In this document: positions 1 to 64,000 of the stretch, one piece after another
Layout: each line of letters opens with the position of its first letter
Numbering within the stretch: the stretch's first letter is position 1
NCBI GenBank assembly: GCA_949152475.1
Contig: OX424568.1
Location: 23,287,667 to 23,351,666 of the forward strand
Source: Terebella lapidaria
Taxonomy: Eukaryota > Annelida > Polychaeta > Terebellida > Terebellidae
Length of the DNA stretch: 64,000 nucleotides
Reading direction: 5' to 3'
Notes under the pieces: model-generated
Seen by the model: the letters and a program-made list of their open reading frames with translations, nothing else
Databases searched by the model: none
What the model was told of the DNA's origin: nothing
Position numbers and translations under genes: made by a program

Positions 1-288
1 CTCATTGACAAATTTAGAGGTGATGTTAAAAATACTTGGAATACTATCAGGCAATGTGTCGGAAAGCGCGTGACTAAAACAACTAACAGTACTCCTAAAA
101 TAAACGGTTGTCAGGAACAAATGGCCAAAATTTAAGTGATGCATTTTGTTCTTTTTTCTCAAATATTGGTTCCAACATGGCTGCATCCATACCGCAAGCA
201 TCCAAACCGTTTGAGTCCTATTTGTGCGGGATTCATGAACGTTCAATATTTTTTGCTCCAACTGATCCTGCGGAAATAGTGACTATTG
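1..288 (+). mobile_element. LINE fragment (CR1/Jockey-like, endonuclease-RT linker)
   Basis: The plus strand encodes, with one early interruption, a stretch typical of non-LTR retrotransposons between endonuclease and reverse transcriptase: a K-x-TWN-T-I segment (about 28-45), then an A-F-x-x-F-F-x-N-I-G-x-N motif near 137-175 and S-I-F-F-A-P-T-D-P-x-E-I near 241-280. It is cut off at its 3' side by the LTR of element A, so only about 290 bp lie in this window. It resembles the equivalent part of the LINE at 18890-21501, but I cannot say that they are the same family. Confidence 0.6.
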
Positions 289-1006
289 TGTAGAATACCG
301 TTAACTTGCCGGTATCAGGCCGGGGACAGGGACTGTACCTCAGTGTGGTGTGGAATCAAAGTCGGCAGTAATGTTTAATACTGTTTATTGGGATGATAGC
401 GCCCAACGTACCTTCCACGCAAGCCGATCACACTCTAATGTCGGATGATACCCCGGGGTCGTATTTATCCTAATATAGTCCTAGTTATTCTTCTAGATAA
501 CACAGAGTTCTTTTATATCCGATTTTTCATACGATCACAGCCACTTATTCCTGAGAGTTCTATTTAGCTGCAATACATCTCTTCAAGTTCACCTCGAAGA
601 CATTCACTCAACTGCGCTGGGCCGAGGACCATGTAGGTGGATTTTCCCGCCTAGAGCATATGGGGGTGTGTGATTGGCTGTGTATGTGCTGATCTCACCG
701 AGAATGTGGGTTTTTCCGTGTTCATGTTCTGACATGTCTGATCACGTGAACTGACTGCAGGTGCCTGTATTTTTCCATGTGCTGAAGTATGTTAGTGCAT
801 GTATGGTGTCTAGGCTGACAGGGCCGGAGTGCGTGAGCTTATTGATCGGGGTCGCAGTGGTGTGTGGTTTTTGACTTGTAGTATTGATCGTGTATTGATC
901 GGGAAGTGGCCGTGTACTGTGTGTTATGTCATGTAGAGAGTGGGTGTTGTCATGGAAATGTGGTACGCGGGAGGGACGGGCCGTTATAGTCATTAAATAT
1001 TCTACA
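289..1006 (-). repeat. 3' LTR of element A
   Basis: 718 bp, starting TGTAGAAT and ending ATTCTACA on the plus strand (a perfect 8-bp terminal inverted repeat). It matches 12984-13673 over its whole length with scattered substitutions and small indels, for example an extra short segment near 437-445. The divergence indicates an old insertion. Confidence 0.88.
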
Positions 1007-1022
1007 TAACACCCCTTCATTA
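1007..1022 (-). promoter_or_regulatory. Polypurine tract of element A
   Basis: The minus strand reads AATGAAGGGGTGTTA directly before the 3' LTR, a purine-rich tract at the place expected for plus-strand priming. Confidence 0.5.
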
Positions 1023-1494
1023 ATCCTACGCCCTCAAAGATTACCCTCCCCGGACCCTACCGTCGCAAAAACTAAATATGAAAAGCTAAAGAAGTCCTAA
1101 GAGGTCAAAACCCAACACTCACACACACACACCGCGCGACAATGGGAAAACACTTCATACAATAAAAATTTCCTAACTGTCAAAATAAACGTCAGCAGTC
1201 AGTCCGTCAACAGTCACTACGACGATACATTTACAAATACATGCACAACAATGACTGATGAATGATATATGGAATGAGAAAAACTCCTTGACATTCTCTA
1301 GCAGAATGGAAATTACTTAGAGTCTGTGAACTGAAACGAAATTCTGGATTAACCTTAACTTTGTACAACATTTAAGCCGTGAACAGGATAACTATTTCTA
1401 CTATATACAAATATTTACACTGTGACCAGGATTTGCTTCGTGCCACTATCCTGTGGGGCCGTTGCAGCGGGGTCGGACAATTCGGGGCCGTAGC

Positions 1495-4254
1495 TCAGTT
1501 TTGTTCCCACTCACGTTTACTGGCGGGAGGAGGCGGGGCCGTGGGTGATGCCTGTCGCATGAGCTGTATCTGCTCATCCGGAGGAAGCCGGGGCAGTATC
1601 GAGATGATAGTCGCCAACAAGTCTCCTGGAATCGTTGGCGTCGGGGTTGAAAGAGTTGACGATTCCCCTGGGGCCGTAACTGGCTGAGCCGGGGTCCATA
1701 GTCGGTCATTCTCCTGTTGGAGTCTCGTGACTTCATCCTCCAGTTGGCTGACTCGGACTCGTAATCGTAGATTTTCCTCCAACAATGCATCTGGAAAGTT
1801 GGGCCGGTGTCGCTCGTGTAGTGAGCCCATCGCGAAGCCCACCGACAGACCACTGTACTCGGCCTGTCGTGTGTGATGGTCTATGGCCGCTAGATATTCA
1901 CGACTGCCTGCACGTGCTGCAGCAGCAGGTTGTCCGCTCGGGCCAGTGTCAGGGTTGACAAGTGCTCCCCCATTTCAGCAGGAGGGAGCAAGGGGTCGGG
2001 ATTATGGGTCGCTTGTTCCAGCCAGGCTGTCCAATAGTCCTGGTGGACATTCAAGTAGTTTGGTAGCCGGCCAGCGTCTTCGTCCCGAATCAGGTCGATA
2101 AGATCGGGATTCTGCCTGGGTAGGGCCTGTAGGCCAGGTAGTGTGCGGTCGGCCAGCCGCTCTCCGTGCTGGTGCAGAAACTGAAGGTCGGCCGCAAACT
2201 CTCCAGAACCATGGAGCGGAAGTCTCTCATCTAGATCACGAGACAGGGGCTCCTGTGGGCCGGGATCCTCCAGCTTAAGTCGGGTCGATCGTTTTCCGCA
2301 CCTTGGGTGATCACCATGCGGGGGGGGGGGGGGGGGGTGACCTCCGCTTCTCCCGTAAGGTATGGCGGAACTGGCAGGGTCGAAATCATCTGCTGTGTGG
2401 GAGCTGGCGTTCCGGTAGTGGCCACAGCGGAGGCCCATGTTGGTCGAACTGGTGGCTCCTCCCTTATCTCCCGGAGCGCAGGTGGATGGTCCTGATCGGG
2501 GTCGCCAGGACTGGCAGCCGAAGGTGGCGGAGCCTGGTCTGTCGGAGTCGATTCTGAGGGCCGAGCAGGTAACGGAGGGTACTCCTCGGGTGGCGGGACA
2601 AGCCCCTCTCGTACCCGGTAATCAGTAACGTTCAGCGCCGTCGGTCTTTCCACCGTGACCTTTCGGCGCGGGACGATGTCTGAAGGCCGCTTCCCGGTCG
2701 GTGTGGAGGGACTCCGGGTCGACGTGGTCGTAGTCGTGGCGGACGACGTACTGGTAGGGGCCGAAGATCTTGCCGGGATTGTGGATCGAGCCGGGGTCGC
2801 GACCATAGTGCTGGCGGTCCTCACAGACGTGGTCTGATAGGAGATGGGCCAAACGAAAAAGATGGTGCTGGGCCGACATAACCTAACCCCCGGATTTAGG
2901 GCCTGGATGTCGCTGGACATCCGAGCTAGTCGGACCTCATCAGCCGGGGTCTAAACTCTGTTGTGCTCCAATCGACGGAGCACTTGTTGAACTTCTGGGG
3001 CCGAATTCGGCGGGTACTGGTCGAAGAGTTCCGGCGCCATGTGCCAGATGCCAAATGTCAACACCGTGTTGACGTCCCGTCGGAAAATGAGAATGTTGGC
3101 CAGCACACGTGGGGGTCGATAGTTCGGATTCGGCTGCATATCCACTCAGCAGCGGAGCGCTCATTGTATAATGGAAGGGTCGCAATCTGATGTGGGGTCG
3201 GCTGGGAGAGGTGGTGGAACATGTCCTCTTGCGACGCCGTCATAAAATGGTCCTGGGCCGGACAGACGAAAAACCGTAAAAACGGAAAGTGGTAGGCCAG
3301 GACATGGGCGTCCAGGGCCTGTGCCGATCTCAAGGGACCGCCTCAGGAAACTGTCAGCCATCGTCGCTCATCGACGTCCTCTTCCTCGCCGGAGCAGAAC
3401 GGGCAAACGAATATGCCGTCTTCATGCTGCAGGGGAGCCAACGTGAGCAAGTTGCCCTCGGACAAGGTCGAAGGTTGGTCGAAGTTATGTATATGACCAT
3501 ATCCGGCACTCCATGTTCGCCGGCTAGACGGAATGTCATCCTACCGGATTGGTCGAGTGCCGTATGGAGTTATCGGGGCCGGCACATGCTCCATGAGCTC
3601 CGCTACTTGGCGGCGGAAGGTCGAAGTCGAGGCCGTGGTTCCAGCGCTGGAGCGGGAAGAGTCGCTGGAGGACAATCGTGAACTCACTCCAAGTCTCTTC
3701 TTTAGTGACGAATACGTCCGCTTGGATGGCGAGCGAGAGGCCGTAGGCTGTACAACAGTGGAGTTGGAAGCCGGTTAGGTCGGGGCCGGAGCGATTGGGG
3801 CGATCGCTCGACTGTCAAGGTCGGGTTGTTGGGCCGCTGCAGCTGCTCTTTGGGCCTCCTCGGCCGCCCGTCGTGCCTCAATGGCGCGCTGTAAAATGCT
3901 CCCGCCTTCCTCTAGACGGCGGAAGCGTTCGGGGTCGATGTTGAAGACATCGTCTTGAGTCGGGCTGGGAGAATGGCGCGCTCCACGTTGCGCCAGTTTT
4001 TCCCGGGTTGTTTTAGGCCGCGCTCCTTTCTCCGAACCACTCGCCGTGTCACTCGGGCCGCTCTGGTTGGTTCGCTCAGCAAGGGAGTCGGGGCCGGATG
4101 CCGATTCGTCATCAGGGACCAGGATTAGGTGGTCCGACACATCGCCAGAGTCGACTATTTGGACCGTGATATTTTCATCGTCCATTTTCACAGTGCAGGG
4201 TCGGTTTCCATCAGGGCCGCCTTTATCTCGGTCGTCACCAGGCTTGTCGGCCAT
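1495..4254 (-). pseudogene. Extra 3' ORF of element A: zinc-finger-like and coiled-coil protein (broken)
   Basis: Reading on the minus strand from an ATG at 4252-4254 to a stop at 1495, about 2.8 kb is largely open in linked frames. In order it shows an acidic N-terminus (M-A-D-K-P-G-D-D), an A/E/R-rich helix near 3790-3900, C-P-F-C near 3391-3402 followed after a TGA by H-V-L-A-Y-H, a second C-P-x-x-D...H-H pattern near 3200-3260, a conserved-looking block with F-G-I-W-H-M near 3040, a long P/S/T-rich tract, and a C-terminal leucine-zipper-like coiled coil at about 1700-1800 (L-E-E-N...L-E-D-E-V...L-Q-Q-E-N). Breaks include a TGA at about 3343, a frame change near 3130 and an 18-G run at 2320-2337. 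It sits 3' of integrase, where an env or accessory ORF lies in other elements. No signal peptide or membrane segment supports env. The order parallels the third ORF of element 1. Confidence 0.55.
2320..2337. repeat. 18-bp G homopolymer inside the extra ORF of element A
   Basis: Eighteen G on the plus strand, encoding poly-proline on the minus strand. The open frame differs on the two sides, so slippage here explains one of the ORF breaks. Confidence 0.85.
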
Positions 4255-4375
4255 GGTATTAAGCCGTAACAATGTCGAAGTATCCCCGAGATAGGAACTA
4301 GGCCGGTTGTAACAAAGTCTCGATTTCTTCAGAACCGACCTAGTCCAATGCCGAACACAATTCAATGGGGGACTG

Positions 4376-4545
4376 GACAACTCGGCTCAGAGACAACTCG
4401 GCCAGGGCAGCTCGGCCCAGGCTAGACAACTCGGCCAGGACAAGTCGGCCCAGGCTGGACAACTCGGCCAGGACAAGTCGGTCCAGCTCGTCCCACTGAT
4501 TGGATAACTCGTCCCGCTGATTGTACGTCTGATTGGACACTGTTC
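4376..4545 (+). repeat. Tandem GACAACTCGGCC array
   Basis: About eight imperfect copies of a 12- to 30-bp unit built on ACAACTCGGCC/ACAAGTCGGCCC lie 120 bp upstream (minus-strand sense) of the start of the extra ORF of element A. The same motif occurs inverted at 5307-5430. Confidence 0.7.
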
Positions 4546-5306
4546 AGGGGTCGCAGAGGGGGCAGGGGCCGGGGCGGTGGGAGGACCATAAGTATTCAAT
4601 GAGACAGCCTATAGCTGAGTCGAATGGGCAATATGACTGAATTGCAATCACAAATGCATCTGACAGATTATTTCAAGGCACCTATAGACTACTGGAAAAT
4701 ATTGACTGGAAAATTCATAACAAAGCACCGTATAGACTAGGCCTACTGAAAATTACTGACCTATTTAATCTTTATGCGTCTATTTTTTCATGCTATGTTT
4801 TACAAGCCAAATGAAGGCTATAATTTTTTAGACTAGGCCTACTGAAAATTATTGATCGGTTCATTCTATGCTTCTTGTAAAAACATGCTAATCGTTGCAA
4901 GCCTAATGAAAGCTAGAATTTTTTCACACAAACATAATGAGTACACGACAGTCAATTCAATGCTTAATATTGACATAGACCTAACTTATAAAAGGCATTT
5001 ATGTGATTTTTTTATAATATATTACATTATCTCTACGCAATTTACACAATCTCATGGATCCATGCATCTCTGCACATTCATAACATACACAATATGAAAT
5101 CAATGAACAAAAGTATGGTAAACAATGAATGTCTGTATTTGGGTAAGAATGTGGATAGTAGCTTCCCATTGTGGATATATCTTAGGGCCTATTTATTATT
5201 TGTAAGTTGATCTGTATATCATTTGAAAATATACTATTCTGCAATCGTTGAGCGCGATCACTAAATCTCGTCACTCAGTAATTGAACCGTGACATCGCGC
5301 CACGGT
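4546..5306. other. AT-rich spacer between the two inverted arrays
   Basis: No coding signal. A short phrase, GACTAGGCCTACTGAAAATTA, is nearly repeated at about 4734 and 4832. The segment lies inside element A and would form the loop of the 4376/5430 inverted repeat. Confidence 0.5.
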
Positions 5307-5430
5307 CAAGTTAGCGGCGGGCCGACTTGTCTCATCAGCCCGGGCCGAGTTGTCCAATGCAATTGGCCGAGCTGTCTTTTCCGGGCCGACTTGTCCAGGT
5401 CCGAGTTGTCTTTGGGCCGAGCTGTCATGC
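5307..5430 (-). repeat. Inverted partner of the GACAACTCGGCC array
   Basis: Five or six copies of GGGCCGA(G/C)TTGTC on the plus strand, the reverse complement of the motif at 4376-4545. Both arrays have CAATTCAATG nearby (about 4358 and 5434). Confidence 0.7.
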
Positions 5431-6779
5431 AGTCAATTCAATGCCGAATTTCCTTACAAAGTTCTTGCAATTTTATCAACAAATGTTCACAATTGTCTAT
5501 ATACACAAGCCGAGCTGTTTTTGTAGTAATCCGCACTTTTTAAAAGACGATATCGACAGCTTCACGCAATGTCTCAGGCACGAATGCCGTTAATCGCTGT
5601 AGCCGTACACCAAGATGCTCTCAGTATCTCAGTTCGCAGAATCGGCCGGGGGGGGGGGGGGAGGGCGCTCTCTATCTGTATATAAAAACGTCTTTACGCT
5701 ATGTATCATTGTTCCAAGCGTATATGCCGCAAGGCGGGGCCGTCATCAGGGAAATGCGGGTGCGATCCTTCGTTGGCCTACTAGGCCAGTCCATTATGAC
5801 AGTAGGGGGTCCTCACACTGTCCAGATTTCCATATGTCCGTCTGCCGTCCCCTGGATAACACACTCCAAGACATATTCTGATTGAACTGTTCGACTGTTC
5901 ATTTCACTGGGCTCTTCTTGCCCGACGATTCACTATAGACTTTATCAAGGGAAGGTTTATGTGGGTGCTGTAAACAGCTTCAGAGTCTATCTGCGCTCGT
6001 GTATACCTTGTGAACTACCACAGTTGATCGTTCCTTTTCTTTACAAATTAGCGCACAATAAACTAGCGGGGTCGACTTGTTATTTCACAGACGACACACA
6101 GTTAGTATAGGCTGAGATATGAATATCAATCTCTCACAGGGGCGAACATCGTTCCGTTCATTTTCAGCTTGTTCACAAGACGACATGGCCGCAGATATTG
6201 TAGGGGTCGAAGATGTAATGAACTGGGTCGGTCACATCGTGGCGCTATGAATTTCTGTGTGATGAATTTGGTGACAGACCACATCTTGGTATGATTAGAT
6301 TTTTCTGTGATTAGTTCCAGTGCCAATAGGCCGTTCCTCTGAATGTTACATAGAGTGGGTAGAGGCTCTGTCGACGCATACCCCAGAACAAATTACTCTA
6401 TCACCTCTTCGACAACTGACTGGCCTTACACATGGCGTGACTCATGAATTATCCTCTTCGGCTGGCACATGGATGGAAGTTGGCATGATATTTTTAGTCA
6501 TTGCGTAACACACGCGGAACAATGGTACATGTTATACGGGGTCGAAACGCATATCATAATGCAACCAATTATTCACCAGCATCGTAATTATAATAGCATA
6601 TTAAATGTATAGATATACCAAAATTGCCTCACTGACATCTTGTACATGTTAAACAGGATAATATGCATATATGAATATTGTAATATAATCTATTATTTAT
6701 GAGGAATGACTTGATATCATAGTCCATTGGACATGCATATTTCATCATCAATGAGATCAATCAGATAACTAGGCCGATG
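5431..6779. other. Non-coding 3' region of element A between integrase and the extra ORF
   Basis: No credible gene. It contains a 14-G run (5648-5661), several GGGGTCG copies (6067, 6204, 6540) of the kind scattered through the rest of element A, and an AT-rich tail near 6560-6780. Confidence 0.5.
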
Positions 6780-7930
6780 TTATCTGTATCGGGCCGGTCT
6801 GCGTGCATGGCGTTTGGGTCGACTGGGTCGAGCAGACAGGGGCGTAGCCTCACTTGTTTCAGGGTCAGAAGATTTTGCGGGCTTCTGTCCACGTGGTTTG
6901 CGTGTCGGTTTTGGCGTGTTCGAACGGCTTGAGCTGGATGAAGTCGGAGCTGGATTCTGGGTCGCTGGTGAGTTAGACTCAGCAGTTTGGTCTGTATCAG
7001 TATGCCGAGCTTGCACTGTAACCTCCCAGGGGTAGTAAAACTCCTTCAGAAGTCTCATGGGGTCGGGCGACTGTTCTGAGTCGGATTTGCTTGACAACTG
7101 TGTAGGTCGTACAGGGTCAGAATAGATGTTAGCCGCTTGATTGTCACCTTCGTATGGTTTTAACACATCCAGATGAGCAACTCGAGTGTTTCGAGGGTTG
7201 GAAACCAAGGCGATAAGATAATCTACCTCGGTCACAGGGTCGATGATCCTCCAGGGACCAGTCCAGGGCCGAGCGAACTTATTATTCTGCATGAGAGGCA
7301 GATAATAATACCGGACCAGTTCTCCTGGTTGAAACTGGGGTTGTGGTTTTGCATGGGTGTCGTAACCCATCTTTTGCCGGATTGCCGCTTTCTCGAGATG
7401 GTCTTGGGCGAAACCATGGGCGGTCCTAATGGCTTGCCGCAGGTACTCCACATACTCCGGACCACATGGGGGTAGAGGCTCAGGGTCGTAGGTCGGAAAC
7501 ACTAGGTCAACTGGCAGATTACACCGGTGTCCATACACCATCAGATGCGGGGTGCATCCCGTGGACAAGTGTACCGATGTCTATAGGCCATTAACACATA
7601 TGGTAGGTGCAAGTCCCAGTCATGTTTAGCAATGTCCTATTAAAACGTTCGACTCGGCCGTCACTCTAAGGTCGATATGGGGTCGTACAAATTTTCTTGG
7701 TGCCCAGGAGACTCACGACATTGCGGAACAGGGACGACTCGAATTCGGTACCTTGGTCGCTATGAATTGCCTTCGGTACACCATGGTAAACTATCCACCT
7801 GTTTGGCAAGATGTCGGCAACATTTTTGTCTGTATGTCGCCGTAGCGGAAAGGCGTCCGTATTCTTCGAGAAATAGTCCGACACGACAAGTATGTACCGA
7901 TGGCCTCTTCCGGGGAATTTATGAGTGTCG
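6780..7930 (-). pseudogene. Integrase of element A (core and C-terminus, broken)
   Basis: The minus strand encodes the Gypsy-type integrase core: R-Y-I-L-V-V-S-D-Y-F, then S-D-Q-G-T-E-F-E around the second catalytic Asp (about 7730), then after a stop R-V-E-R-F-N-R with the Glu, and a second open stretch (6780-7568) with S-T-G-C-T-P and a C-terminal W-T-G-P-W. The N-terminal HHCC zinc finger and the segment with the first catalytic Asp are absent, because the RT reading frame joins directly to this core. Integrase inserts the cDNA into the genome; this one cannot work. Confidence 0.85.
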
Positions 7931-8118
7931 AGAATGTCCAATTTTCTAACTATGAACCCCAAGTACAAGATTTCTCTCTGAAACAGTTCGCACTTCTTGG
8001 TTTGAAGTTTCAGGCCTGCCGATCTTATTCGATCCAGGACCGCTTGCAAGTGCCTGGTCAAATGTTCTGCCGTAAGCGATGACGTCATCCAGATAACACA
8101 TACATGTACCATCTTTTT

Positions 8119-8182
8119 CTTGAGGACGGCCGTTAGTGCATCACTGTAACTAGCGAAAGTGAACACACAGAGTTTATCGGCA
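8119..8182 (-). repeat. Copy of a 64-bp gag segment pasted into RT
   Basis: 8119-8182 equals 10947-11010 with one mismatch. In gag the segment encodes an in-place part of the capsid region (D-K-L-C-V-F-T-F). In RT it interrupts the codons just before Y-L-D-D, so gag is the donor and RT the acceptor. Confidence 0.9.
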
Positions 8183-8191
8183 CACCGAGTC

Positions 8192-8692
8192 TGCCCCTGA
8201 TGACGCCAGTGTGTCTTTGGATAAACTATTCGGTTGGGCTTTGTTTCCATTGCAAAATGTTGTATTTTACGTTTGTTATTGGCATCATCAAAATCTACTG
8301 TATTTGTGGTAATAGATTGATACCTACATTCATACCACTGAGTCGGTGTCACTGCTGGCGGACGTTAAATCTGTCCCCGAGGATACCATCAACTCAGTAG
8401 CCTTCTGGTTATTGATTAGGTACTTATGTACTTGTCATATATCTGTTCCATGGGGTTTGTTTCGGATTTCTCAAATATTTTCATAGGTTGTTGGGCAGTT
8501 GTATACTAATTCCATCAGGTGTACAGTAGAAACAACTACATTTAGCACACTGTCTGCCCCTGATGACGCCAGTGTGTCTTTGGATATACTATTTGGTTGG
8601 GCTTTGTTTCCATTGCAAAATGTTGTATTTTACGTTTGTTGCTGGCATCATCAAAATCTACTGTATTTGTGGTAATAGATTGATACCTACAT
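8192..8692. mobile_element. Small insertion with 137-bp direct terminal repeats (TRIM-like)
   Basis: Direct repeats at 8192-8328 and 8555-8691, nearly identical and both running TGCCCCTGATG...TACCTACA (TG...CA ends), flank 226 bp of non-coding sequence. The 10-bp string ACACCGAGTC stands directly before (8182-8191) and after (8693-8702) the insertion. The TG...CA direct repeats suggest a miniature LTR element (TRIM), but a 9-10-bp duplication is longer than usual for LTR elements, so the class is open. Confidence 0.55.
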
Positions 8693-9329
8693 ACACCGAG
8701 TCCACAAGTATCCACGGAGTATGGTTTCCATCAGCCGTTCAAATCTTGCCGGTGCATTACTGAGGCCGAAAGGCATAACCTCAAACTGATACAGTCCTTT
8801 TCTTTGTGGCAAAGGCAGTTTTCGGCCTGTCGGTAGGGTCGACTTCGACCTGCCAGTAACCAGGGGCCAGGTCCAGGGCCGAGAAGTATGTAGCGCCCGC
8901 CAGGGCGTCATGAGTGTCTTGAATGTTGGGCAAAGGATATGAATCCTTGCGGGTGACGTCATTCAGGAGCCGATAGTCGACGCAGAATCGTACTTGGCCG
9001 TTCTTTTTGCGCACAAGCACCACTTGTGAGCTCCAGGGCGAATCAGATGGCTCAATACCCCAAGCGTAGCATCTTGTCGATCTCCTCGTCGATGATGCTA
9101 TGCTGGGCCTGGGGGACACGTCGCTGTCTTTGTCGAATTGGGGCCGAGGTGCCAGTGTTGATCCTGTGTTGGACGACTTGAGTTCGTCCCAGCTGTCCGT
9201 CTGGGTTCATGAACGAGTCCTTGTATTGGTGAACAAGGTTGGTGCAGTGCCGGTGTTGCTCTGGCGCGAGTCCAGCGCGATCCACCATTTCTTGTAAGTA
9301 TGGCGGCAGGTCGCCATAGTGACTGGCGT

Positions 9330-10381
9330 TCACCGTGGACGGTCGGGCTCCTCTCCGGGCTTTGGCAGAGCTCCGATGACACTCTCAATCGGACTGGCAA
9401 GAGCAACAGGGTCGGAACGAGTCAGTGTGATGCCCGTGTCTGCGGGGTTGACGACAGTCACTTTCACACATTGCCGATTTAGGGTCGTTAACGTTCGTCC
9501 CATGACAAGGTCGGTGTCTTCTGGGAAGGTCGTCAATGGCTGGGTCATTCGCGGGTGTTGACGAACCCGATTGCCTCGCTGCGTGCGGGGACGGTGATGG
9601 TTCGGCGCACGGCCAATTGAACAACATTGGCCTCAATGTCTTTGTGCGCAAACAGGATTTCTTTATTGACCGGTATATTCCCTTCACCATAGTTCACCAC
9701 AACATTAGCTAGCCGGAAAAAGTTCATGCCGAGTATCATGCCGTCATGTATGGTAGCCACACAAAATGTCACTGTCATATGGTTTGTTCCGACCTGTATC
9801 GGTAGGTCGATTAGTCCATCAATTGGGCTTGACTGTCCATTGACGTCACGAATGGTGGCCGTTGTGGGTCGTAGATGTCGTTGGTTGGAGGGGCCGTGTC
9901 GGTGCAGATCACGTCGGAGCAGGGAGATCTGCGCTCCAGAATCGAGAACCGCTTTCATTGTCTTGTCTCCGACACGTACCGACAACTTCCAGCATTCCTG
10001 CGCAGCTCGGGAGTTGTCAATGACGAGTGGAACTGTGGGGTCGTCTGGCGGCGGCTTGAAGAGTGTGTGGAGTAGCGGAAGCTTAGCCCCTGGTCCGCTT
10101 GGGGAGGCGTAAAATCCACCGTCGTCGGAAATCCACTCGACCTTGGACATGCTGTCGGTCCCGGTGCCGTCGGCGGTCAGGGGCGACACCCCTTGAGGAC
10201 GACGATTTCCGCATGGAGATCTCTGTGGGAGCGGAGCTGACACCCCTTCATGAGGAGAAGCCGGTGCTGGGGTCGGCGCATGACATTTGGTACACACCCC
10301 TTCAAGGAGCTGAGGTGTGGGCTGGGCCGGCTGTGGGGTCGCAACGGGCAGTTGCACCAGTTTGGTCGTCATGGCAACCAC
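9330..10381 (-). pseudogene. Aspartic protease region of element A
   Basis: The minus strand encodes about 278 aa (9545-10381) and, after an overlapping TGA/ATG, a further 72 aa. The retroviral-type protease signature V-L-D-S-G-A-Q-I-S-L-L lies at about 9930-9965, and I-L-G-M-N-F near 9720 fits the second conserved motif (I-L-G-x-D). A proline/threonine-rich linker precedes it. The protease cleaves the Gag-Pol polyprotein. It is separate from gag and RT by frame breaks. Confidence 0.82.
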
Positions 10382-10443
10382 AGGTGTGGAGCGGGAAACA
10401 TTGTCCTGTTTTCTGGAAGGCCCTTGCTCCTCAGCACCTTCCT

Positions 10444-12930
10444 TTATTGGTTTGATGACTGTGTCGGAGGCACTGGTGGGGCCGATTTAGTTTGGTTGCC
10501 GGTTTGGTTGGGTACTGACAATACTTGAGCAGTTTTCTGGTCAGTACCTGGACCACTGGGTCGGAACGCTAGTGGTTTCATGCCGTTACGCACTAGCACA
10601 TCCTTGAGCCGAAAACATTGTAGCCAGCGATGGCTGGGTTTCTTGCAGAAAAAGGCTGGTCGTCCGGGTTGTGGGGGTCGATCTCCTTTGGTTGGGGCCA
10701 TAGCTCGCAGGACCGAGTAGGTGGCATCTTCTCCACATAGTCCGTTCTCGTCACTAAGGACGCACTGGAACGCTTCAGCCACCCACTCGCGTGAGCAAGA
10801 TGGCACAGAGTGTTCATCACATCCCTGCAAGCCGGTAGTGTCGCTGTCAGCGGGGTCGTAATAGGCCGCAATTTGTTCAGGGTTTGGGGTATCCCACTGA
10901 TTTATTTGTCCCATAGCACAAGATAGTTCATCATCAACACGTTCACCTTGAGGACGGCCGTTAGTGCGTCACTGTAACTAGCGAAAGTGAACACACAGAG
11001 TTTATCGGCAATGGGGTTGGGTTGGCCGATTATGAACTGTGATATCACTGTTCGTTGTCGAGATGCTGGCGTGACGTCGTCAAAGACTTGCTCAGCCAGA
11101 GCTTGAAGCCGTTCTAGATAGTGTTCTGCGTACTCCTTCCGTTCTTGTTTGAGGAACGGGCAGTCGTCACGCTTGGATTGCCGTCGTGGCATTGGCTCCC
11201 AGCCTTTTAAAGGTGGTGATGGAACTCCTCCCAGGGTGTCTCTACTGGGATGTTCAGGTCTAGCGCTTCGGCGTGGCCGCGTAGAGTGCTCCTGAAAGTC
11301 GTTGTCTTGTTGGGGTCGGAATATGTGAAGGCCGCAGTGAATTGCTCGAAGCTCCGAATATACTGGGTGAGATTGCCCTCCTTGAAGGTCGCATCCAATT
11401 GAGCCGTTTTAGCCATTGCTAGCATTTGGGGCTCAGACGTGAGCCTCTGGGGCGTGGGCGTGTTAGTGCTCACCACAGTTGGCGCGGTCGTGATGGGGGC
11501 AGCCGCTGGCATGGCAGCCGGAGCAACTGGGGTCGCAGTGATCGGAGCTGTCGGGGTCGTGTTAGCGGGGGCGACCGGCGCGATCATCGCAGAGACGGCG
11601 AGCGAGGTGGCGGGTGGCACCGGAGCATAGCCAGGGTCGTGCGGTGCTTGCATGGCAGGGGCCAGTTGGCTGTATTGTGGCGACACCCATGGTACTCCAA
11701 TTGAGGGTGGGATTACAGCCAGTGGTGGACATCGGTATACCGATCCGTCTGGGGCCACACTATGATACACTACTCAATTCTGAACACCGCTATCTGCTAT
11801 TCCGTTCGGAACGCCACCATATCCGGTTGGTGGGTTCGCACAGCCGACGTGAGGGTGGTAGTATCCAACAGCTGCTACTCCGTTTTGGACGCCGCTTACC
11901 CCGCCAGGGTATCCGACTGGCGGAACACCATATCCAGTGTTGTATCCGACTGACTGAGAGATCAGCTGTCCGATCATGGACACAACACTTTCTGCCGGAG
12001 CAGACACAACTTGGTCTTGCGACGGAGTGATGTGCGGCTGTTCTTCGATAGTCGGCGGTGGTCGGTGCGCGGTCGGCGTGTGAGCGCGTGTATCAGAGGT
12101 CGACGTATCGGGGTCGGGGGGTCGGCGACTTGACGTAGATGGCGGTTGTCGAGATCGCGCTTGTCTTGTGAAGGCGCGAGGTTCTGTCATCGCGCGCTGG
12201 GTCGTAGTGATCGTGGAGGTGTTGCGGTCTGGACAGCAGTCGTCACCGAGACGCTCCCTGTAGCCGATCTGGCCTGGTCGGGTCGGATATACTCTACCAC
12301 GGTTGGCTTGGTCGGCAGACGGGAGTAAACCATTGGTACTAGGTCGTGTTGCGCTGGCGTCATTGACGGCGCCAAGGGTCGTGTTGCCGAATATGTGCTC
12401 GGCGGTACCAGTTCTGTAACAGTGTCAGTATCACAAACCCACTGCCGTATCTGAGAGTTACTTGGCGGGTGCATAACCATTGATGTTCCTATGGTTACAG
12501 GCCGAATATTCACTGTAGGGTATTCTGGGTCGGCACTATCATACACATTCGCTCTTTGAAGTGAGCGTGTATAGTCTCTGTCGGCAAAGTCACTGTTTAA
12601 CTTCTGGGTCGTTCTGGCCGGCGTGGCCGAGTAAGCCCTTGCGTGTGCACTCGTAATGTCACTCACAGTGTGTAGGGGCGCTAGCGGGTCTTCGTCTAGG
12701 AACGCTGCGATGTGGTCGTCGGGTGGCGAAGACGATATCAGGGACGACCGGTCACCAAGGGAGTCGAACAGGCTAGTCGGTTGTTGTTCCTGCAACAACG
12801 GGACTGTATCGCTCATGGCAACTGAGCGGGGGCCGGAGGGTCGGAAGATCGGATTCGGGTTGAATGTTACCTCGTCATCCGTGGGGTCGAGCGGCTTGCC
12901 GCGGGGTGTTCCCGGAGCCATCGCCATCAC
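10444..12930 (-). pseudogene. gag of element A (frameshifted)
   Basis: Four minus-strand open stretches in series (12187-12930, 11774-12190, 11207-11770, 10444-11192) make a gag-sized region. The N-terminal part is P/S/T-rich. A capsid-like block follows around 11000-11400 (F-E-Q-F-T-A-A-F, F-R-S-T-L-R-G-H-A). A degenerate zinc knuckle (F-F-C-K-K-P-S-H-R-W-L-Q-C) near 10620-10660 lacks the first Cys of CCHC. The first stretch starts 54 bp after the 5' LTR. An ATGA stop/start overlap at 12187-12190 and an in-frame stop at 11774 are decay or old frameshift sites. Gag forms the particle shell and binds the RNA. Confidence 0.75.
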
Positions 12931-12964
12931 TGCCGGTGGGGTCGATTATCCGAGACTGGCTCAG

Positions 12965-12983
12965 ATCCTGGTCGGCGGTGCAA
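12965..12983 (-). promoter_or_regulatory. Decayed primer-binding site of element A
   Basis: Directly inside the 5' LTR the plus strand reads ATCCTGGTC followed by a diverged segment. The first nine bases equal those of the tRNA-His primer site in element 2, so a tRNA-His primer is likely; the part next to the LTR no longer matches. Confidence 0.45.
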
Positions 12984-13673
12984 TGTGAAGAATACCGTTC
13001 ACTGGCCGGTATCAGGCCGGAGACAGGGATTGTACCTCAGTGTTGTGTGGAATCAAAGTCGGCAGTAATGTTTAATACTGTTTATTGGGATGATAGCGCC
13101 CAATGTACCTTCCACGCAAGCCGATCACACTCTAATGATAGCCCGGGGTCGTATTTATCCTAATTTAGTCCTAGTTATTCTTCTAGATACCACAGAGTTC
13201 TTTTATATCCGATTTTCTATACGATCACAGCCACTTATTCCTGAGACTTCTATTTAGCTGCAATACATCTCTTCACCTCAAAGCTATTCACTCAACTGCA
13301 CGGGCCGAGGACCATGTGGGTGGATTTTCCTGCCTAGAGCATACGGGTCGTGTGATTGGCTGTGTATGTGCTGATCTCATCGAGAATGTGAGTTTTTCCA
13401 TGTTCATGTCCTGACATGTTTGGTCTCGTGATCTGAGTGCAGGTATCTGTACTTTTCCATGTACTGGAGTATATGCATGTATGTGGCAGAGCCGGCAGTG
13501 CTGGTCGGCGTGAGCTTGTATTGCTCGGGGCCGTGGTTGTGTGTGGTTTTACCTGTATGTATTGACGGTGTAGTGGCCGTGTACTGTGTGCTAAGTCATG
13601 TAGAGAGTGGGTGTTGTCATGGAAATGTGGTGCGCGGGAGGGACAGGCCGTTACAGTCGCTAAATATTCTACA
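12984..13673 (-). repeat. 5' LTR of element A
   Basis: About 690 bp, matching the LTR at 289-1006. It begins TGTGAAGAATACC (the partner begins TGTAGAATACC) and ends ATTCTACA. In minus-strand sense it precedes gag, so it is the promoter LTR. No clear TATA box was recognised. Confidence 0.87.
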
Positions 13674-13859
13674 GAGTGATACCGCAAAAGTATCAAGACC
13701 AAGTGCAGGCAGATATTAAGTTACGATATGATATATAAATAAACGATATTCACGAATAGCAACTCTTACAACAAAAGTTCGAACAAGTAATGGTCGATGA
13801 ATAACACAATATCATATATCTTTTGATACTTTTTGTTAAATTTGCTTTTAGAATAATAC
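13674..13859. other. Short spacer between elements A and B
   Basis: 186 bp of AT-rich unique-looking sequence with no feature recognised. Its last four bases (ATAC) form the target duplication of element B. Confidence 0.5.
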
Positions 13860-14961
13860 TGTAACGGATCTGGGGGTCAACCGGAGTTGACGGAAGATTC
13901 AGGACTACTTGCTACACGGTTAATACGGCTGGTAGTCTCTGAGGGTTGGTAGCGTTTCAACCGTTTCAACCTCCAACCGTTTCCGACTGCAATCTGCAAC
14001 TGCACCTGAAATTGAGATTCCGGTTGCGTTTCCGCTTCTGCTAATGCAACTGCTCCGTCAGGTACCGTCTCTGCAACTGCCCGTTAATTCTGTCCGTTAA
14101 TTCCGTCTATGCAAATGCTCCGTTGTTTCCTTCACCGCAACTGCTCCGTCAGGTACCGTCTCTGCAACTGCTAGGTTGATTCCGTCTCTTCAACTGCTCC
14201 GTTGATTTCGTCTCCGTCTTCTTCTCGGATGATCTGGGTTCTGGATCACCCTCAGACGTTATCAGCTTTATCTTAACCGACTGCTAACTTGTATATCTTT
14301 TCTCCGATTTTCTTTCTTTACCGGTTACCATTACTTTTATCATTCTTCAAATTTCTTGAGGAACACGGAAAAATAACCCTGATGATCCTTTCAAGTTTAT
14401 TTTCTAAGTGTACAGTCGGAAGACATAAATTGTAATCATCTGCATGACCTAAGCCGGAGCCCCCGGAGTACTCTGGTCTGGGAGAAGGGTCTGAACAGGT
14501 CGACGTCAGGACATCAACTCCAGTGATCCTCGCCAGAGCGAGGGCTTTTATAGACCCCAGACCCGGTGTCACGTGACCAACTGATTGTGACATCACAGAC
14601 CGACAAAACACTGATTTTTCCGGAATTTCCAAAAACATGTTAGAACCAATCAGTGGCTGCCACGTCACCTTTTAAACCAAAAATGAGGCTGATCACATGA
14701 CCTGTCGGAAATTACGTAGTTTGACGATTTTGTACTCCGGGGTCTCTGGCTCAACCGTGAGGGTGTCCGGCTGTTCCGTCTTAACCGTCTAAAAATTATT
14801 CTAAGTTCTAAGCCGGAACACCTCTCTAATACCATCAATATCAAACCGTATGAACTGTTAAACACATGTACATGTTAAGGAACTGTTATTCAACCATAAT
14901 ATCACGAAATATTGTACGAAATACCTTGGGAAACGGTTGGGAACACCCCAAATCCGTTACA
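13860..14961 (-). repeat. 3' LTR of element B
   Basis: 1102 bp, TGTAACGGATC...ATCCGTTACA (10-bp perfect terminal inverted repeat). Compared with the right LTR it has an extra stretch near 14883-14937 and several substitutions. Confidence 0.88.
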
Positions 14962-15523
14962 CCTTAAACTCTGTTCGTCCCGAACAGCCAGATATCATAT
15001 AACAAATATATACAAGTTTTTAAACCGTTAAATTGCCTGGGTAACAAACACAACTGTTCCCGTGATCCGGGTACCGGTATCTCTTAACTATTTTTACTGT
15101 CACTGTACCCGGATATCTTGCTTGCTCCGTTTCCCTTCTATAACTTTTAACTATACTAGGATCACTGGGAAATGGTTCTTCTTTCTTCATCTTTGGACGA
15201 CTTGCGACGACTACAGTAACTGCCCACCAGAATCACGGCGCGAACTTCTCCCTCGGCGGACGAGGCGGAATCGTTTGCGGAACCAAAGGTCGTTCGTAGC
15301 TTGTTCCGCGAGCATCAGCCGGAAGAAGATCAGGATCGTGAAGACTCCACTGGGGTGTCACATAGAATCGGTTTCGGAGCCGCTCGTCCCAGATGGACCA
15401 GTCTTGTATCCGGATGATTTGCCACGTGATGACGAGGCCGAATGGTGACTCTCTGCTCCATGACCTCTACGTAGATGCCGGAGTCTCTCATTTCCGCGGG
15501 CCCCCACTACTCTGGGCTCCACC

Positions 15524-17017
15524 TCACAGCGTATTACCTGAGATGCTCCGGGACTTCAGGTGCAAAAGACAGATGCACTTCTTCCTCCGATATTTACCGG
15601 AAAACAGTTTGACGGACGAGGTTGAGTTGAAAGACCGCCAAACGGGTAGAAGGTGTAGGGTGGACTCTGTGTTGGGGCTCTTGTTTGGCTCCGTCCAGAA
15701 CGCTCCCTGCAGGATTGACAAGGTCGGGTCTCCACCGGAGAAAGGATTCCGGGAGTAACCCTGGCTTGGTCCATCAGGATGCTCCTCCGGGCTCTCTGCA
15801 CGTTCGCATGACTTCAGTTGGATGCGTAAGCGGAGGACTCCATCCCGTCCTCACGGACCGCGGTACTTGTTCTGCCTCCGGCCACTGCTTGGATGGTTGA
15901 TGGCAACGTCCTTCCCGTAGAACCTCGGGTCTCCGCCTCACTGCCAGCTCTGCTCTCCACGCTGCTACCTGCTCTGCTACCAGCTCTGCTTTCGGCTCCG
16001 CCTCTGGGTCTGACGATTACACTGCTCACAGCTCTGCCACTGCTAGTTGTTTTCGGAACCGGACTCCGAAAGCTGCTTTCTCCGTTGCTGCCCTGCATTT
16101 CCGCAATATCTGCCACCCTGATCTCTGGTGCTGCTCCGCTGGAATCCTCTTCCAACAACCGGAACTTGTAGTCGTACACTCCCTTGCCCTTGCTCTTCCC
16201 CTTGCCGCTGTGGCTGGAAGACTTTGGGGGTGAATGCTGCTTCTCTGCTAGGCTCCGCTCTCCGCCACCATATGTTGTCCGCCACCGCTTTCTGCTAGTG
16301 CTATCCACTACTGCTATCTGCCATCGCTTTCTGAAATCCCGCCATGCATCTATCTTCCGGGTGCCCAAACTGGTCCCGTTAGGGCCGCCGCCTAGTCCCA
16401 ATCGGTTTGCCATCCAGAGGGCTGGGAAACAGAAGTCGTGATCTTACTCAACTGCTTCCGCAATTCCGGGTAACACTTTTTCTCCGCTAATCTGCTCTGC
16501 CGGAAAAGTCTGCTAGTTGCTTCGATTCCGTCAAACTTCAACACCGATGCGCACAGCTCGAGGTCTGCTCTCCAACTGCTATTTTCAGCCCATTTTCAAG
16601 GCCCTTTTATACTTAACTCAACCATTAACCGGGAGGTGTCCGGCTCCGGCTCAACTGGCAAATTCCGTATTCTTCTGGCTCGCTCCAACCGCCTCTACTG
16701 GTGAAGTATCTGCAACTTTGAAGTATCTCTGCCATCAGGAGGGTTGAATGGAGTCTCAGCTAGACGAATCTGCCTGTCAGGCGAAATTCTTGACTGCGAG
16801 TTATGCGTTCCCGCCATCTGCACGGATCATCGTGGTCACCTGCCTGATCTGGAAAATTAATTTCCGCTTCCACAATCTGCTCTGCAGGCTGCACCGCTCG
16901 GAGGACGCGTGGAGGCTCCTCTGCAACCGCTTTCTGCTCTCGGGGAAGCTCTTCCGGCTGCAACGGCCTCTGCTCTGCAGGTCGAACTGCTTCTTTATCC
17001 GCAACCGGCAACTGCAA
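15524..17017 (-). pseudogene. gag-like reading frames of element B
   Basis: The minus strand has an 85-aa frame (16760-17017) rich in E, A, Q and P, then a 199-aa frame (15814-16413) with a glycine/lysine-rich basic patch and R-A-G-S/E-S-R-A-G repeats, then a smaller frame (15524-15721). Position directly after the primer site and the basic, low-complexity make-up suggest a degenerate gag, but I see no capsid signature or zinc knuckle. It may be non-coding filler. Confidence 0.3.
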
Positions 17018-17120
17018 CTACTCAGCTCCTACTGCTCCCACCGGCTGCTCTGTGTCTGACACGGCTGCCTTCAGCTGCTGTTCCGCCAATCTGCCAGGCC
17101 TAGTAGTCATACTGCAGATG

Positions 17121-17138
17121 ATCCCACCGCTGCCACCA
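17121..17138 (-). promoter_or_regulatory. Primer-binding site of element B (tRNA-Leu)
   Basis: The minus strand reads TGGTGGCAGCGGTGGGAT, complementary to the 3' end of animal tRNA-Leu (acceptor half CGCTGCCA plus CCA and T-stem CCCAC, from general knowledge). It lies 19 nt inside the 5' LTR, further in than usual. Confidence 0.8.
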
Positions 17139-17157
17139 AAAAGTTGATTATTACATC

Positions 17158-18184
17158 TGTAACGGATCTGAGGGTAAACTGGAGTTGACGGAAAATTCGG
17201 GACTACTTGCTACACGGTCAACATGGCTAGAAACCTCTGAGGGTTGGTAGCGTGGTCTGGAATGGACCTCCAACCGTTTCCGACTGCAATCTGCAACTGC
17301 ACCTGAAATTTAGATTCTGGTTGCGTTTCCGATTCCGGTACTGCAACTGCTCCGTCAGGTACCGTCTCTGCAACTGCTCCGTCGTTTCCGTCTCTGCAAC
17401 TGCTCCGTCAGGTACCGTTTCTGCAACTGCTACGTTGATTCCGTCTCTTCAACTGCTCCGTTGATTTCGTCTCCATCTTCTTCTCGGATGATCTGGGTTC
17501 TGGATCACCCTCAGACGTTATCAGCTTTATCTTAACTGACTGCTAACTTGTATATCTTTTCTCCGATTTTCTTTCTTTACCGGTTACCATTCCTATTATC
17601 ATTCTTCAAATTTGTTGAGGAACACGAAAAAATAACCCGGATTTTTTTCAAATTTACTTTCTTCAAGTTTATTTTCTAAGTGTACAGTCGGAAGACATAA
17701 AATGTAATCATCTGCATGACCTAAGCCGGAGCCCCGGGAGAACTCTGCTCTGGGAGAAGGGTCTGAACAGGTCGACGTCAGGACACCAACTCCAGTGATC
17801 CTCGCCAGAGCGATTGCTTTTATAGACCCCAGACCCGGTGTCACGTGACCAACTGATTGTGACGTCACAGACCGACAAAGCACTGATTTTTTTCCGGAAT
17901 TTCCAAATACATGTTAGAACCAATCAGTGGCTGCCATGTCACCTTTCAAACCGAAAATGAGGCTGATCACATGACCTTTCGGAAATTACGTAGTTTGACG
18001 TTTTTGTACTCCTTGGTATCCGGCTCAACCGTGAGGGTGTCCGGCTGTTCCGTCTTAACCGTCTAAAAATTATTCTAAGTTCTAAGCCGGAACACCTCTC
18101 TAATACTATCAATATCAAACCGTATGAACTGTTAAACACATGTACATGTTAAGGAACTGTTGGGAACACCCCAAATGCGTTACA
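17158..18184 (-). repeat. 5' LTR of element B
   Basis: 1027 bp, same ends as 13860-14961. In minus-strand sense it is the upstream LTR. Confidence 0.88.
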
Positions 18185-18889
18185 ATACTTTTCTGTCGTA
18201 TGCATTATTTCATTCTAGAGCTGCAACGTTTGATTTGGAGTTCATGTGCTTATGTGCTATGTGTTGTGTGTCAAGTGTTTTGTGAGTTTTTTTAATTACT
18301 GATTTAATTACTTTTAATTACTTGTACTGATACAGGTTAGAGAAAGATACAGGAAGTTTTCCGAATAAGTAGTTATGCATACCCATGACTACTCCATATT
18401 TATATTGATCTGTTAATTTTAAAATATTTGAGTATTTAAAGAGTGGTTCTGTGTGACAATTATGGTGACATATAGGAAATGATATAAGTTGAATATTGCC
18501 ATGATCTTGAAATTGATCGTTGACCTCATTTTTCCTTCATAATGGGAGCTGTATGGAGTATTCTCCTGGAACTTCAAGATAAAGCTTAAATATTGGCAGT
18601 ATTAAATGGGAAATAATATATTGCAGTTTCAATGCTGACCTTAAATTATAACTTCAACAACCTTGAAAGGTCAATACGGCACTGTTGACGGATATGTTAT
18701 GGTTATTTAATTGATGGGCAATTTTTTGTATATGGTTTTGTAAGAATTGTGGCCCTAACTAAGCTTCGCACAGGGCCAAGTATTCCAGCTATAATAGCTG
18801 TAATGTTTCACAACACAAATGGGACATCGGTGAAAACGTTCACATGTAGAGTAATGTATAAATGTCGGATATCATACGCTTATACATTT
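18185..18889. other. Intergenic stretch with a remnant of the 134-bp satellite
   Basis: No gene. About 18465-18560 resembles the satellite unit of 42710-43640 (CATATAGGAAATGATATA and GTTGACCTCATTTT), in the same orientation but degraded. The rest is AT-rich. Confidence 0.5.
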
Positions 18890-21501
18890 AATTTTATCTT
18901 TGTCATAATATGCTAAGTTAAACCTAGTTAATTCATGCATACTTCGTGAAGATATTTCAGACCATATGCCAGTCATTGCATCATTTATTCAACAGAAAAC
19001 AAACACAGCACCCCCTCATCTATAAAGAAACGGAATCTAGATGATAATGCAGTACAAAACATCGATGATAAAATTTCAGGTAAAAACCGGACTTTTCTTA
19101 ATGACGTTGAAACTAGTACAGCCTATCAAGCTCTTATCACTGAGTTGAATAACATAATCCCCATCATAGGGTATTGCGTGAACCATGGGTAACTAGGTCA
19201 ATAACTAGAGCATCTCATCAACATAATAAACTTTATGAAGAATGAGGAATTGTGCTGATCATCCTGATAGAACGAAGTACCTCGAATATCGCAATACATT
19301 TAACAAACTCAAGAGAGCTGCCTAGAAGAAATTTTACTCAGATAAACTTGTTAGATACAAAAACAATATTAAACAAACCTGGAGTGTTATAAATTCCCTT
19401 CTGGGACCTAAAAACGACAAATGAAATCTAACTGAGTCATTTAAAATAAATAACCGTATAGTACAAGATAAAAAAAGAGATAGCTAACAATTTCTGTGAA
19501 TTCTTCACTAATACAGGCTTGGAATATGCAAACGCTATTCCAAAGTCTAAACACAGATTTGGCTATTATATGAAAGGCGCTTGTGACAATACCATGTTTT
19601 TGAACCCATCAGATCCAAATGAAATCCTCAAAACTATTGATAGCATAAAAACAAAAATAGCTCTGGACATGATAATTTAACCTCCAGCCTTATTAAGAAG
19701 CTGAAACATAGTTTAGTTTAACCCCTGGAAATCCTGTTTAACAAATCATTGGAAACTGGAATTGTTCCAGACTATATGAAAATAGCTAAAATAGTACCAA
19801 TTTACAAATCTAAAGATAAGCAGCTGCTGAATAATTACAGGCCCATTTCTCTGCTTCCTATATTTTCAAAAATTCTTGAAAAACTTGTCCATAAAAGACT
19901 TTACAACTTTTTGGTATCTCGTAATGTATTCTGTAAAAGTCAGTATGACTTCAGACCACAGCACTCTACAAATCATGCAATTCATGAATTTGTCGATGAT
20001 ACAATCTCGGCTTTTGAAAAGAAAGGATTTACACTTGGGGTGTTCATGGACATGTCCAAGGCCTTCGACACCATAGATCATACAACACTTCTTCACAAAC
20101 TTCAATATTATGGAATTAGAGGGACGGCCTTGGACTGGTTCAGGACCTATCCCAGTGAGAGAAAGCGATATGTTATGTTTGACAATGAGATATCTGTAGT
20201 CAAAACTATGCCATGTGGGGTACCACAGGGATCTGTTCTGGGTCCTCTCTTAAATATATATACAAATGATCTTCCTAACTGTCTGCATAAATTACAAGCT
20301 ATTTTGTTTGCTAATGATGCTACACTGTATGCCTCTTCGGCCAATCTAGATTATTCATACTCAGTGGTAAATGAAGACTTGGACTCATTAGCAGATTGGT
20401 TCAAAGCAAACAAATTGTCCTTAAACGTCAGTAAAACTCATTCTGTGTTATTCTGATATATCAAAGCAACATTACCACTGACTAATTTCAATATCCAAAT
20501 GGGAAGTGAACTAGTTGAGAGAAAAACATATGCAAAGTTTCTGAGATTGTTAATAGACTCAAACTTATCTTGGACTGAACATATAAACAGTGTTAAAAGT
20601 AAACTTAGCAGTTCCATACACGCAAAAACAGGGTGAAATTTTTGCTTACAAAGTCACAACTCAAAATCCTTTACTTTTCATTGAAATACCCTTACATTGA
20701 TTATAACATAAAACTGTGGGGCACAGCTAACACAGCTAACAAGCACACTTTTAAGCTATAAGGAACACACTGAACCTCTCTTTAAAGAACTTGGTCTGTT
20801 GGAACTGGAAGATTTACTCGTGTTAAAATTATCTAAATTCATGTACTCCTTGAAAAATATGACAATTCCAATACCTCTACAAAAAACTACTACCCTGAAC
20901 AATACGATTCATAATCATTATACTCGTGGTGCTTCAAGCATACATTTTCAAAGCAGAAGAACGAATATAGCTTCAGAAAGTCTCAGCCATATGGGTCCAA
21001 ATGTCTGGTACCAAATTCCTAGAAGGAAAAAAGAGTCTAACACCAGAGAATCTTTTGCGAAAAATATGATAAAATATTTACTTGGTATATACTCCACTCA
21101 AGAGCAATAATTGACATAATTTTCTATCAAACATCCATCGTACTATCTATTATATAATACCATCAAATAGTACCAATAACATTGGTCCAATCGTCCAACT
21201 AAAATGTTTTCGTTCAAAAACTCAATTCATTGCATGTGTCTTTCAAGTAGCGTTATTATTCATTTTTACAAGTCAATTATCCTGAGAAACTTTGTCCATT
21301 GTAATGTGGATCTGTCCTTTCACTTTCAATGTTTTTTTCTCTCTTTTTTAATGTGTCACAGGTAGACAGCCACAAAAGTGAGCTATGTGTCAGCTTGTTA
21401 CATTGCACTACATGTCTATATTTTTCTCGTGTGTTGTATTTGCGTACATGTATTGTCCAATGTAACGAATAAATTCAATTCAATTCCATTCCATTCAATT
21501 C
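18890..21501 (+). mobile_element. 5'-truncated CR1/Jockey-like LINE
   Basis: The plus strand shows the C-terminal endonuclease signature I-S-D-H-M-P-V at about 18955, a broken linker, the RT core (19749-20456), a broken thumb region and a C-terminal frame (20799-21110). It ends in an AATAAATTCAATTCAATTCC-like short tandem tail (21467-21501), a typical 3' end for this LINE group. The upstream endonuclease and any ORF1 are absent, as expected for 5' truncation. Confidence 0.85.
19749..20456 (+). pseudogene. LINE reverse transcriptase core
   Basis: 235 codons are open. Visible RT motifs are N-Y-R-P-I-S-L-L-P (motif 1), F-M-D-M-S-K-A-F-D-T-I-D-H (motif A), C-G-V-P-Q-G-S-V-L-G-P (motif B) and F-A-N-D-A-T-L-Y (motif C). 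Motif C is normally F-A-D-D, so one catalytic Asp has become Asn. Stops occur upstream (19430-19680) and directly downstream, so this is a dead copy. The enzyme would prime cDNA on nicked target DNA. A related fragment lies at 1-288. Confidence 0.88.
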
Positions 21502-21810
21502 TCTACATGTCCACCATGTATTCCCAAGCTGTAAAGTCGATATTAAGCGGGATATCAGCCATTTTGTGCTCTGACCATGAAATTAGCCTAAAAACCTGTG
21601 ATGCACAGGGTTTAAAGTGATGCGCTAAAACTTCTTGAGAAGAAACTGGTAGATAGCTTCCAAATGGAACCAAATTACCATATTACAGCAACACGTACAG
21701 TAATAGTCAACGCCATATATGTTTGCAAGTTATATATCGTGATTTGTGAAGAAGATAGTTCCTCACGTTTGATATGATGTATGATAAAAAATTAGCCCAA
21801 GGGCTAAGAA
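21502..21810. other. Satellite-like flank before TIR element copy B
   Basis: 21505-21585 contains one degraded, inverted unit of the 134-bp satellite (GTCGATATTAAGCGGGATAT, CCATTTTGTGCTCTGACC). TTAGCCC-AA-GGGCTAA (21792-21807), a 7-bp inverted repeat, stands just outside the TIR; a similar sequence follows the other copy at about 43686-43703. Confidence 0.5.
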
Positions 21811-22561
21811 AGGTTACCGGACAATGTTTTAAATCTTAGATATTAGCCATTTTGTCCCATGATCTTGAGAACGAGGTCAAAGGTCAAATTCAAGGTCATA
21901 AGAATATTCAGCATATATCATTTCATGTCCGCAATTGATTCCTAAGCTGCAAAATCGACAATTAGCAAGATATTAACCATTTTGTTTTCTGACCTTGGAA
22001 ATGAGACCAGAGGTCATGAGAATATTCAGCTGTATTGTTAGCTGTAATATTGATAATGAGCGAGATTTCAGTGATTTTGTGTTCTGACCTTGAAAAAGAG
22101 GTCAAACGTCAAGGTCACGGAAGTTCTACATATGTCCACAATTGACTCCTAGTCTCTAATCGCAATATTAGGTGAGATATTGGCAATAATGTCTCCCATT
22201 ATAAAGCATAGGAGAATTCAACATGGGAAAGTTCTATTTCGGCCAAGTTTGGGCCAAAATGACCCAGTTCGAGCGTTTCAAGCACAATGAAACTTTTGCA
22301 CATCACAGGAGTACATATGAGGAGTGTTATGTACCAAAAAGAAAAAAAAAGTTACTGAACAGATTTTGAGGAAATGGCCGACAAAATCCAAAATCAGGCA
22401 TTTTTCGTCGAAAACGGCCACTATTCTGAAAAAAGCGAGAATCAGAAAACTAAACAACACCTTTCCTTAAAATCCTGTTAGGTATTTTTGTGCAAATGTT
22501 CAGAAAGAATCGACCGTAATCTTCCATGGCAATAGGTTATAGGCCAAAGTTCCGATAACCT
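21811..22561 (-). mobile_element. Non-autonomous TIR element with satellite core, copy B
   Basis: Starts AGGTTACCGGAC (21811-21822) and ends TTCCGATAACCT (to 22561), an imperfect terminal inverted repeat. Its interior is the reverse complement of parts of 42289-43680: satellite units with AGGTCAAAGGTCA at 21874-21886, then the segment with GGGCCAAAATG and GGCATTTTTCGTCGAAAA. It has fewer satellite units than copy A. No transposase. Confidence 0.75.
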
Positions 22562-23987
22562 GAAAATGACGTTGGCAACGGTCGAAGTTGGGCTGTACCA
22601 TGGATCCATTCACGCTATCATTACATAGATCCTCATCGAACATAAAGTTTACCCAATTTAATATGCATAGGCTATTAAAAGTATTCCAGTTAATTATTTA
22701 AGTATGAGGGATTTTATAAATAAATAATGATAGTCTCGTCATTTATTTTGGCAAGTTTGGTAGAAATATTTGCTAAATTTACAGCAAAAGTGTGCGGAGC
22801 TTTTCTGCCATGTTTCCACGTCATTATTCGAATTCCAAATAGATCATAACGAAAAGTAGCCAACATACGAGGAAACGTGTTAAAAATCTACTGTAAAACG
22901 ATGGATTTTCACTTACTTTTCACACATTAAATGAATAAAAAAAACGGCATTTCCGAGGTTACGGAGCATTGTATGAAATGTTTTACGCGTGAAAAAAATT
23001 GATACGCGTGATTTACATATTGTTTATGTTTAAACATTTACCACGCTATATTGCATTATGTCCACGCACTACTAATAACATGCATGTTTGTAATCTCTGC
23101 GGTGGTAGGGGTTCACAGGGTGGTCATAAGCGACGGAGCTTCACGAATGTGGTTTAAGGTTATCGTAACAAACACGCACGGAGAGCATTCATCAGGGGTT
23201 GGGTTCATTGATGGAATAACAGAACATTCAATGTCTCCGAGACGCCTCTGTGAAAAATGCCATTGTTTGATACAACCCAGAGTTACAAATACATTGGCTG
23301 AAAGCTAAAAATTATGATCATTGCAAAAGTATAATGTACAGGTGGAGTTAGATGCATGAAATTTTACATGTTATTTTTCAATATCACCTATACATTTCCA
23401 GTAAAAGTTAGTATATATAACATGGAGTTAAGTAGCGTTGAACTGCCAAGCACAGCAGAAACTTAAATAATATAGATAACTTCAGTTAGCATATCATATA
23501 AATTTGACCAGTTGACACGATCACGTCAGACAATAACATCAACACGAGATTTCGATAAGCAATAATCATTTTGCATATTTTGTACATGTAGATTCTATCT
23601 ACATTTCAACATCTATGAATTAATACTCTGCAATCAACACCTGTGAGAGTAGAAAATTGCATTATTCTAAACAGGACAGATGGACTTGGTAAAACCTTGG
23701 CCGAAAACATGATTCATATTGCTGGAGTACATTTAAAAAAAAAAAGATAATAATATCAGTTATTGCGGATGTCAAAGTGTCACATGCATCAGCGAATACA
23801 TATCCATTTTAGGCATAATCATATTTTTTCTTGACATAAAAATATTGGATTACACGGTGTGTGATAACTCAACGTTGTACGGTTTAGGAGTGTTCGTCAA
23901 TTTTTACTGCTCATAAACATTATACAGTATTGAACACTGTTCAGAAAGGGGATGTCTAATGTTGTAATCATTGTCTTCATATTTCAT
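22562..23987. other. Intergenic sequence downstream of the first BTB gene
   Basis: AT-rich with no gene recognised. Part of it must hold the 3' UTR of the minus-strand gene that ends at 23988; I could not place a polyadenylation signal with confidence. Confidence 0.4.
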
Positions 23988-25369
23988 CTAGCTCATGGTA
24001 TCGTGCTTGAATAAAATTACAGGAATTTGGCCACAATGAACATCTGTGCTCTTCCTTGAAGCAATGTGCTTCATGAATGTGAAAGTCACACCTTCTACTT
24101 CTATATTTGTCAGCCCATTTTCACCCTGATAACACTGGTCTTCCACCAATGTGACCTTCACTGCATGGCGGACACCCGCCTCCAGTCTGACTGGCTGCTC
24201 CAACATCACATCTTGTTTGACTTTGACTGTTTGACAACTGACTTTGAAACCTATTGCATCAGGTCTCCCTCTTTGACCCCATGCAGTACTGTTACTAGTG
24301 TTAGAGAAGCGTACAGCCCTCAGTATTCTGTTGGGAACGTACAATCTTGGGTAGAAGTTGAATCCAGCCTGCTGTAATTCCTTCCTCGAGATCACTCGTT
24401 GCCCACTACCTGACGATTCATGCATCGTGCATGTTGCAAGTAACTTGAAATGTTTATCACTCAGCAAATCCTGTAGGTTGTTGTTAACAATGTCTTTTAT
24501 TGTTGTGCTGCAGAATCTGACCTGGAACAGTGCATCTCCCAGGATGGTTCTGGTGTTCTCTTCTGTGTAGTCTCCTTTCTTTCCAAGTTTGTGCTCTGCC
24601 CATTTCTTGCAGGCCTTCAGTATCTGGATTTCATCATCTACAGATAGTGCATCACATTCCAGTAGCTTGACAAGTGACTCCTTTGATATCTCAAGAAACG
24701 ACTCACTGGCCAATACCTCTAGTGTTTTAATTTGAATCAACTCCAAACATTTAGACATGATATTTTCTAATCTTTGACTAACAGCATGTTCAAACACAGT
24801 ACAGACATTTCCTGTATCCATATTCTCTTCCAAAAATTCCACACACTTTCCCTCGAGACCATCCAAGATATACTTCCTGGCTGTCGTCATCAAGTACAAG
24901 ACATTATCAGCTGTTATGTCTGTTTTTTCGGTATAGATGAACCTGACAAACAACGGTGTCCTAATTTAATCTCACATTCGACAAAACCGAGTGTTCATAC
25001 CGTATTCATATCATAATTGTTATATCATAATATCATAATTTAAGATATGTTATTCAATAGCAGGAAAACTATATAAATATTTACCGCAACATATCTGTGA
25101 AGACAGTTGATTCGATGTCGAAGATGTCCACATCACCAGTTGATTCAGAGAATTTTTTATCAAACATAGCCTCAAACACCAGACTTCTGGACATCAGCAC
25201 GTACTTGTGAGCGGGAACAGTCACCACAGCGCCATCTGGTGACTGTATTGCGAACTTGATGTCACACGCCACCTGGTTGTCAAACATATAACTGTTACAT
25301 TCACGAAGGGTTTTCCCCACTTGCCAGCCTCTCACAGGCTTCACTGCCGCCATCTCCAGTCTTTAAAAT
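23988..25369 (-). CDS. BTB-BACK-PHR domain protein (two coding exons)
   Basis: Exon 1 coding is 25353-25085 and exon 2 is 24942-23988, joined across a GT/AG intron (donor CG|GTAAAT, acceptor TTTGTCAG|GTTC); the join gives a 407-aa protein. BTB domain about residues 26-125 (C-D-I-K-F, P-A-H-K-Y-V-L-M-S-R-S, F-I-Y-T-E), BACK about 132-235, and a C-terminal PHR-type domain about 280-404 (W-G-Q-R-G-R-P-D-A-I-G-F, G-V-T-F-T-F, G-Q-I-P). This order matches the BTBD1/2/3/6 family, adaptors that link substrates to Cul3 ubiquitin ligases. A splice acceptor at 25370-25372 just before the ATG implies a 5'-UTR intron. The PHR domain lacks about 50 residues in its middle relative to the family. A broken duplicate lies at 39597-41762. 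Confidence 0.85.
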
Positions 25370-27013
25370 CTGTAGAAACAAAAACATATAGGTTATCCAT
25401 CGGGACAACAATTATCTAATTCTACTAGTGCTACACACAAAGATACTTGGCGCTCGATTTTCATCTTCAAATATACCCACATATTTTGGAGTTGTGCATT
25501 AATATTTATACTTATAGATATCTCACTTAATACGTATTGTAAATAATATAACTACTGTATCAATTTCTCCTACCTGTGTATGCAGATATATCCACAAAAT
25601 TAGCAGTATGTGACGCAATATTATGTAACCTGACCAGGAAAATTTTGGTTCATGCAGGATATAATTCCTCGAAGGTCGCTATGTCCCGGATGGTAATGCT
25701 GAATGATTACAATTATTGATTGAACGTTCTGCATGGACGACAACAAGGAGATGTGCTATCGATTATGTGCATACGGGGGCGAGTGGGTGGGCGGTGTTAG
25801 AAAACAGTCCCTCTGTGTGAGGTACAAACATGTAGAATATTATTCTATACAACAATTATCAGTGTACAAATATGGATCTGAGAACGAAAGAGAAATGGCT
25901 GTTTGATTTTGAGAATGATGAAGCTCTTAGAGGGCTTGGGGGATGTAAGCGTATTCATGAGCGATACTCGTATGGTTTGGACAACGTTGAGAAACCAGGA
26001 ACTACTTCTCTGTTACGATATTCAGTTACGATATTCAACCCCGTCTCACCAATGGATAGTCATACCAAAAAATGTGAGCCAGCCTAATATAATGAGCAGC
26101 GTGCTTGATGACATCGACTAAAATAACAATTATCCGATGTTGAAAATATGAGAAATGTAACATTTTAACCCAAAATATGTTTGTCTACATATGTTTGTCA
26201 AAAAACTTCATAATGCTTTGTGGAACTTAGCAACGAAAGTGTTCCAATACAATTTACAGGGAGACAATTTCTAATGTTACCATTTTGTAAATAAAAAGGT
26301 AGCATTATTATTGAATGCTACTTTGAAGGGAGTTCGTAACTGTTTTTGCCATTATTGATGATAATAACGAAAGGTTTGTTGTTGTTGAAATTAATAATGT
26401 ACTTTATACGCATGAAACACCAGCAGTCCCAGATATTATCAAGTATTAAGTATAGCATGCAGTCAGTCAAGAACATCAACAACATTATTGTTCCACGGTG
26501 ATATTCCGGTGCTTAGATTTATTGCAAGGGTACTCATAACTTGTAGACGCTTTTCATATGGGCATGTTCATCATTTCATTGTACAATATTGACCAATAAC
26601 AACTTTATGAATATATTTAATTTCTGAGTAAATTGAAAACGGTGCTGAATTTTATGGACACCTTGCTATTTTTGGAGGGCGTACTCGATTGGTGACTACT
26701 ATTCTATGAACGACCATTCCTTTTATACCCGTATTCTTCGACGTCGAAAGCCTATATATGCACGACATCAATTGAAATAATACTTTACATACTTTACAAT
26801 GCCAGAAATGCCAGAAGACTTAGATACATTTAATTAGATTTCAAATATCAATAAGAATATACTTTGAGTTGAACATTTAAATTTTTTTATTGATATACTA
26901 AAACTTATAAAACACGCAATATTATAACGGATTATATAAGGAAGTATATATTTTTTGATAAGAATGAAATTCCCGATGTAACACTGAAACGATCCACGTT
27001 TGAGCGTCACAAA
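25370..27013. other. Intergenic, upstream of the first BTB gene
   Basis: Contains the presumed 5'-UTR intron and promoter of the BTB gene, with no box I can assign. A 71-codon plus frame at 25872-26087 has no recognisable domain. CAAA at 27010-27013 is the target duplication of element 1. Confidence 0.4.
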
Positions 27014-27909
27014 TGTGACGTTTGGTAATGACTTGTTTTCGGTGTGGCCCAAAAAACCTGGTTTCTCTGATCGTATAGACTTTATGTAACTCCCGCTCGT
27101 TGTGATTCGAGAGCCGTCACTAAATTGGTGTCCCCCAACGCTGGTGTATCATCACTCCGTAGCTCACCGGCTTCACTTAGGCAAGAAGCAACTCAGATGT
27201 AAATAAATTGAAGATTTATATACATCAAATCAACTTACAATTGTATGGCTGGTCACCCACGTGACGTACAAATATGAAGTTCAGACATGGAGCACTGTAT
27301 GATCACATTTCAAAAATAAATAGTGCACGAGGGCACAACTAAAAAGAGTTCTTAGCCGGCGGCGTCTCTCTGTCCCTTCCCGTTGAAGTTTCCCGTCCCG
27401 CTTAGTCGAATGGTTTCTCCAGGTAGTCGGTCTAAATCCCGGTTGACTCTAAGGCCCTGAAGAAGGAGTCGTCCGCACGGAGTTCGTCGAGTCCCTTGGC
27501 TGTGGCGGTGACGATCTCCCCACGGTCGATGTCGCTGTTGCAGTGCTCTCAGAGCGGCCGTCCGCTCTCCCTTATATAGCCAGGGTGGCTGCGCGCGCAT
27601 CTTCGTCCGCGAACGTATCTTCCGCACTCTTCTCCACGTGGTGAAGACTGCGTCCGCGAACGGTTCTTCCGCGAAGGCTCCTCTTCCGCGAACGGTGCTT
27701 CCGCGACTGATGCTTCCGCTGACGATGCTTCCGCAATCGTGCTTCCGCGAACGGTTCTTCCGCGAACGATGCTTCCGCTGATGATGCTTCCGCAATCGTG
27801 CTTCCGCGAACGGTTCTTCCGCGAACGGTGTCTTCGCAAGTGGACTTTGTAGATCACGTGACCGTTCCTAACGAACGTTTCAGCGCGGCAGTTGCATGGT
27901 TTTGTTACA
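27014..27909 (-). repeat. 3' LTR of element 1
   Basis: 896 bp, plus strand TGTGACGTTT...TTTTGTTACA. Same length as 37056-37951, and the translations across both are identical. It contains the TTCCGCGAA array (27606-27850) and a TATA box (27571-27578, minus strand). Confidence 0.95.
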
Positions 27910-27924
27910 ACTCCACCCTTTCTG
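27910..27924 (-). promoter_or_regulatory. Polypurine tract of element 1
   Basis: The minus strand reads CCAGAAAGGGTGGAGT directly before the 3' LTR. The same tract is at 53721-53735 in element 2. Confidence 0.75.
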
Positions 27925-28029
27925 GAGATCAACGTCCCCGTTGATCCTTTCTCTCTCTTCTTTTCTCTTCTTCCTCCTTCTTCGTCTTTTCCTGCCTGTC
28001 TGATGTTTACAGGGCTCTCTCCCTCCACT

Positions 28030-29118
28030 TCACTGGCGATCCACCTCGCTTTCGGACGTCTCCGCCAGCCTGTCTCGAGTGTCTGTATATGCTCGGAGCT
28101 GTTCCCGGAGCAGCTTGGTCTCTCGGACGTGGGCTCGCAGCTCCTTCCGGTGGCTCTTCTCTCGTTGAGAGGCCTCCCCTCGCAGCTGCAGCACCTCGGC
28201 CTCGAGCTGTCTCTGCTCCTCCTTGGCTTGGAGCCGAGCCTCCGCTTGGGTGAGGTGGCGTCGTCCCATGGCTATCGTGGATGCCAGGTCCTCCAGGGCC
28301 TTCTCTCCGGCAGTGACCGCTCTGCCCAGGCCCTCCACATACGGTCGCAGTTGGTCCTCCTCCTCCGGAACGGGCTTGAGGTACCAACTCAGGTCTAGGG
28401 GCTTGTAGGTAGGGGCCGAGTCTCTGGGAACGGGGGGTCCGTCGTCCTCGGGGGTGGGGGCCTCCGGGGATTCCGCCTCTCTCCGCTCCTGCTGAGACTC
28501 CGGTTCCTCTTCGCTATTCGGGGGGTCGTCCTCGGGGTCTGGGGCGTCCTCTGACCTGGGGGCGTCCTCCCGGGGGCTTGACGGCGTGGAGCTGGTCGTC
28601 CCGCTGGCCGCAAAGCTGACAGTCTTCAGCTCAGGGGCAGACACAGTAGTCGGACCATCTCGGGGGTCGGACACGGGCGTGTCGGTCGTCGTCCTCCTCC
28701 GTCCTGGCTTGAGGGTGTTGCCGCTGGCATGCGACGTCTCATGCCGGTCTCTGTCAGCTCGGCGGGCGAATCGCTGGCTGCACATCTTGCAGAGGTGCCG
28801 CCCCTCCTTCTGCGTGTGTTTGGTCGCCACGTGTCGGCTAAAGTTGGATGCCGTCACGTGGATCCGGCAGGGGCTGCACCAGCGTCGCCCTCTCTCGGTG
28901 GACAACTTCCGGGCAGGGGACCGTCGACCTCCTCGGGGCTCCTCACGACGCTCCCGGCTCCTCGAGCGCTCCCGCTTTCGGTCAGGCTTGGTAGGTGGGT
29001 CGCTCATCTTGTCGACTTCAAGGGGCAGAAAGTCAGCCAAGTCGAAATCTGGAACGTCCCCGAAATCTTCGTCTGCAAATGCGGGTATCTCAATGATCTG
29101 CAGAGTTGGTGTGTTCAT
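28030..29118 (-). CDS. Third ORF of element 1: C2H2 zinc-finger and coiled-coil protein
   Basis: 362 aa from an ATG in a good context (A at -3). Residues 8-36 are acidic with bulky hydrophobics (D-F-D-L-A-D-F-L), like an activation region. Residues 46-75 are Arg/Ser-rich and basic. Finger 1: C81, C84, H96, H101. Finger 2: C110, C113, H126, H130. A P/E/S-rich linker spans about 140-250, and a charged coiled coil about 265-360. There is no signal peptide or membrane segment, so it is not env. C2H2 pairs bind DNA or RNA and the coil suggests oligomers; a nuclear regulator acting on the element's own repeats is my inference. It lies 240 bp after pol and has its own TATA box and motif array upstream. 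A capsid-associated nucleic-acid binder is the alternative. In element 2 the fingers are deleted. Confidence 0.8.
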   Translation of the reverse strand: MNTPTLQIIEIPAFADEDFGDVPDFDLADFLPLEVDKMSDPPTKPDRKRERSRSRERREEPRGGRRSPARKLSTERGRRWCSPCRIHVTASNFSRHVATKHTQKEGRHLCKMCSQRFARRADRDRHETSHASGNTLKPGRRRTTTDTPVSDPRDGPTTVSAPELKTVSFAASGTTSSTPSSPREDAPRSEDAPDPEDDPPNSEEEPESQQERREAESPEAPTPEDDGPPVPRDSAPTYKPLDLSWYLKPVPEEEDQLRPYVEGLGRAVTAGEKALEDLASTIAMGRRHLTQAEARLQAKEEQRQLEAEVLQLRGEASQREKSHRKELRAHVRETKLLREQLRAYTDTRDRLAETSESEVDRQ

Positions 29119-29152
29119 GGTTGAAGTGATGACGGAATCGTAGGCCGGCCTG

Positions 29153-29345
29153 CTTATATAGAAAAGGCGCGGACCAGGGATCTGGGGGAAAAAGCATTGT
29201 CGTGGAACGAAATAACGTTTTTCGCTTGCTTCCGCGAACGGTTCTTCCGCGAACGCTGCTTCCGCGAACGTGCTTCCGCGAACGGTACTTCCGCGAACGC
29301 TGCTTCCGCGAACGCTGCTTCCGCGAACGGTTCTTCCGCGAACGC
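29153..29345 (-). promoter_or_regulatory. Internal promoter of the third ORF: TTCCGCGAA array plus TATA box
   Basis: Eight copies of a 15-bp unit (CTTCCGCGAACG plus 3 bp) occupy 29226-29345. In minus-strand sense they are followed by TATATAAG (29153-29160) and the ATG at 29118, some 35-42 bp downstream, leaving a very short 5' UTR. The layout copies the LTR, where the same motif array precedes a TATA box with the same core. Confidence 0.65.
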
Positions 29346-29357
29346 TCCCGTCATCGT

Positions 29358-32300
29358 TTACATCGTTTGGACTGCATTCCCGCTGTTTTCCACTCGTCCC
29401 TCGTCATCACTGGGGGTCCGGACTGGGGTCACATCGTCCGGATTGGGTATCCAGGCGTCGGTTTCAGGGGTGAACCAGCACCTTTTTATATTGTCAATGT
29501 GGACATCTTTAATCTTGCCACCGGGTCGATCTTGTATGGACACCATCCATCCGAGATGAGACTTCACAACGAGATAAGGTCCCGTCCACCCTAGTCCTAG
29601 TTTTGGTCTAGCCTTTGGAGGGTACCAATACATCACCCAGGTGCCCACCGGAAAATGTCGAGCGGCTGATTTTATGTCATGATGGCGCTTTTGTCGCACC
29701 GTAGCCGTCTTCAGGCACTCTCGGGCAGTCTCGTGAGCTTGTATGGTGGCTTCCTTCACCCATTCGACGTATTCGGACGCACACTCGGGGACTGGTCCTC
29801 CCAAATCGTCCGGTTTCGTCCGGTACCTCAGGTCCAATGGGGTGGTTGCCTCCCGTCCCATCATCATTCGAAATGGTGTACACCCGGTGCTTTCGTGTAC
29901 TGATGTTCTATAAGTCGCCATCACGTAGGGCAGATGGTCGTCCCAGTCGTCATGGTTCTCGTCCACGACCACGGCCAGAAGGTTCAGCAGGGTCCGGTTG
30001 AATCGCTCGACCATCCCGTCTGATTTGGCGTGATAAGGGGTCGTCCGAGTCTTCTCCCCTCCTAGGATCTTGATCATCTCAAGGAAAAGCTTACTCTCGA
30101 ACTCTCGTCCCTGGTCGGTGTGTATCTTGGCTGGCATTCCCAGGCGGCACACGAACTCAGTCACAAAGACGTCCGCCACCGTCTGAGCCTCATGGTTGGG
30201 TAGAGCGTAGGCCTCAGTCCACTTGGTGAAATAATCACCCACGACCAGTATATACCGGTTCCCAGAATTGGTGATCGTTCCAGGCTCCAAAATGTCCATG
30301 GCCACCCTTTCTAGCCGATCGCCTACCGGTAGATTTCCCATGGGGTGGTACTTGGGCCCCGGTCGCGGCTTTCTCCCACTACACTTCAGGCACTCCCGGC
30401 ACCAACGCTCCACGTCCTTCGTCATACCCGGCCAGTACATTCTCGCTTTTAGTCGGTGGACTGTTTTGGTGATTCCCTGGTGGCTCATCAGCTTGCCGGT
30501 GTGGACCTCCTTCATGACGGCGCGTCTCAGGACCTGTGGAACGACCAGTTGATGGATTGGTGCGTTCTGGCAAGCCGCTTGGTACCGCCGGTACAGAAGC
30601 CCATCACGTAGCTCCAGCTGGTCCCACTGTTGCCACAGAGTCTTCATTTGCTGACTTTTTGTTCTGACTTCGGGCCATGCAGGTCTCTCAGTGAAAATAT
30701 TCTTCCACCCGAGGATGCCTCCAACTTCAGGGTCGGCTCGTTGAAGGGTCACTAGGTCCTCCTGGGAATAACCATTCAGGACCTGGGCCTCCGGGGCTCC
30801 CTCCATCGGATTCCGGCGTCCTCCCGTAGCCATAGCCCGCGTGACAGCTAGCATTTGTTTGTCTGGATCTCGGAGCACAGGGTTGGGGCATGGGTCCAGG
30901 AAGGGCTCCTCTCGGCAGCGCATCCACACGTCGGCCGTCGCGCCGATCGCTGCTCCGGCCACAACCTCCGGTCCCAAACCATGCAGTGCGAGGAGCATCA
31001 TCAGGAGAAACCAAACCCAGGCAGAGGGGCGGAGCTGATGCAGGGTTCTGCAGACGCTCCTGGCTCCTTCCTCCGTCTGTGGGGGGCTCCGGTCAGGCAG
31101 GCATTCCTCGGTCGGCTGGGTAGTCGTCCTCGGGTCCTCCTGGCAGCGCACCTCCCAGATCTGGAATATCCCGACTCCATCTCCGCAATAGTAGTCCTCC
31201 GTCCAGGGCTCCACAGGGACCTCCCGCAAGATGTTAACTTGAGGTCCTCCGGGGCTCCATCCTTCTCCGCTGATCGGTGGAAGCAGATCCTCGTCAGAGA
31301 GGTCCTCCAGGGGTAGGGGACACTCCTCCTGAGTCGGACAGGCCTCCTCTTCTCCTTCGGGTCTTGTGGTGTGGCGAGGGGCGGGACAATCCGGTCTCCG
31401 GCACTGTCGGCATCTGGACATCCCGTCTGCATTCCCGTGTTGTACTCCCGGTCGGACCTCACACCTGAAGGCGTAGCTGGCGATGCGAGCTGCCCATCTA
31501 GCGATCATTCCTTCCGCATCCCGAAAGTTCAGTAGCCACTTGAGAGAGGCGTGGTCGGTTCGTAGTAAGAACGCTCTCCCCCACAAGAAATGTCTGAAAT
31601 GGTGTATCATACTGACGACGGCCAGGAGCTCCCGCTTGGTGGTGCAGTAATTCCGCTGGGTGTCCCTCAGGGTTCTGGAAGCATAGGCGATCACCCGCTC
31701 TCGTCCGTCCTGCACTTGGGATAAGACGCCTCCCACTCCGTAGCCGCTAGCATCAGTATCTAAAATAAATTCTTGGTCCATGTCAGGGTACACCAGCAGG
31801 GGGTGCTCGGTCAGGGGTTGACGCAGCGCCTCGAACGCCTGCTGATGAGCCTCGCTCCAATGGTAGTTGACTTCCTTCTTTAACAGGTGGTTGAGGGGTC
31901 CCGCTCGGGTGGCAAAGTCAGGGATGAATCTGCGGTAGTACCCCACGAACCCAAGGAAGCTCCTTAGTTCTGTCAAGGTGGTCGGAGGAACCATTTTTGT
32001 TACAGCTTCGACCTTGGCAGGGTCGCACTGGATGCCTCGGTCGGACACGACATGGCCCAGGAAGTTGACCTGTTGTCGAAACAGCTCACACTTGGCGGGT
32101 TTCAGCTTCAGCCCGGCAGCCTGCAGTCTCCGGAACACGTCCTCGAGGTTGTCCACGGCTTCTTGGAAAGTCTTTCCAAGACAGACGACATCGTCCAAAT
32201 AAATTAGACAACGCTTCCATTGGAGTCCCCTCAGTGCCAGCTCCATTAGACGTTCAAAAGTAGCCGGGGCCGTCGCCAATCCAAACGGCATCACTTTAAA

Positions 32301-34430
32301 TTGATAGAGTCCACTACGGGTAGTGAACGCCGTCTTCTCCTTGTCCCTGTCGTCCATCTCGACCTGCCAGTAACCACTAGCCAAGTCTAGCGTCGAAAAA
32401 TATCGTCCTCCTGACAAGGTATCAAAACTCTCGTCGACTCGAGGCAGGGGGTACGCATCCTTCCGGGTGACATCATTTAGACGGCGGTAGTCGACGCAAA
32501 ATCTCAGTGCACCATCCTTCTTTTTCACTAGCACGATGGGAGACGACCATGGACTGTCACTTGGCTCCACAACGTCAGCTTTCAACATCTTGTCGACCTC
32601 GTCCTCGATCAGCTCTTGTTGGTAGTACGGGGCTCTCCTCAGAGGCTGCTTGATCGGGGGGTGATCTCCCGTGTCGATGACGTGTTTCGCCAGGGACGTC
32701 CGGCCCAACCTCCCATCTGGTCCCATAAAGACCTGCTGGTGGCGTCGAAGGAGATCGCTGACGACCTCCACCTCCTTTTCCGTCAAGTTCGGATGCATTC
32801 CCTCCAGGAGCGGTTCTAAATGCTCCGGGCACTCTGGTGTCTTCGTCGACGATTCTGCGTGCATGGCGTGCACTCTGGTTTCGGGCTGCTCAGGCGTCCG
32901 GTTCCGCCACTTGGTGGAGTTTGGTGTAAGGGGCTCATGCTCCCTCCCGCTCTCCTCCCGGTACCACTGTTCCCTTTTAGGTTCATTCTGGGTTGTTTTC
33001 CCTCCATCGGGACGAAATCCCAGGTCGATCACGGCCTCTATTCCGTGAAGCTCGGCTAGGATGGTCCCCATCAGCACAGTGCAAGCTCCAGCGCCGGCGT
33101 TCAGAAGTACCACCGGTACCAGGCGTCCTCGGGGTCGTACCAGGGCTCGTCCCACTACGAGGGGGTCGTCCTCCAACGGCTCTCTTGCGGACTGCACGAG
33201 GCCGGCCTTCGGAACTCCTCCCTCACTTCCTGTCAGCTTGAGGTCCACCATCATCTCTGAAAAGGGTGGCAAGACGACCGTCTCCTCCGTCACCAGTGTG
33301 TAGACGGCGTCCTCGTGGCCCGAGCTCATCACTACGGTAGTGTCGCCCACCTGCCACTCGCCCTTACGCAGATCCAGCTGTCCCCCAATCTGTTGAAGTA
33401 CATCAAGCCCCAACACTCCCGGGATCCCTAGTTTGGCTACCAGTACATCTGCCGACACGAGTCGTGTGCCCAGTAGAAGTTGAACTGTCATCTCTCCTTG
33501 AACCTGTAAGTAGTCTCCGGTTGCTGCCCGTAACCTTATTCTCGTCTGCCTTATCATTGCTTTATGTTCGTCATCCATTTGGTCGAAGAGACACTCGTCC
33601 AGAACGGTGGAAGAGGCACCCGTGTCCACCAACATACGAGTCGCCTTCCCCATAACGTGGCACGCCGCATACCACGCCAATGTGCCTCGGGCACCGGCTG
33701 ACAGCGACACCACCTGGCCATTTCTGTCAATCTTAAGAGAGCTGCCACTCTCCTCAGGGACGCCGCCCTGGATAAGTACTGAGTCGTCCACCCACAGTGA
33801 TGCACCACCCTGGTCCTCTCTGTCAGTCTTAAGGGAATCACTCCCCTCGGAACCGCCGCTCCGGATAAGTAATGAGTCGTCCACCAGCAATAGCTGCTGC
33901 GCTGGCCCCTTGGTCATTCCGCTCCACCGGCCCTCCGTCTCCTCTTTCACGGCCGCTTGTGGTTCAGTTGCATAGGGGGGTCCCTGCTGTTTCGCAGCCT
34001 CCAGCCTCAAGGTTGTAACCTGTTGGTTCTCCTTGCTGCTAGCAGAAACCTCGTTGATGTCTCCGTGGGTCCCCAGACGCTCCACGGCTCCATCGGTCTG
34101 CATTTCGTCGACGTCTCCGCGGGTCATTAGACGCTCCACGGCTCCATCGGTCTGCATTTCCTTGACGTCTCCGCGGGGCATTAGACGCTCCACGGCTCCA
34201 TCGGTTTGCTGTACATTGGCACTCCCGTCTGTGTTGACAGGCTTGCCCTCCAAATAGTCGAGAATTCGATCCTCGAGCTCCTCCTGCGCCCATCCAGTTA
34301 CTTCGGATGCACACCGGAAAAACCTATTAAAAATCTGTGAAACTAAAAATTCCCCCCTGGCAATGTGTTCTTCACGTCTTCGTCGAGCTTCTCGCCTGTG
34401 AAGCCGTGCACACACCTGCCAATGGCCCAT
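29358..34430 (-). CDS. Pol polyprotein of element 1 (protease, RT, RNase H, integrase)
   Basis: 1690 aa. A 51-bp tandem repeat lies in the N-terminal linker (about 34090-34240, three units). Protease D-T-G at 269-271. RT core with F-C-V-D-Y-R and Y-L-D-D at 744-747. RNase H D-T-D-A-S-G from 891. A roughly 200-residue spacer with a hydrophobic stretch at 1137-1166. Integrase HHCC finger at about 1305-1345, catalytic D1379, D1439 and E1475 (D-x35-E), then G-W-T-G-P-Y near the C-terminus. The domain order is that of Ty3/Gypsy. Pol begins 24 nt after the gag stop and in another frame, so expression needs a frameshift, reinitiation or an upstream start. All catalytic residues are present, so the enzyme set looks functional. 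Confidence 0.95.
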   Translation of the reverse strand: MGHWQVCARLHRREARRRREEHIARGEFLVSQIFNRFFRCASEVTGWAQEELEDRILDYLEGKPVNTDGSANVQQTDGAVERLMPRGDVKEMQTDGAVERLMTRGDVDEMQTDGAVERLGTHGDINEVSASSKENQQVTTLRLEAAKQQGPPYATEPQAAVKEETEGRWSGMTKGPAQQLLLVDDSLLIRSGGSEGSDSLKTDREDQGGASLWVDDSVLIQGGVPEESGSSLKIDRNGQVVSLSAGARGTLAWYAACHVMGKATRMLVDTGASSTVLDECLFDQMDDEHKAMIRQTRIRLRAATGDYLQVQGEMTVQLLLGTRLVSADVLVAKLGIPGVLGLDVLQQIGGQLDLRKGEWQVGDTTVVMSSGHEDAVYTLVTEETVVLPPFSEMMVDLKLTGSEGGVPKAGLVQSAREPLEDDPLVVGRALVRPRGRLVPVVLLNAGAGACTVLMGTILAELHGIEAVIDLGFRPDGGKTTQNEPKREQWYREESGREHEPLTPNSTKWRNRTPEQPETRVHAMHAESSTKTPECPEHLEPLLEGMHPNLTEKEVEVVSDLLRRHQQVFMGPDGRLGRTSLAKHVIDTGDHPPIKQPLRRAPYYQQELIEDEVDKMLKADVVEPSDSPWSSPIVLVKKKDGALRFCVDYRRLNDVTRKDAYPLPRVDESFDTLSGGRYFSTLDLASGYWQVEMDDRDKEKTAFTTRSGLYQFKVMPFGLATAPATFERLMELALRGLQWKRCLIYLDDVVCLGKTFQEAVDNLEDVFRRLQAAGLKLKPAKCELFRQQVNFLGHVVSDRGIQCDPAKVEAVTKMVPPTTLTELRSFLGFVGYYRRFIPDFATRAGPLNHLLKKEVNYHWSEAHQQAFEALRQPLTEHPLLVYPDMDQEFILDTDASGYGVGGVLSQVQDGRERVIAYASRTLRDTQRNYCTTKRELLAVVSMIHHFRHFLWGRAFLLRTDHASLKWLLNFRDAEGMIARWAARIASYAFRCEVRPGVQHGNADGMSRCRQCRRPDCPAPRHTTRPEGEEEACPTQEECPLPLEDLSDEDLLPPISGEGWSPGGPQVNILREVPVEPWTEDYYCGDGVGIFQIWEVRCQEDPRTTTQPTEECLPDRSPPQTEEGARSVCRTLHQLRPSAWVWFLLMMLLALHGLGPEVVAGAAIGATADVWMRCREEPFLDPCPNPVLRDPDKQMLAVTRAMATGGRRNPMEGAPEAQVLNGYSQEDLVTLQRADPEVGGILGWKNIFTERPAWPEVRTKSQQMKTLWQQWDQLELRDGLLYRRYQAACQNAPIHQLVVPQVLRRAVMKEVHTGKLMSHQGITKTVHRLKARMYWPGMTKDVERWCRECLKCSGRKPRPGPKYHPMGNLPVGDRLERVAMDILEPGTITNSGNRYILVVGDYFTKWTEAYALPNHEAQTVADVFVTEFVCRLGMPAKIHTDQGREFESKLFLEMIKILGGEKTRTTPYHAKSDGMVERFNRTLLNLLAVVVDENHDDWDDHLPYVMATYRTSVHESTGCTPFRMMMGREATTPLDLRYRTKPDDLGGPVPECASEYVEWVKEATIQAHETARECLKTATVRQKRHHDIKSAARHFPVGTWVMYWYPPKARPKLGLGWTGPYLVVKSHLGWMVSIQDRPGGKIKDVHIDNIKRCWFTPETDAWIPNPDDVTPVRTPSDDEGRVENSGNAVQTM

Positions 34431-34453
34431 ACGGTTGGGGGCTGGTATGAGCC

Positions 34454-36991
34454 CTACTGGTTTTCCGACACCTCGTCTGTCAAACTGTTCCGCTCACCAA
34501 TCTCCTCGATTAGTCGACTCAAGCGCTCCTCCTTGGTCCGAGGTGGCGGCCGATCTGGACACTGGTACTTCCGATGACCCGGCTTCCCACAGTACCAACA
34601 GTCATCTGGTCCCGGCCTAGCGCTTGGTCCCTTGTTCTCAGCAGTGGCGGCCCTCGGCTTGATGGATAGCACCTGCTCACACAGCTCGATTAGTCGATCC
34701 AGCTTCCTGTCTTGGCTCTCAAAGAGCCCCTTGAAGTAGGGAAGTCTGGGTAGACCCGCTACGTTCGGCTGGTTGCTCTGCTGCCCACTGGTGGTAATCT
34801 CGCCTCCCTGCTGGTTCTTCAACAGCTGTAGGACCCGTCCTAGAGCTGGCTCGGAGTCCTCCGACTCTATGGACATCACCGGCTTCCCAGGCTTGGGTTT
34901 GACACATTCGTACTGGGTCACGAACGCTATGGCCTCCTCCATGGTCTTCATCTTCCTCATGAGCGCCATCACCTTCATGTCCCCATCTGGATGGCCCTTC
35001 CAGAAGTGGTCTAAGGCGATAGCCTCCTGAGCTGCGGAGTTCAGATCCGGATAACCACGGCCGGCCAGTCGCTGCAACTCATAGCCGTACTGCTGGGGTG
35101 TCTCTGCCTTCCTGCGGGTTCTCTGTCCCAAGGTCGCCTTGTAGGACTCCTCCTGACAGTCAGGGTCGAATCGTAGGGTCAGCTTGTCGGTCAGAACGTC
35201 GATGTCCCTCCGGTCTGCAGGACTCAGGCTGGTCAGCATTCGTCGCGCCTCTCCTGTCAAGCTCCCGGCTAAGTAGACGCCCTGTTCCCGCTTGCTCCAT
35301 CCGTTGACCTCTGCGATGACGTCAAAGTGGGCCCGGTACACCGGCCACTCTATGGAAGTCCCATCGAACTTGTCAGGGGTCAGCATCTTCCGGTTCCTTC
35401 TGCCGTTCTGATTCCAGACTGTGCTGTCCTCGGACGACGAGTCCTCCTGCCTCCGTCTCGGCCTAGGGCTTCGTCGGTGCAGTGGCGGTCCCCGCCTCGG
35501 TGGTCTCCTCCCCCGTCCTGGGTAACCATGGCTGCTCTCGGTCCCTCCATCAGATGAAGGCCCCTCATCGCCCGATGATGAGAAAGGGTGCTGTCTCCGG
35601 CCTCCCTGGGTGACTGAAATAGAAGCTGGATTTCTCCAGGAGGCTGGCTGTCTCGGTTGTCGACTGGGTGAAGACCTCCCTCTTCCGCGAACGCTGTCTT
35701 CCGCGAACCCTCCGCGAACACTGTCTTCCGCGAACCTTCCGCGAACGGACTCCTCCGCCAACAGCTCCCGAAGAAGTTCTTCCGCGAACAGGCCTCTTCC
35801 GCGAACGCCGTCTTCCGCGAGTCTTCCGCGAACGGGCTCGTCCGCCAAGATGTCTCGGAGACGTCCCTCCACAAAAGATGTACGTCCGCGAACGCCATCT
35901 TCCGCGAGTCTTCCGCGAACCGGCTCATCCGCGAATGGTCTTCCCCGTCTATTCTGAAAAACTGGAAAGGAAGATTGGTCGCCTGGATCACTCCTTTCGT
36001 CGAGCCGCCGTCTGGGTGAAGACTCCTCTCTTCCGCGAACACTCTCTTCCGCGAGTCGTCCTCGTCCGCGAACGTGGTCGTCCGCGAAGGGCCCTCCCCG
36101 GTCACAAGCGTCCTCGTCACCAAAGACTCCCCCTCGCCCACGAGCCCGTTCATCCACGAAGGATCCCCGGTTGCAAGCGTCCCTGTCGCCGAAGAATGCC
36201 TCTCGTCCGCGAATGTTCTCTTCCGCGAAAAGTCCTCTCCCTCTCGAGCTGCTCTCTTGGGTCGGAGCCCAAGTAACCCGTCCTCCAGTCACTCCCGTTT
36301 GTCGACTCATCACACCAGACCGCTTCCCTGTTGCACCAGACTGCTGCTGGGACTGGTCCCAAAGCCGTCTCAATGCTGCATTCTCTGGAGGTGCCACACT
36401 TGGACTCTGCTCCGGTAGCTGTAGCCGATCCCTCCTCGCCCAGATTTCGCCGTCCTCCCCGTCCAGATTGACGTACTCCGGTCCCAGCACTCGTCGGAAC
36501 TCGGGGCCCCTCCTAACGCTCTCAAGGTAGGTTGACCTCTCCCTGTCTCGATCGTGCTGCCACCCAGAGTCGTGTCTGAAAAGAAAACGGTTGTCGGGTG
36601 TCTGGCTCCGGGGTCTCTGTTGACTCGTCGACTGGCCCATGGAAGGTCTCGACCTCCCTGGTTGCTCCTCACTCGTCGAAACGTCCCGTCTACCCCTGGC
36701 TGTGAAGCTGCTCTTCCGCGAACGGTCGTCTTCCGCGAACGTTGTCTTCCGCGAACGGTCGTCGGCCTCTTCCGCCAAGGTCGTCTTCCGCGAACGGTTG
36801 TCGTCCGCGAACGTCTTCCGCGAACGGTCGTCTTCCGCGAACGTCTTCCGCGAACGGTCGTCTCCCTCTTCCGCAAAGGTCGGCTTCCGCGAACCGCTGT
36901 CTTCCTCGTCCGCAAGTGAGGCCGTCCGCGAAGAGTCTTCCTCTTCACCTCCTGTCTTCCCTGGGGCAGTTTCGTCGTTTTCGCCGGACAT
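34454..36991 (-). CDS. Gag of element 1
   Basis: 845 aa from M-S-G-E-N-D-E, the first Met after the primer site. The N-terminal 500 residues are low-complexity and charged, largely built from the TTCCGCGAA DNA motif (residues about 20-95 and 250-435), which appears as R-S-R-K, F-A-E-D/E or V-R-G-R depending on frame. A retrotransposon capsid domain follows at about 530-700 (F-D-G-T-S-I-E-W, L-A-G-S-L-T-G-E-A-R). A CCHC zinc knuckle is at 798-811 (C-W-Y-C-G-K-P-G-H-R-K-Y-Q-C). Gag assembles the particle and packages RNA. Length is about double that of a usual Gypsy gag because of the repeat-built N-terminus. Confidence 0.93.
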   Translation of the reverse strand: MSGENDETAPGKTGGEEEDSSRTASLADEEDSGSRKPTFAEEGDDRSRKTFAEDDRSRKTFADDNRSRKTTLAEEADDRSRKTTFAEDDRSRKSSFTARGRRDVSTSEEQPGRSRPSMGQSTSQQRPRSQTPDNRFLFRHDSGWQHDRDRERSTYLESVRRGPEFRRVLGPEYVNLDGEDGEIWARRDRLQLPEQSPSVAPPENAALRRLWDQSQQQSGATGKRSGVMSRQTGVTGGRVTWAPTQESSSRGRGLFAEENIRGREAFFGDRDACNRGSFVDERARGRGGVFGDEDACDRGGPFADDHVRGRGRLAEESVRGREESSPRRRLDERSDPGDQSSFPVFQNRRGRPFADEPVRGRLAEDGVRGRTSFVEGRLRDILADEPVRGRLAEDGVRGRGLFAEELLRELLAEESVRGRFAEDSVRGGFAEDSVRGRGRSSPSRQPRQPASWRNPASISVTQGGRRQHPFSSSGDEGPSSDGGTESSHGYPGRGRRPPRRGPPLHRRSPRPRRRQEDSSSEDSTVWNQNGRRNRKMLTPDKFDGTSIEWPVYRAHFDVIAEVNGWSKREQGVYLAGSLTGEARRMLTSLSPADRRDIDVLTDKLTLRFDPDCQEESYKATLGQRTRRKAETPQQYGYELQRLAGRGYPDLNSAAQEAIALDHFWKGHPDGDMKVMALMRKMKTMEEAIAFVTQYECVKPKPGKPVMSIESEDSEPALGRVLQLLKNQQGGEITTSGQQSNQPNVAGLPRLPYFKGLFESQDRKLDRLIELCEQVLSIKPRAATAENKGPSARPGPDDCWYCGKPGHRKYQCPDRPPPRTKEERLSRLIEEIGERNSLTDEVSENQ

Positions 36992-37033
36992 GAGTGATGC
37001 TGAGGTTCGTTCCCTGGCAGTAGACCCTCGGGG

Positions 37034-37052
37034 ATCCTGGTCACGTGCACCA
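37034..37052 (-). promoter_or_regulatory. Primer-binding site of element 1 (tRNA-His, one extra base)
   Basis: Three bases inside the 5' LTR, the minus strand reads TGGTGCACGTGACCAGGAT. It equals the element 2 site except for one inserted base, and matches the 3' end of animal tRNA-His (…TCACGGCACCA). Confidence 0.75.
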
Positions 37053-37055
37053 AGT

Positions 37056-37951
37056 TGTGACGTTTGGTAATGACTTGTTTTCGGTGTGGCCCAAAAAACC
37101 TGGTTTCTCTGATCGTATAGACTTTATGTAACTCCCGCTCGTTGTGATTCGAGAGCCGTCACTAAATTGGTGTCCCCCAACGCTGGTGTATCATCACTCC
37201 GTAGCTCACCGGCTTCACTTAGGCAAGAAGCAACTCAGATGTAAATAAATTGAAGATTTATATACATCAAATCAACTTACAATTGTATGGCTGGTCACCC
37301 ACGTGACGTACAAATATGAAGTTCAGACATGGAGCACTGTATGATCACATTTCAAAAATAAATAGTGCACGAGGGCACAACTAAAAAGAGTTCTTAGCCG
37401 GCGGCGTCTCTCTGTCCCTTCCCGTTGAAGTTTCCCGTCCCGCTTAGTCGAATGGTTTCTCCAGGTAGTCGGTCTAAATCCCGGTTGACTCTAAGGCCCT
37501 GAAGAAGGAGTCGTCCGCACGGAGTTCGTCGAGTCCCTTGGCTGTGGCGGTGACGATCTCCCCACGGTCGATGTCGCTGTTGCAGTGCTCTCAGAGCGGC
37601 CGTCCGCTCTCCCTTATATAGCCAGGGTGGCTGCGCGCGCATCTTCGTCCGCGAACGTATCTTCCGCACTCTTCTCCACGTGGTGAAGACTGCGTCCGCG
37701 AACGGTTCTTCCGCGAAGGCTCCTCTTCCGCGAACGGTGCTTCCGCGACTGATGCTTCCGCTGACGATGCTTCCGCAATCGTGCTTCCGCGAACGGTTCT
37801 TCCGCGAACGATGCTTCCGCTGATGATGCTTCCGCAATCGTGCTTCCGCGAACGGTTCTTCCGCGAACGGTGTCTTCGCAAGTGGACTTTGTAGATCACG
37901 TGACCGTTCCTAACGAACGTTTCAGCGCGGCAGTTGCATGGTTTTGTTACA
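37056..37951 (-). repeat. 5' LTR of element 1
   Basis: 896 bp, the promoter LTR in minus-strand sense. I found no mismatch to 27014-27909 at a constant offset of 10,042. Confidence 0.95.
37613..37892 (-). promoter_or_regulatory. LTR promoter of element 1: TTCCGCGAA array and TATA box
   Basis: In minus-strand sense, six perfect TTCCGCGAA copies and about eight variants (TTCCGCAAT, TTCCGCTGA, GTCCGCGAA) at 37648-37876 lie upstream of TATATAAG (37613-37620). Transcription would begin around 37589. The array is in U3, where enhancers of LTR elements lie. Confidence 0.7.
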
Positions 37952-38669
37952 CAAATATGGAAATATTTATGATGATTGCACCACAGACGTCAAAAGCTGA
38001 TGAATCGGGTCAAGAAGTGACACATGACTGTTAAATCTTTAGAGTTCTGTATACATATAGAGAGGTTCAATAGCTGGTCCTTCCAACCCACAAAGGTTAG
38101 TCTCATAACATCCATGCTAGTTTGTCTGAATAACGTTGTCATGCATGGTTATCAAAAGGGATTTTCACGAAACATTTCATGAACCATGTCATGCAGTTCC
38201 TCCTGATTCAAATTAATTTATAGAGAGAGTGTGTGAAACAGCCGTAAAATTCAATGTCACGAAAATACACAAATGATCAGTTTGAAGTGGTTTGAGTTCA
38301 GGAAGGTAACACCAAGAAACATTATTGATCAATCCATAGATCAATGACCTGATCTTCATCTAACATGACGTAAGCATTGACCCCCGAAAAAATATCACCA
38401 TGATGTACCACAGGCACATTCACACAATTCGATATGCTATATCATTTCATTCCAACCGTCAACATTCTATATCAGCATCTGTATCCATGGAAAATACTGA
38501 ACAATAACAAAGCTCTTCCACGTTGAGAGGTAAGGAACTATTTCTCTTCTACAATATTCAGAGTCACAGAAATTGGAGTGGACAAAATGTTAACAACAAT
38601 GAGGAAACTGCGGAAGCCCAGAGGTGACATGCGCGTATAAACATTCTATGTCTTTTCCAGCAAAAAGCT
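37952..38669. other. Spacer between element 1 and the palindrome array
   Basis: After the CAAA target duplication there is about 700 bp of AT-rich sequence with no gene or repeat recognised. Confidence 0.5.
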
Positions 38670-39290
38670 AGCACGTTCGAACGTGGAAGCATTTAACACT
38701 ATAACGTTTGCACGTGGAAACATTTAGGCTATTGCGTTCACATGTGGAAAGTACTAGGTTACCACGTTCACACGTGGAAGCATTTACCGCTTTCACGTTC
38801 GCACGTGGAAACTTCAGGAGCTACCACGTTTGCACGTGCAAAGATTTGGGTGTGTTAGCATCAAATGCTTTCACGTGTGAACGTGGTAGCTTTGAAACTT
38901 TCTACGTGTGAACGTGGAAACCTACATCTTTCTATATTCGAACGTGGTAGGTTTTAAAGTTTCTACGTGCGAACGTGAAAGCATATAATGTTTCCACGTG
39001 TGAACGTGGTAGCTTTGAAACTTTCTACGTGTGAAAGTGGAAACCTACATCTTTCTACGTTCGAACGTGATAGGTTTTAAAGTTTCTACGTGCGAACGTG
39101 AAAGCATATATTGTTCCCACGTGTGAACGTGGTAACTTTGGACTTTCTACGTGTGAACGTGGAAACCTAAAACCTCTCTACGTGTGAACGTGATAAGTTT
39201 AAAGTTACCACGTGCGAACGTGATAGCGCTAAATGCTTCCACGTGTGAACGTGGTAGCTTCGAATTTTCTACGTTCGAACGTGCGAGGTT
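38670..39290. repeat. Phased array of about 20 short palindromes (CACGTG/ACGTTCGAACGT)
   Basis: About 20 copies of a 16-20-bp near-palindrome (for example CCACGTTCACACGTGG, CACGTGTGAACGTGG, ACGTTCGAACGT) spaced 28-32 bp apart. From 38872 on, the period is about 31 bp and the units fall into a higher-order repeat of four units (about 122 bp): starts near 38872, 38992, 39115 and 39239 share the same variant. Many units hold a CACGTG E-box. Confidence 0.88.
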
Positions 39291-39596
39291 TTTACTAAAA
39301 AAAAAACACCAAATTTTTTCCCGCACATGTCACCTATGGGCTTCAATAGGAAACACTGATATGGACAAAAGAAATTTTTTCCTCGCAAAATTATAATGCA
39401 GGTGATGTGAGCAACAAAGTACAAGATTCAAGTAATAATACAAGCGATCACATAAACGATAATACACAAACAATTCTGATCAGAAAACACATTGTATAAA
39501 TTATAGAATAACACGTTCACGTAATAAACTGTATATTTTGCACAAATTGTTCTGAGGTATTAGGCGTTTTACTCGTGGTGATAATAGATACTAGAT
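39291..39596. other. Spacer downstream of the second BTB copy
   Basis: AT-rich, no feature recognised apart from an A run at about 39297-39306. Confidence 0.4.
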
Positions 39597-41762
39597 CTAG
39601 TGATGATAGTAATGATCACTGCGTTTCGAGGCGATGTTCGAAGTTGTGGTCTTTGCTGTAGTCTTTGTTGCCATTATAGCATGCGTGGAAGCGTGCTTGA
39701 ATAAGATATCAGGAATTTGGCCTTGTGTAACATTGGTTTCATTCTTGGAATCATCATGTCTCATGAAACTGAATGTCACACCTTCCACTTCTATAGTTGC
39801 CTGCCCATTAATACCCATATAACAACAGCCACCTCTCAAGGTGACCTTCACGGCGTGGTTTACGTCTGCCTCCAGTCTGACTGACTTCTTCAACATCACT
39901 TCTTGTTTGACGCTCATGAAGTCAGAGACTACGGTTGTTGATGTTTTGGGGGTCCATGTTTTTGTGACAGATATATAGATAGATAGATAGATAGATTATA
40001 CTGACGTAACCCTGTAAGGGAACTTGCCTTACCACCATCCGACCAACTTTGGTCCGCGATATATTGGTGGCGCGTCGCCGCAGTGCAGCGCCTGGCATAT
40101 TTTTGTTTCCCGTGTATGTATGTAGTGTATGGACGGGATTTTCTGGTGTACTGCATTGATGGGTGTTTGTAGCGCGGCCCATGACAGATCCGGGTACGCC
40201 TAGTGAACTAGGTTTCTGCCCCTTCACCACCGCCGATACACCGAGTGCAGCAGTCTACAATGTATCACCTGGTCACCATATTAGTGTCCGCTCCAGGCCG
40301 ACGGACTGAGAAGTGAGGGCTAACCCTTGATCCGCTGAGTGAATTTTGATCGCCGAGAGCGGGGCTCGCACCCGCCAACGACGAACATTGAATTCCCTTC
40401 AGCAGCGGGCGAACGACTTAGTGTGTTGCGCCACGGCCACTTTACGGCCACTTATCGGCATCATACACTTCGACAGGTATGAGTGGTGGGTGTTGCACTA
40501 CAATACACAGATACACCACACATTGATATCGGTTTGCTGACTCTGAAACTTAATGCATCAGGATTCCCTCCATGACCCCATCCAGTAATGCTGCTAGTAT
40601 CAGAGAAACGTACTGCCTTTAGTGTTCTTTTAGATGTGTAAGACCTTGGGTTGATGTTGTATCCAGTATGATGTAGTTCCTTCCTCGCAGACACTTGTGT
40701 GTCAACATCAGAACACTTGTTCATTGTGCATACCGCAAGCAACTTGAATCTGTCACAATCCAACAAATCTTATAGGTTGTTGTTAACGATCCCTTCGACC
40801 GTTGTGCTGCAGAATCTGATTTGGAACAGTGCATCTCCCAGGATGGCCCTGATATCCTTTCCTGTGCTGTCTCCATTTTCTCCGAGTCTGTGCTCTGCCC
40901 ATTTCTTGCAGGCTTTCAGCACGGGCATTTCCTCCTCCACAGACAATTCATCACATTCTAGAAACTTGATGAGTGACGGCTGTGACATCTCCAGGAAAGA
41001 CTCGCTGTCCAGTACTTCTAGTGTATCCTCCTTCATCAACTGCAAACATCTGGACGTGATGTTTGCCGATCCCCGACTCACAGCGTGGTCAAAGACTGTG
41101 CAGACAATACCAGCGTCGATATTCTTTTCCAAGAACTCCACACACTTCCCCTCAAGACCATCTAAGATGTACTTCTTAGCTGCTGTCATCAAGTACAAGA
41201 CGTTATCAGCTGTTATGTCCGTTTCTTCCGTGTACACAAACCTGCCGACAAATATGAAATTTCATATCATGATATTATCTCGCTTCAGACAAAAGCATAC
41301 ATTCATATTGGTAGGCCTATGTGAATTCAGAGAATTGAAAAGCTTTAGTAGAATGTACGAATTGGAAGGCGAACTCGTACGTTCTGCAAGATTCTTGACA
41401 CCAGATAATGAACTTGATTTTTTTGGTGTTTATCAAGTTTATCAAGTCGATAATGTAGAAAATGGATAAACATTCACCGTAACATATCTTTGAAAACCAG
41501 TGGTTCGATGTCAGAGATGACCACATCATCAGCTGATTCAGTGAAGTCTCCAATTAGCATTGCCTCAAACACCGGACTTCTAGACATCAGCACGTACTTA
41601 TGAGCGGAAACATTCACCACAGAGCCATCTGGCGACTGTATCGAGAACTTGATGTCACACGCCACCTGGTTGTCAAACATGTAACTGTTACATTCACGGA
41701 GGGTTTTCCCCACTTGCCAGCCTCTTTCTGAATTCACTGCCGCCATGTCCAGTGTCCGGGTT
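39597..41762 (-). pseudogene. Second BTB-BACK-PHR gene copy, inactivated
   Basis: Exon 1 coding 41746-41478 and exon 2 from 41241 downwards are joined by a GT/AG intron at the same place as in the first copy; the 5'-UTR acceptor (41763-41765) is conserved too, so the copy arose by DNA duplication and not by retroposition. BTB and BACK are well kept. At 40770-40772 the codon that is CAG in the first copy is TAA. After 250 bp of PHR sequence, a SINE and microsatellite (about 39970-40438) separate the last part (39597-39917), which still shows G-V-T-F-S-F and G-Q-I-P. The product would be a BTB-BACK fragment at best. The functional family member would act as a Cul3 adaptor. Confidence 0.82.
39970..40438 (-). 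mobile_element. tRNA-derived SINE in the PHR part of the second BTB copy
   Basis: On the minus strand a tRNA-like head starts at about 40438 with GGCCGTGGCGCAACAC (A-box-like) and continues to GGGTGCGAGCCCC (B-box-like, 40361-40373), at tRNA spacing. A body of about 360 bp follows and ends in a (TATC)n tail at 39971-39998. This is the usual SINE plan: Pol III promoter head, unrelated body, simple-repeat tail. No clear target duplication was found. Confidence 0.65.
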
Positions 41763-42288
41763 CTGTGAAAACGAAAACAATATATGTGTCATTCTCAGAT
41801 AAGTGCAACATTTGTGTTGAAGGTTTTTTTGTGATTTTGTTTTGGTTTTAGATTATTTTTATGTAGATACCTGGTATGTAAAATGAACGAGTCAATGGCA
41901 CCAAATATAAAAGCTTGTTCCAAGAAATATTTTTATTTTATTTAATTAATGTGTGTAAATGACACAAATTGACGTGTTCCAACCCCGTATTCCAGACATG
42001 TTTTAGTTATTAATGCCATGTTTCATTTAAAGCAATTGCCTTCGAATGTATGCAATATTTTTTTCAAAATTAAATTTTATTGAATATCGTCTAATACAAG
42101 AGAACAAAACATGTACACATTGGTTTTGACGATTACATTCCGTCCGAGTTGTCTTTACATCCGCTTCAACACACATTTTATGCCAGTTTTGTATATAAAC
42201 AAACGAAGTGTATCCATCAAACCCGAATGTAAACCAAATGCTCAAATTGCCCTTAAAAAGTCCACATCGAGTACGTTTTCCAGTTTTT
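41763..42288. other. Upstream region of the second BTB copy
   Basis: Presumed 5'-UTR intron and promoter of the pseudogene. AT-rich, nothing else recognised. Confidence 0.4.
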
Positions 42289-43680
42289 AGGTTACCGGAC
42301 CTATCGTCCGATAACCTATTGGCATGGCGTTGCGTCCGTCGTCCGTCCGTCGTCCGTCCGTTCACATTTTTATCTTTAAAGTATATGGTCAAATCTTTCT
42401 GAAATTTTGCACAAAAATACCTAAAAATATTTCCAGGAAAGGCTTTTTTTAGTTTTCTGATTTCCGCATTTTTTTCAAAATGGCGGCCATTTTTGACGAA
42501 AAATGCCTGATTTTGGACTTTGGCGGCCATTCTCTCAAAATCTGTTCGATAACTTTTTTTCTTACTGATGCATAACACTCTTCATATGTACCCCTACGAT
42601 GTGTATAAGTTTCGTTGTCTTTGAATAGCTCGAAGTGGGCCATTTTGGGCCCAAACTCGGCCCAAATGGGACTTTCCCATGTTAAATTCTCCTATGCTTT
42701 ATAATGGGACACATTAAGCCTAATATCTCACTTAATATAGAGATTAGAGACTAGGAATCAATTGTGGACATATAGGAAATGATATATGCTGAATATTCTT
42801 GTGACCTTGAGTTTGACCTCTGACCTCGGTTTCAAGGTCAGAGCACAAAATGGCTTATATCTCGCTTACTATCGACTCTACAGCTTAGGAATCAATTGTG
42901 GACATATAGGAAATGATATATGCTGAATATTCCGATGACCTTGAATTTGACCTTTGACCCCATTTTCAAGGTCATAGGACAAAATGGCTTATATCTGGCT
43001 TATTATCGACTCTACAGCTTAGGAATCAATTGTGGACATATAGGAAATGATATATGCTGAATATTCTGATGACCCTAAATTTGACCTTTGACCCCATTTT
43101 CAAGGTCATAGGACAAAATAGCTAATATCTCGCTTGTCATCGACTTTACGGCTTACGAATCAGTTCTGAACATATAGGAAATGATATATGCAAATTATGG
43201 TCATGACCTTGAATTTGACCTTTGACCTCATTTTCAAGGTCACAGGACAAAGTGGCTAATATCTCACTCATTATCGATTTTACAGCTTAGGAATCAATTG
43301 TGGACATATAGGAAATGACATATGCTGAATATTCTTGTGGCCTTGAATTTGACCTCTGACCTCTGACCTCATTTTCAAGGTCCAAGTACAAACTGCTCAT
43401 ATCTTGCTCCTCTATTGACTGTATGGCTTGGGAATCAATTGTTGACATATAGAAAGCGATATACACTGAATATTTTGATGACCTTGAATTTGACCTTTGC
43501 CTTCATTTTCAAGGCCACAGCACAAAATTGCTAATATCTCTCTGTTTTGAATTTACAGCTTAGCAATCAACTGTGGACATGATATATGCTTAATATTATA
43601 TATGCTGAATATTCTCTTGACCTTGAATTTAACCAGTGACCTGGCTAACATCTAAAATATTAAACATTGTCCGGTAACCT
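42289..43680 (+). mobile_element. Non-autonomous TIR element with satellite core, copy A
   Basis: Begins AGGTTACCGGAC (42289-42300) and ends GTCCGGTAACCT (43669-43680), a perfect 12-bp terminal inverted repeat. The 5' part has a GTCC-rich run (about 42335-42362) and CAAAATGGCGGCCAT (about 42477). The core is a tandem satellite of about 6-7 units, 42710-43640. No transposase ORF, so it depends on another element. Similarity to copy B continues about 20 bp past the right TIR, so the true end may lie near 43703. Known parallels are tandem-repeat-bearing MITEs and Helentron-related elements of molluscs. Confidence 0.75.
42710..43640 (+). repeat. 134-bp tandem satellite carrying nuclear-receptor-type half-sites
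   Basis: The string TGACCT(T/C)TGACC occurs at 42814, 42948, 43082, 43216 and 43350, spaced exactly 134 bp, and a further degenerate copy is at 43491. Each unit also has CATATAGGAAATGATATATG, TGACCTTGA and TTTTCAAGGTCA. The same unit occurs in 21505-22200 and 50645-50870 (inverted) and degraded at 18465-18560. Confidence 0.9.
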
Positions 43681-44110
43681 ATCTTTGGCCCTTGGCCTAA
43701 TTTTATCTGTTTATATAGTGTAGTTATGACAAAATAGTCAGTGATATACGGTGGTGTGCGTGGAATTGTCAGTCCATCTTGCACCTTTATGCCTTGTTTA
43801 CATCTGCGTGTGATGGATACAGTTCCTGTATATACGTGTGAACCGCCCGTTCAAATGGGCAAAATTTCGCAAAAAAGGACTGGGTTGCAGACCTAACATT
43901 TGATATGAGTACGTCTCACTGAGTTAATTTCACATGTTTAATATGAAATGTAGCTTTCAAAAAATACTGCATACATTCGAAGGCAGTTGCTTTAATGGAG
44001 TATGCTGTATTTGGTATCATCTAATGAAGAAAATAATATATAAGAATTTTAGTATGATTTTTTTTTAGCAAGAAATGAGTTTGCTTGCTATTTTCTATAA
44101 GCAGTCAAAT
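43681..44110. other. Spacer between copy A and the inverted-repeat-bounded region
   Basis: No gene. Similarity to the flank of copy B runs to about 43703 (TTGGCCCTTGGCCTAA). The rest is AT-rich. Confidence 0.4.
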
Positions 44111-47100
44111 TGGGGCCGATTGCACCAACAGGTAGGTCGTAAATATCTAACGCCGGTCGTAGAAACGCCAGTCGTTGAAAAAAAATACGACCCCGATTGC
44201 AACAAATAGCAATTTTCAAATGGTGGCCCTCTTCAACCTAAAAATCAGTGCGGGGGGAGGATGCAGTACTGAATTCGCCTCTCGCTTCAAACCATGGGCT
44301 TCGTTTTGAAGCGAGTAGGCTATATCACTCAAAACTTTTTTTATGTGTGAAATTTGTCAATGATATTATTTCTTATAAACGAGCATGAAATTATTTCGAA
44401 CCGATGCCGAAACATAGCTTCCCATTGGGTGATTAGTCTTACCGGTATGTCTGTATGAGAAATAAAACAGCCTGGAGCAATAGGTTCGCTTTGAAACGAA
44501 GCCCTATGTTTTGAATCGATAGGCGGGTTCAGTCCCGGATTTGAAGCACAGGCTAACATCTGGTTCTTCGAACCACCCACCGGTGGCTAGTGAAGGCGGT
44601 GTGCGGGACTGTTGGTCAGAGGCAGAAGCCTGTAAGGAGGGTTTCTGTCAGAAGACAATTTTTTGCCACACGTTTTAGTTGATATTCTGTTTCACTTTAC
44701 TTGCTCAATTGTGATTCTTTACTCAATAAAGATAACCAATTTTAATATAAAGCTGTATGAAAGTATTTTATTTTCAAGGAAAGGAACTGGTTAGAAGAGA
44801 TTTGTGATCAGTTGCATTAACTGATTAAGTGTGTTTTTGCGTATGTGATAGATAGACATTCGATGAGGTGCGGGTATGTGTGCAGTAAATATTCCACAGA
44901 ATTCGGTGGAGAAGGGAGGGGATACCGTAATTATATTACATACATTTTATCAAAAATACAACAAATAGCATTTTCAGAAAAGTTTCTGCAAATAGGCCCA
45001 AATCTATAAAATGCATATTAATTGTGTTGTTCTATACAGCATGACACTGAGCCCAGTCCTTAAGGTTGTTCGAAACACCCGGAAAGGTGTTTTTATTGAG
45101 TAAAAAGTTATATTTCTTGATAGCTAGGTATGTGATGGTTACAAAAAGCAGAAAAAAATAGTAGGTCACCGTATGATATTTTTTGCTATGATGCATTTTG
45201 TTGACCTCCTATCAGTCTTGAAAGTACCTCAGCAATAGCCACAATCCATTACATCATGACATGCAATCTAACTGCATATTTTTGCCTAAAACTATATATT
45301 TATAGGATTTTTCAGTACAGAACTGTTGTATATGCAACGGTTCATTAAACTTATGAAACAAAATTCGCTAGCACTGAGTTTGATATGTTTCGTGGCAAGA
45401 GTAAGAACATGTGTATATATTTCAGCACTGAAATTTTACAGAAAAAGAGTAACTTCTGATAATCCATACAACGTTGAGTATCACTGCTCGGTCAGTAATA
45501 CAGTATTTTTTTCTAATTTTTTTACACATATTTCTTCAATGATATTTTGGGTTTGTAAAAATAATGTAAAAAATATACCTATCCAGGTTACTTTTCGCGA
45601 TATAAGCGGTAAAACATGAAAAGTGTCATTTTATGGAAACAAAAAATCAATAATTTCATGAATTTGGAGTGCATACTATGTCAAATTATTCAAGTTTTTG
45701 TGAGTATGAGTTGAAAAAAAAAATCATATATTTCATATATTGTATGTTCTGACTTGACTCAGAAATGTATAAAAGGCTGGCATGGTAGATGTGATCATTA
45801 GCATGAACGGTATGGCTGCTAGAATGAACCACTAGATGTTGACTGGTCAATTGGCTCAGATGAGATTCTCTCCGGTCGCCAACTCAGTAGGCCTAATAGT
45901 TGAAATATCCCCATCAAATTTGACAAGTCAGTAGAACTTTAGGAATAAATTTCACCCAATTAGCTTGAGCAAGATGACCGCCACATTTGGCACAGGATTT
46001 TGCGATAACTTGTAGGCCTATACATACGGACAACGTGAGGATATAGCTTATTATATATAAATGACTGATAACGGATTTGACTGAGAGGGTAGCGCTGATC
46101 TGTGCGCGGTGAATTTTGGAGATTATTTCGTCTATAGGTCTATTTCATGCATCTCGATGAATTTTGGTAGAAAATCGCCTAACGTAGTGTAAATTTCTGG
46201 GCAGATAAGCTGCGGAAACAAAAAAGTTAGCCCCATTCGGTTTACATAGCGGAACGGGTATGGTAGACGAAACGTGTCAAAAATGACAACTGTAACGAAA
46301 ACGGAGCCCCGCGAAATCGAGCCTGGTGGGCTGTAAATGTTGCGGCCCAATGAAGCTGAGCTCTTCTTATGATGTATTCCTCTTAAAGAGTGAACATTTG
46401 GTATATTCAGGCTATATAATGGACAGGCTATAGAGGAATTGATGTATGTCAATGGAATGTTGCTTAGTGGAACTGGAAATGCATATGCGTGTTTGGACAA
46501 ACTTAGGGGCGCATAGGACAAACTATTATAAAAGAGTGTGTGACGACCTCTGGATATTTTGTGGTGAACTTTGAAGTTCTAAGAGATTGGAATTGTGAAG
46601 AAAACACTCCACAGGGGCACAAAATGCAGGATTCGGCGGATGGGAGGATGTGGTAAGAAACGGAAGAAACCCTCACACTTGTTTTATTGGTCTTACACAG
46701 ATATCATATACAAAGTAATGAGCGCCACTTGCGCCAGCAACTCCCCCCCCCCCCCACCCCTCAAATTTGCTCTTGCATTCGTTGTATCTTTTGTCCTTGG
46801 TCCACTCAAGTCAAGTAGCAACAAATTCCATGTGTTATGCCATACTAGTACATTCATGCTTATTAGCCCTACGAGATCTGCAATACCATGAATAGTCTTT
46901 CAAAATATTATTATCGCTAAGCTTGAGTTGTATTGAAAATTATGCCATGATCCACAGAAGTGTTGTCAATTTATTTAACAGTGTTTTGAATAATTTTACG
47001 ATCTGTTTGACTATGTTAATCAGAAGATTTGGAAATTGTTAGGTCTACTAGTTTTGTTGTGCAAACGTTTACTCATATACATATTAAAACTATGTAACGA

Positions 47101-48003
47101 ATGGATGTTCTAGTAGTATTATCTTCTTAACCGAGGCTGGCCCACTGAAAGATACTAGACATATGCTGTGATGCTTCCAGTACTTTGTGTGTTCAAGTCG
47201 AGACTCCGCCGTACTGATTACAGACCGCCGGATTTTCCAGTACTCCCATTGCACGGCAACATTCATACCCCGCCGATCCCTATTTCACCCCGCCGTTACA
47301 TTCGCTGTTTATGACACGTTTGGTCAACCATAGACGGGCCACATTGATGACGCGTTCGGGCATGACAACACCAATGATATTGCGTCATATCCGTTACAGG
47401 CAGAGAATTCCCTATTTTGAAAACGGGGGATGCCCTTGATCCCCCGCAGAATGGTGGGGGATATTTTGCAATAACGGGTTGTTGACCCGAGCTGGTTGGC
47501 ATTGCACACGAAGAGTTTCAAGACCACAGCACGCACAGAACGGCTCCGATGGCGAACGATATATATGGGTTGTCAGGCATGAAAATCAGTCGTTTTAAGG
47601 GGGTACCCTCAGAATTCGAGCTGTAGCGAAAAATCCAATTTATCAACATATATTTTCCTTACTATAGTGAGATGAGGAAATGAATTGACTGGCTTTGTAT
47701 ATAAGCTGCTCAGGTTGATCTTGTTCTGGGACGGAGCTATGGAGACTTGAATTTGGGCTTTTTATCATTGTTTTGTATGGCCGAAGGAATTAGTGAAATC
47801 TGTCCTTCGGTGTATCGAACAACCTTAATAACACTCAACCATGGCTTTACGACCACTCTGCGCCTCCTCCTGACTTGGTATAAATATACGACCAGATTTG
47901 CGACAGCGTTGCACTTACGACCTGTTGGTGCAATAGGCGTATCACGAAACGCTTGGGATACGACCAGCGTAAATTTTACGACCTTTTTGTGCAATCGGCC
48001 CCA
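44111..48003. mobile_element. Region bounded by TGGGGCCGATTGCAC inverted repeats, possible DNA transposon
   Basis: TGGGGCCGATTGCACCAACAG starts at 44111, and its inverted partner GTGCAATCGGCCCCA ends at 48003. Inside each end are further related strings: GGTCGTAAA/T and a second GCACCAACAGGTCGTAA on the right. That makes inverted repeats of roughly 70-130 bp around 3.9 kb. No transposase is recognisable inside; the interior is AT-rich and its short ORFs lack known domains. The immediate flanks do not show a clear target duplication. It could be a non-autonomous element, or two elements side by side in opposite orientation. Confidence 0.45.
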
Positions 48004-49186
48004 CTAGGAGAGCAAATGAACGGTTCCTTTGTTGGATTTTTGTTCATTTGCAAATTGGCGCTCCCACCAGCTCTGCTGCGTGCTGAAAAGAAACGTGGGT
48101 TGAAAATTGTAATGTAACATTTGGATCAAAGATGTGAATTCGAAGGCGCACACTCTAAAACAGACCCAATGCATGATAGTATGCATGGGCAACGGAAATA
48201 TAAGAAATCATCCCCGTTGTTACCATCACTTCTGTTACTGTCAGAATAGTAGAAGAATGTATGCTTGTTGTAACGGAGCTGACCAGGCATTGTCCGTCGT
48301 TGACAGCTGTTTTCACCTACGATTGCGCGTCATCACCGTGTTCATCCAAATTTTAAGAATTTCAAGAAAGACTGACCAACCAACGATGCTTTACCGGAGA
48401 CTGCATGATACCTTACTGGTACCTGCTCGGTGACCGTCTGATATGTACAAATCGGCCGATTATCTGAAGGGCACCTTCCGGAAATTCATCGGCGTCTGGC
48501 AGGATACCCTGCGGTGATCGTCTGGTAAGGTACTCACATTGGTCGGCCGAAAATTTTGGTCGATTCCCGCGGCACCTGGTGGGCATTTGAAGGGGCTCTG
48601 ACCGATCGCCGGCAAGCGTGCTAGCTATTCACTACTGATGTCATTTTTTCCAACGATCGCCGCAAAAATAAGTCTGCGTTATTTTCTTCCGATGCCTCCA
48701 CTGACGTGTCTCCGATGTCCGATTGTTGTGCGATGGTCATGGATAATCCTCTGGCGCTCGGTGGGTGACCAGCCGAAATGGCCAAATTTCAGCCTTTTTG
48801 GAGATCGCCTCCTCATCGGCGCAGGCATCGGTGTGATCATATCTGTTGCATATAGTACGTGTACTCGCTATAGGTAGGAAACTTTGTACGCTATGTAAGT
48901 TTTTCTTTTTCTAAATCAACATTCAACTGTATATATTAATTTGTTGATGAATATACATGTATACAGACTATAATATGTTCATGAAATTTTGCTACGAAAC
49001 GGCCGAGATATGAACTGAAATATAACATGGTATGAAACCATTGAAATTACAAGAATGCTACCCGGAACGCAATATTAATAAAGAACTGAATCGTTTCTAA
49101 ACTAGGGTTATAGTCAAGTCGATATTCCGAGCTGTCAAGAAATCACGTTGCACATTTCAAATACAAACTTTTGAGTTCTGATCCGA
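48004..49186. other. Intergenic spacer
   Basis: No gene recognised. The segment 48400-48600 is GC-richer, with several CGGTGA/TCGGCCGA strings but no clear unit. Confidence 0.4.
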
Positions 49187-49235
49187 CCCCCAGTTATATG
49201 CGAGCCGCATACGTACGTTTGGCTTAAAAAACACT

Positions 49236-49330
49236 AACGGTAAATGTGAAACCTAACGCTAAATGTGAAAATTAAGGAAATCACCCTTAACGGTAAATGT
49301 GAAAAGAAATCACGACGGTAAATGTGCAAA
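49236..49330 (+). repeat. AACGGTAAATGTGAAA repeats (left block)
   Basis: Four copies of AACG(G/C)TAAATGTG(A)AA at about 49236, 49253, 49288 and 49313. The inverted block lies at 51150-51306. A related pair of direct sequences (GACCCCC...ATATGCGAGCC..ATACGTAC) flanks the whole region at about 49187 and 52256. Confidence 0.8.
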
Positions 49331-49477
49331 ACCGGCCGAGGGCAAAACTAGGTTATTATGCGTACTCGGCATATATTATCTTGTGACATGTAAAAAACTG
49401 CCGACGTATAGGCCTAGGCTACGGAAGCGTAGAAGGGCCATCCAGGAAAATTATATTTTTGAAATTCCTGACTTAGT

Positions 49478-49628
49478 AACTCGATAATATCGACTTAGTA
49501 TATCGATAATATCAACTTAGTATCTCGATAATATCGAGTTAGTAACTCGATAATATCGACTTAGTAACTCGATAATATCGAGTTAGTATCTCGACAATAT
49601 CGAGTTAATAACTCGATAATATCGACTA
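49478..49628 (+). repeat. 22-bp tandem repeat (AACTCGATAATATCGACTTAGT)
   Basis: About seven units of a 22-bp repeat. A second short block (about three units) lies at 50588-50645. Each block is preceded by the same CTACGGAAGCGTAGAAGGGCC string (49421 and 50535). Confidence 0.85.
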
Positions 49629-49651
49629 AATACGCTACAATACCTTGACTT

Positions 49652-50508
49652 AAAGTACTAGTAAAGTGAAAATATAATGTTTTGTTATATGAAAGATCTC
49701 ATTGATCTGAGCAAAATGGTCTTTACGGTATATCAATATCTCTATCCGTTCAAAAGTTACAGCCATTTGAAACTGCCATTCCGGCACTACATTACAGAAG
49801 CCACTTGAAAAGTTCTAGCAACTCATTTTAATTAGGATATTTCAAGCCATGATATAATGATTCTTATTGAAGGTTCTGACGATCTGACTAGTGCATATTA
49901 TTATGTACCATACATAGTCAATATCCACACAAACTGTACTGTTGCTATGGTTACCAGTCGTTCCATATGGCCGTAGTTACCCATGGTTGCCATGGCCATT
50001 AACTGCCAAGTCAGTCTATCCACAGACTTTCTGTCGATTATTTATGAAATAAATTATTATAGATCTCAAGTTGGCACCATTTTTATTTGTGCATACCCTG
50101 TTCTAAGTGGGTTTCTGGCCCTAGCAAACATGGTTGCTATGGGCCATACCAGGTCACTGGTTACCTTGACAACAACAGAAAAAGTAAAAACACTGATTAT
50201 TCATATTAAAATCTGTATAGAATAATTTTTGATGAATAATCATAACATTAAATGAATGAAAAATACATATCGAAGTACCTAATTAAAAAAACTTCCCCCG
50301 ATGACATCATGAATATCTCATTTGCATACTAATTAGCTAAATTGTTTTGAAAAAACAAATTTGCCGATTTCACTCTTTAAAGTGCTATAACTTTTGAACG
50401 GATTGTGATATTTACAAGCCGTAAAAACAATTTTGCTCAAATCAATGAGATCTTTCATATAAATTCACATCATATTTTCACTATACTAGTACTTTAAGTC
50501 ACAGTACA
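49652..50508. mobile_element. MITE-like element with long terminal inverted repeats
   Basis: CTTGACTTAAAGTACTAGTA...GATCTCATTGATCTGAGCAAAATGG (from 49652 to about 49740) is repeated inverted at about 50408-50508. The interior is about 670 bp, has no transposase, and holds three GTTGC(T/C)ATGG strings (about 49940, 49987, 50130). It lies between the two 22-bp repeat blocks. Confidence 0.6.
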
Positions 50509-50644
50509 TGATGTATAGACTGCAAGTGCATAGACTACGGAAGCGTAGAAGGGCCACTCAGGATTTTTTTTTCAATTCCCGACTTAGCAACTCGATAATA
50601 TCGACTTAGTATCTCGATAATATCGACTTAGTATCTCGATAATA

Positions 50645-50870
50645 TGTCCAGCATATATCACTTCCTATATGTCCACAATTGATTCCTAAGCTGAAAAGTC
50701 GATATTAAATGAGATATTAGCCATTTTGTGCTCTGACCTTGAAGATGAGGTCAAAGGTCAAATTCAAGGTCATCAGAATATTCAGCATATATCATTTCCT
50801 ATATGTTCACAATTGATATTTAGGCTATAAAGTCGATAATAAGCGATAATAATATTATCCATTTTGTCAG
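50645..50870 (-). repeat. Fragment of the 134-bp satellite, inverted
   Basis: Two partial units in reverse orientation, with a perfect AGGTCAAAGGTCA at 50748-50760 and TCAAGGTCA at 50764-50772. It ends in AGATAACCT, close to the TIR of copy B. Confidence 0.82.
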
Positions 50871-51149
50871 ATAACCTAAAAACATGTCACCCGGACATAT
50901 TCTTATGCATTCTATTCCTTGTATACTGTGGCTTGTTAGATCAAGATACGGTAACCTAAAAAGACAGATCAGTGATGGGAACACCTGCTCTCGCGCAGAT
51001 CCGATTTGAACTAGGGTGAACGGTTCTACAGTCGACCAGGTGGGAGTGGAGAAGGGCAGGCCATCCATTTCGATGCTATCCATTTCGGGATTAGGGTAGT
51101 TCTTAGTTGTTCGTACCAGTCTGATGACTGTGAGTGGTAACTAAATATA

Positions 51150-51306
51150 TATTTTCACATTTAGCGTCAAGCACATAGTTATTAGATTTAGCGTCAAGTC
51201 ATATGCCTTGTTTTTCACATTTACCGTTAGGTTTCACATTTAGCGTTAGTGTGTTTTCACATTTACCGTTAGGTTTCACATTTAGCGTTGATTTCACATT
51301 TACCGG
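51150..51306 (-). repeat. AACGGTAAATGTGAAA repeats (right, inverted block)
   Basis: Six copies of TTCACATTTA(C/G)CGTTA at about 51154, 51213, 51233, 51254, 51274 and 51291, inverted to the block at 49236-49330. Confidence 0.8.
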
Positions 51307-51309
51307 TTC

Positions 51310-51710
51310 AACAGGCGTTCTATCATTTACGCCGAGAACATTCGGAATGTCAGGACATCTTCCTCGGAGCCCTTCCCATTGAGGCTCAAAAGGCCATGCA
51401 TTTAATAGCCGATGCATATTTTGTCCACATAATTGAGCGAAGATCTGTAATTATGCGACATATGGTCTGATGGGGATCTCAAACACCAAGGACAAATAGG
51501 TGTATGTTGGGTTATTCCTCAGCCATGTCAGTGTAAGTAGCAACTTATTTTTAGGGCGACACCGTGGCCGAGGGTCTTCCGTAATTTCATATCGGATTTC
51601 CCCATAGATATCCAGGAATGCTTCTGGAGTTCCACTGTTCACTCGCCAGAACTCGTATCCTGTTGTCGACCAGGAGCTGAAAAGATCGCGGCCGATCCAT
51701 CTTGGGTGTC
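51310..51710 (-). pseudogene. Harbinger/IS4EU-like transposase remnant (N-terminal part)
   Basis: The minus strand shows F-W-R-V-N-S-G-T-P-E-A-F, then K-L-L-L-T-L-T-W-L-R-N-N-P-T-Y, which fits the helix-turn-helix that precedes the DDE domain in PIF/Harbinger-type transposases. After a frame break comes W-P-F-E-P-Q-W-E-G-L-R-G and P-N-V-L-G-V-N-D-R-T-P, fitting the start of the DDE domain (usually G-x-I-D-G-T). Here the first catalytic Asp position reads N-D-R-T. The rest of the DDE domain is gone, cut off by the repeat block at 51306. A transposase would cut and paste its element; this piece cannot. Assignment is by motif only. Confidence 0.55.
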
Positions 51711-52784
51711 GCTGTTTATCGTTAGAAAATAAGTGGGTCTGGGGTTGGGACTATCAGACAGCACGCTTCCAGAATCATTTCCATTAACTCCAACAATTCT
51801 ACGTATACCGACTCAAGAAGCAATTTACATACAAATATTATATTTCCCGCTTGGAACTGATATACCTTGAGCAGTTTACTGCTCAGCAATATAGAATATG
51901 AAGGACGTCACATAATATTTGACGACATAAGGGGTGTATATTATGATTTATCATATTTTTTTCAAGACAAACAACATTCATGTACTAACCAGCATCGATA
52001 TGTGGGGGTGGGACTAGATGTACGATCATAGCAAGAAAGCAACTTGTCACTTCCAACAAGACAACATCCGTAACTTGTAATATGGAATTTATTTCAGTGT
52101 TCTAATTGACTTGGGCAATAAAGTTAGTGATGATTATATCGCACTTCACATGCATTCGTTTGAAACTTTTAAGTAATTGAGCATCTGAACACATTGTTTT
52201 CTGACTCTGATTACAAACATTATAATGCGCGCTTTGGATGCGATATTTTTGATACGACCCCCTGCCATATGCGAGCCTTATACGTACTTTTCGGTTAGGC
52301 GATATCGCATATGATACACGTATCTTTAGACGTTAAAACTGAATCACCGCTATTAATAGATTGATTACTGCAGTATATTAAGTTTTGGCAAGAGAATGCA
52401 CATCGTTCACGCTAGTGATCGGTTTCTTAACCACCGAGAAAACTACATTGTCTAATCTTACCGTAGCCAATGTCGCCAATTGAAATCGATAATTCGAATC
52501 GTATTTATGGACCCATTCTAGTCACAATTACAAATACTGTTAAGTATCACTAACCTGTATATGTTGTTATCCTCGAATGCTGAGTAATGACTGACAAAAA
52601 TGCGATACATCTCCAAGCAACATTTTGGATTTCAAAAAGGGGTTTCCCCTGGCATGATTTCGCTCTTGTTAGAATTATATGAACACATTCAGAGTGCACC
52701 ATGCGTGACACGAAGACATCGCTATGTTCGCGTTCGGAACAAGAGTAGTATTTGAAAAGATTAGTCAAAAGCCAAGTAACATAA
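51711..52784. other. Intergenic spacer before element 2
   Basis: AT-rich with no gene recognised. Holds the right copy of the GACCCCC..ATATGCGAGCC string (about 52256). ATAA at 52781-52784 is the target duplication of element 2. Confidence 0.4.
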
Positions 52785-53720
52785 TGTGACGTTTGGTAAT
52801 GACTTGTTTTCGGTGTGGCCCAAAAAACCTGGTTTCTCTGATCGTATAGACTTTATGTAACTCCCGCTCGTTGTGATTCGAGAGCCGTCACTAATCTGGC
52901 GTTCCCCAACGCTGGTGTATCATCACTCCGTAGCTTACCGGCTTCACTTAGGCAAGAAGCAACTCAGATGTAAATAAATTGAAGATTTATATACATCAAA
53001 TCAACTTACAATTGTATGGCTGGTCACCCACGTGACGTACAAATATGAAGTTCAGACATGGAGCACTGTATGATCACATTTCAAAAATAAATAGTGCACG
53101 AGGGCACAACTAAAAAGAGTTCTTAGCCGGCGGCGTCTCTCTGTCCCTTCCCGTTGAAGTTTCCCGTCCCGTTTAGTCGAATGGTTTCTCCAGGTAGTCG
53201 GTCTAATCCCGGTTGACTCTAAGGCCCTGAAGAAGGAGTCGTCCGCACGGAGTTCGTCGAGTCCCTTGGCTGTGGCGGTGACGATCTCCCCACGGTCGAT
53301 GTCGCTGTTGCAGTGCTCTCAGAGCGGCCGTCCGCTCTCCCTTATATAGCCGGGCTGGCTGCGCGCGCATCTTCGTCCGCGAACGTATCTTCCGCACTCT
53401 TCTCCACGTGGTGAAGACTGCGTCCGCGAACGGTTCTTCCGCGAAGGCTGCTTCCGCGTACTCTTCCGCGAACGTGCTTCCGCGAAGGGTACTTCCGCCG
53501 CTGGTGCTTCCGCGACTGATGCTTCCGCTGATGATGCTTCCGCAATCGTGCTCCCACGAACGGTTCTTCCGCGAACGATGCTTCCGCTGATGATGCTTCC
53601 GCAATCGTGCTTCCGCGAACGGTTCTTCCGCGAACGGTGTCTTCGCAAGTGGACTTTGAAGGTCACATGACCGTTCCTAACGAACGTTTTTAGCGCGGCA
53701 GTTGCATGTATTTTGTTACA
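52785..53720 (-). repeat. 3' LTR of element 2
   Basis: 936 bp, TGTGACG...TTGTTACA. It differs from the right LTR at several sites (for example CTCCCACGAAC against CTTCCGCGAAC near 53550, and the bases around 53350). It is 40 bp longer than the LTR of element 1, through the TTCCGCGAA array. TATA at 53341-53348 (minus). Confidence 0.94.
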
Positions 53721-53840
53721 ACTCCACCCTTTCTGGAGATCAACGTCCCCGTTGATCCTTTCTCTCTCTTCTCTTCTCTTCTTCCTCCTTCTTCGTCTTT
53801 TCCTGCCTGTTTGTTGTTTACAGGGCTCTCTCCCTCCACT

Positions 53841-54315
53841 TCACTGGCGATCCACCTCGCTTTCGGACGTCTCCGCCAGCCTGTCCCGAGTGTCTGTGTA
53901 TGCTCGGAGCTGTTCCCGGAGCAGCTTAGTCTCTCGGACGTGGGCCCGCAGCTCCTTCCGGTGGCTCTTCTCTCGTTGAGAGGCCTCCCCTCGCAGCTGC
54001 AGCACCTCGGCCTCGAGCTGTCTCTGCTCCTCTTTGGCTTGGAGCCGAGCCTCCGCCTGGGTCAGGTGGCGTCGTCCCATGGCTATAGTGGACGCCAGGT
54101 CCTCCAGGGCCTTCTCTCCGGCAGTGACCGCTCTGCCCAGGCCCTCCACATACGGTCGCAGTTGGTCCTCCTCCTCCGGAACGGGCTTGAGGTACCAACT
54201 CAGGTCTAGGGGCTTGTAGGTAGGGGCCGAGTCTCTGGGAACGGGGGGTCCGTCGTCCTCGGGGGTGGGGGCCTCCGGGGTTTCCGCCTCTCTCCGCTCC
54301 TGCTGAGACTCCGGT
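53841..54315 (-). pseudogene. Third ORF of element 2, C-terminal coiled-coil part only
   Basis: Only the linker and coiled coil remain, corresponding to the last 155 or so residues of the element 1 protein. The acidic region, basic region, both zinc fingers, the TATA box and the motif array are removed by the 913-bp deletion. Upstream it is fused to the end of pol in a different frame. Confidence 0.85.
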
Positions 54316-57300
54316 TCGGACTGGGGTCACATCGTCCGGGTTGGGTATCCAGGTGTCAGTTTCAGGGGTAAACCAGCACCTTTTTATATTGTCAATGTGG
54401 ACATCTTTAATCTTGCCACCGGGTCGATCTTGTATGGACACCATCCATCCGAGATGAGACTTCACAACCAGATAAGGTCCCGTCCACCCTAGTCCTAGTT
54501 TTGGTCTAGCCTTTGGAGGGTACCAATACATCACCCAGGTGCCCACCGGAAAATGTCGAGCGGCTGATTTCACGTCATGATGGCGCTTTTGTCGCACCAT
54601 AGCCGTCTTCAGGCACTCTCGGGCAGTCTCATGAGCTTGTATGGTGGCTTCCTTCACCCATTCGACGTATTCGGACGCACACTCGGGGACTGGTCCTCCC
54701 AAATCGTCCGGTTTCGTCCGGTACCTCAGGTCCAATGGGGTGGTTGCCTCCCGTCCCATCATCATTCGAAATGGTGTACACCCGGTGCTTTCGTGTACTG
54801 ATGTTCTATAAGTCGCCATCACGTAGGGCAGATGGTCGTCCCAGTCGTCATGGTTCTCGTCCACGACCACGGCCAGAAGGTTCAGCAGGGTCCGGTTGAA
54901 TCGCTCGACCATCCCGTCTGATTTGGCGTGATAAGGGGTCGTCCGAGTCTTCTCCCCTCCTAGGATCTTGATCATCTCAAGGAAAAGCTTACTCTCGAAC
55001 TCTCGTCCCTGGTCGGTATGTATCTTGGCTGGCATTCCCAGGCGGCACACGAACTCAGTCACAAAGACGTCCGCCACCGTCTGGGCCTCATGGTTGGGTA
55101 GAGCGTAGGCCTCAGTCCACTTGGTGAAATAATCACCCACGACCAGTATATACCGGTTCCCAGAATTGGTGATCGTTCCAGGCTCCAAAATGTCCATGGC
55201 CACCCTTTCTAGCCGATCGCCTACCGGTAGATTTCCCATGGGGTGGTACTTGGGCCCCGGTCGCGGCTTTCTCCCACTACACTTCAGGCACTCCCGGCAC
55301 CAACGCTCCACGTCCTTCGTCATACCCGGCCAGTACATTCTCGCTTTTAGTCGGTGGACTGTTTTGGTGACTCCCTGGTGGCTCATCAGCTTGCCGGTGT
55401 GGACCTCCTTCATGACGGCGCGTCTCAGGACCTGTGAAACGACCAGTTGATGGATTGGTGCGTTCTGGCAAGCCGCTTGGTACCGCCGGTACAGAAGCCC
55501 ATCACGTAGCTCCAGCTGGTCCCACTGTTGCCACAGAGTCTTCCTTTGCTGACTTTTTGTTCTGACTTCGGGCCATGCAGGTCTCTCAGTGAAAATATTC
55601 TTCCACTCGAGGATGCCTCCAACTTCAGGGTCGGCTCGTTGAAGGGTCACTAGGTCCTCCTGGGAATAACCATTCAGGACCTGGGCCTCCGGGGCTCCCT
55701 CCATCGGATTCCGGCGTCCTCTCGTAGCCATAGCCCGCGTGACAGCTAGCATTTGTTTGTCTGGATCTCGGACCACAGGGTTGGGGCATGGGTCAAGGAA
55801 GGGCTCCTCTCGGCAGCGCATCCACACGTCGGCCGTCGCGCCGATCGCTGCTCCGGCCACAACCTCCGGTCCCAAACCATGCAGTGCGAAGAGCATCATC
55901 AGGAGAAACCAAACCCAGGCAGAGGGGCGGAGCTGATGCAGGGTTCTGCAGACGCTCCTGGCTCCTTCCTCCGTCTGTGGGGGGCTCCGGTCAGGCAGGC
56001 ACTCCTCGGTCGGCTGGGTAGTCGTCCTCGGGTCCTCCTGGCAGCGCACCTCCCAGATCTGGAATATCCCGACTCCATCTCCGCAATAGTAGTCCTCTGT
56101 CCAGGGCTCCACAGGGACCTCCCGCAAGATGTTAACTTGAGGTCCTCCGGGGCTCCATCCTTCTCCGCTGATTGGTGGAAGCAGATCCTCGTCAGAGAGG
56201 TCCTCCAGGGGTAGGGGACACTCCTCCTGAGTCGGACAGGCCTCCTCTTCTCCTTCGGGTCTTGTGGTGTGGCGAGGGGCGGGACAATCCGGTCTCCGGC
56301 ACTGTCGGCATCTGGACATCCCGTCTGCATTCCCGTGTTGTACTCCCGGCCGGACCTCACACCTGAAGGCGTAGCTGGCGATGCGAGCTGCCCATCTAGC
56401 GATCATTCCTTCCGCATCCCGAAAGTTCAGCAGCCACTTGAGAGAGGCGTGGTCGGTTCGTAGTAAGAACGCTCTCCCCCACAAGAAATGTCTGAAATGG
56501 TGTATCATACTGACGACGGCCAGGAGCTCCCGCTTGGTGGTGCAGTAATTCCGCTGGGTGTCCCTCAGGGTTCTGGAAGCATAGGCGATCACCCGCTCTC
56601 GTCCGTCCTGCACTTGGGATAAGACGCCTCCCACTCCGTGTCAGGGTACACCAGCAGGGGGTGCTCGGTCAGGGGTTGACGCAGCGCCTCGAACGCCTGC
56701 TGATGAGCCTCGCTCCAATGGTGGTTGACTTCCTTCTTTAACAGGTGGTTGAGGGGTCCCGCTCGGGTGGCAAAGTCAGGGATGAATCTGCGGTAGTACC
56801 CCACGAACCCAAGGAAGCTCCTTAGTTCTGTCAAGGTGGTCGGAGGAACCATTTTCGTTACAGCTTCGACCTTGGCAGGGTCGCACTGGATGCCTCGGTC
56901 GGACACGACATGGCCCAGGAAGTTGACCTGTTGTCGAAACAGCTCACACTTGGCGGGTTTCAGCTTCAGCCCGGCAGCCTGCAGTCTCCGGAACACGTCC
57001 TCGAGGTTGTCCACGGCTTCTTGGAAAGTCTTTCCAAGACAGACGACATCGTCCAAATAAATTAGACAACGCTTCCATTGGAGTCCCCTCAGTGCCAGCT
57101 CCATTAGACGTTCAAAAGTAGCCGGGGCCGTCGCCAATCCAAACGGCATCACTTTAAATTGATAGAGTCCACTACGGGTAGTGAACGCCGTCTTCTCCTT
57201 GTCCCTGTCGTCCATCTCGACCTGCCAGTAACCACTAGCCAAGTCTAGCGTCGAAAAATATCGTCCTCCTGACAAGGTATCAAAACTCTCGTCGACTCGA

Positions 57301-59226
57301 GGCAGGGGGTACGCATCCTTCCGGGTGACATCATTTAGACGGCGGTAGTCGACGCAAAATCTCAGTGCACCATCCTTCTTTTTCACTAGCACGATGGGAG
57401 ACGACCATGGACTGTCGCTTGGCTCCACAACGTCAGCTTTCAACATCTTGTCGACCTCGTCCTCGATCAGCTCTTGTTGGTAGTACGGGGCTCTCCTCAG
57501 AGGCTGCTTGATCGGGGGGTGATCTCCCGTGTCGATGACGTGTTTCGCCAGGGACGTCCGGTCCAACCTCCCATCTGGTCCCATAAAGACCTGCTGGTGG
57601 CGTCGAAGGAGATCGCTGACGACCTCCACCTCCTTTTCCGTCAAGTCAGGATGCATTCCCTCCAGGAGCGGTTCTAAATGCTCCGGGCACTCTGGTGTCT
57701 TCGTCGACGATTCTGCGTGCATGGCGCGCACTCTGGTTTCGGGCTGCTCAGGCGTCTGGTTCCGCCACTTGGTGGAGTTTGGTGTAAGTGGCTCATGCTC
57801 CCTCCCGCTCTCCTCCCGGTACCACTGTTCCCTTTTAGGTTCATTCTGGGTTGTTTTCCCTCCATCGGGACGAAATCCTAGGTCGATCACGGCCTCTATT
57901 CCGTGAAGCTCAGCTAAGATGGTCCCCATCAGCACAGTGCAAGCTCCAGCGCCGGCGTTCAGAAGTACCACCGGTACCAGGCGTCCTCGGGGTCGTACCA
58001 GGGCTCGTCCCACTACGAGGGGGTCGTCCTCCAACCGCTCTCTTGCGGACTGCACGAGGCCGGCCTTCGGAACTCCTCCCTCACTTCCTGTCAGCTTGAG
58101 GTCCACCATCATCTCTGAAAAGGGTGGCAAGACGACCGTCTCCTCCGTCACCAGTGTGTAGACGGCGTCCTCGTGGCCCGAGCTCATCACTACGGTAGTG
58201 TCGCCCACCTGCCACTCGCCCTTACGCAGATCCAGCTGTCCCCCAATCTGTTGAAGTACATCAAGCCCCAACACTCCCGGGATCCCTAGTTTGGCTACCA
58301 GTACGTCTGCCGACACGAGTCGTGTGCCCAGTAGAAGTTGAACTGTCATCTCTCCTTGAATCTGTAAGTAGTCTCCGGTTGCTGCCCGTAACCTTATTCT
58401 CGTCTGCCTTATCATTGCTTTATGTTCGTCATCCATTTGGTCGAAGAGACACTCGTCCAGAACGGTGGAAGAGGCACCCGTGTCCACCAACATACGAGTC
58501 GCCTTCCCCATAACGTGGCACGCCGCATACCACGCCAATGTGCCTCGGGCACCGGCTGACAGCGACACCACCTGGCCATTTCTGTCAATCTTAAGAGAGC
58601 TGCCACTCTCCTCAGGGACGCCGCCCTGGATAAGTACTGAGTCGTCCACCCACAGTGATGCACCACTGTCAGTCTTAAGGGAATCACTCCCCTCGGAACC
58701 GCCGCTCCGGATAAGTAATGAGTCGTCCACCAGCAATAGCTGCTGCGCTGGCCCCTTGGTCATTCCGCTCCACCGGCCCTCCGTCTCCTCTTTCACGGCC
58801 GCTTGTGGTTCAGTTGCATGGGGGGGGGGGTCCCTGCTGTTTCGCAGCCTCCAGCCTCAAGGTTGTAACCTGTTGGTTCTCCTTGCTGCTAGCAGAAACC
58901 TCGTTGATGTCTCCGTGGGTCCCCAGACGCTCCACGGCTCCATCGGTCTGCATTTCGTCGATGTCTCCGCGGGTCATTAGACGCTCCGCGGCTCCATCAG
59001 TTTGCTGTACATTGGCACTCCCGTCTGTGTTGACAGGCTTGCCCTCCAAATAGTCGAGAATTCGATCCTCGAGCTCCTCCTGCGCCCATCCAGTTACTTC
59101 GGATGCACACCGGAAAAACCTATTAAAAATCTGTGAAACTAAAAATTCCCCCCTGGCAATGTGTTCTTCACGTCTTCGTCGAGCTTCTCGCCTGTGAAGC
59201 CGTGCACACACCTGCCAATGGCCCAT
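54316..59226 (-). pseudogene. Pol of element 2 (broken in three pieces)
   Basis: Same domains as element 1 pol. The first 138 codons (58810-59226) end early because the G run at 58820-58830 has 11 instead of 6 G. The next frame (56589-58796) carries protease and RT with Y-L-D-D intact. The 40-bp loss at 56638 removes the first catalytic Asp of RNase H (D-T-D-A-S) and shifts the frame. The last frame (down to 54316, then into third-ORF sequence to 53926) carries the spacer and a complete integrase. No full-length Pol can be made. Confidence 0.92.
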
Positions 59227-59249
59227 ACGGTTGGGGGCTGGTATGAGCC

Positions 59250-61784
59250 CTACTGGTTTTCCGACTCCTCGTCTGTCAAACTGTTCCGCTCACCAATCTC
59301 CTCGATTAGTCGACTCAAGCGCTCCTCCTTGGTCCGAGGTGGCGGCTGATCTGGACACTGGTACTTCCGATGACCCGGCTTCCCACAGTACCAACAGTCA
59401 TCTGGTCCCGGCCTAGCGCTTGGTCCCTTGTTCTCAGCAGTGGCGGCCCTCGGCTTGATGGATAGCACCTGCTCACACAGCTCGATTAGTCGATCCAGCT
59501 TCCTGTCTTGGCTCTCAAAGAGCCCCTTGAAGTAGGGAAGTCTGGGTAGACCCGCTACATTCGGCTGGTTGCTCTGCTGCCCACTGGTGGTAGTCTCGCC
59601 TCCCTGCTGGTTCTTCAACAGCTGTAGGACCTGTCCTAGATCTGGCTCGGAGTCCTCCGACTCTATGGACATCACCGGCTTCCCAGGCTTGGGTTTGACA
59701 CATTCGTACTGGGTCACGAACGCTATGGCCTCCTCCATGGTCTTCATCTTCCTCATGAGCGCCATCACCTTCATGTCCCCATCTGGATGGCCCTTCCAGA
59801 AGTGGTCTAAGGTGATAGCCTCCTGAGCTGCGGAGTTCAGATCCGGATAACCACGGCCGGCCAGTCGCTGCAACTCATAGCCGTACTGCTGGGGTGTCTC
59901 TGCCTTCCTGCGGGTTCTCTGTCCCAAGGTCGCCTTGTAGGACTCCTCCTGACAGTCAGGGTCGAATCGTAGGGTCAGCTTGTCGGTCAGAACGTCGATG
60001 TCCCTCCGGTCTGCAGGACTCAGGCTGGTCAGCATTCGTCGCGCCTCTCCTGTCAAGCTCCCGGCTAAGTAGGCGCCCTGTTCCCGCTTGCTCCATCCGT
60101 TGACCTCTGCGATGACGTCAAAGTGGGCCCGGTACACCGGCCACTCTATGGAAGTCCCATCGAACTTGTCAGGGGTCAGCATCTTCCGGTTCCTTCTGCC
60201 GTTCTGATTCCAGGCTGTGCTGTCCTCGGACGACGAGTCCTCCTGCCTCCGTCTCGGCCTAGGGCTTCGTCGGTGCAGCGGCGGTCCCCGCCTCGGTGGT
60301 CTCCTCCCCCGTCTTGGGTAACCATGGCTGCTGTCGGTCCCTCCATCAGATGAAGGCCCCTCATCGCCCGATGATGAGAAAGGGTGCTGTCTCCGGCCTC
60401 CCTGGGTGACTGAAATAGAAGCTGGATTTCTCCAGGAGGCTGGCTGTCTCGGTTGTCGACTGGGTGAAGACCTCTCTCTTCCGCGAACACTGTCTTCCGC
60501 GAACCTTCCGCGAACACTGTCTTCCGCGAACCTTCCGCGAATGGACTCTTCCGCCAACAGCTCCCGAAGAAGTTCTTCCGCGAACAGGCCTCTTCCGCGA
60601 ACGCCGTCTTCCGCGAGTCTTCCGCGAACGGGCTCGTCCGCCAAGATGTCTCGGAGACGTCCCTCCACAAAAGATGCACGTCCGCGAACGCCATCTTCCG
60701 CGAGTCTTCCGCGAACCGGCTCATCCGCGAATGGTCTTCCCCGTCTACTCTGAAAAACTGAAAAGGAAGATTGGTCGCCTGGATCACTCCTTTCGTCGAG
60801 CCGCCGTCTGGGTGAAGACTCCTCTCTTCCGCGAACACTCTCTTCCGCGAGTCGTCCTCGTCCGCGAACGTGGTCGTCCGCGAAGGGCCCTCCCCGGTCA
60901 CAAGCGTCCTCGTCACCAAAGACTCCCCCTCGCCCACGAGCCCGTTCATCCACGAAGGATCCCCGGCTGCAAGCGTCCCTGTCGCCGAAGAATGCCTCTC
61001 GTCCGCGAATGTTCTCTTCCGCGAAAAGTCCTCTCCCTCTCGAGCTGCTCTCTTGGGTCGGAGCCCAAGTAACCCGCCCTCCAGTCACTCCCGTTTGTCG
61101 ACTCGTCACACCAGGCCGCTGCCCTGTTGCACCAGACTGCTGCTGGGACTGGTCCCAAAGCCGTCTCAATGCTGCATTCTCTGGAGGTGCCACACTTGGA
61201 CTCTGCTCCGGTAGTTGTAGCCGATCCCTCCTCGCACAGATTTCGCCGTCCTCCCCGTCCAGATTGACGTACTCCGGTCCCAGCACTCGTCGGAACTCGG
61301 GGCCCCTCCTAACGCTCTCAAGGTAGGTTGACCTCTCCCTGTCTCGATCGTGCTGCCACCCAGAGTCGTGTCTGAAAAGAAAACGGTTGTCGGGTGTCTG
61401 GCTCCGGGGTCTCTGTTGACTCGTCGACTGGCCCATGGAAGGTCTCGACCTCCCTGGTTGCTCCTCACTCGTCGAAACGTCCCGTCTACCCCTGGCTGTG
61501 AAGCTGCTCTTCCGCGAACGGTCGTCTTCCGCGAACGTCTTCCGCGAACGGTCGTCGGCCTCTTCCGCCAAGGTCGTCTTCCGCGAACGGTTGTCGTCCG
61601 CGACCGTCTTCCGCGAACAGTCGTCTTCCGCGAACGTCTTCCGCGAACGGTCGTCTCCCTCTTCCGCAAAGGTCGGCTTCCGCGAACCGCTGTCTTCCTC
61701 GTCCGCAAGTGAGGCCGTCCGCGAAGAGTCTTCCTCTTCACCTCCTGTCTTCCCTGGGGCAGTTTCGTCGTTTTCGCCGGACAT
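59250..61784 (-). CDS. Gag of element 2
   Basis: 844 aa from the M-S-G-E-N-D-E start; an in-frame Met at 61886 within the LTR is possible but less likely, because element 1 lacks that frame. It has the same low-complexity N-terminus with TTCCGCGAA-derived R-S-R-K/F-A-E/V-R-G repeats, capsid domain and CCHC knuckle (C-W-Y-C-G-K-P-G-H) as element 1, with scattered substitutions and small repeat-number changes. It could still be expressed and supply or interfere with particles. Confidence 0.88.
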   Translation of the reverse strand: MSGENDETAPGKTGGEEEDSSRTASLADEEDSGSRKPTFAEEGDDRSRKTFAEDDCSRKTVADDNRSRKTTLAEEADDRSRKTFAEDDRSRKSSFTARGRRDVSTSEEQPGRSRPSMGQSTSQQRPRSQTPDNRFLFRHDSGWQHDRDRERSTYLESVRRGPEFRRVLGPEYVNLDGEDGEICARRDRLQLPEQSPSVAPPENAALRRLWDQSQQQSGATGQRPGVTSRQTGVTGGRVTWAPTQESSSRGRGLFAEENIRGREAFFGDRDACSRGSFVDERARGRGGVFGDEDACDRGGPFADDHVRGRGRLAEESVRGREESSPRRRLDERSDPGDQSSFSVFQSRRGRPFADEPVRGRLAEDGVRGRASFVEGRLRDILADEPVRGRLAEDGVRGRGLFAEELLRELLAEESIRGRFAEDSVRGRFAEDSVRGRERSSPSRQPRQPASWRNPASISVTQGGRRQHPFSSSGDEGPSSDGGTDSSHGYPRRGRRPPRRGPPLHRRSPRPRRRQEDSSSEDSTAWNQNGRRNRKMLTPDKFDGTSIEWPVYRAHFDVIAEVNGWSKREQGAYLAGSLTGEARRMLTSLSPADRRDIDVLTDKLTLRFDPDCQEESYKATLGQRTRRKAETPQQYGYELQRLAGRGYPDLNSAAQEAITLDHFWKGHPDGDMKVMALMRKMKTMEEAIAFVTQYECVKPKPGKPVMSIESEDSEPDLGQVLQLLKNQQGGETTTSGQQSNQPNVAGLPRLPYFKGLFESQDRKLDRLIELCEQVLSIKPRAATAENKGPSARPGPDDCWYCGKPGHRKYQCPDQPPPRTKEERLSRLIEEIGERNSLTDEESENQ

Positions 61785-61826
61785 GAGTGATGCTGAGGTT
61801 CGTTCCCTGGCAGTAGACCCTCGGGG

Positions 61827-61844
61827 ATCCTGGTCACGGCACCA
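61827..61844 (-). promoter_or_regulatory. Primer-binding site of element 2 (tRNA-His)
   Basis: The minus strand reads TGGTGCCGTGACCAGGAT, three bases inside the 5' LTR. The complement ends …CCTGG-TCACGGC-A-CCA, the T-stem, acceptor half, discriminator and CCA of an animal tRNA-His. This is the intact form of the site that has an extra base in element 1. Confidence 0.85.
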
Positions 61845-61847
61845 AGT

Positions 61848-62783
61848 TGTGACGTTTGGTATTGACTTGTTTTCGGTGTGGCCCAAAAAACCTGGTTTCT
61901 CTGATCGTATAGACTTTATGTAACTCCCGCTCGTTGTGATTCGAGAGCCGTCACTAATCTGGCGTTCCCCAACGCTGGTGTATCATCACTCCGTAGCTTA
62001 CCGGCTTCACTTAGGCAAGAAGCAACTCAGATGTAAATAAATTGAAGATTTATATACATCAAATCAACTTACAATTGTATGGCTGGTCACCCACGTGACG
62101 TACAAATATGAAGTTCAGACATGGAGCACTGTATGATCACATTTCAAAAATAAATAGTGCACGAGGGCACAACTAAAAAGAGTTCTTAGCCGGCGGCGTC
62201 TCTCTGTCCCTTCCCGTTGAAGTTTCCCGTCCCGTTTAGTCGAATGGTTTCTCCAGGTAGTCGGTCTAATCCCGGTTGACTCTAAGGCCCTGAAGAAGGA
62301 GTCGTCCGCACGGAGTTCGTCGAGTCCCTTGGCTGTGGCGGTGACGATCTCCCCACGGTCGATGTCGCTGTTGCAGTGCTCTCAGAGCGGCCGTCCGCTC
62401 TCCCTTATATAGCCAGGGTGGCTGCGCGCGCATCTTCGTCCGCGAACGTATCTTCCGCACTCTTCTCCACGTGGTGAAGACTGCGTCCGCGAACGGTTCT
62501 TCCGCGAAGGCTGCTTCCGCATACTCTTCCGCGAACGTGCTTCCGCGAAGGGTACTTCCGCCGCTGGTGCTTCCGCGACTGATGCTTCCGCTGATGATGC
62601 TTCCGCAATCGTGCTTCCGCGAACGGTTCTTCCGCGAACGATGCTTCCGCTGATGATGCTTCCGCAATCGTGCTTCCGCGAACGGTTCTTCCGCGAACGG
62701 TGTCTTCGCAAGTGGACTTTGAAGGTCACATGACCGTTCCTAACGAACGTTTTTAGCGCGGCAGTTGCATGTATTTTGTTACA
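61848..62783 (-). repeat. 5' LTR of element 2
   Basis: 936 bp; promoter LTR. TATA at 62404-62411 (minus) with the TTCCGCGAA array upstream in sense (about 62439-62700). Confidence 0.94.
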
Positions 62784-62787
62784 ATAA

Positions 62788-64000
62788 TATGCACAAGTTA
62801 CATGTCGTTTGTTGCAGGATGATGTACAAGTCTTCAATTGAATGACTGAGCAGGTAAGCATCTAACATCAATTCAATTTGTTAAAAAAAATTATATCGGA
62901 TTGCACACATTGTAGTTTATAATCACAGCGTGGAATAGACGTATAGATATTTCCTTTCAATGTCCTAAAAATGCAAACACATATAATTGGGTGTTAGCTA
63001 GTGTGATAGTTAGACCTATTGTTGACTAACGTGACTGTGAAATTGTAGGAAAGACCACCAAATCAATCACATCCCGACCAACATCAGGCTGTACAAAACA
63101 ATCAAATAGTTATACCTGCAAATTAGACAATTACCACTCTTTCATTAATAATACGAATGTTACACACATTTCTAGGCGGAGACGATAATCTGTTGTGAAC
63201 GCTAGAATTAAAAAACTCAAGGGAAGTTCAATGTTGCTCCTAGACGCAGAATACAGGACACGTAATACGTACGTAACATAACATGTAATATACCGAAATA
63301 AAACTTCATCTTCATGGTTTTTTTTCAGTAGGCATGATATGGAGTTTGACAACTCCATGTCATTTGATTGGCACGTTCAAGGTCACGAGAACATCCTCAT
63401 ATATGACTTTATACGCGCGCTCTAAACAATAAGCTATACTTACAGGTGTTTTCGCTATAGCATTCAAATTACATATTTCACGTCAAATGTAACTTTGAGA
63501 GTTCCACTCCAATCATTTGACGTCAAGTCATAAGTCACCAACATATCCACCATAATTATATATGTTTAAAAAAAATACTCAGGCCACATGTACAAATATT
63601 TATTTTTAGAGGCTACATTATTCATTTTAAAGCACACCCGAGAGTGACATTTATTACTTCTGCTAGGTCACCCGATGGCGTTTCAAACATACCAGTTCAA
63701 ATTGATATGTATTCAGGTCAAACTTGTCCATAATAATACCTGAGTTTTATCACAACTACTGTTCAAGGTCGAGCAAACATGACTTCCTGTTATTGGCCAG
63801 CGCGTCGCGCTGGTCTTCTAGGTTTGCCTAAAATGAGACCCACGGAGGGTAGATATGAGTGGGCCCGGTACTGCTCATGCTGCTATCCTTTGTTAAATAC
63901 AGTAATCTCAACAAAAGGATCACAGCACTTTCAAAAATAATATTTCTGATTGTTTCCATGAGGTTTTACATTTTAATCTTGTGAATAAACGCAAATACTG
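62788..64000. other. Intergenic, right end of window
   Basis: AT-rich with no gene recognised. A perfect 8-bp hairpin CCAGCGCG-T-CGCGCTGG lies at about 63799-63815. TTTGACGTCAAG-like strings occur near 63480 and 63517. Confidence 0.4.

Follow-up and report, generated by a model that had tools for sequence, protein, structure and literature searches.

In foamy viruses a DNA-binding transactivator, Tas/Bel1, is driven by a second promoter situated towards the genome's 3' end, and it is described as acting on that promoter as well as on the LTR, which constitutes positive feedback (PMC3798896). A layout that may be comparable was observed in element 1, one of two closely related Ty3/Gypsy elements (element 1 and element 2, both on the minus strand) found in a stretch of 64,000 nucleotides from Terebella lapidaria, hereafter the window: a tandem array and a TATA box lie ahead of its third open reading frame (ORF3) as a putative second promoter, with sites in common with the LTR. 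Foamy viruses belong to Retroviridae and have an env gene with the promoter inside it, whereas element 1 belongs to Ty3/Gypsy and has ORF3 in place of a recognised env; its Cys2-His2 clusters and tandem arrays also set it apart from them. The circuit proposed below would operate in a foamy-like manner, element 1 itself being no member of the foamy viruses.

Caulimoviruses likewise use a second promoter, the 19S promoter, for a regulator (P6) in a reverse-transcribing element; these are plant viruses, however, and P6 acts on translation, unlike the proposed role of ORF3. VANDAL elements of Arabidopsis are Mutator-like DNA transposons. For their element-encoded protein VANC, family-specific target words in dense tandem arrays of the same orientation have been described (PMC5735166). 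The arrays of element 1 are also dense and in a single orientation; hypomethylation has been demonstrated for VANC, whereas for ORF3 it would be a hypothesis. Retand, a plant Ty3/Gypsy element, is described as having extra ORFs for possibly DNA-binding proteins, together with tandem arrays between pol and the 3' LTR for which a regulatory role has been suggested (PMC11963269). The extra ORFs of Retand are mainly antisense and carry a TRP28 domain (PMC11963269), whereas ORF3 of element 1 is in sense and carries C2H2 clusters; element 1 also differs in that its array and TATA box match those of the LTR and that the fingers of ORF3 allow a target to be predicted. No description of an element-encoded transcription factor with an internal promoter in Ty3/Gypsy was found in the accessible portions of the open-licence literature.

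The anatomy of element 1 is real and unusual (Table 1). Its two LTRs are 896 bp long and 100% identical to each other, with TG..CA termini and a 4-bp target-site repeat (CAAA). In a Pfam scan for which pol was split into two pieces, the domain order was protease, RT, RNase H and integrase, the last three above their cut-offs and the protease just under its own (27.9 vs 28.2 bits); the CCHC-knuckle match of gag reached 18.7 bits against a cut-off of 20.8. By its LTR ends, target-site repeat and domain order, element 1 is a Ty3/Gypsy (Metaviridae) element, and neither env nor Tas was found among the Pfam matches of gag, the pol pieces and ORF3. The family to which it belongs is young and abundant. 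ORF3 occurs at about 100% identity at no fewer than 113 genomic places (113 scored among 1712 candidates), and a 26-base word of the array has 2492 occurrences in the 761.6-Mb genome.

Table 1. Positions of the features discussed, in window coordinates or, for family B, in the fetched copy named
Feature	Position	Strand	Remarks
5' LTR of element 1	37056..37951	-	exact TTCCGCGAA 37709 to 37867; CTATATAAG 37613-37621
gag	34454..36991	-	845 aa; weak CCHC-knuckle match; 35 sense GCGGA cores
gag/pol overlap	34454..34493	-	heptamer G_GAA_AAC begins at 34466, in the phase of gag
pol	29358..34430	-	1690 aa; protease, RT, RNase H, integrase (Pfam)
pol end/ORF3 open-frame overlap	29358..29403	-	G_GAA_AAC in pol phase, first base 29391
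Internal array	29227..29346	-	eight units, core GCGGAAG
Internal TATA box CTATATAAG	29153..29161	-	9-mer identical to that in the window's four LTRs
Initiator-like TCACTTC (YYANWYY)	29123..29129	-	candidate +1 = A 29127
ORF3	28030..29118	-	362 aa; ATG at 29118
3' LTR of element 1	27014..27909	-	array 27649-27835; CTATATAAG 27571-27579
Element 2	52785..62784	-	LTRs 52785-53721 and 61848-62784; target-site repeat ATAA
Third, old Ty3/Gypsy element	287-13673	-	LTRs 287-1006 and 12984-13673, 87% alike
Family B third ORF	L060:2239-4917	minus	fetched copy
Family B third ORF	L061:4951-7629	plus	fetched copy

Beyond the pol stop at 29358, eight plus-strand copies of TTCCGCGAA occupy 29230-29342 with a step of 15 bp (once 14 bp), and TATATAAG begins 42 bp ahead of the ATG of ORF3. 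A first-pass annotation of this DNA had described eight 15-bp units after pol, a TATA box, an ATG about 40 bp further on, and an LTR with the same array upstream of a TATA box with the same core; apart from the single shorter step these statements are borne out, the TATA 9-mer being present in all four LTRs of the window. By chance, 0.25 occurrences of CTTATATAG would be expected in 64 kb, against the five observed (the four LTRs and 29153), and 0.42 of TTCCGCGAA, against 70, every one of which (70/70) lies within elements 1 and 2. The motif extends beyond the promoters, as gag holds two further clusters; the array of TTCCGCGAA exists as described, but its best-conserved core is GCGGAnG in element sense and not the whole 9-mer. 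In the U3 of the element 1 LTR (27580-27909), 6 of the 14 sense GCGGA words fall inside an exact TTCCGCGAA. Internally, 75 bp separate the TATA box from the final unit of the contiguous array; in the LTR this spacing is 79 bp, with two further cores closer to TATA, at 47 and 29 bp. The candidate +1 lies 33 bp from the first T of the TATA box and would leave a leader of only 9 nt; a transcription start at this A is possible, judging from the initiator-like sequence, with a leader that is very short.

The internal promoter as simply a recent copy of U3 was considered and rejected, as the core promoters, compared with the array left out, have no long match beyond the TATA 9-mer. The best local match between the LTR core promoter and the internal TATA region had a score reached in 20 of 500 shuffles, and it pairs an array-like word of the LTR with the start of the ORF3 coding sequence.

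The first-pass annotation had also called ORF3 a C2H2 and coiled-coil protein of 362 aa; the length agrees, and putative fingers and a modelled C-terminal helix are present. Residues 1-37 are acidic-aromatic (10 acidic and 4 aromatic), residues 38-80 form a basic Arg/Ser stretch (17/43 basic), two Cys2-His2 clusters occupy residues 81-101 and 110-130, the linker beyond them is rich in Pro, Ser and Thr with more acidic than basic residues, and the C-terminus (254-361) is a single long helix in the AlphaFold model, with block pLDDT mostly 86-97. The zinc fingers remain below Pfam cut-offs (best 16.5 bits vs 40). Compared with C-x2-C-x12-H-x3-5-H, finger 2 fits in spacing with Arg at the usual Leu, and finger 1 has x11. 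In AlphaFold models made without an alignment no regular second finger was formed and the finger region was poor, and a Foldseek search with the first, weak ORF3 model gave nothing at E 0.001. The Tramtrack DNA-binding domain was the best of five PDB sequence matches (E 0.028, the five reaching E up to 1), and SNFxRH in the first helix is common to it and ORF3. A second in-frame ATG is present at 29007 (Met38). As the leader would be very short, leaky scanning could yield a shorter ORF3 that starts after the acidic N-terminus and might antagonise the full-length form. In IMG/VR, the ORF3 peptide pattern matched 14 stretches, none coding for a relative, and the two-unit array pattern had no match. 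A protein collection contained one near-identical ORF3 (P0002, 365 aa), the source contig of which is 1767 bases long and, if a transcript, could bear on the internal promoter.

Counted back from the first zinc-binding His, the base-contact residues are R95/N92/T89 in finger 1 and R125/D122/R119 in finger 2. The 3' triplet of a target is read by the N-terminal finger. In the zinc-finger code, Arg specifies G, Asn specifies A and Asp specifies C (PMC12264921); finger 1 would then read G-A-n and finger 2 G-C-G, so that, with the N-terminal finger on the 3' triplet, the predicted target is 5'-GCGGAn-3', which is the core of the array. The same source offers a precedent in finger 3 of TFIIIA, with Lys/Asn/Thr, where Thr falls short of any base (PMC12264921). 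The code gives no prediction for the third base of the finger 1 triplet, and the sixth base of the core, mostly A but variable in gag, is the position that finger 1 is expected to ignore. The order of array and TATA box, their near-equal spacing and the coincidence of the predicted target with the array core all speak for a regulator that has its own promoter and targets itself. The proposal of the first-pass annotation, a separate regulator under the same control as the LTR, is thus supported in part, by the layout and the predicted target, but it had not considered a frameshift route at the pol/ORF3 overlap, which is weighed below.

The core was also evident when 5-mers were counted without choosing array units: among 512 5-mers, GCGGA is the most frequent in each of the two U3 regions, shares rank 1 with four others in the spacer and rank 2 with one other in gag, and comes only 176th in pol. 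In element sense the array units read TTCGCGGAAG with variable flanks, the best-kept part in U3 being GCGGAnG, and GCGGAAG occurs outside the two elements only twice in 27.7 kb (both strands). Sense copies of GCGGA number 14 in the U3 of element 1, 16 in that of element 2, 8 in the spacer and 35 in gag, with 0, 0, 1 and 1 antisense copies, respectively. In gag, 33 GCGGA[ACG]G are distributed 16/10/7 across the three reading frames, where they encode FAED-, VRGR- and RSRK-like peptides, whereas 2000 synonymous shuffles preserving protein and codon usage gave a mean of 9.7 and a maximum of 16; the gag counts are non-independent through tandem duplication, and the flanks are nonetheless more variable than the core. 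All 17 Ala codons in FAE-type context are GCG, against 6/37 elsewhere in gag. The protein collection held two gag relatives (P0003 and P0004, 48% identity), in which repeats of FAED/RSRK type were not seen by eye, with one FADE in P0004.

In all, 48 copies were fetched, 30 as the best ORF3 matches and 18 as stretches on contig 1 chosen by array hits, from 100 listed array-word places, with ORF3 not a criterion. The array, the TATA box at -42 and the ATG were present in 46/48, and a full-length ORF3 in 45/48 (362 aa in 36 and 365 aa in 9); the array has 6-9 units and ORF3 is 96-100% alike. That array, TATA and ORF3 are found together lends weak support, in copies that are nearly identical and were picked by ORF3 or array. 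Among the array-picked copies ORF3 is intact in 15/18, which excludes from the variant count L046 and L051 (ORF3 start missing) and L050 (frame broken). Variants found in at least two of these 15 copies were 8 synonymous to 1 non-synonymous and singletons 6 to 15 (Fisher p 0.004; neutral N:S = 2.4), and because of this difference ORF3 was probably under constraint during the spread of the family. Variant codons over all 45 full-length copies (18 synonymous, 16 non-synonymous) were not used as a test since 30 copies had been chosen by protein identity.

Several copies lack much of ORF3. Element 2, with LTRs 99.36% identical and pol divided between two open frames, has no counterpart of 28507-29414, that is, of the pol end, array, TATA box and ORF3 codons 1-204. 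The same deletion junction was detected at 12 places on 8 contigs, of which element 2 and L051 are two, the other ten being known from a 26-base junction word and the twelve possibly stemming in part from DNA duplication. A line without the internal promoter and fingers thus seems to have multiplied, and as the same junction recurs in 12 places, ORF3 seems dispensable in cis, which fits a factor acting in trans without being proof of it.

The third, old element of the window belongs to the clade of element 1 (RT 67% identical over 85 residues). Roughly 5.8 kb separate its integrase ORF from its 3' LTR, and no TTCCGCGAA was found in it; its family, designated family B, was found at 150 or more places (150 scored among 6862 candidates). 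Two fetched copies, L060 and L061, both encode a third ORF of 892 aa that begins ~1.38 kb after pol. In its product a segment containing several Cys and His residues was noted by eye, and the C-terminus is a coiled coil, for which the Pfam coiled-coil types were all below cut-off. The C2H2 pattern had no match in its frame, no zinc finger was present among the 25 of 32 Pfam matches listed, and Tandem Repeats Finder, run on L060, gave no tandem array of the element 1 kind. Family members having the ORF and lacking array and TATA had been named in the first-pass annotation as evidence against its proposal; the family B third ORF does come without the array, but BLAST gave no significant similarity to ORF3 (E 0.5 or worse), so it answers to that description only loosely. 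The pol piece of L060 and L061 is 99.1% identical and the LTR region 91-100% up to its far end, whereas their third ORFs are only 79% alike (82% at the protein level); of the codons with a single change, 284 are synonymous and 77 non-synonymous. This gene has apparently been swapped between subfamilies and is under strong purifying selection. Members of the clade may commonly carry a coiled-coil third gene downstream of pol, whereas the array promoter has so far been seen only in the family of element 1.

We consider that ORF3 may be a Tas-like retrotransposon regulator whose expression comes, in part at least, from the internal promoter (the array, TATA box and initiator that lie between pol and its own gene) and which acts on the arrays, a reading whose chances we regard as evenly balanced. 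Its two fingers would bind GCGGAn, of which there are 14 in each LTR U3, 35 in gag and 8 ahead of ORF3; the acidic N-terminus would activate transcription or keep the DNA unsilenced, and the C-terminal helix would oligomerise the protein on closely spaced sites. A little ORF3 would lead to more ORF3 and then to LTR output, in positive feedback, and the protein would work in trans on every array-bearing copy. Transcription from the internal TATA box, binding, activation, oligomerisation and action in trans are all steps that we infer. An extended form, to which we would give somewhat less than even credence, is a self-contained circuit of about 70 copies of the word per element (in both LTRs, before ORF3 and in gag in three frames), with ORF3-less copies spreading by using the protein in trans.

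The alternative with the most in its favour, though we hold it to be unlikely, is that a -1 ribosomal frameshift, the second in the element, takes place at G_GAA_AAC close to the pol end and makes ORF3 the tail of a Gag-Pol-ORF3 polyprotein; the array and TATA stretch would then be coding, and ORF3 would act inside the particle or, joined to the integrase, as its DNA-binding tail. This heptamer, the likely slippery site of gag/pol, has only three copies in element 1, two of which are in phase, one in the gag/pol overlap and one in the pol/ORF3 overlap; in dipteran viruses it is listed as a predicted or potential -1 slippery site (PMC3832450). From 29403 to the ATG, through array and spacer, the ORF3 frame has no stop, and the same is true of all 45 fetched full-length ORF3 copies, in which spacer lengths of 227, 242 and 257 bases preserve the phase; this extension contains no ATG, GTG or TTG. 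The array, however, is free of stops in every frame, which makes openness weak evidence, and in 2 of the 113 scored places a stop interrupts the extension with ORF3 intact (open frames 422 and 444). The pol/ORF3 site is followed by no marked RNA structure (z -0.22, as against -1.6 for gag/pol). Variants of the extension in the ORF3 frame, array left out (shared, 3 non-synonymous to 1 synonymous; single, 3 to 4), are few and without clear protein constraint; the TATA box is left unexplained, and the family B third ORF, starting well past the pol stop, has no overlap with pol. Frameshifting and an internal promoter are not exclusive and both routes may operate.

Rather improbable, in our judgement, is that ORF3 is mainly a VANC-like anti-silencer, coating the CpG-rich arrays of LTR, gag and spacer and removing methylation or heterochromatin with no recruitment of polymerase. 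Dense arrays of one orientation are found outside the promoters as well, as is described for VANC21 (PMC5735166), and the 12 places without the front half of ORF3 also point that way, but the acidic N-terminus and the array-TATA layout are equally compatible with classical activation.

It is doubtful that both promoters are driven by a host factor binding the arrays, for example one of the ETS class with its GGAA core, while ORF3 has a different target. The arrays contain GGAAG, which we take to be an ETS-type core, and GGAA is present in 12/14 U3 cores of element 1 and 14/16 of element 2. In gag of element 1, however, the base after GCGGA is not A in 11/35 cores (8 C, 2 G, 1 T), which lose GGAA yet keep GCGGA and so are a better match to the finger prediction; a host factor unrelated to ORF3 would also leave the match between the predicted target and the array core unexplained. 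ETS binding is ranked lower than a self-targeting ORF3.

There is little to recommend the view that the arrays are neutral products of slippage and ORF3 a captured gene unrelated to them. Tandem duplication alone can multiply a word and the unit number does differ between copies, but the excess of gag cores in three frames over synonymous shuffles, the top rank of the predicted 5-mer, the TATA 9-mer common to LTRs and spacer and the signs of purifying selection on ORF3 all stand against it. Least probable of all is a motif that works in RNA, with ORF3 binding GCGGAnG of the genomic transcript in order to package it or to control its translation, as the nearly exclusive sense orientation of GCGGA in both U3s, spacer and gag would allow, but tandem growth alone preserves orientation, the U3 copies are confined to the 3' end in the RNA and the array lies upstream of the TATA boxes.

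If the regulator reading is true, a foamy-type circuit would have arisen independently in Ty3/Gypsy, providing a ready system for control by an element of its own copy number in trans and showing how parasites of the parasite, the ORF3-less copies, arise; its protein-DNA pair, with both sides a few hundred bases apart, would be able to co-evolve.

Some further repeats were observed in the window. Adjoining element 1 is a tandem array of ~31-bp units containing ACGTG (38857-39283), next to which an inverted stretch related to it was found (38667-38851). A satellite-like tandem repeat of 134 bp occupies 42720-43642, with related pieces at 21838-22016 and 50641-50868. Element 1 is also flanked by two copies, 77% identical, of a BTB-BACK-PHR gene fragment (23988-24953 and 40537-41244).
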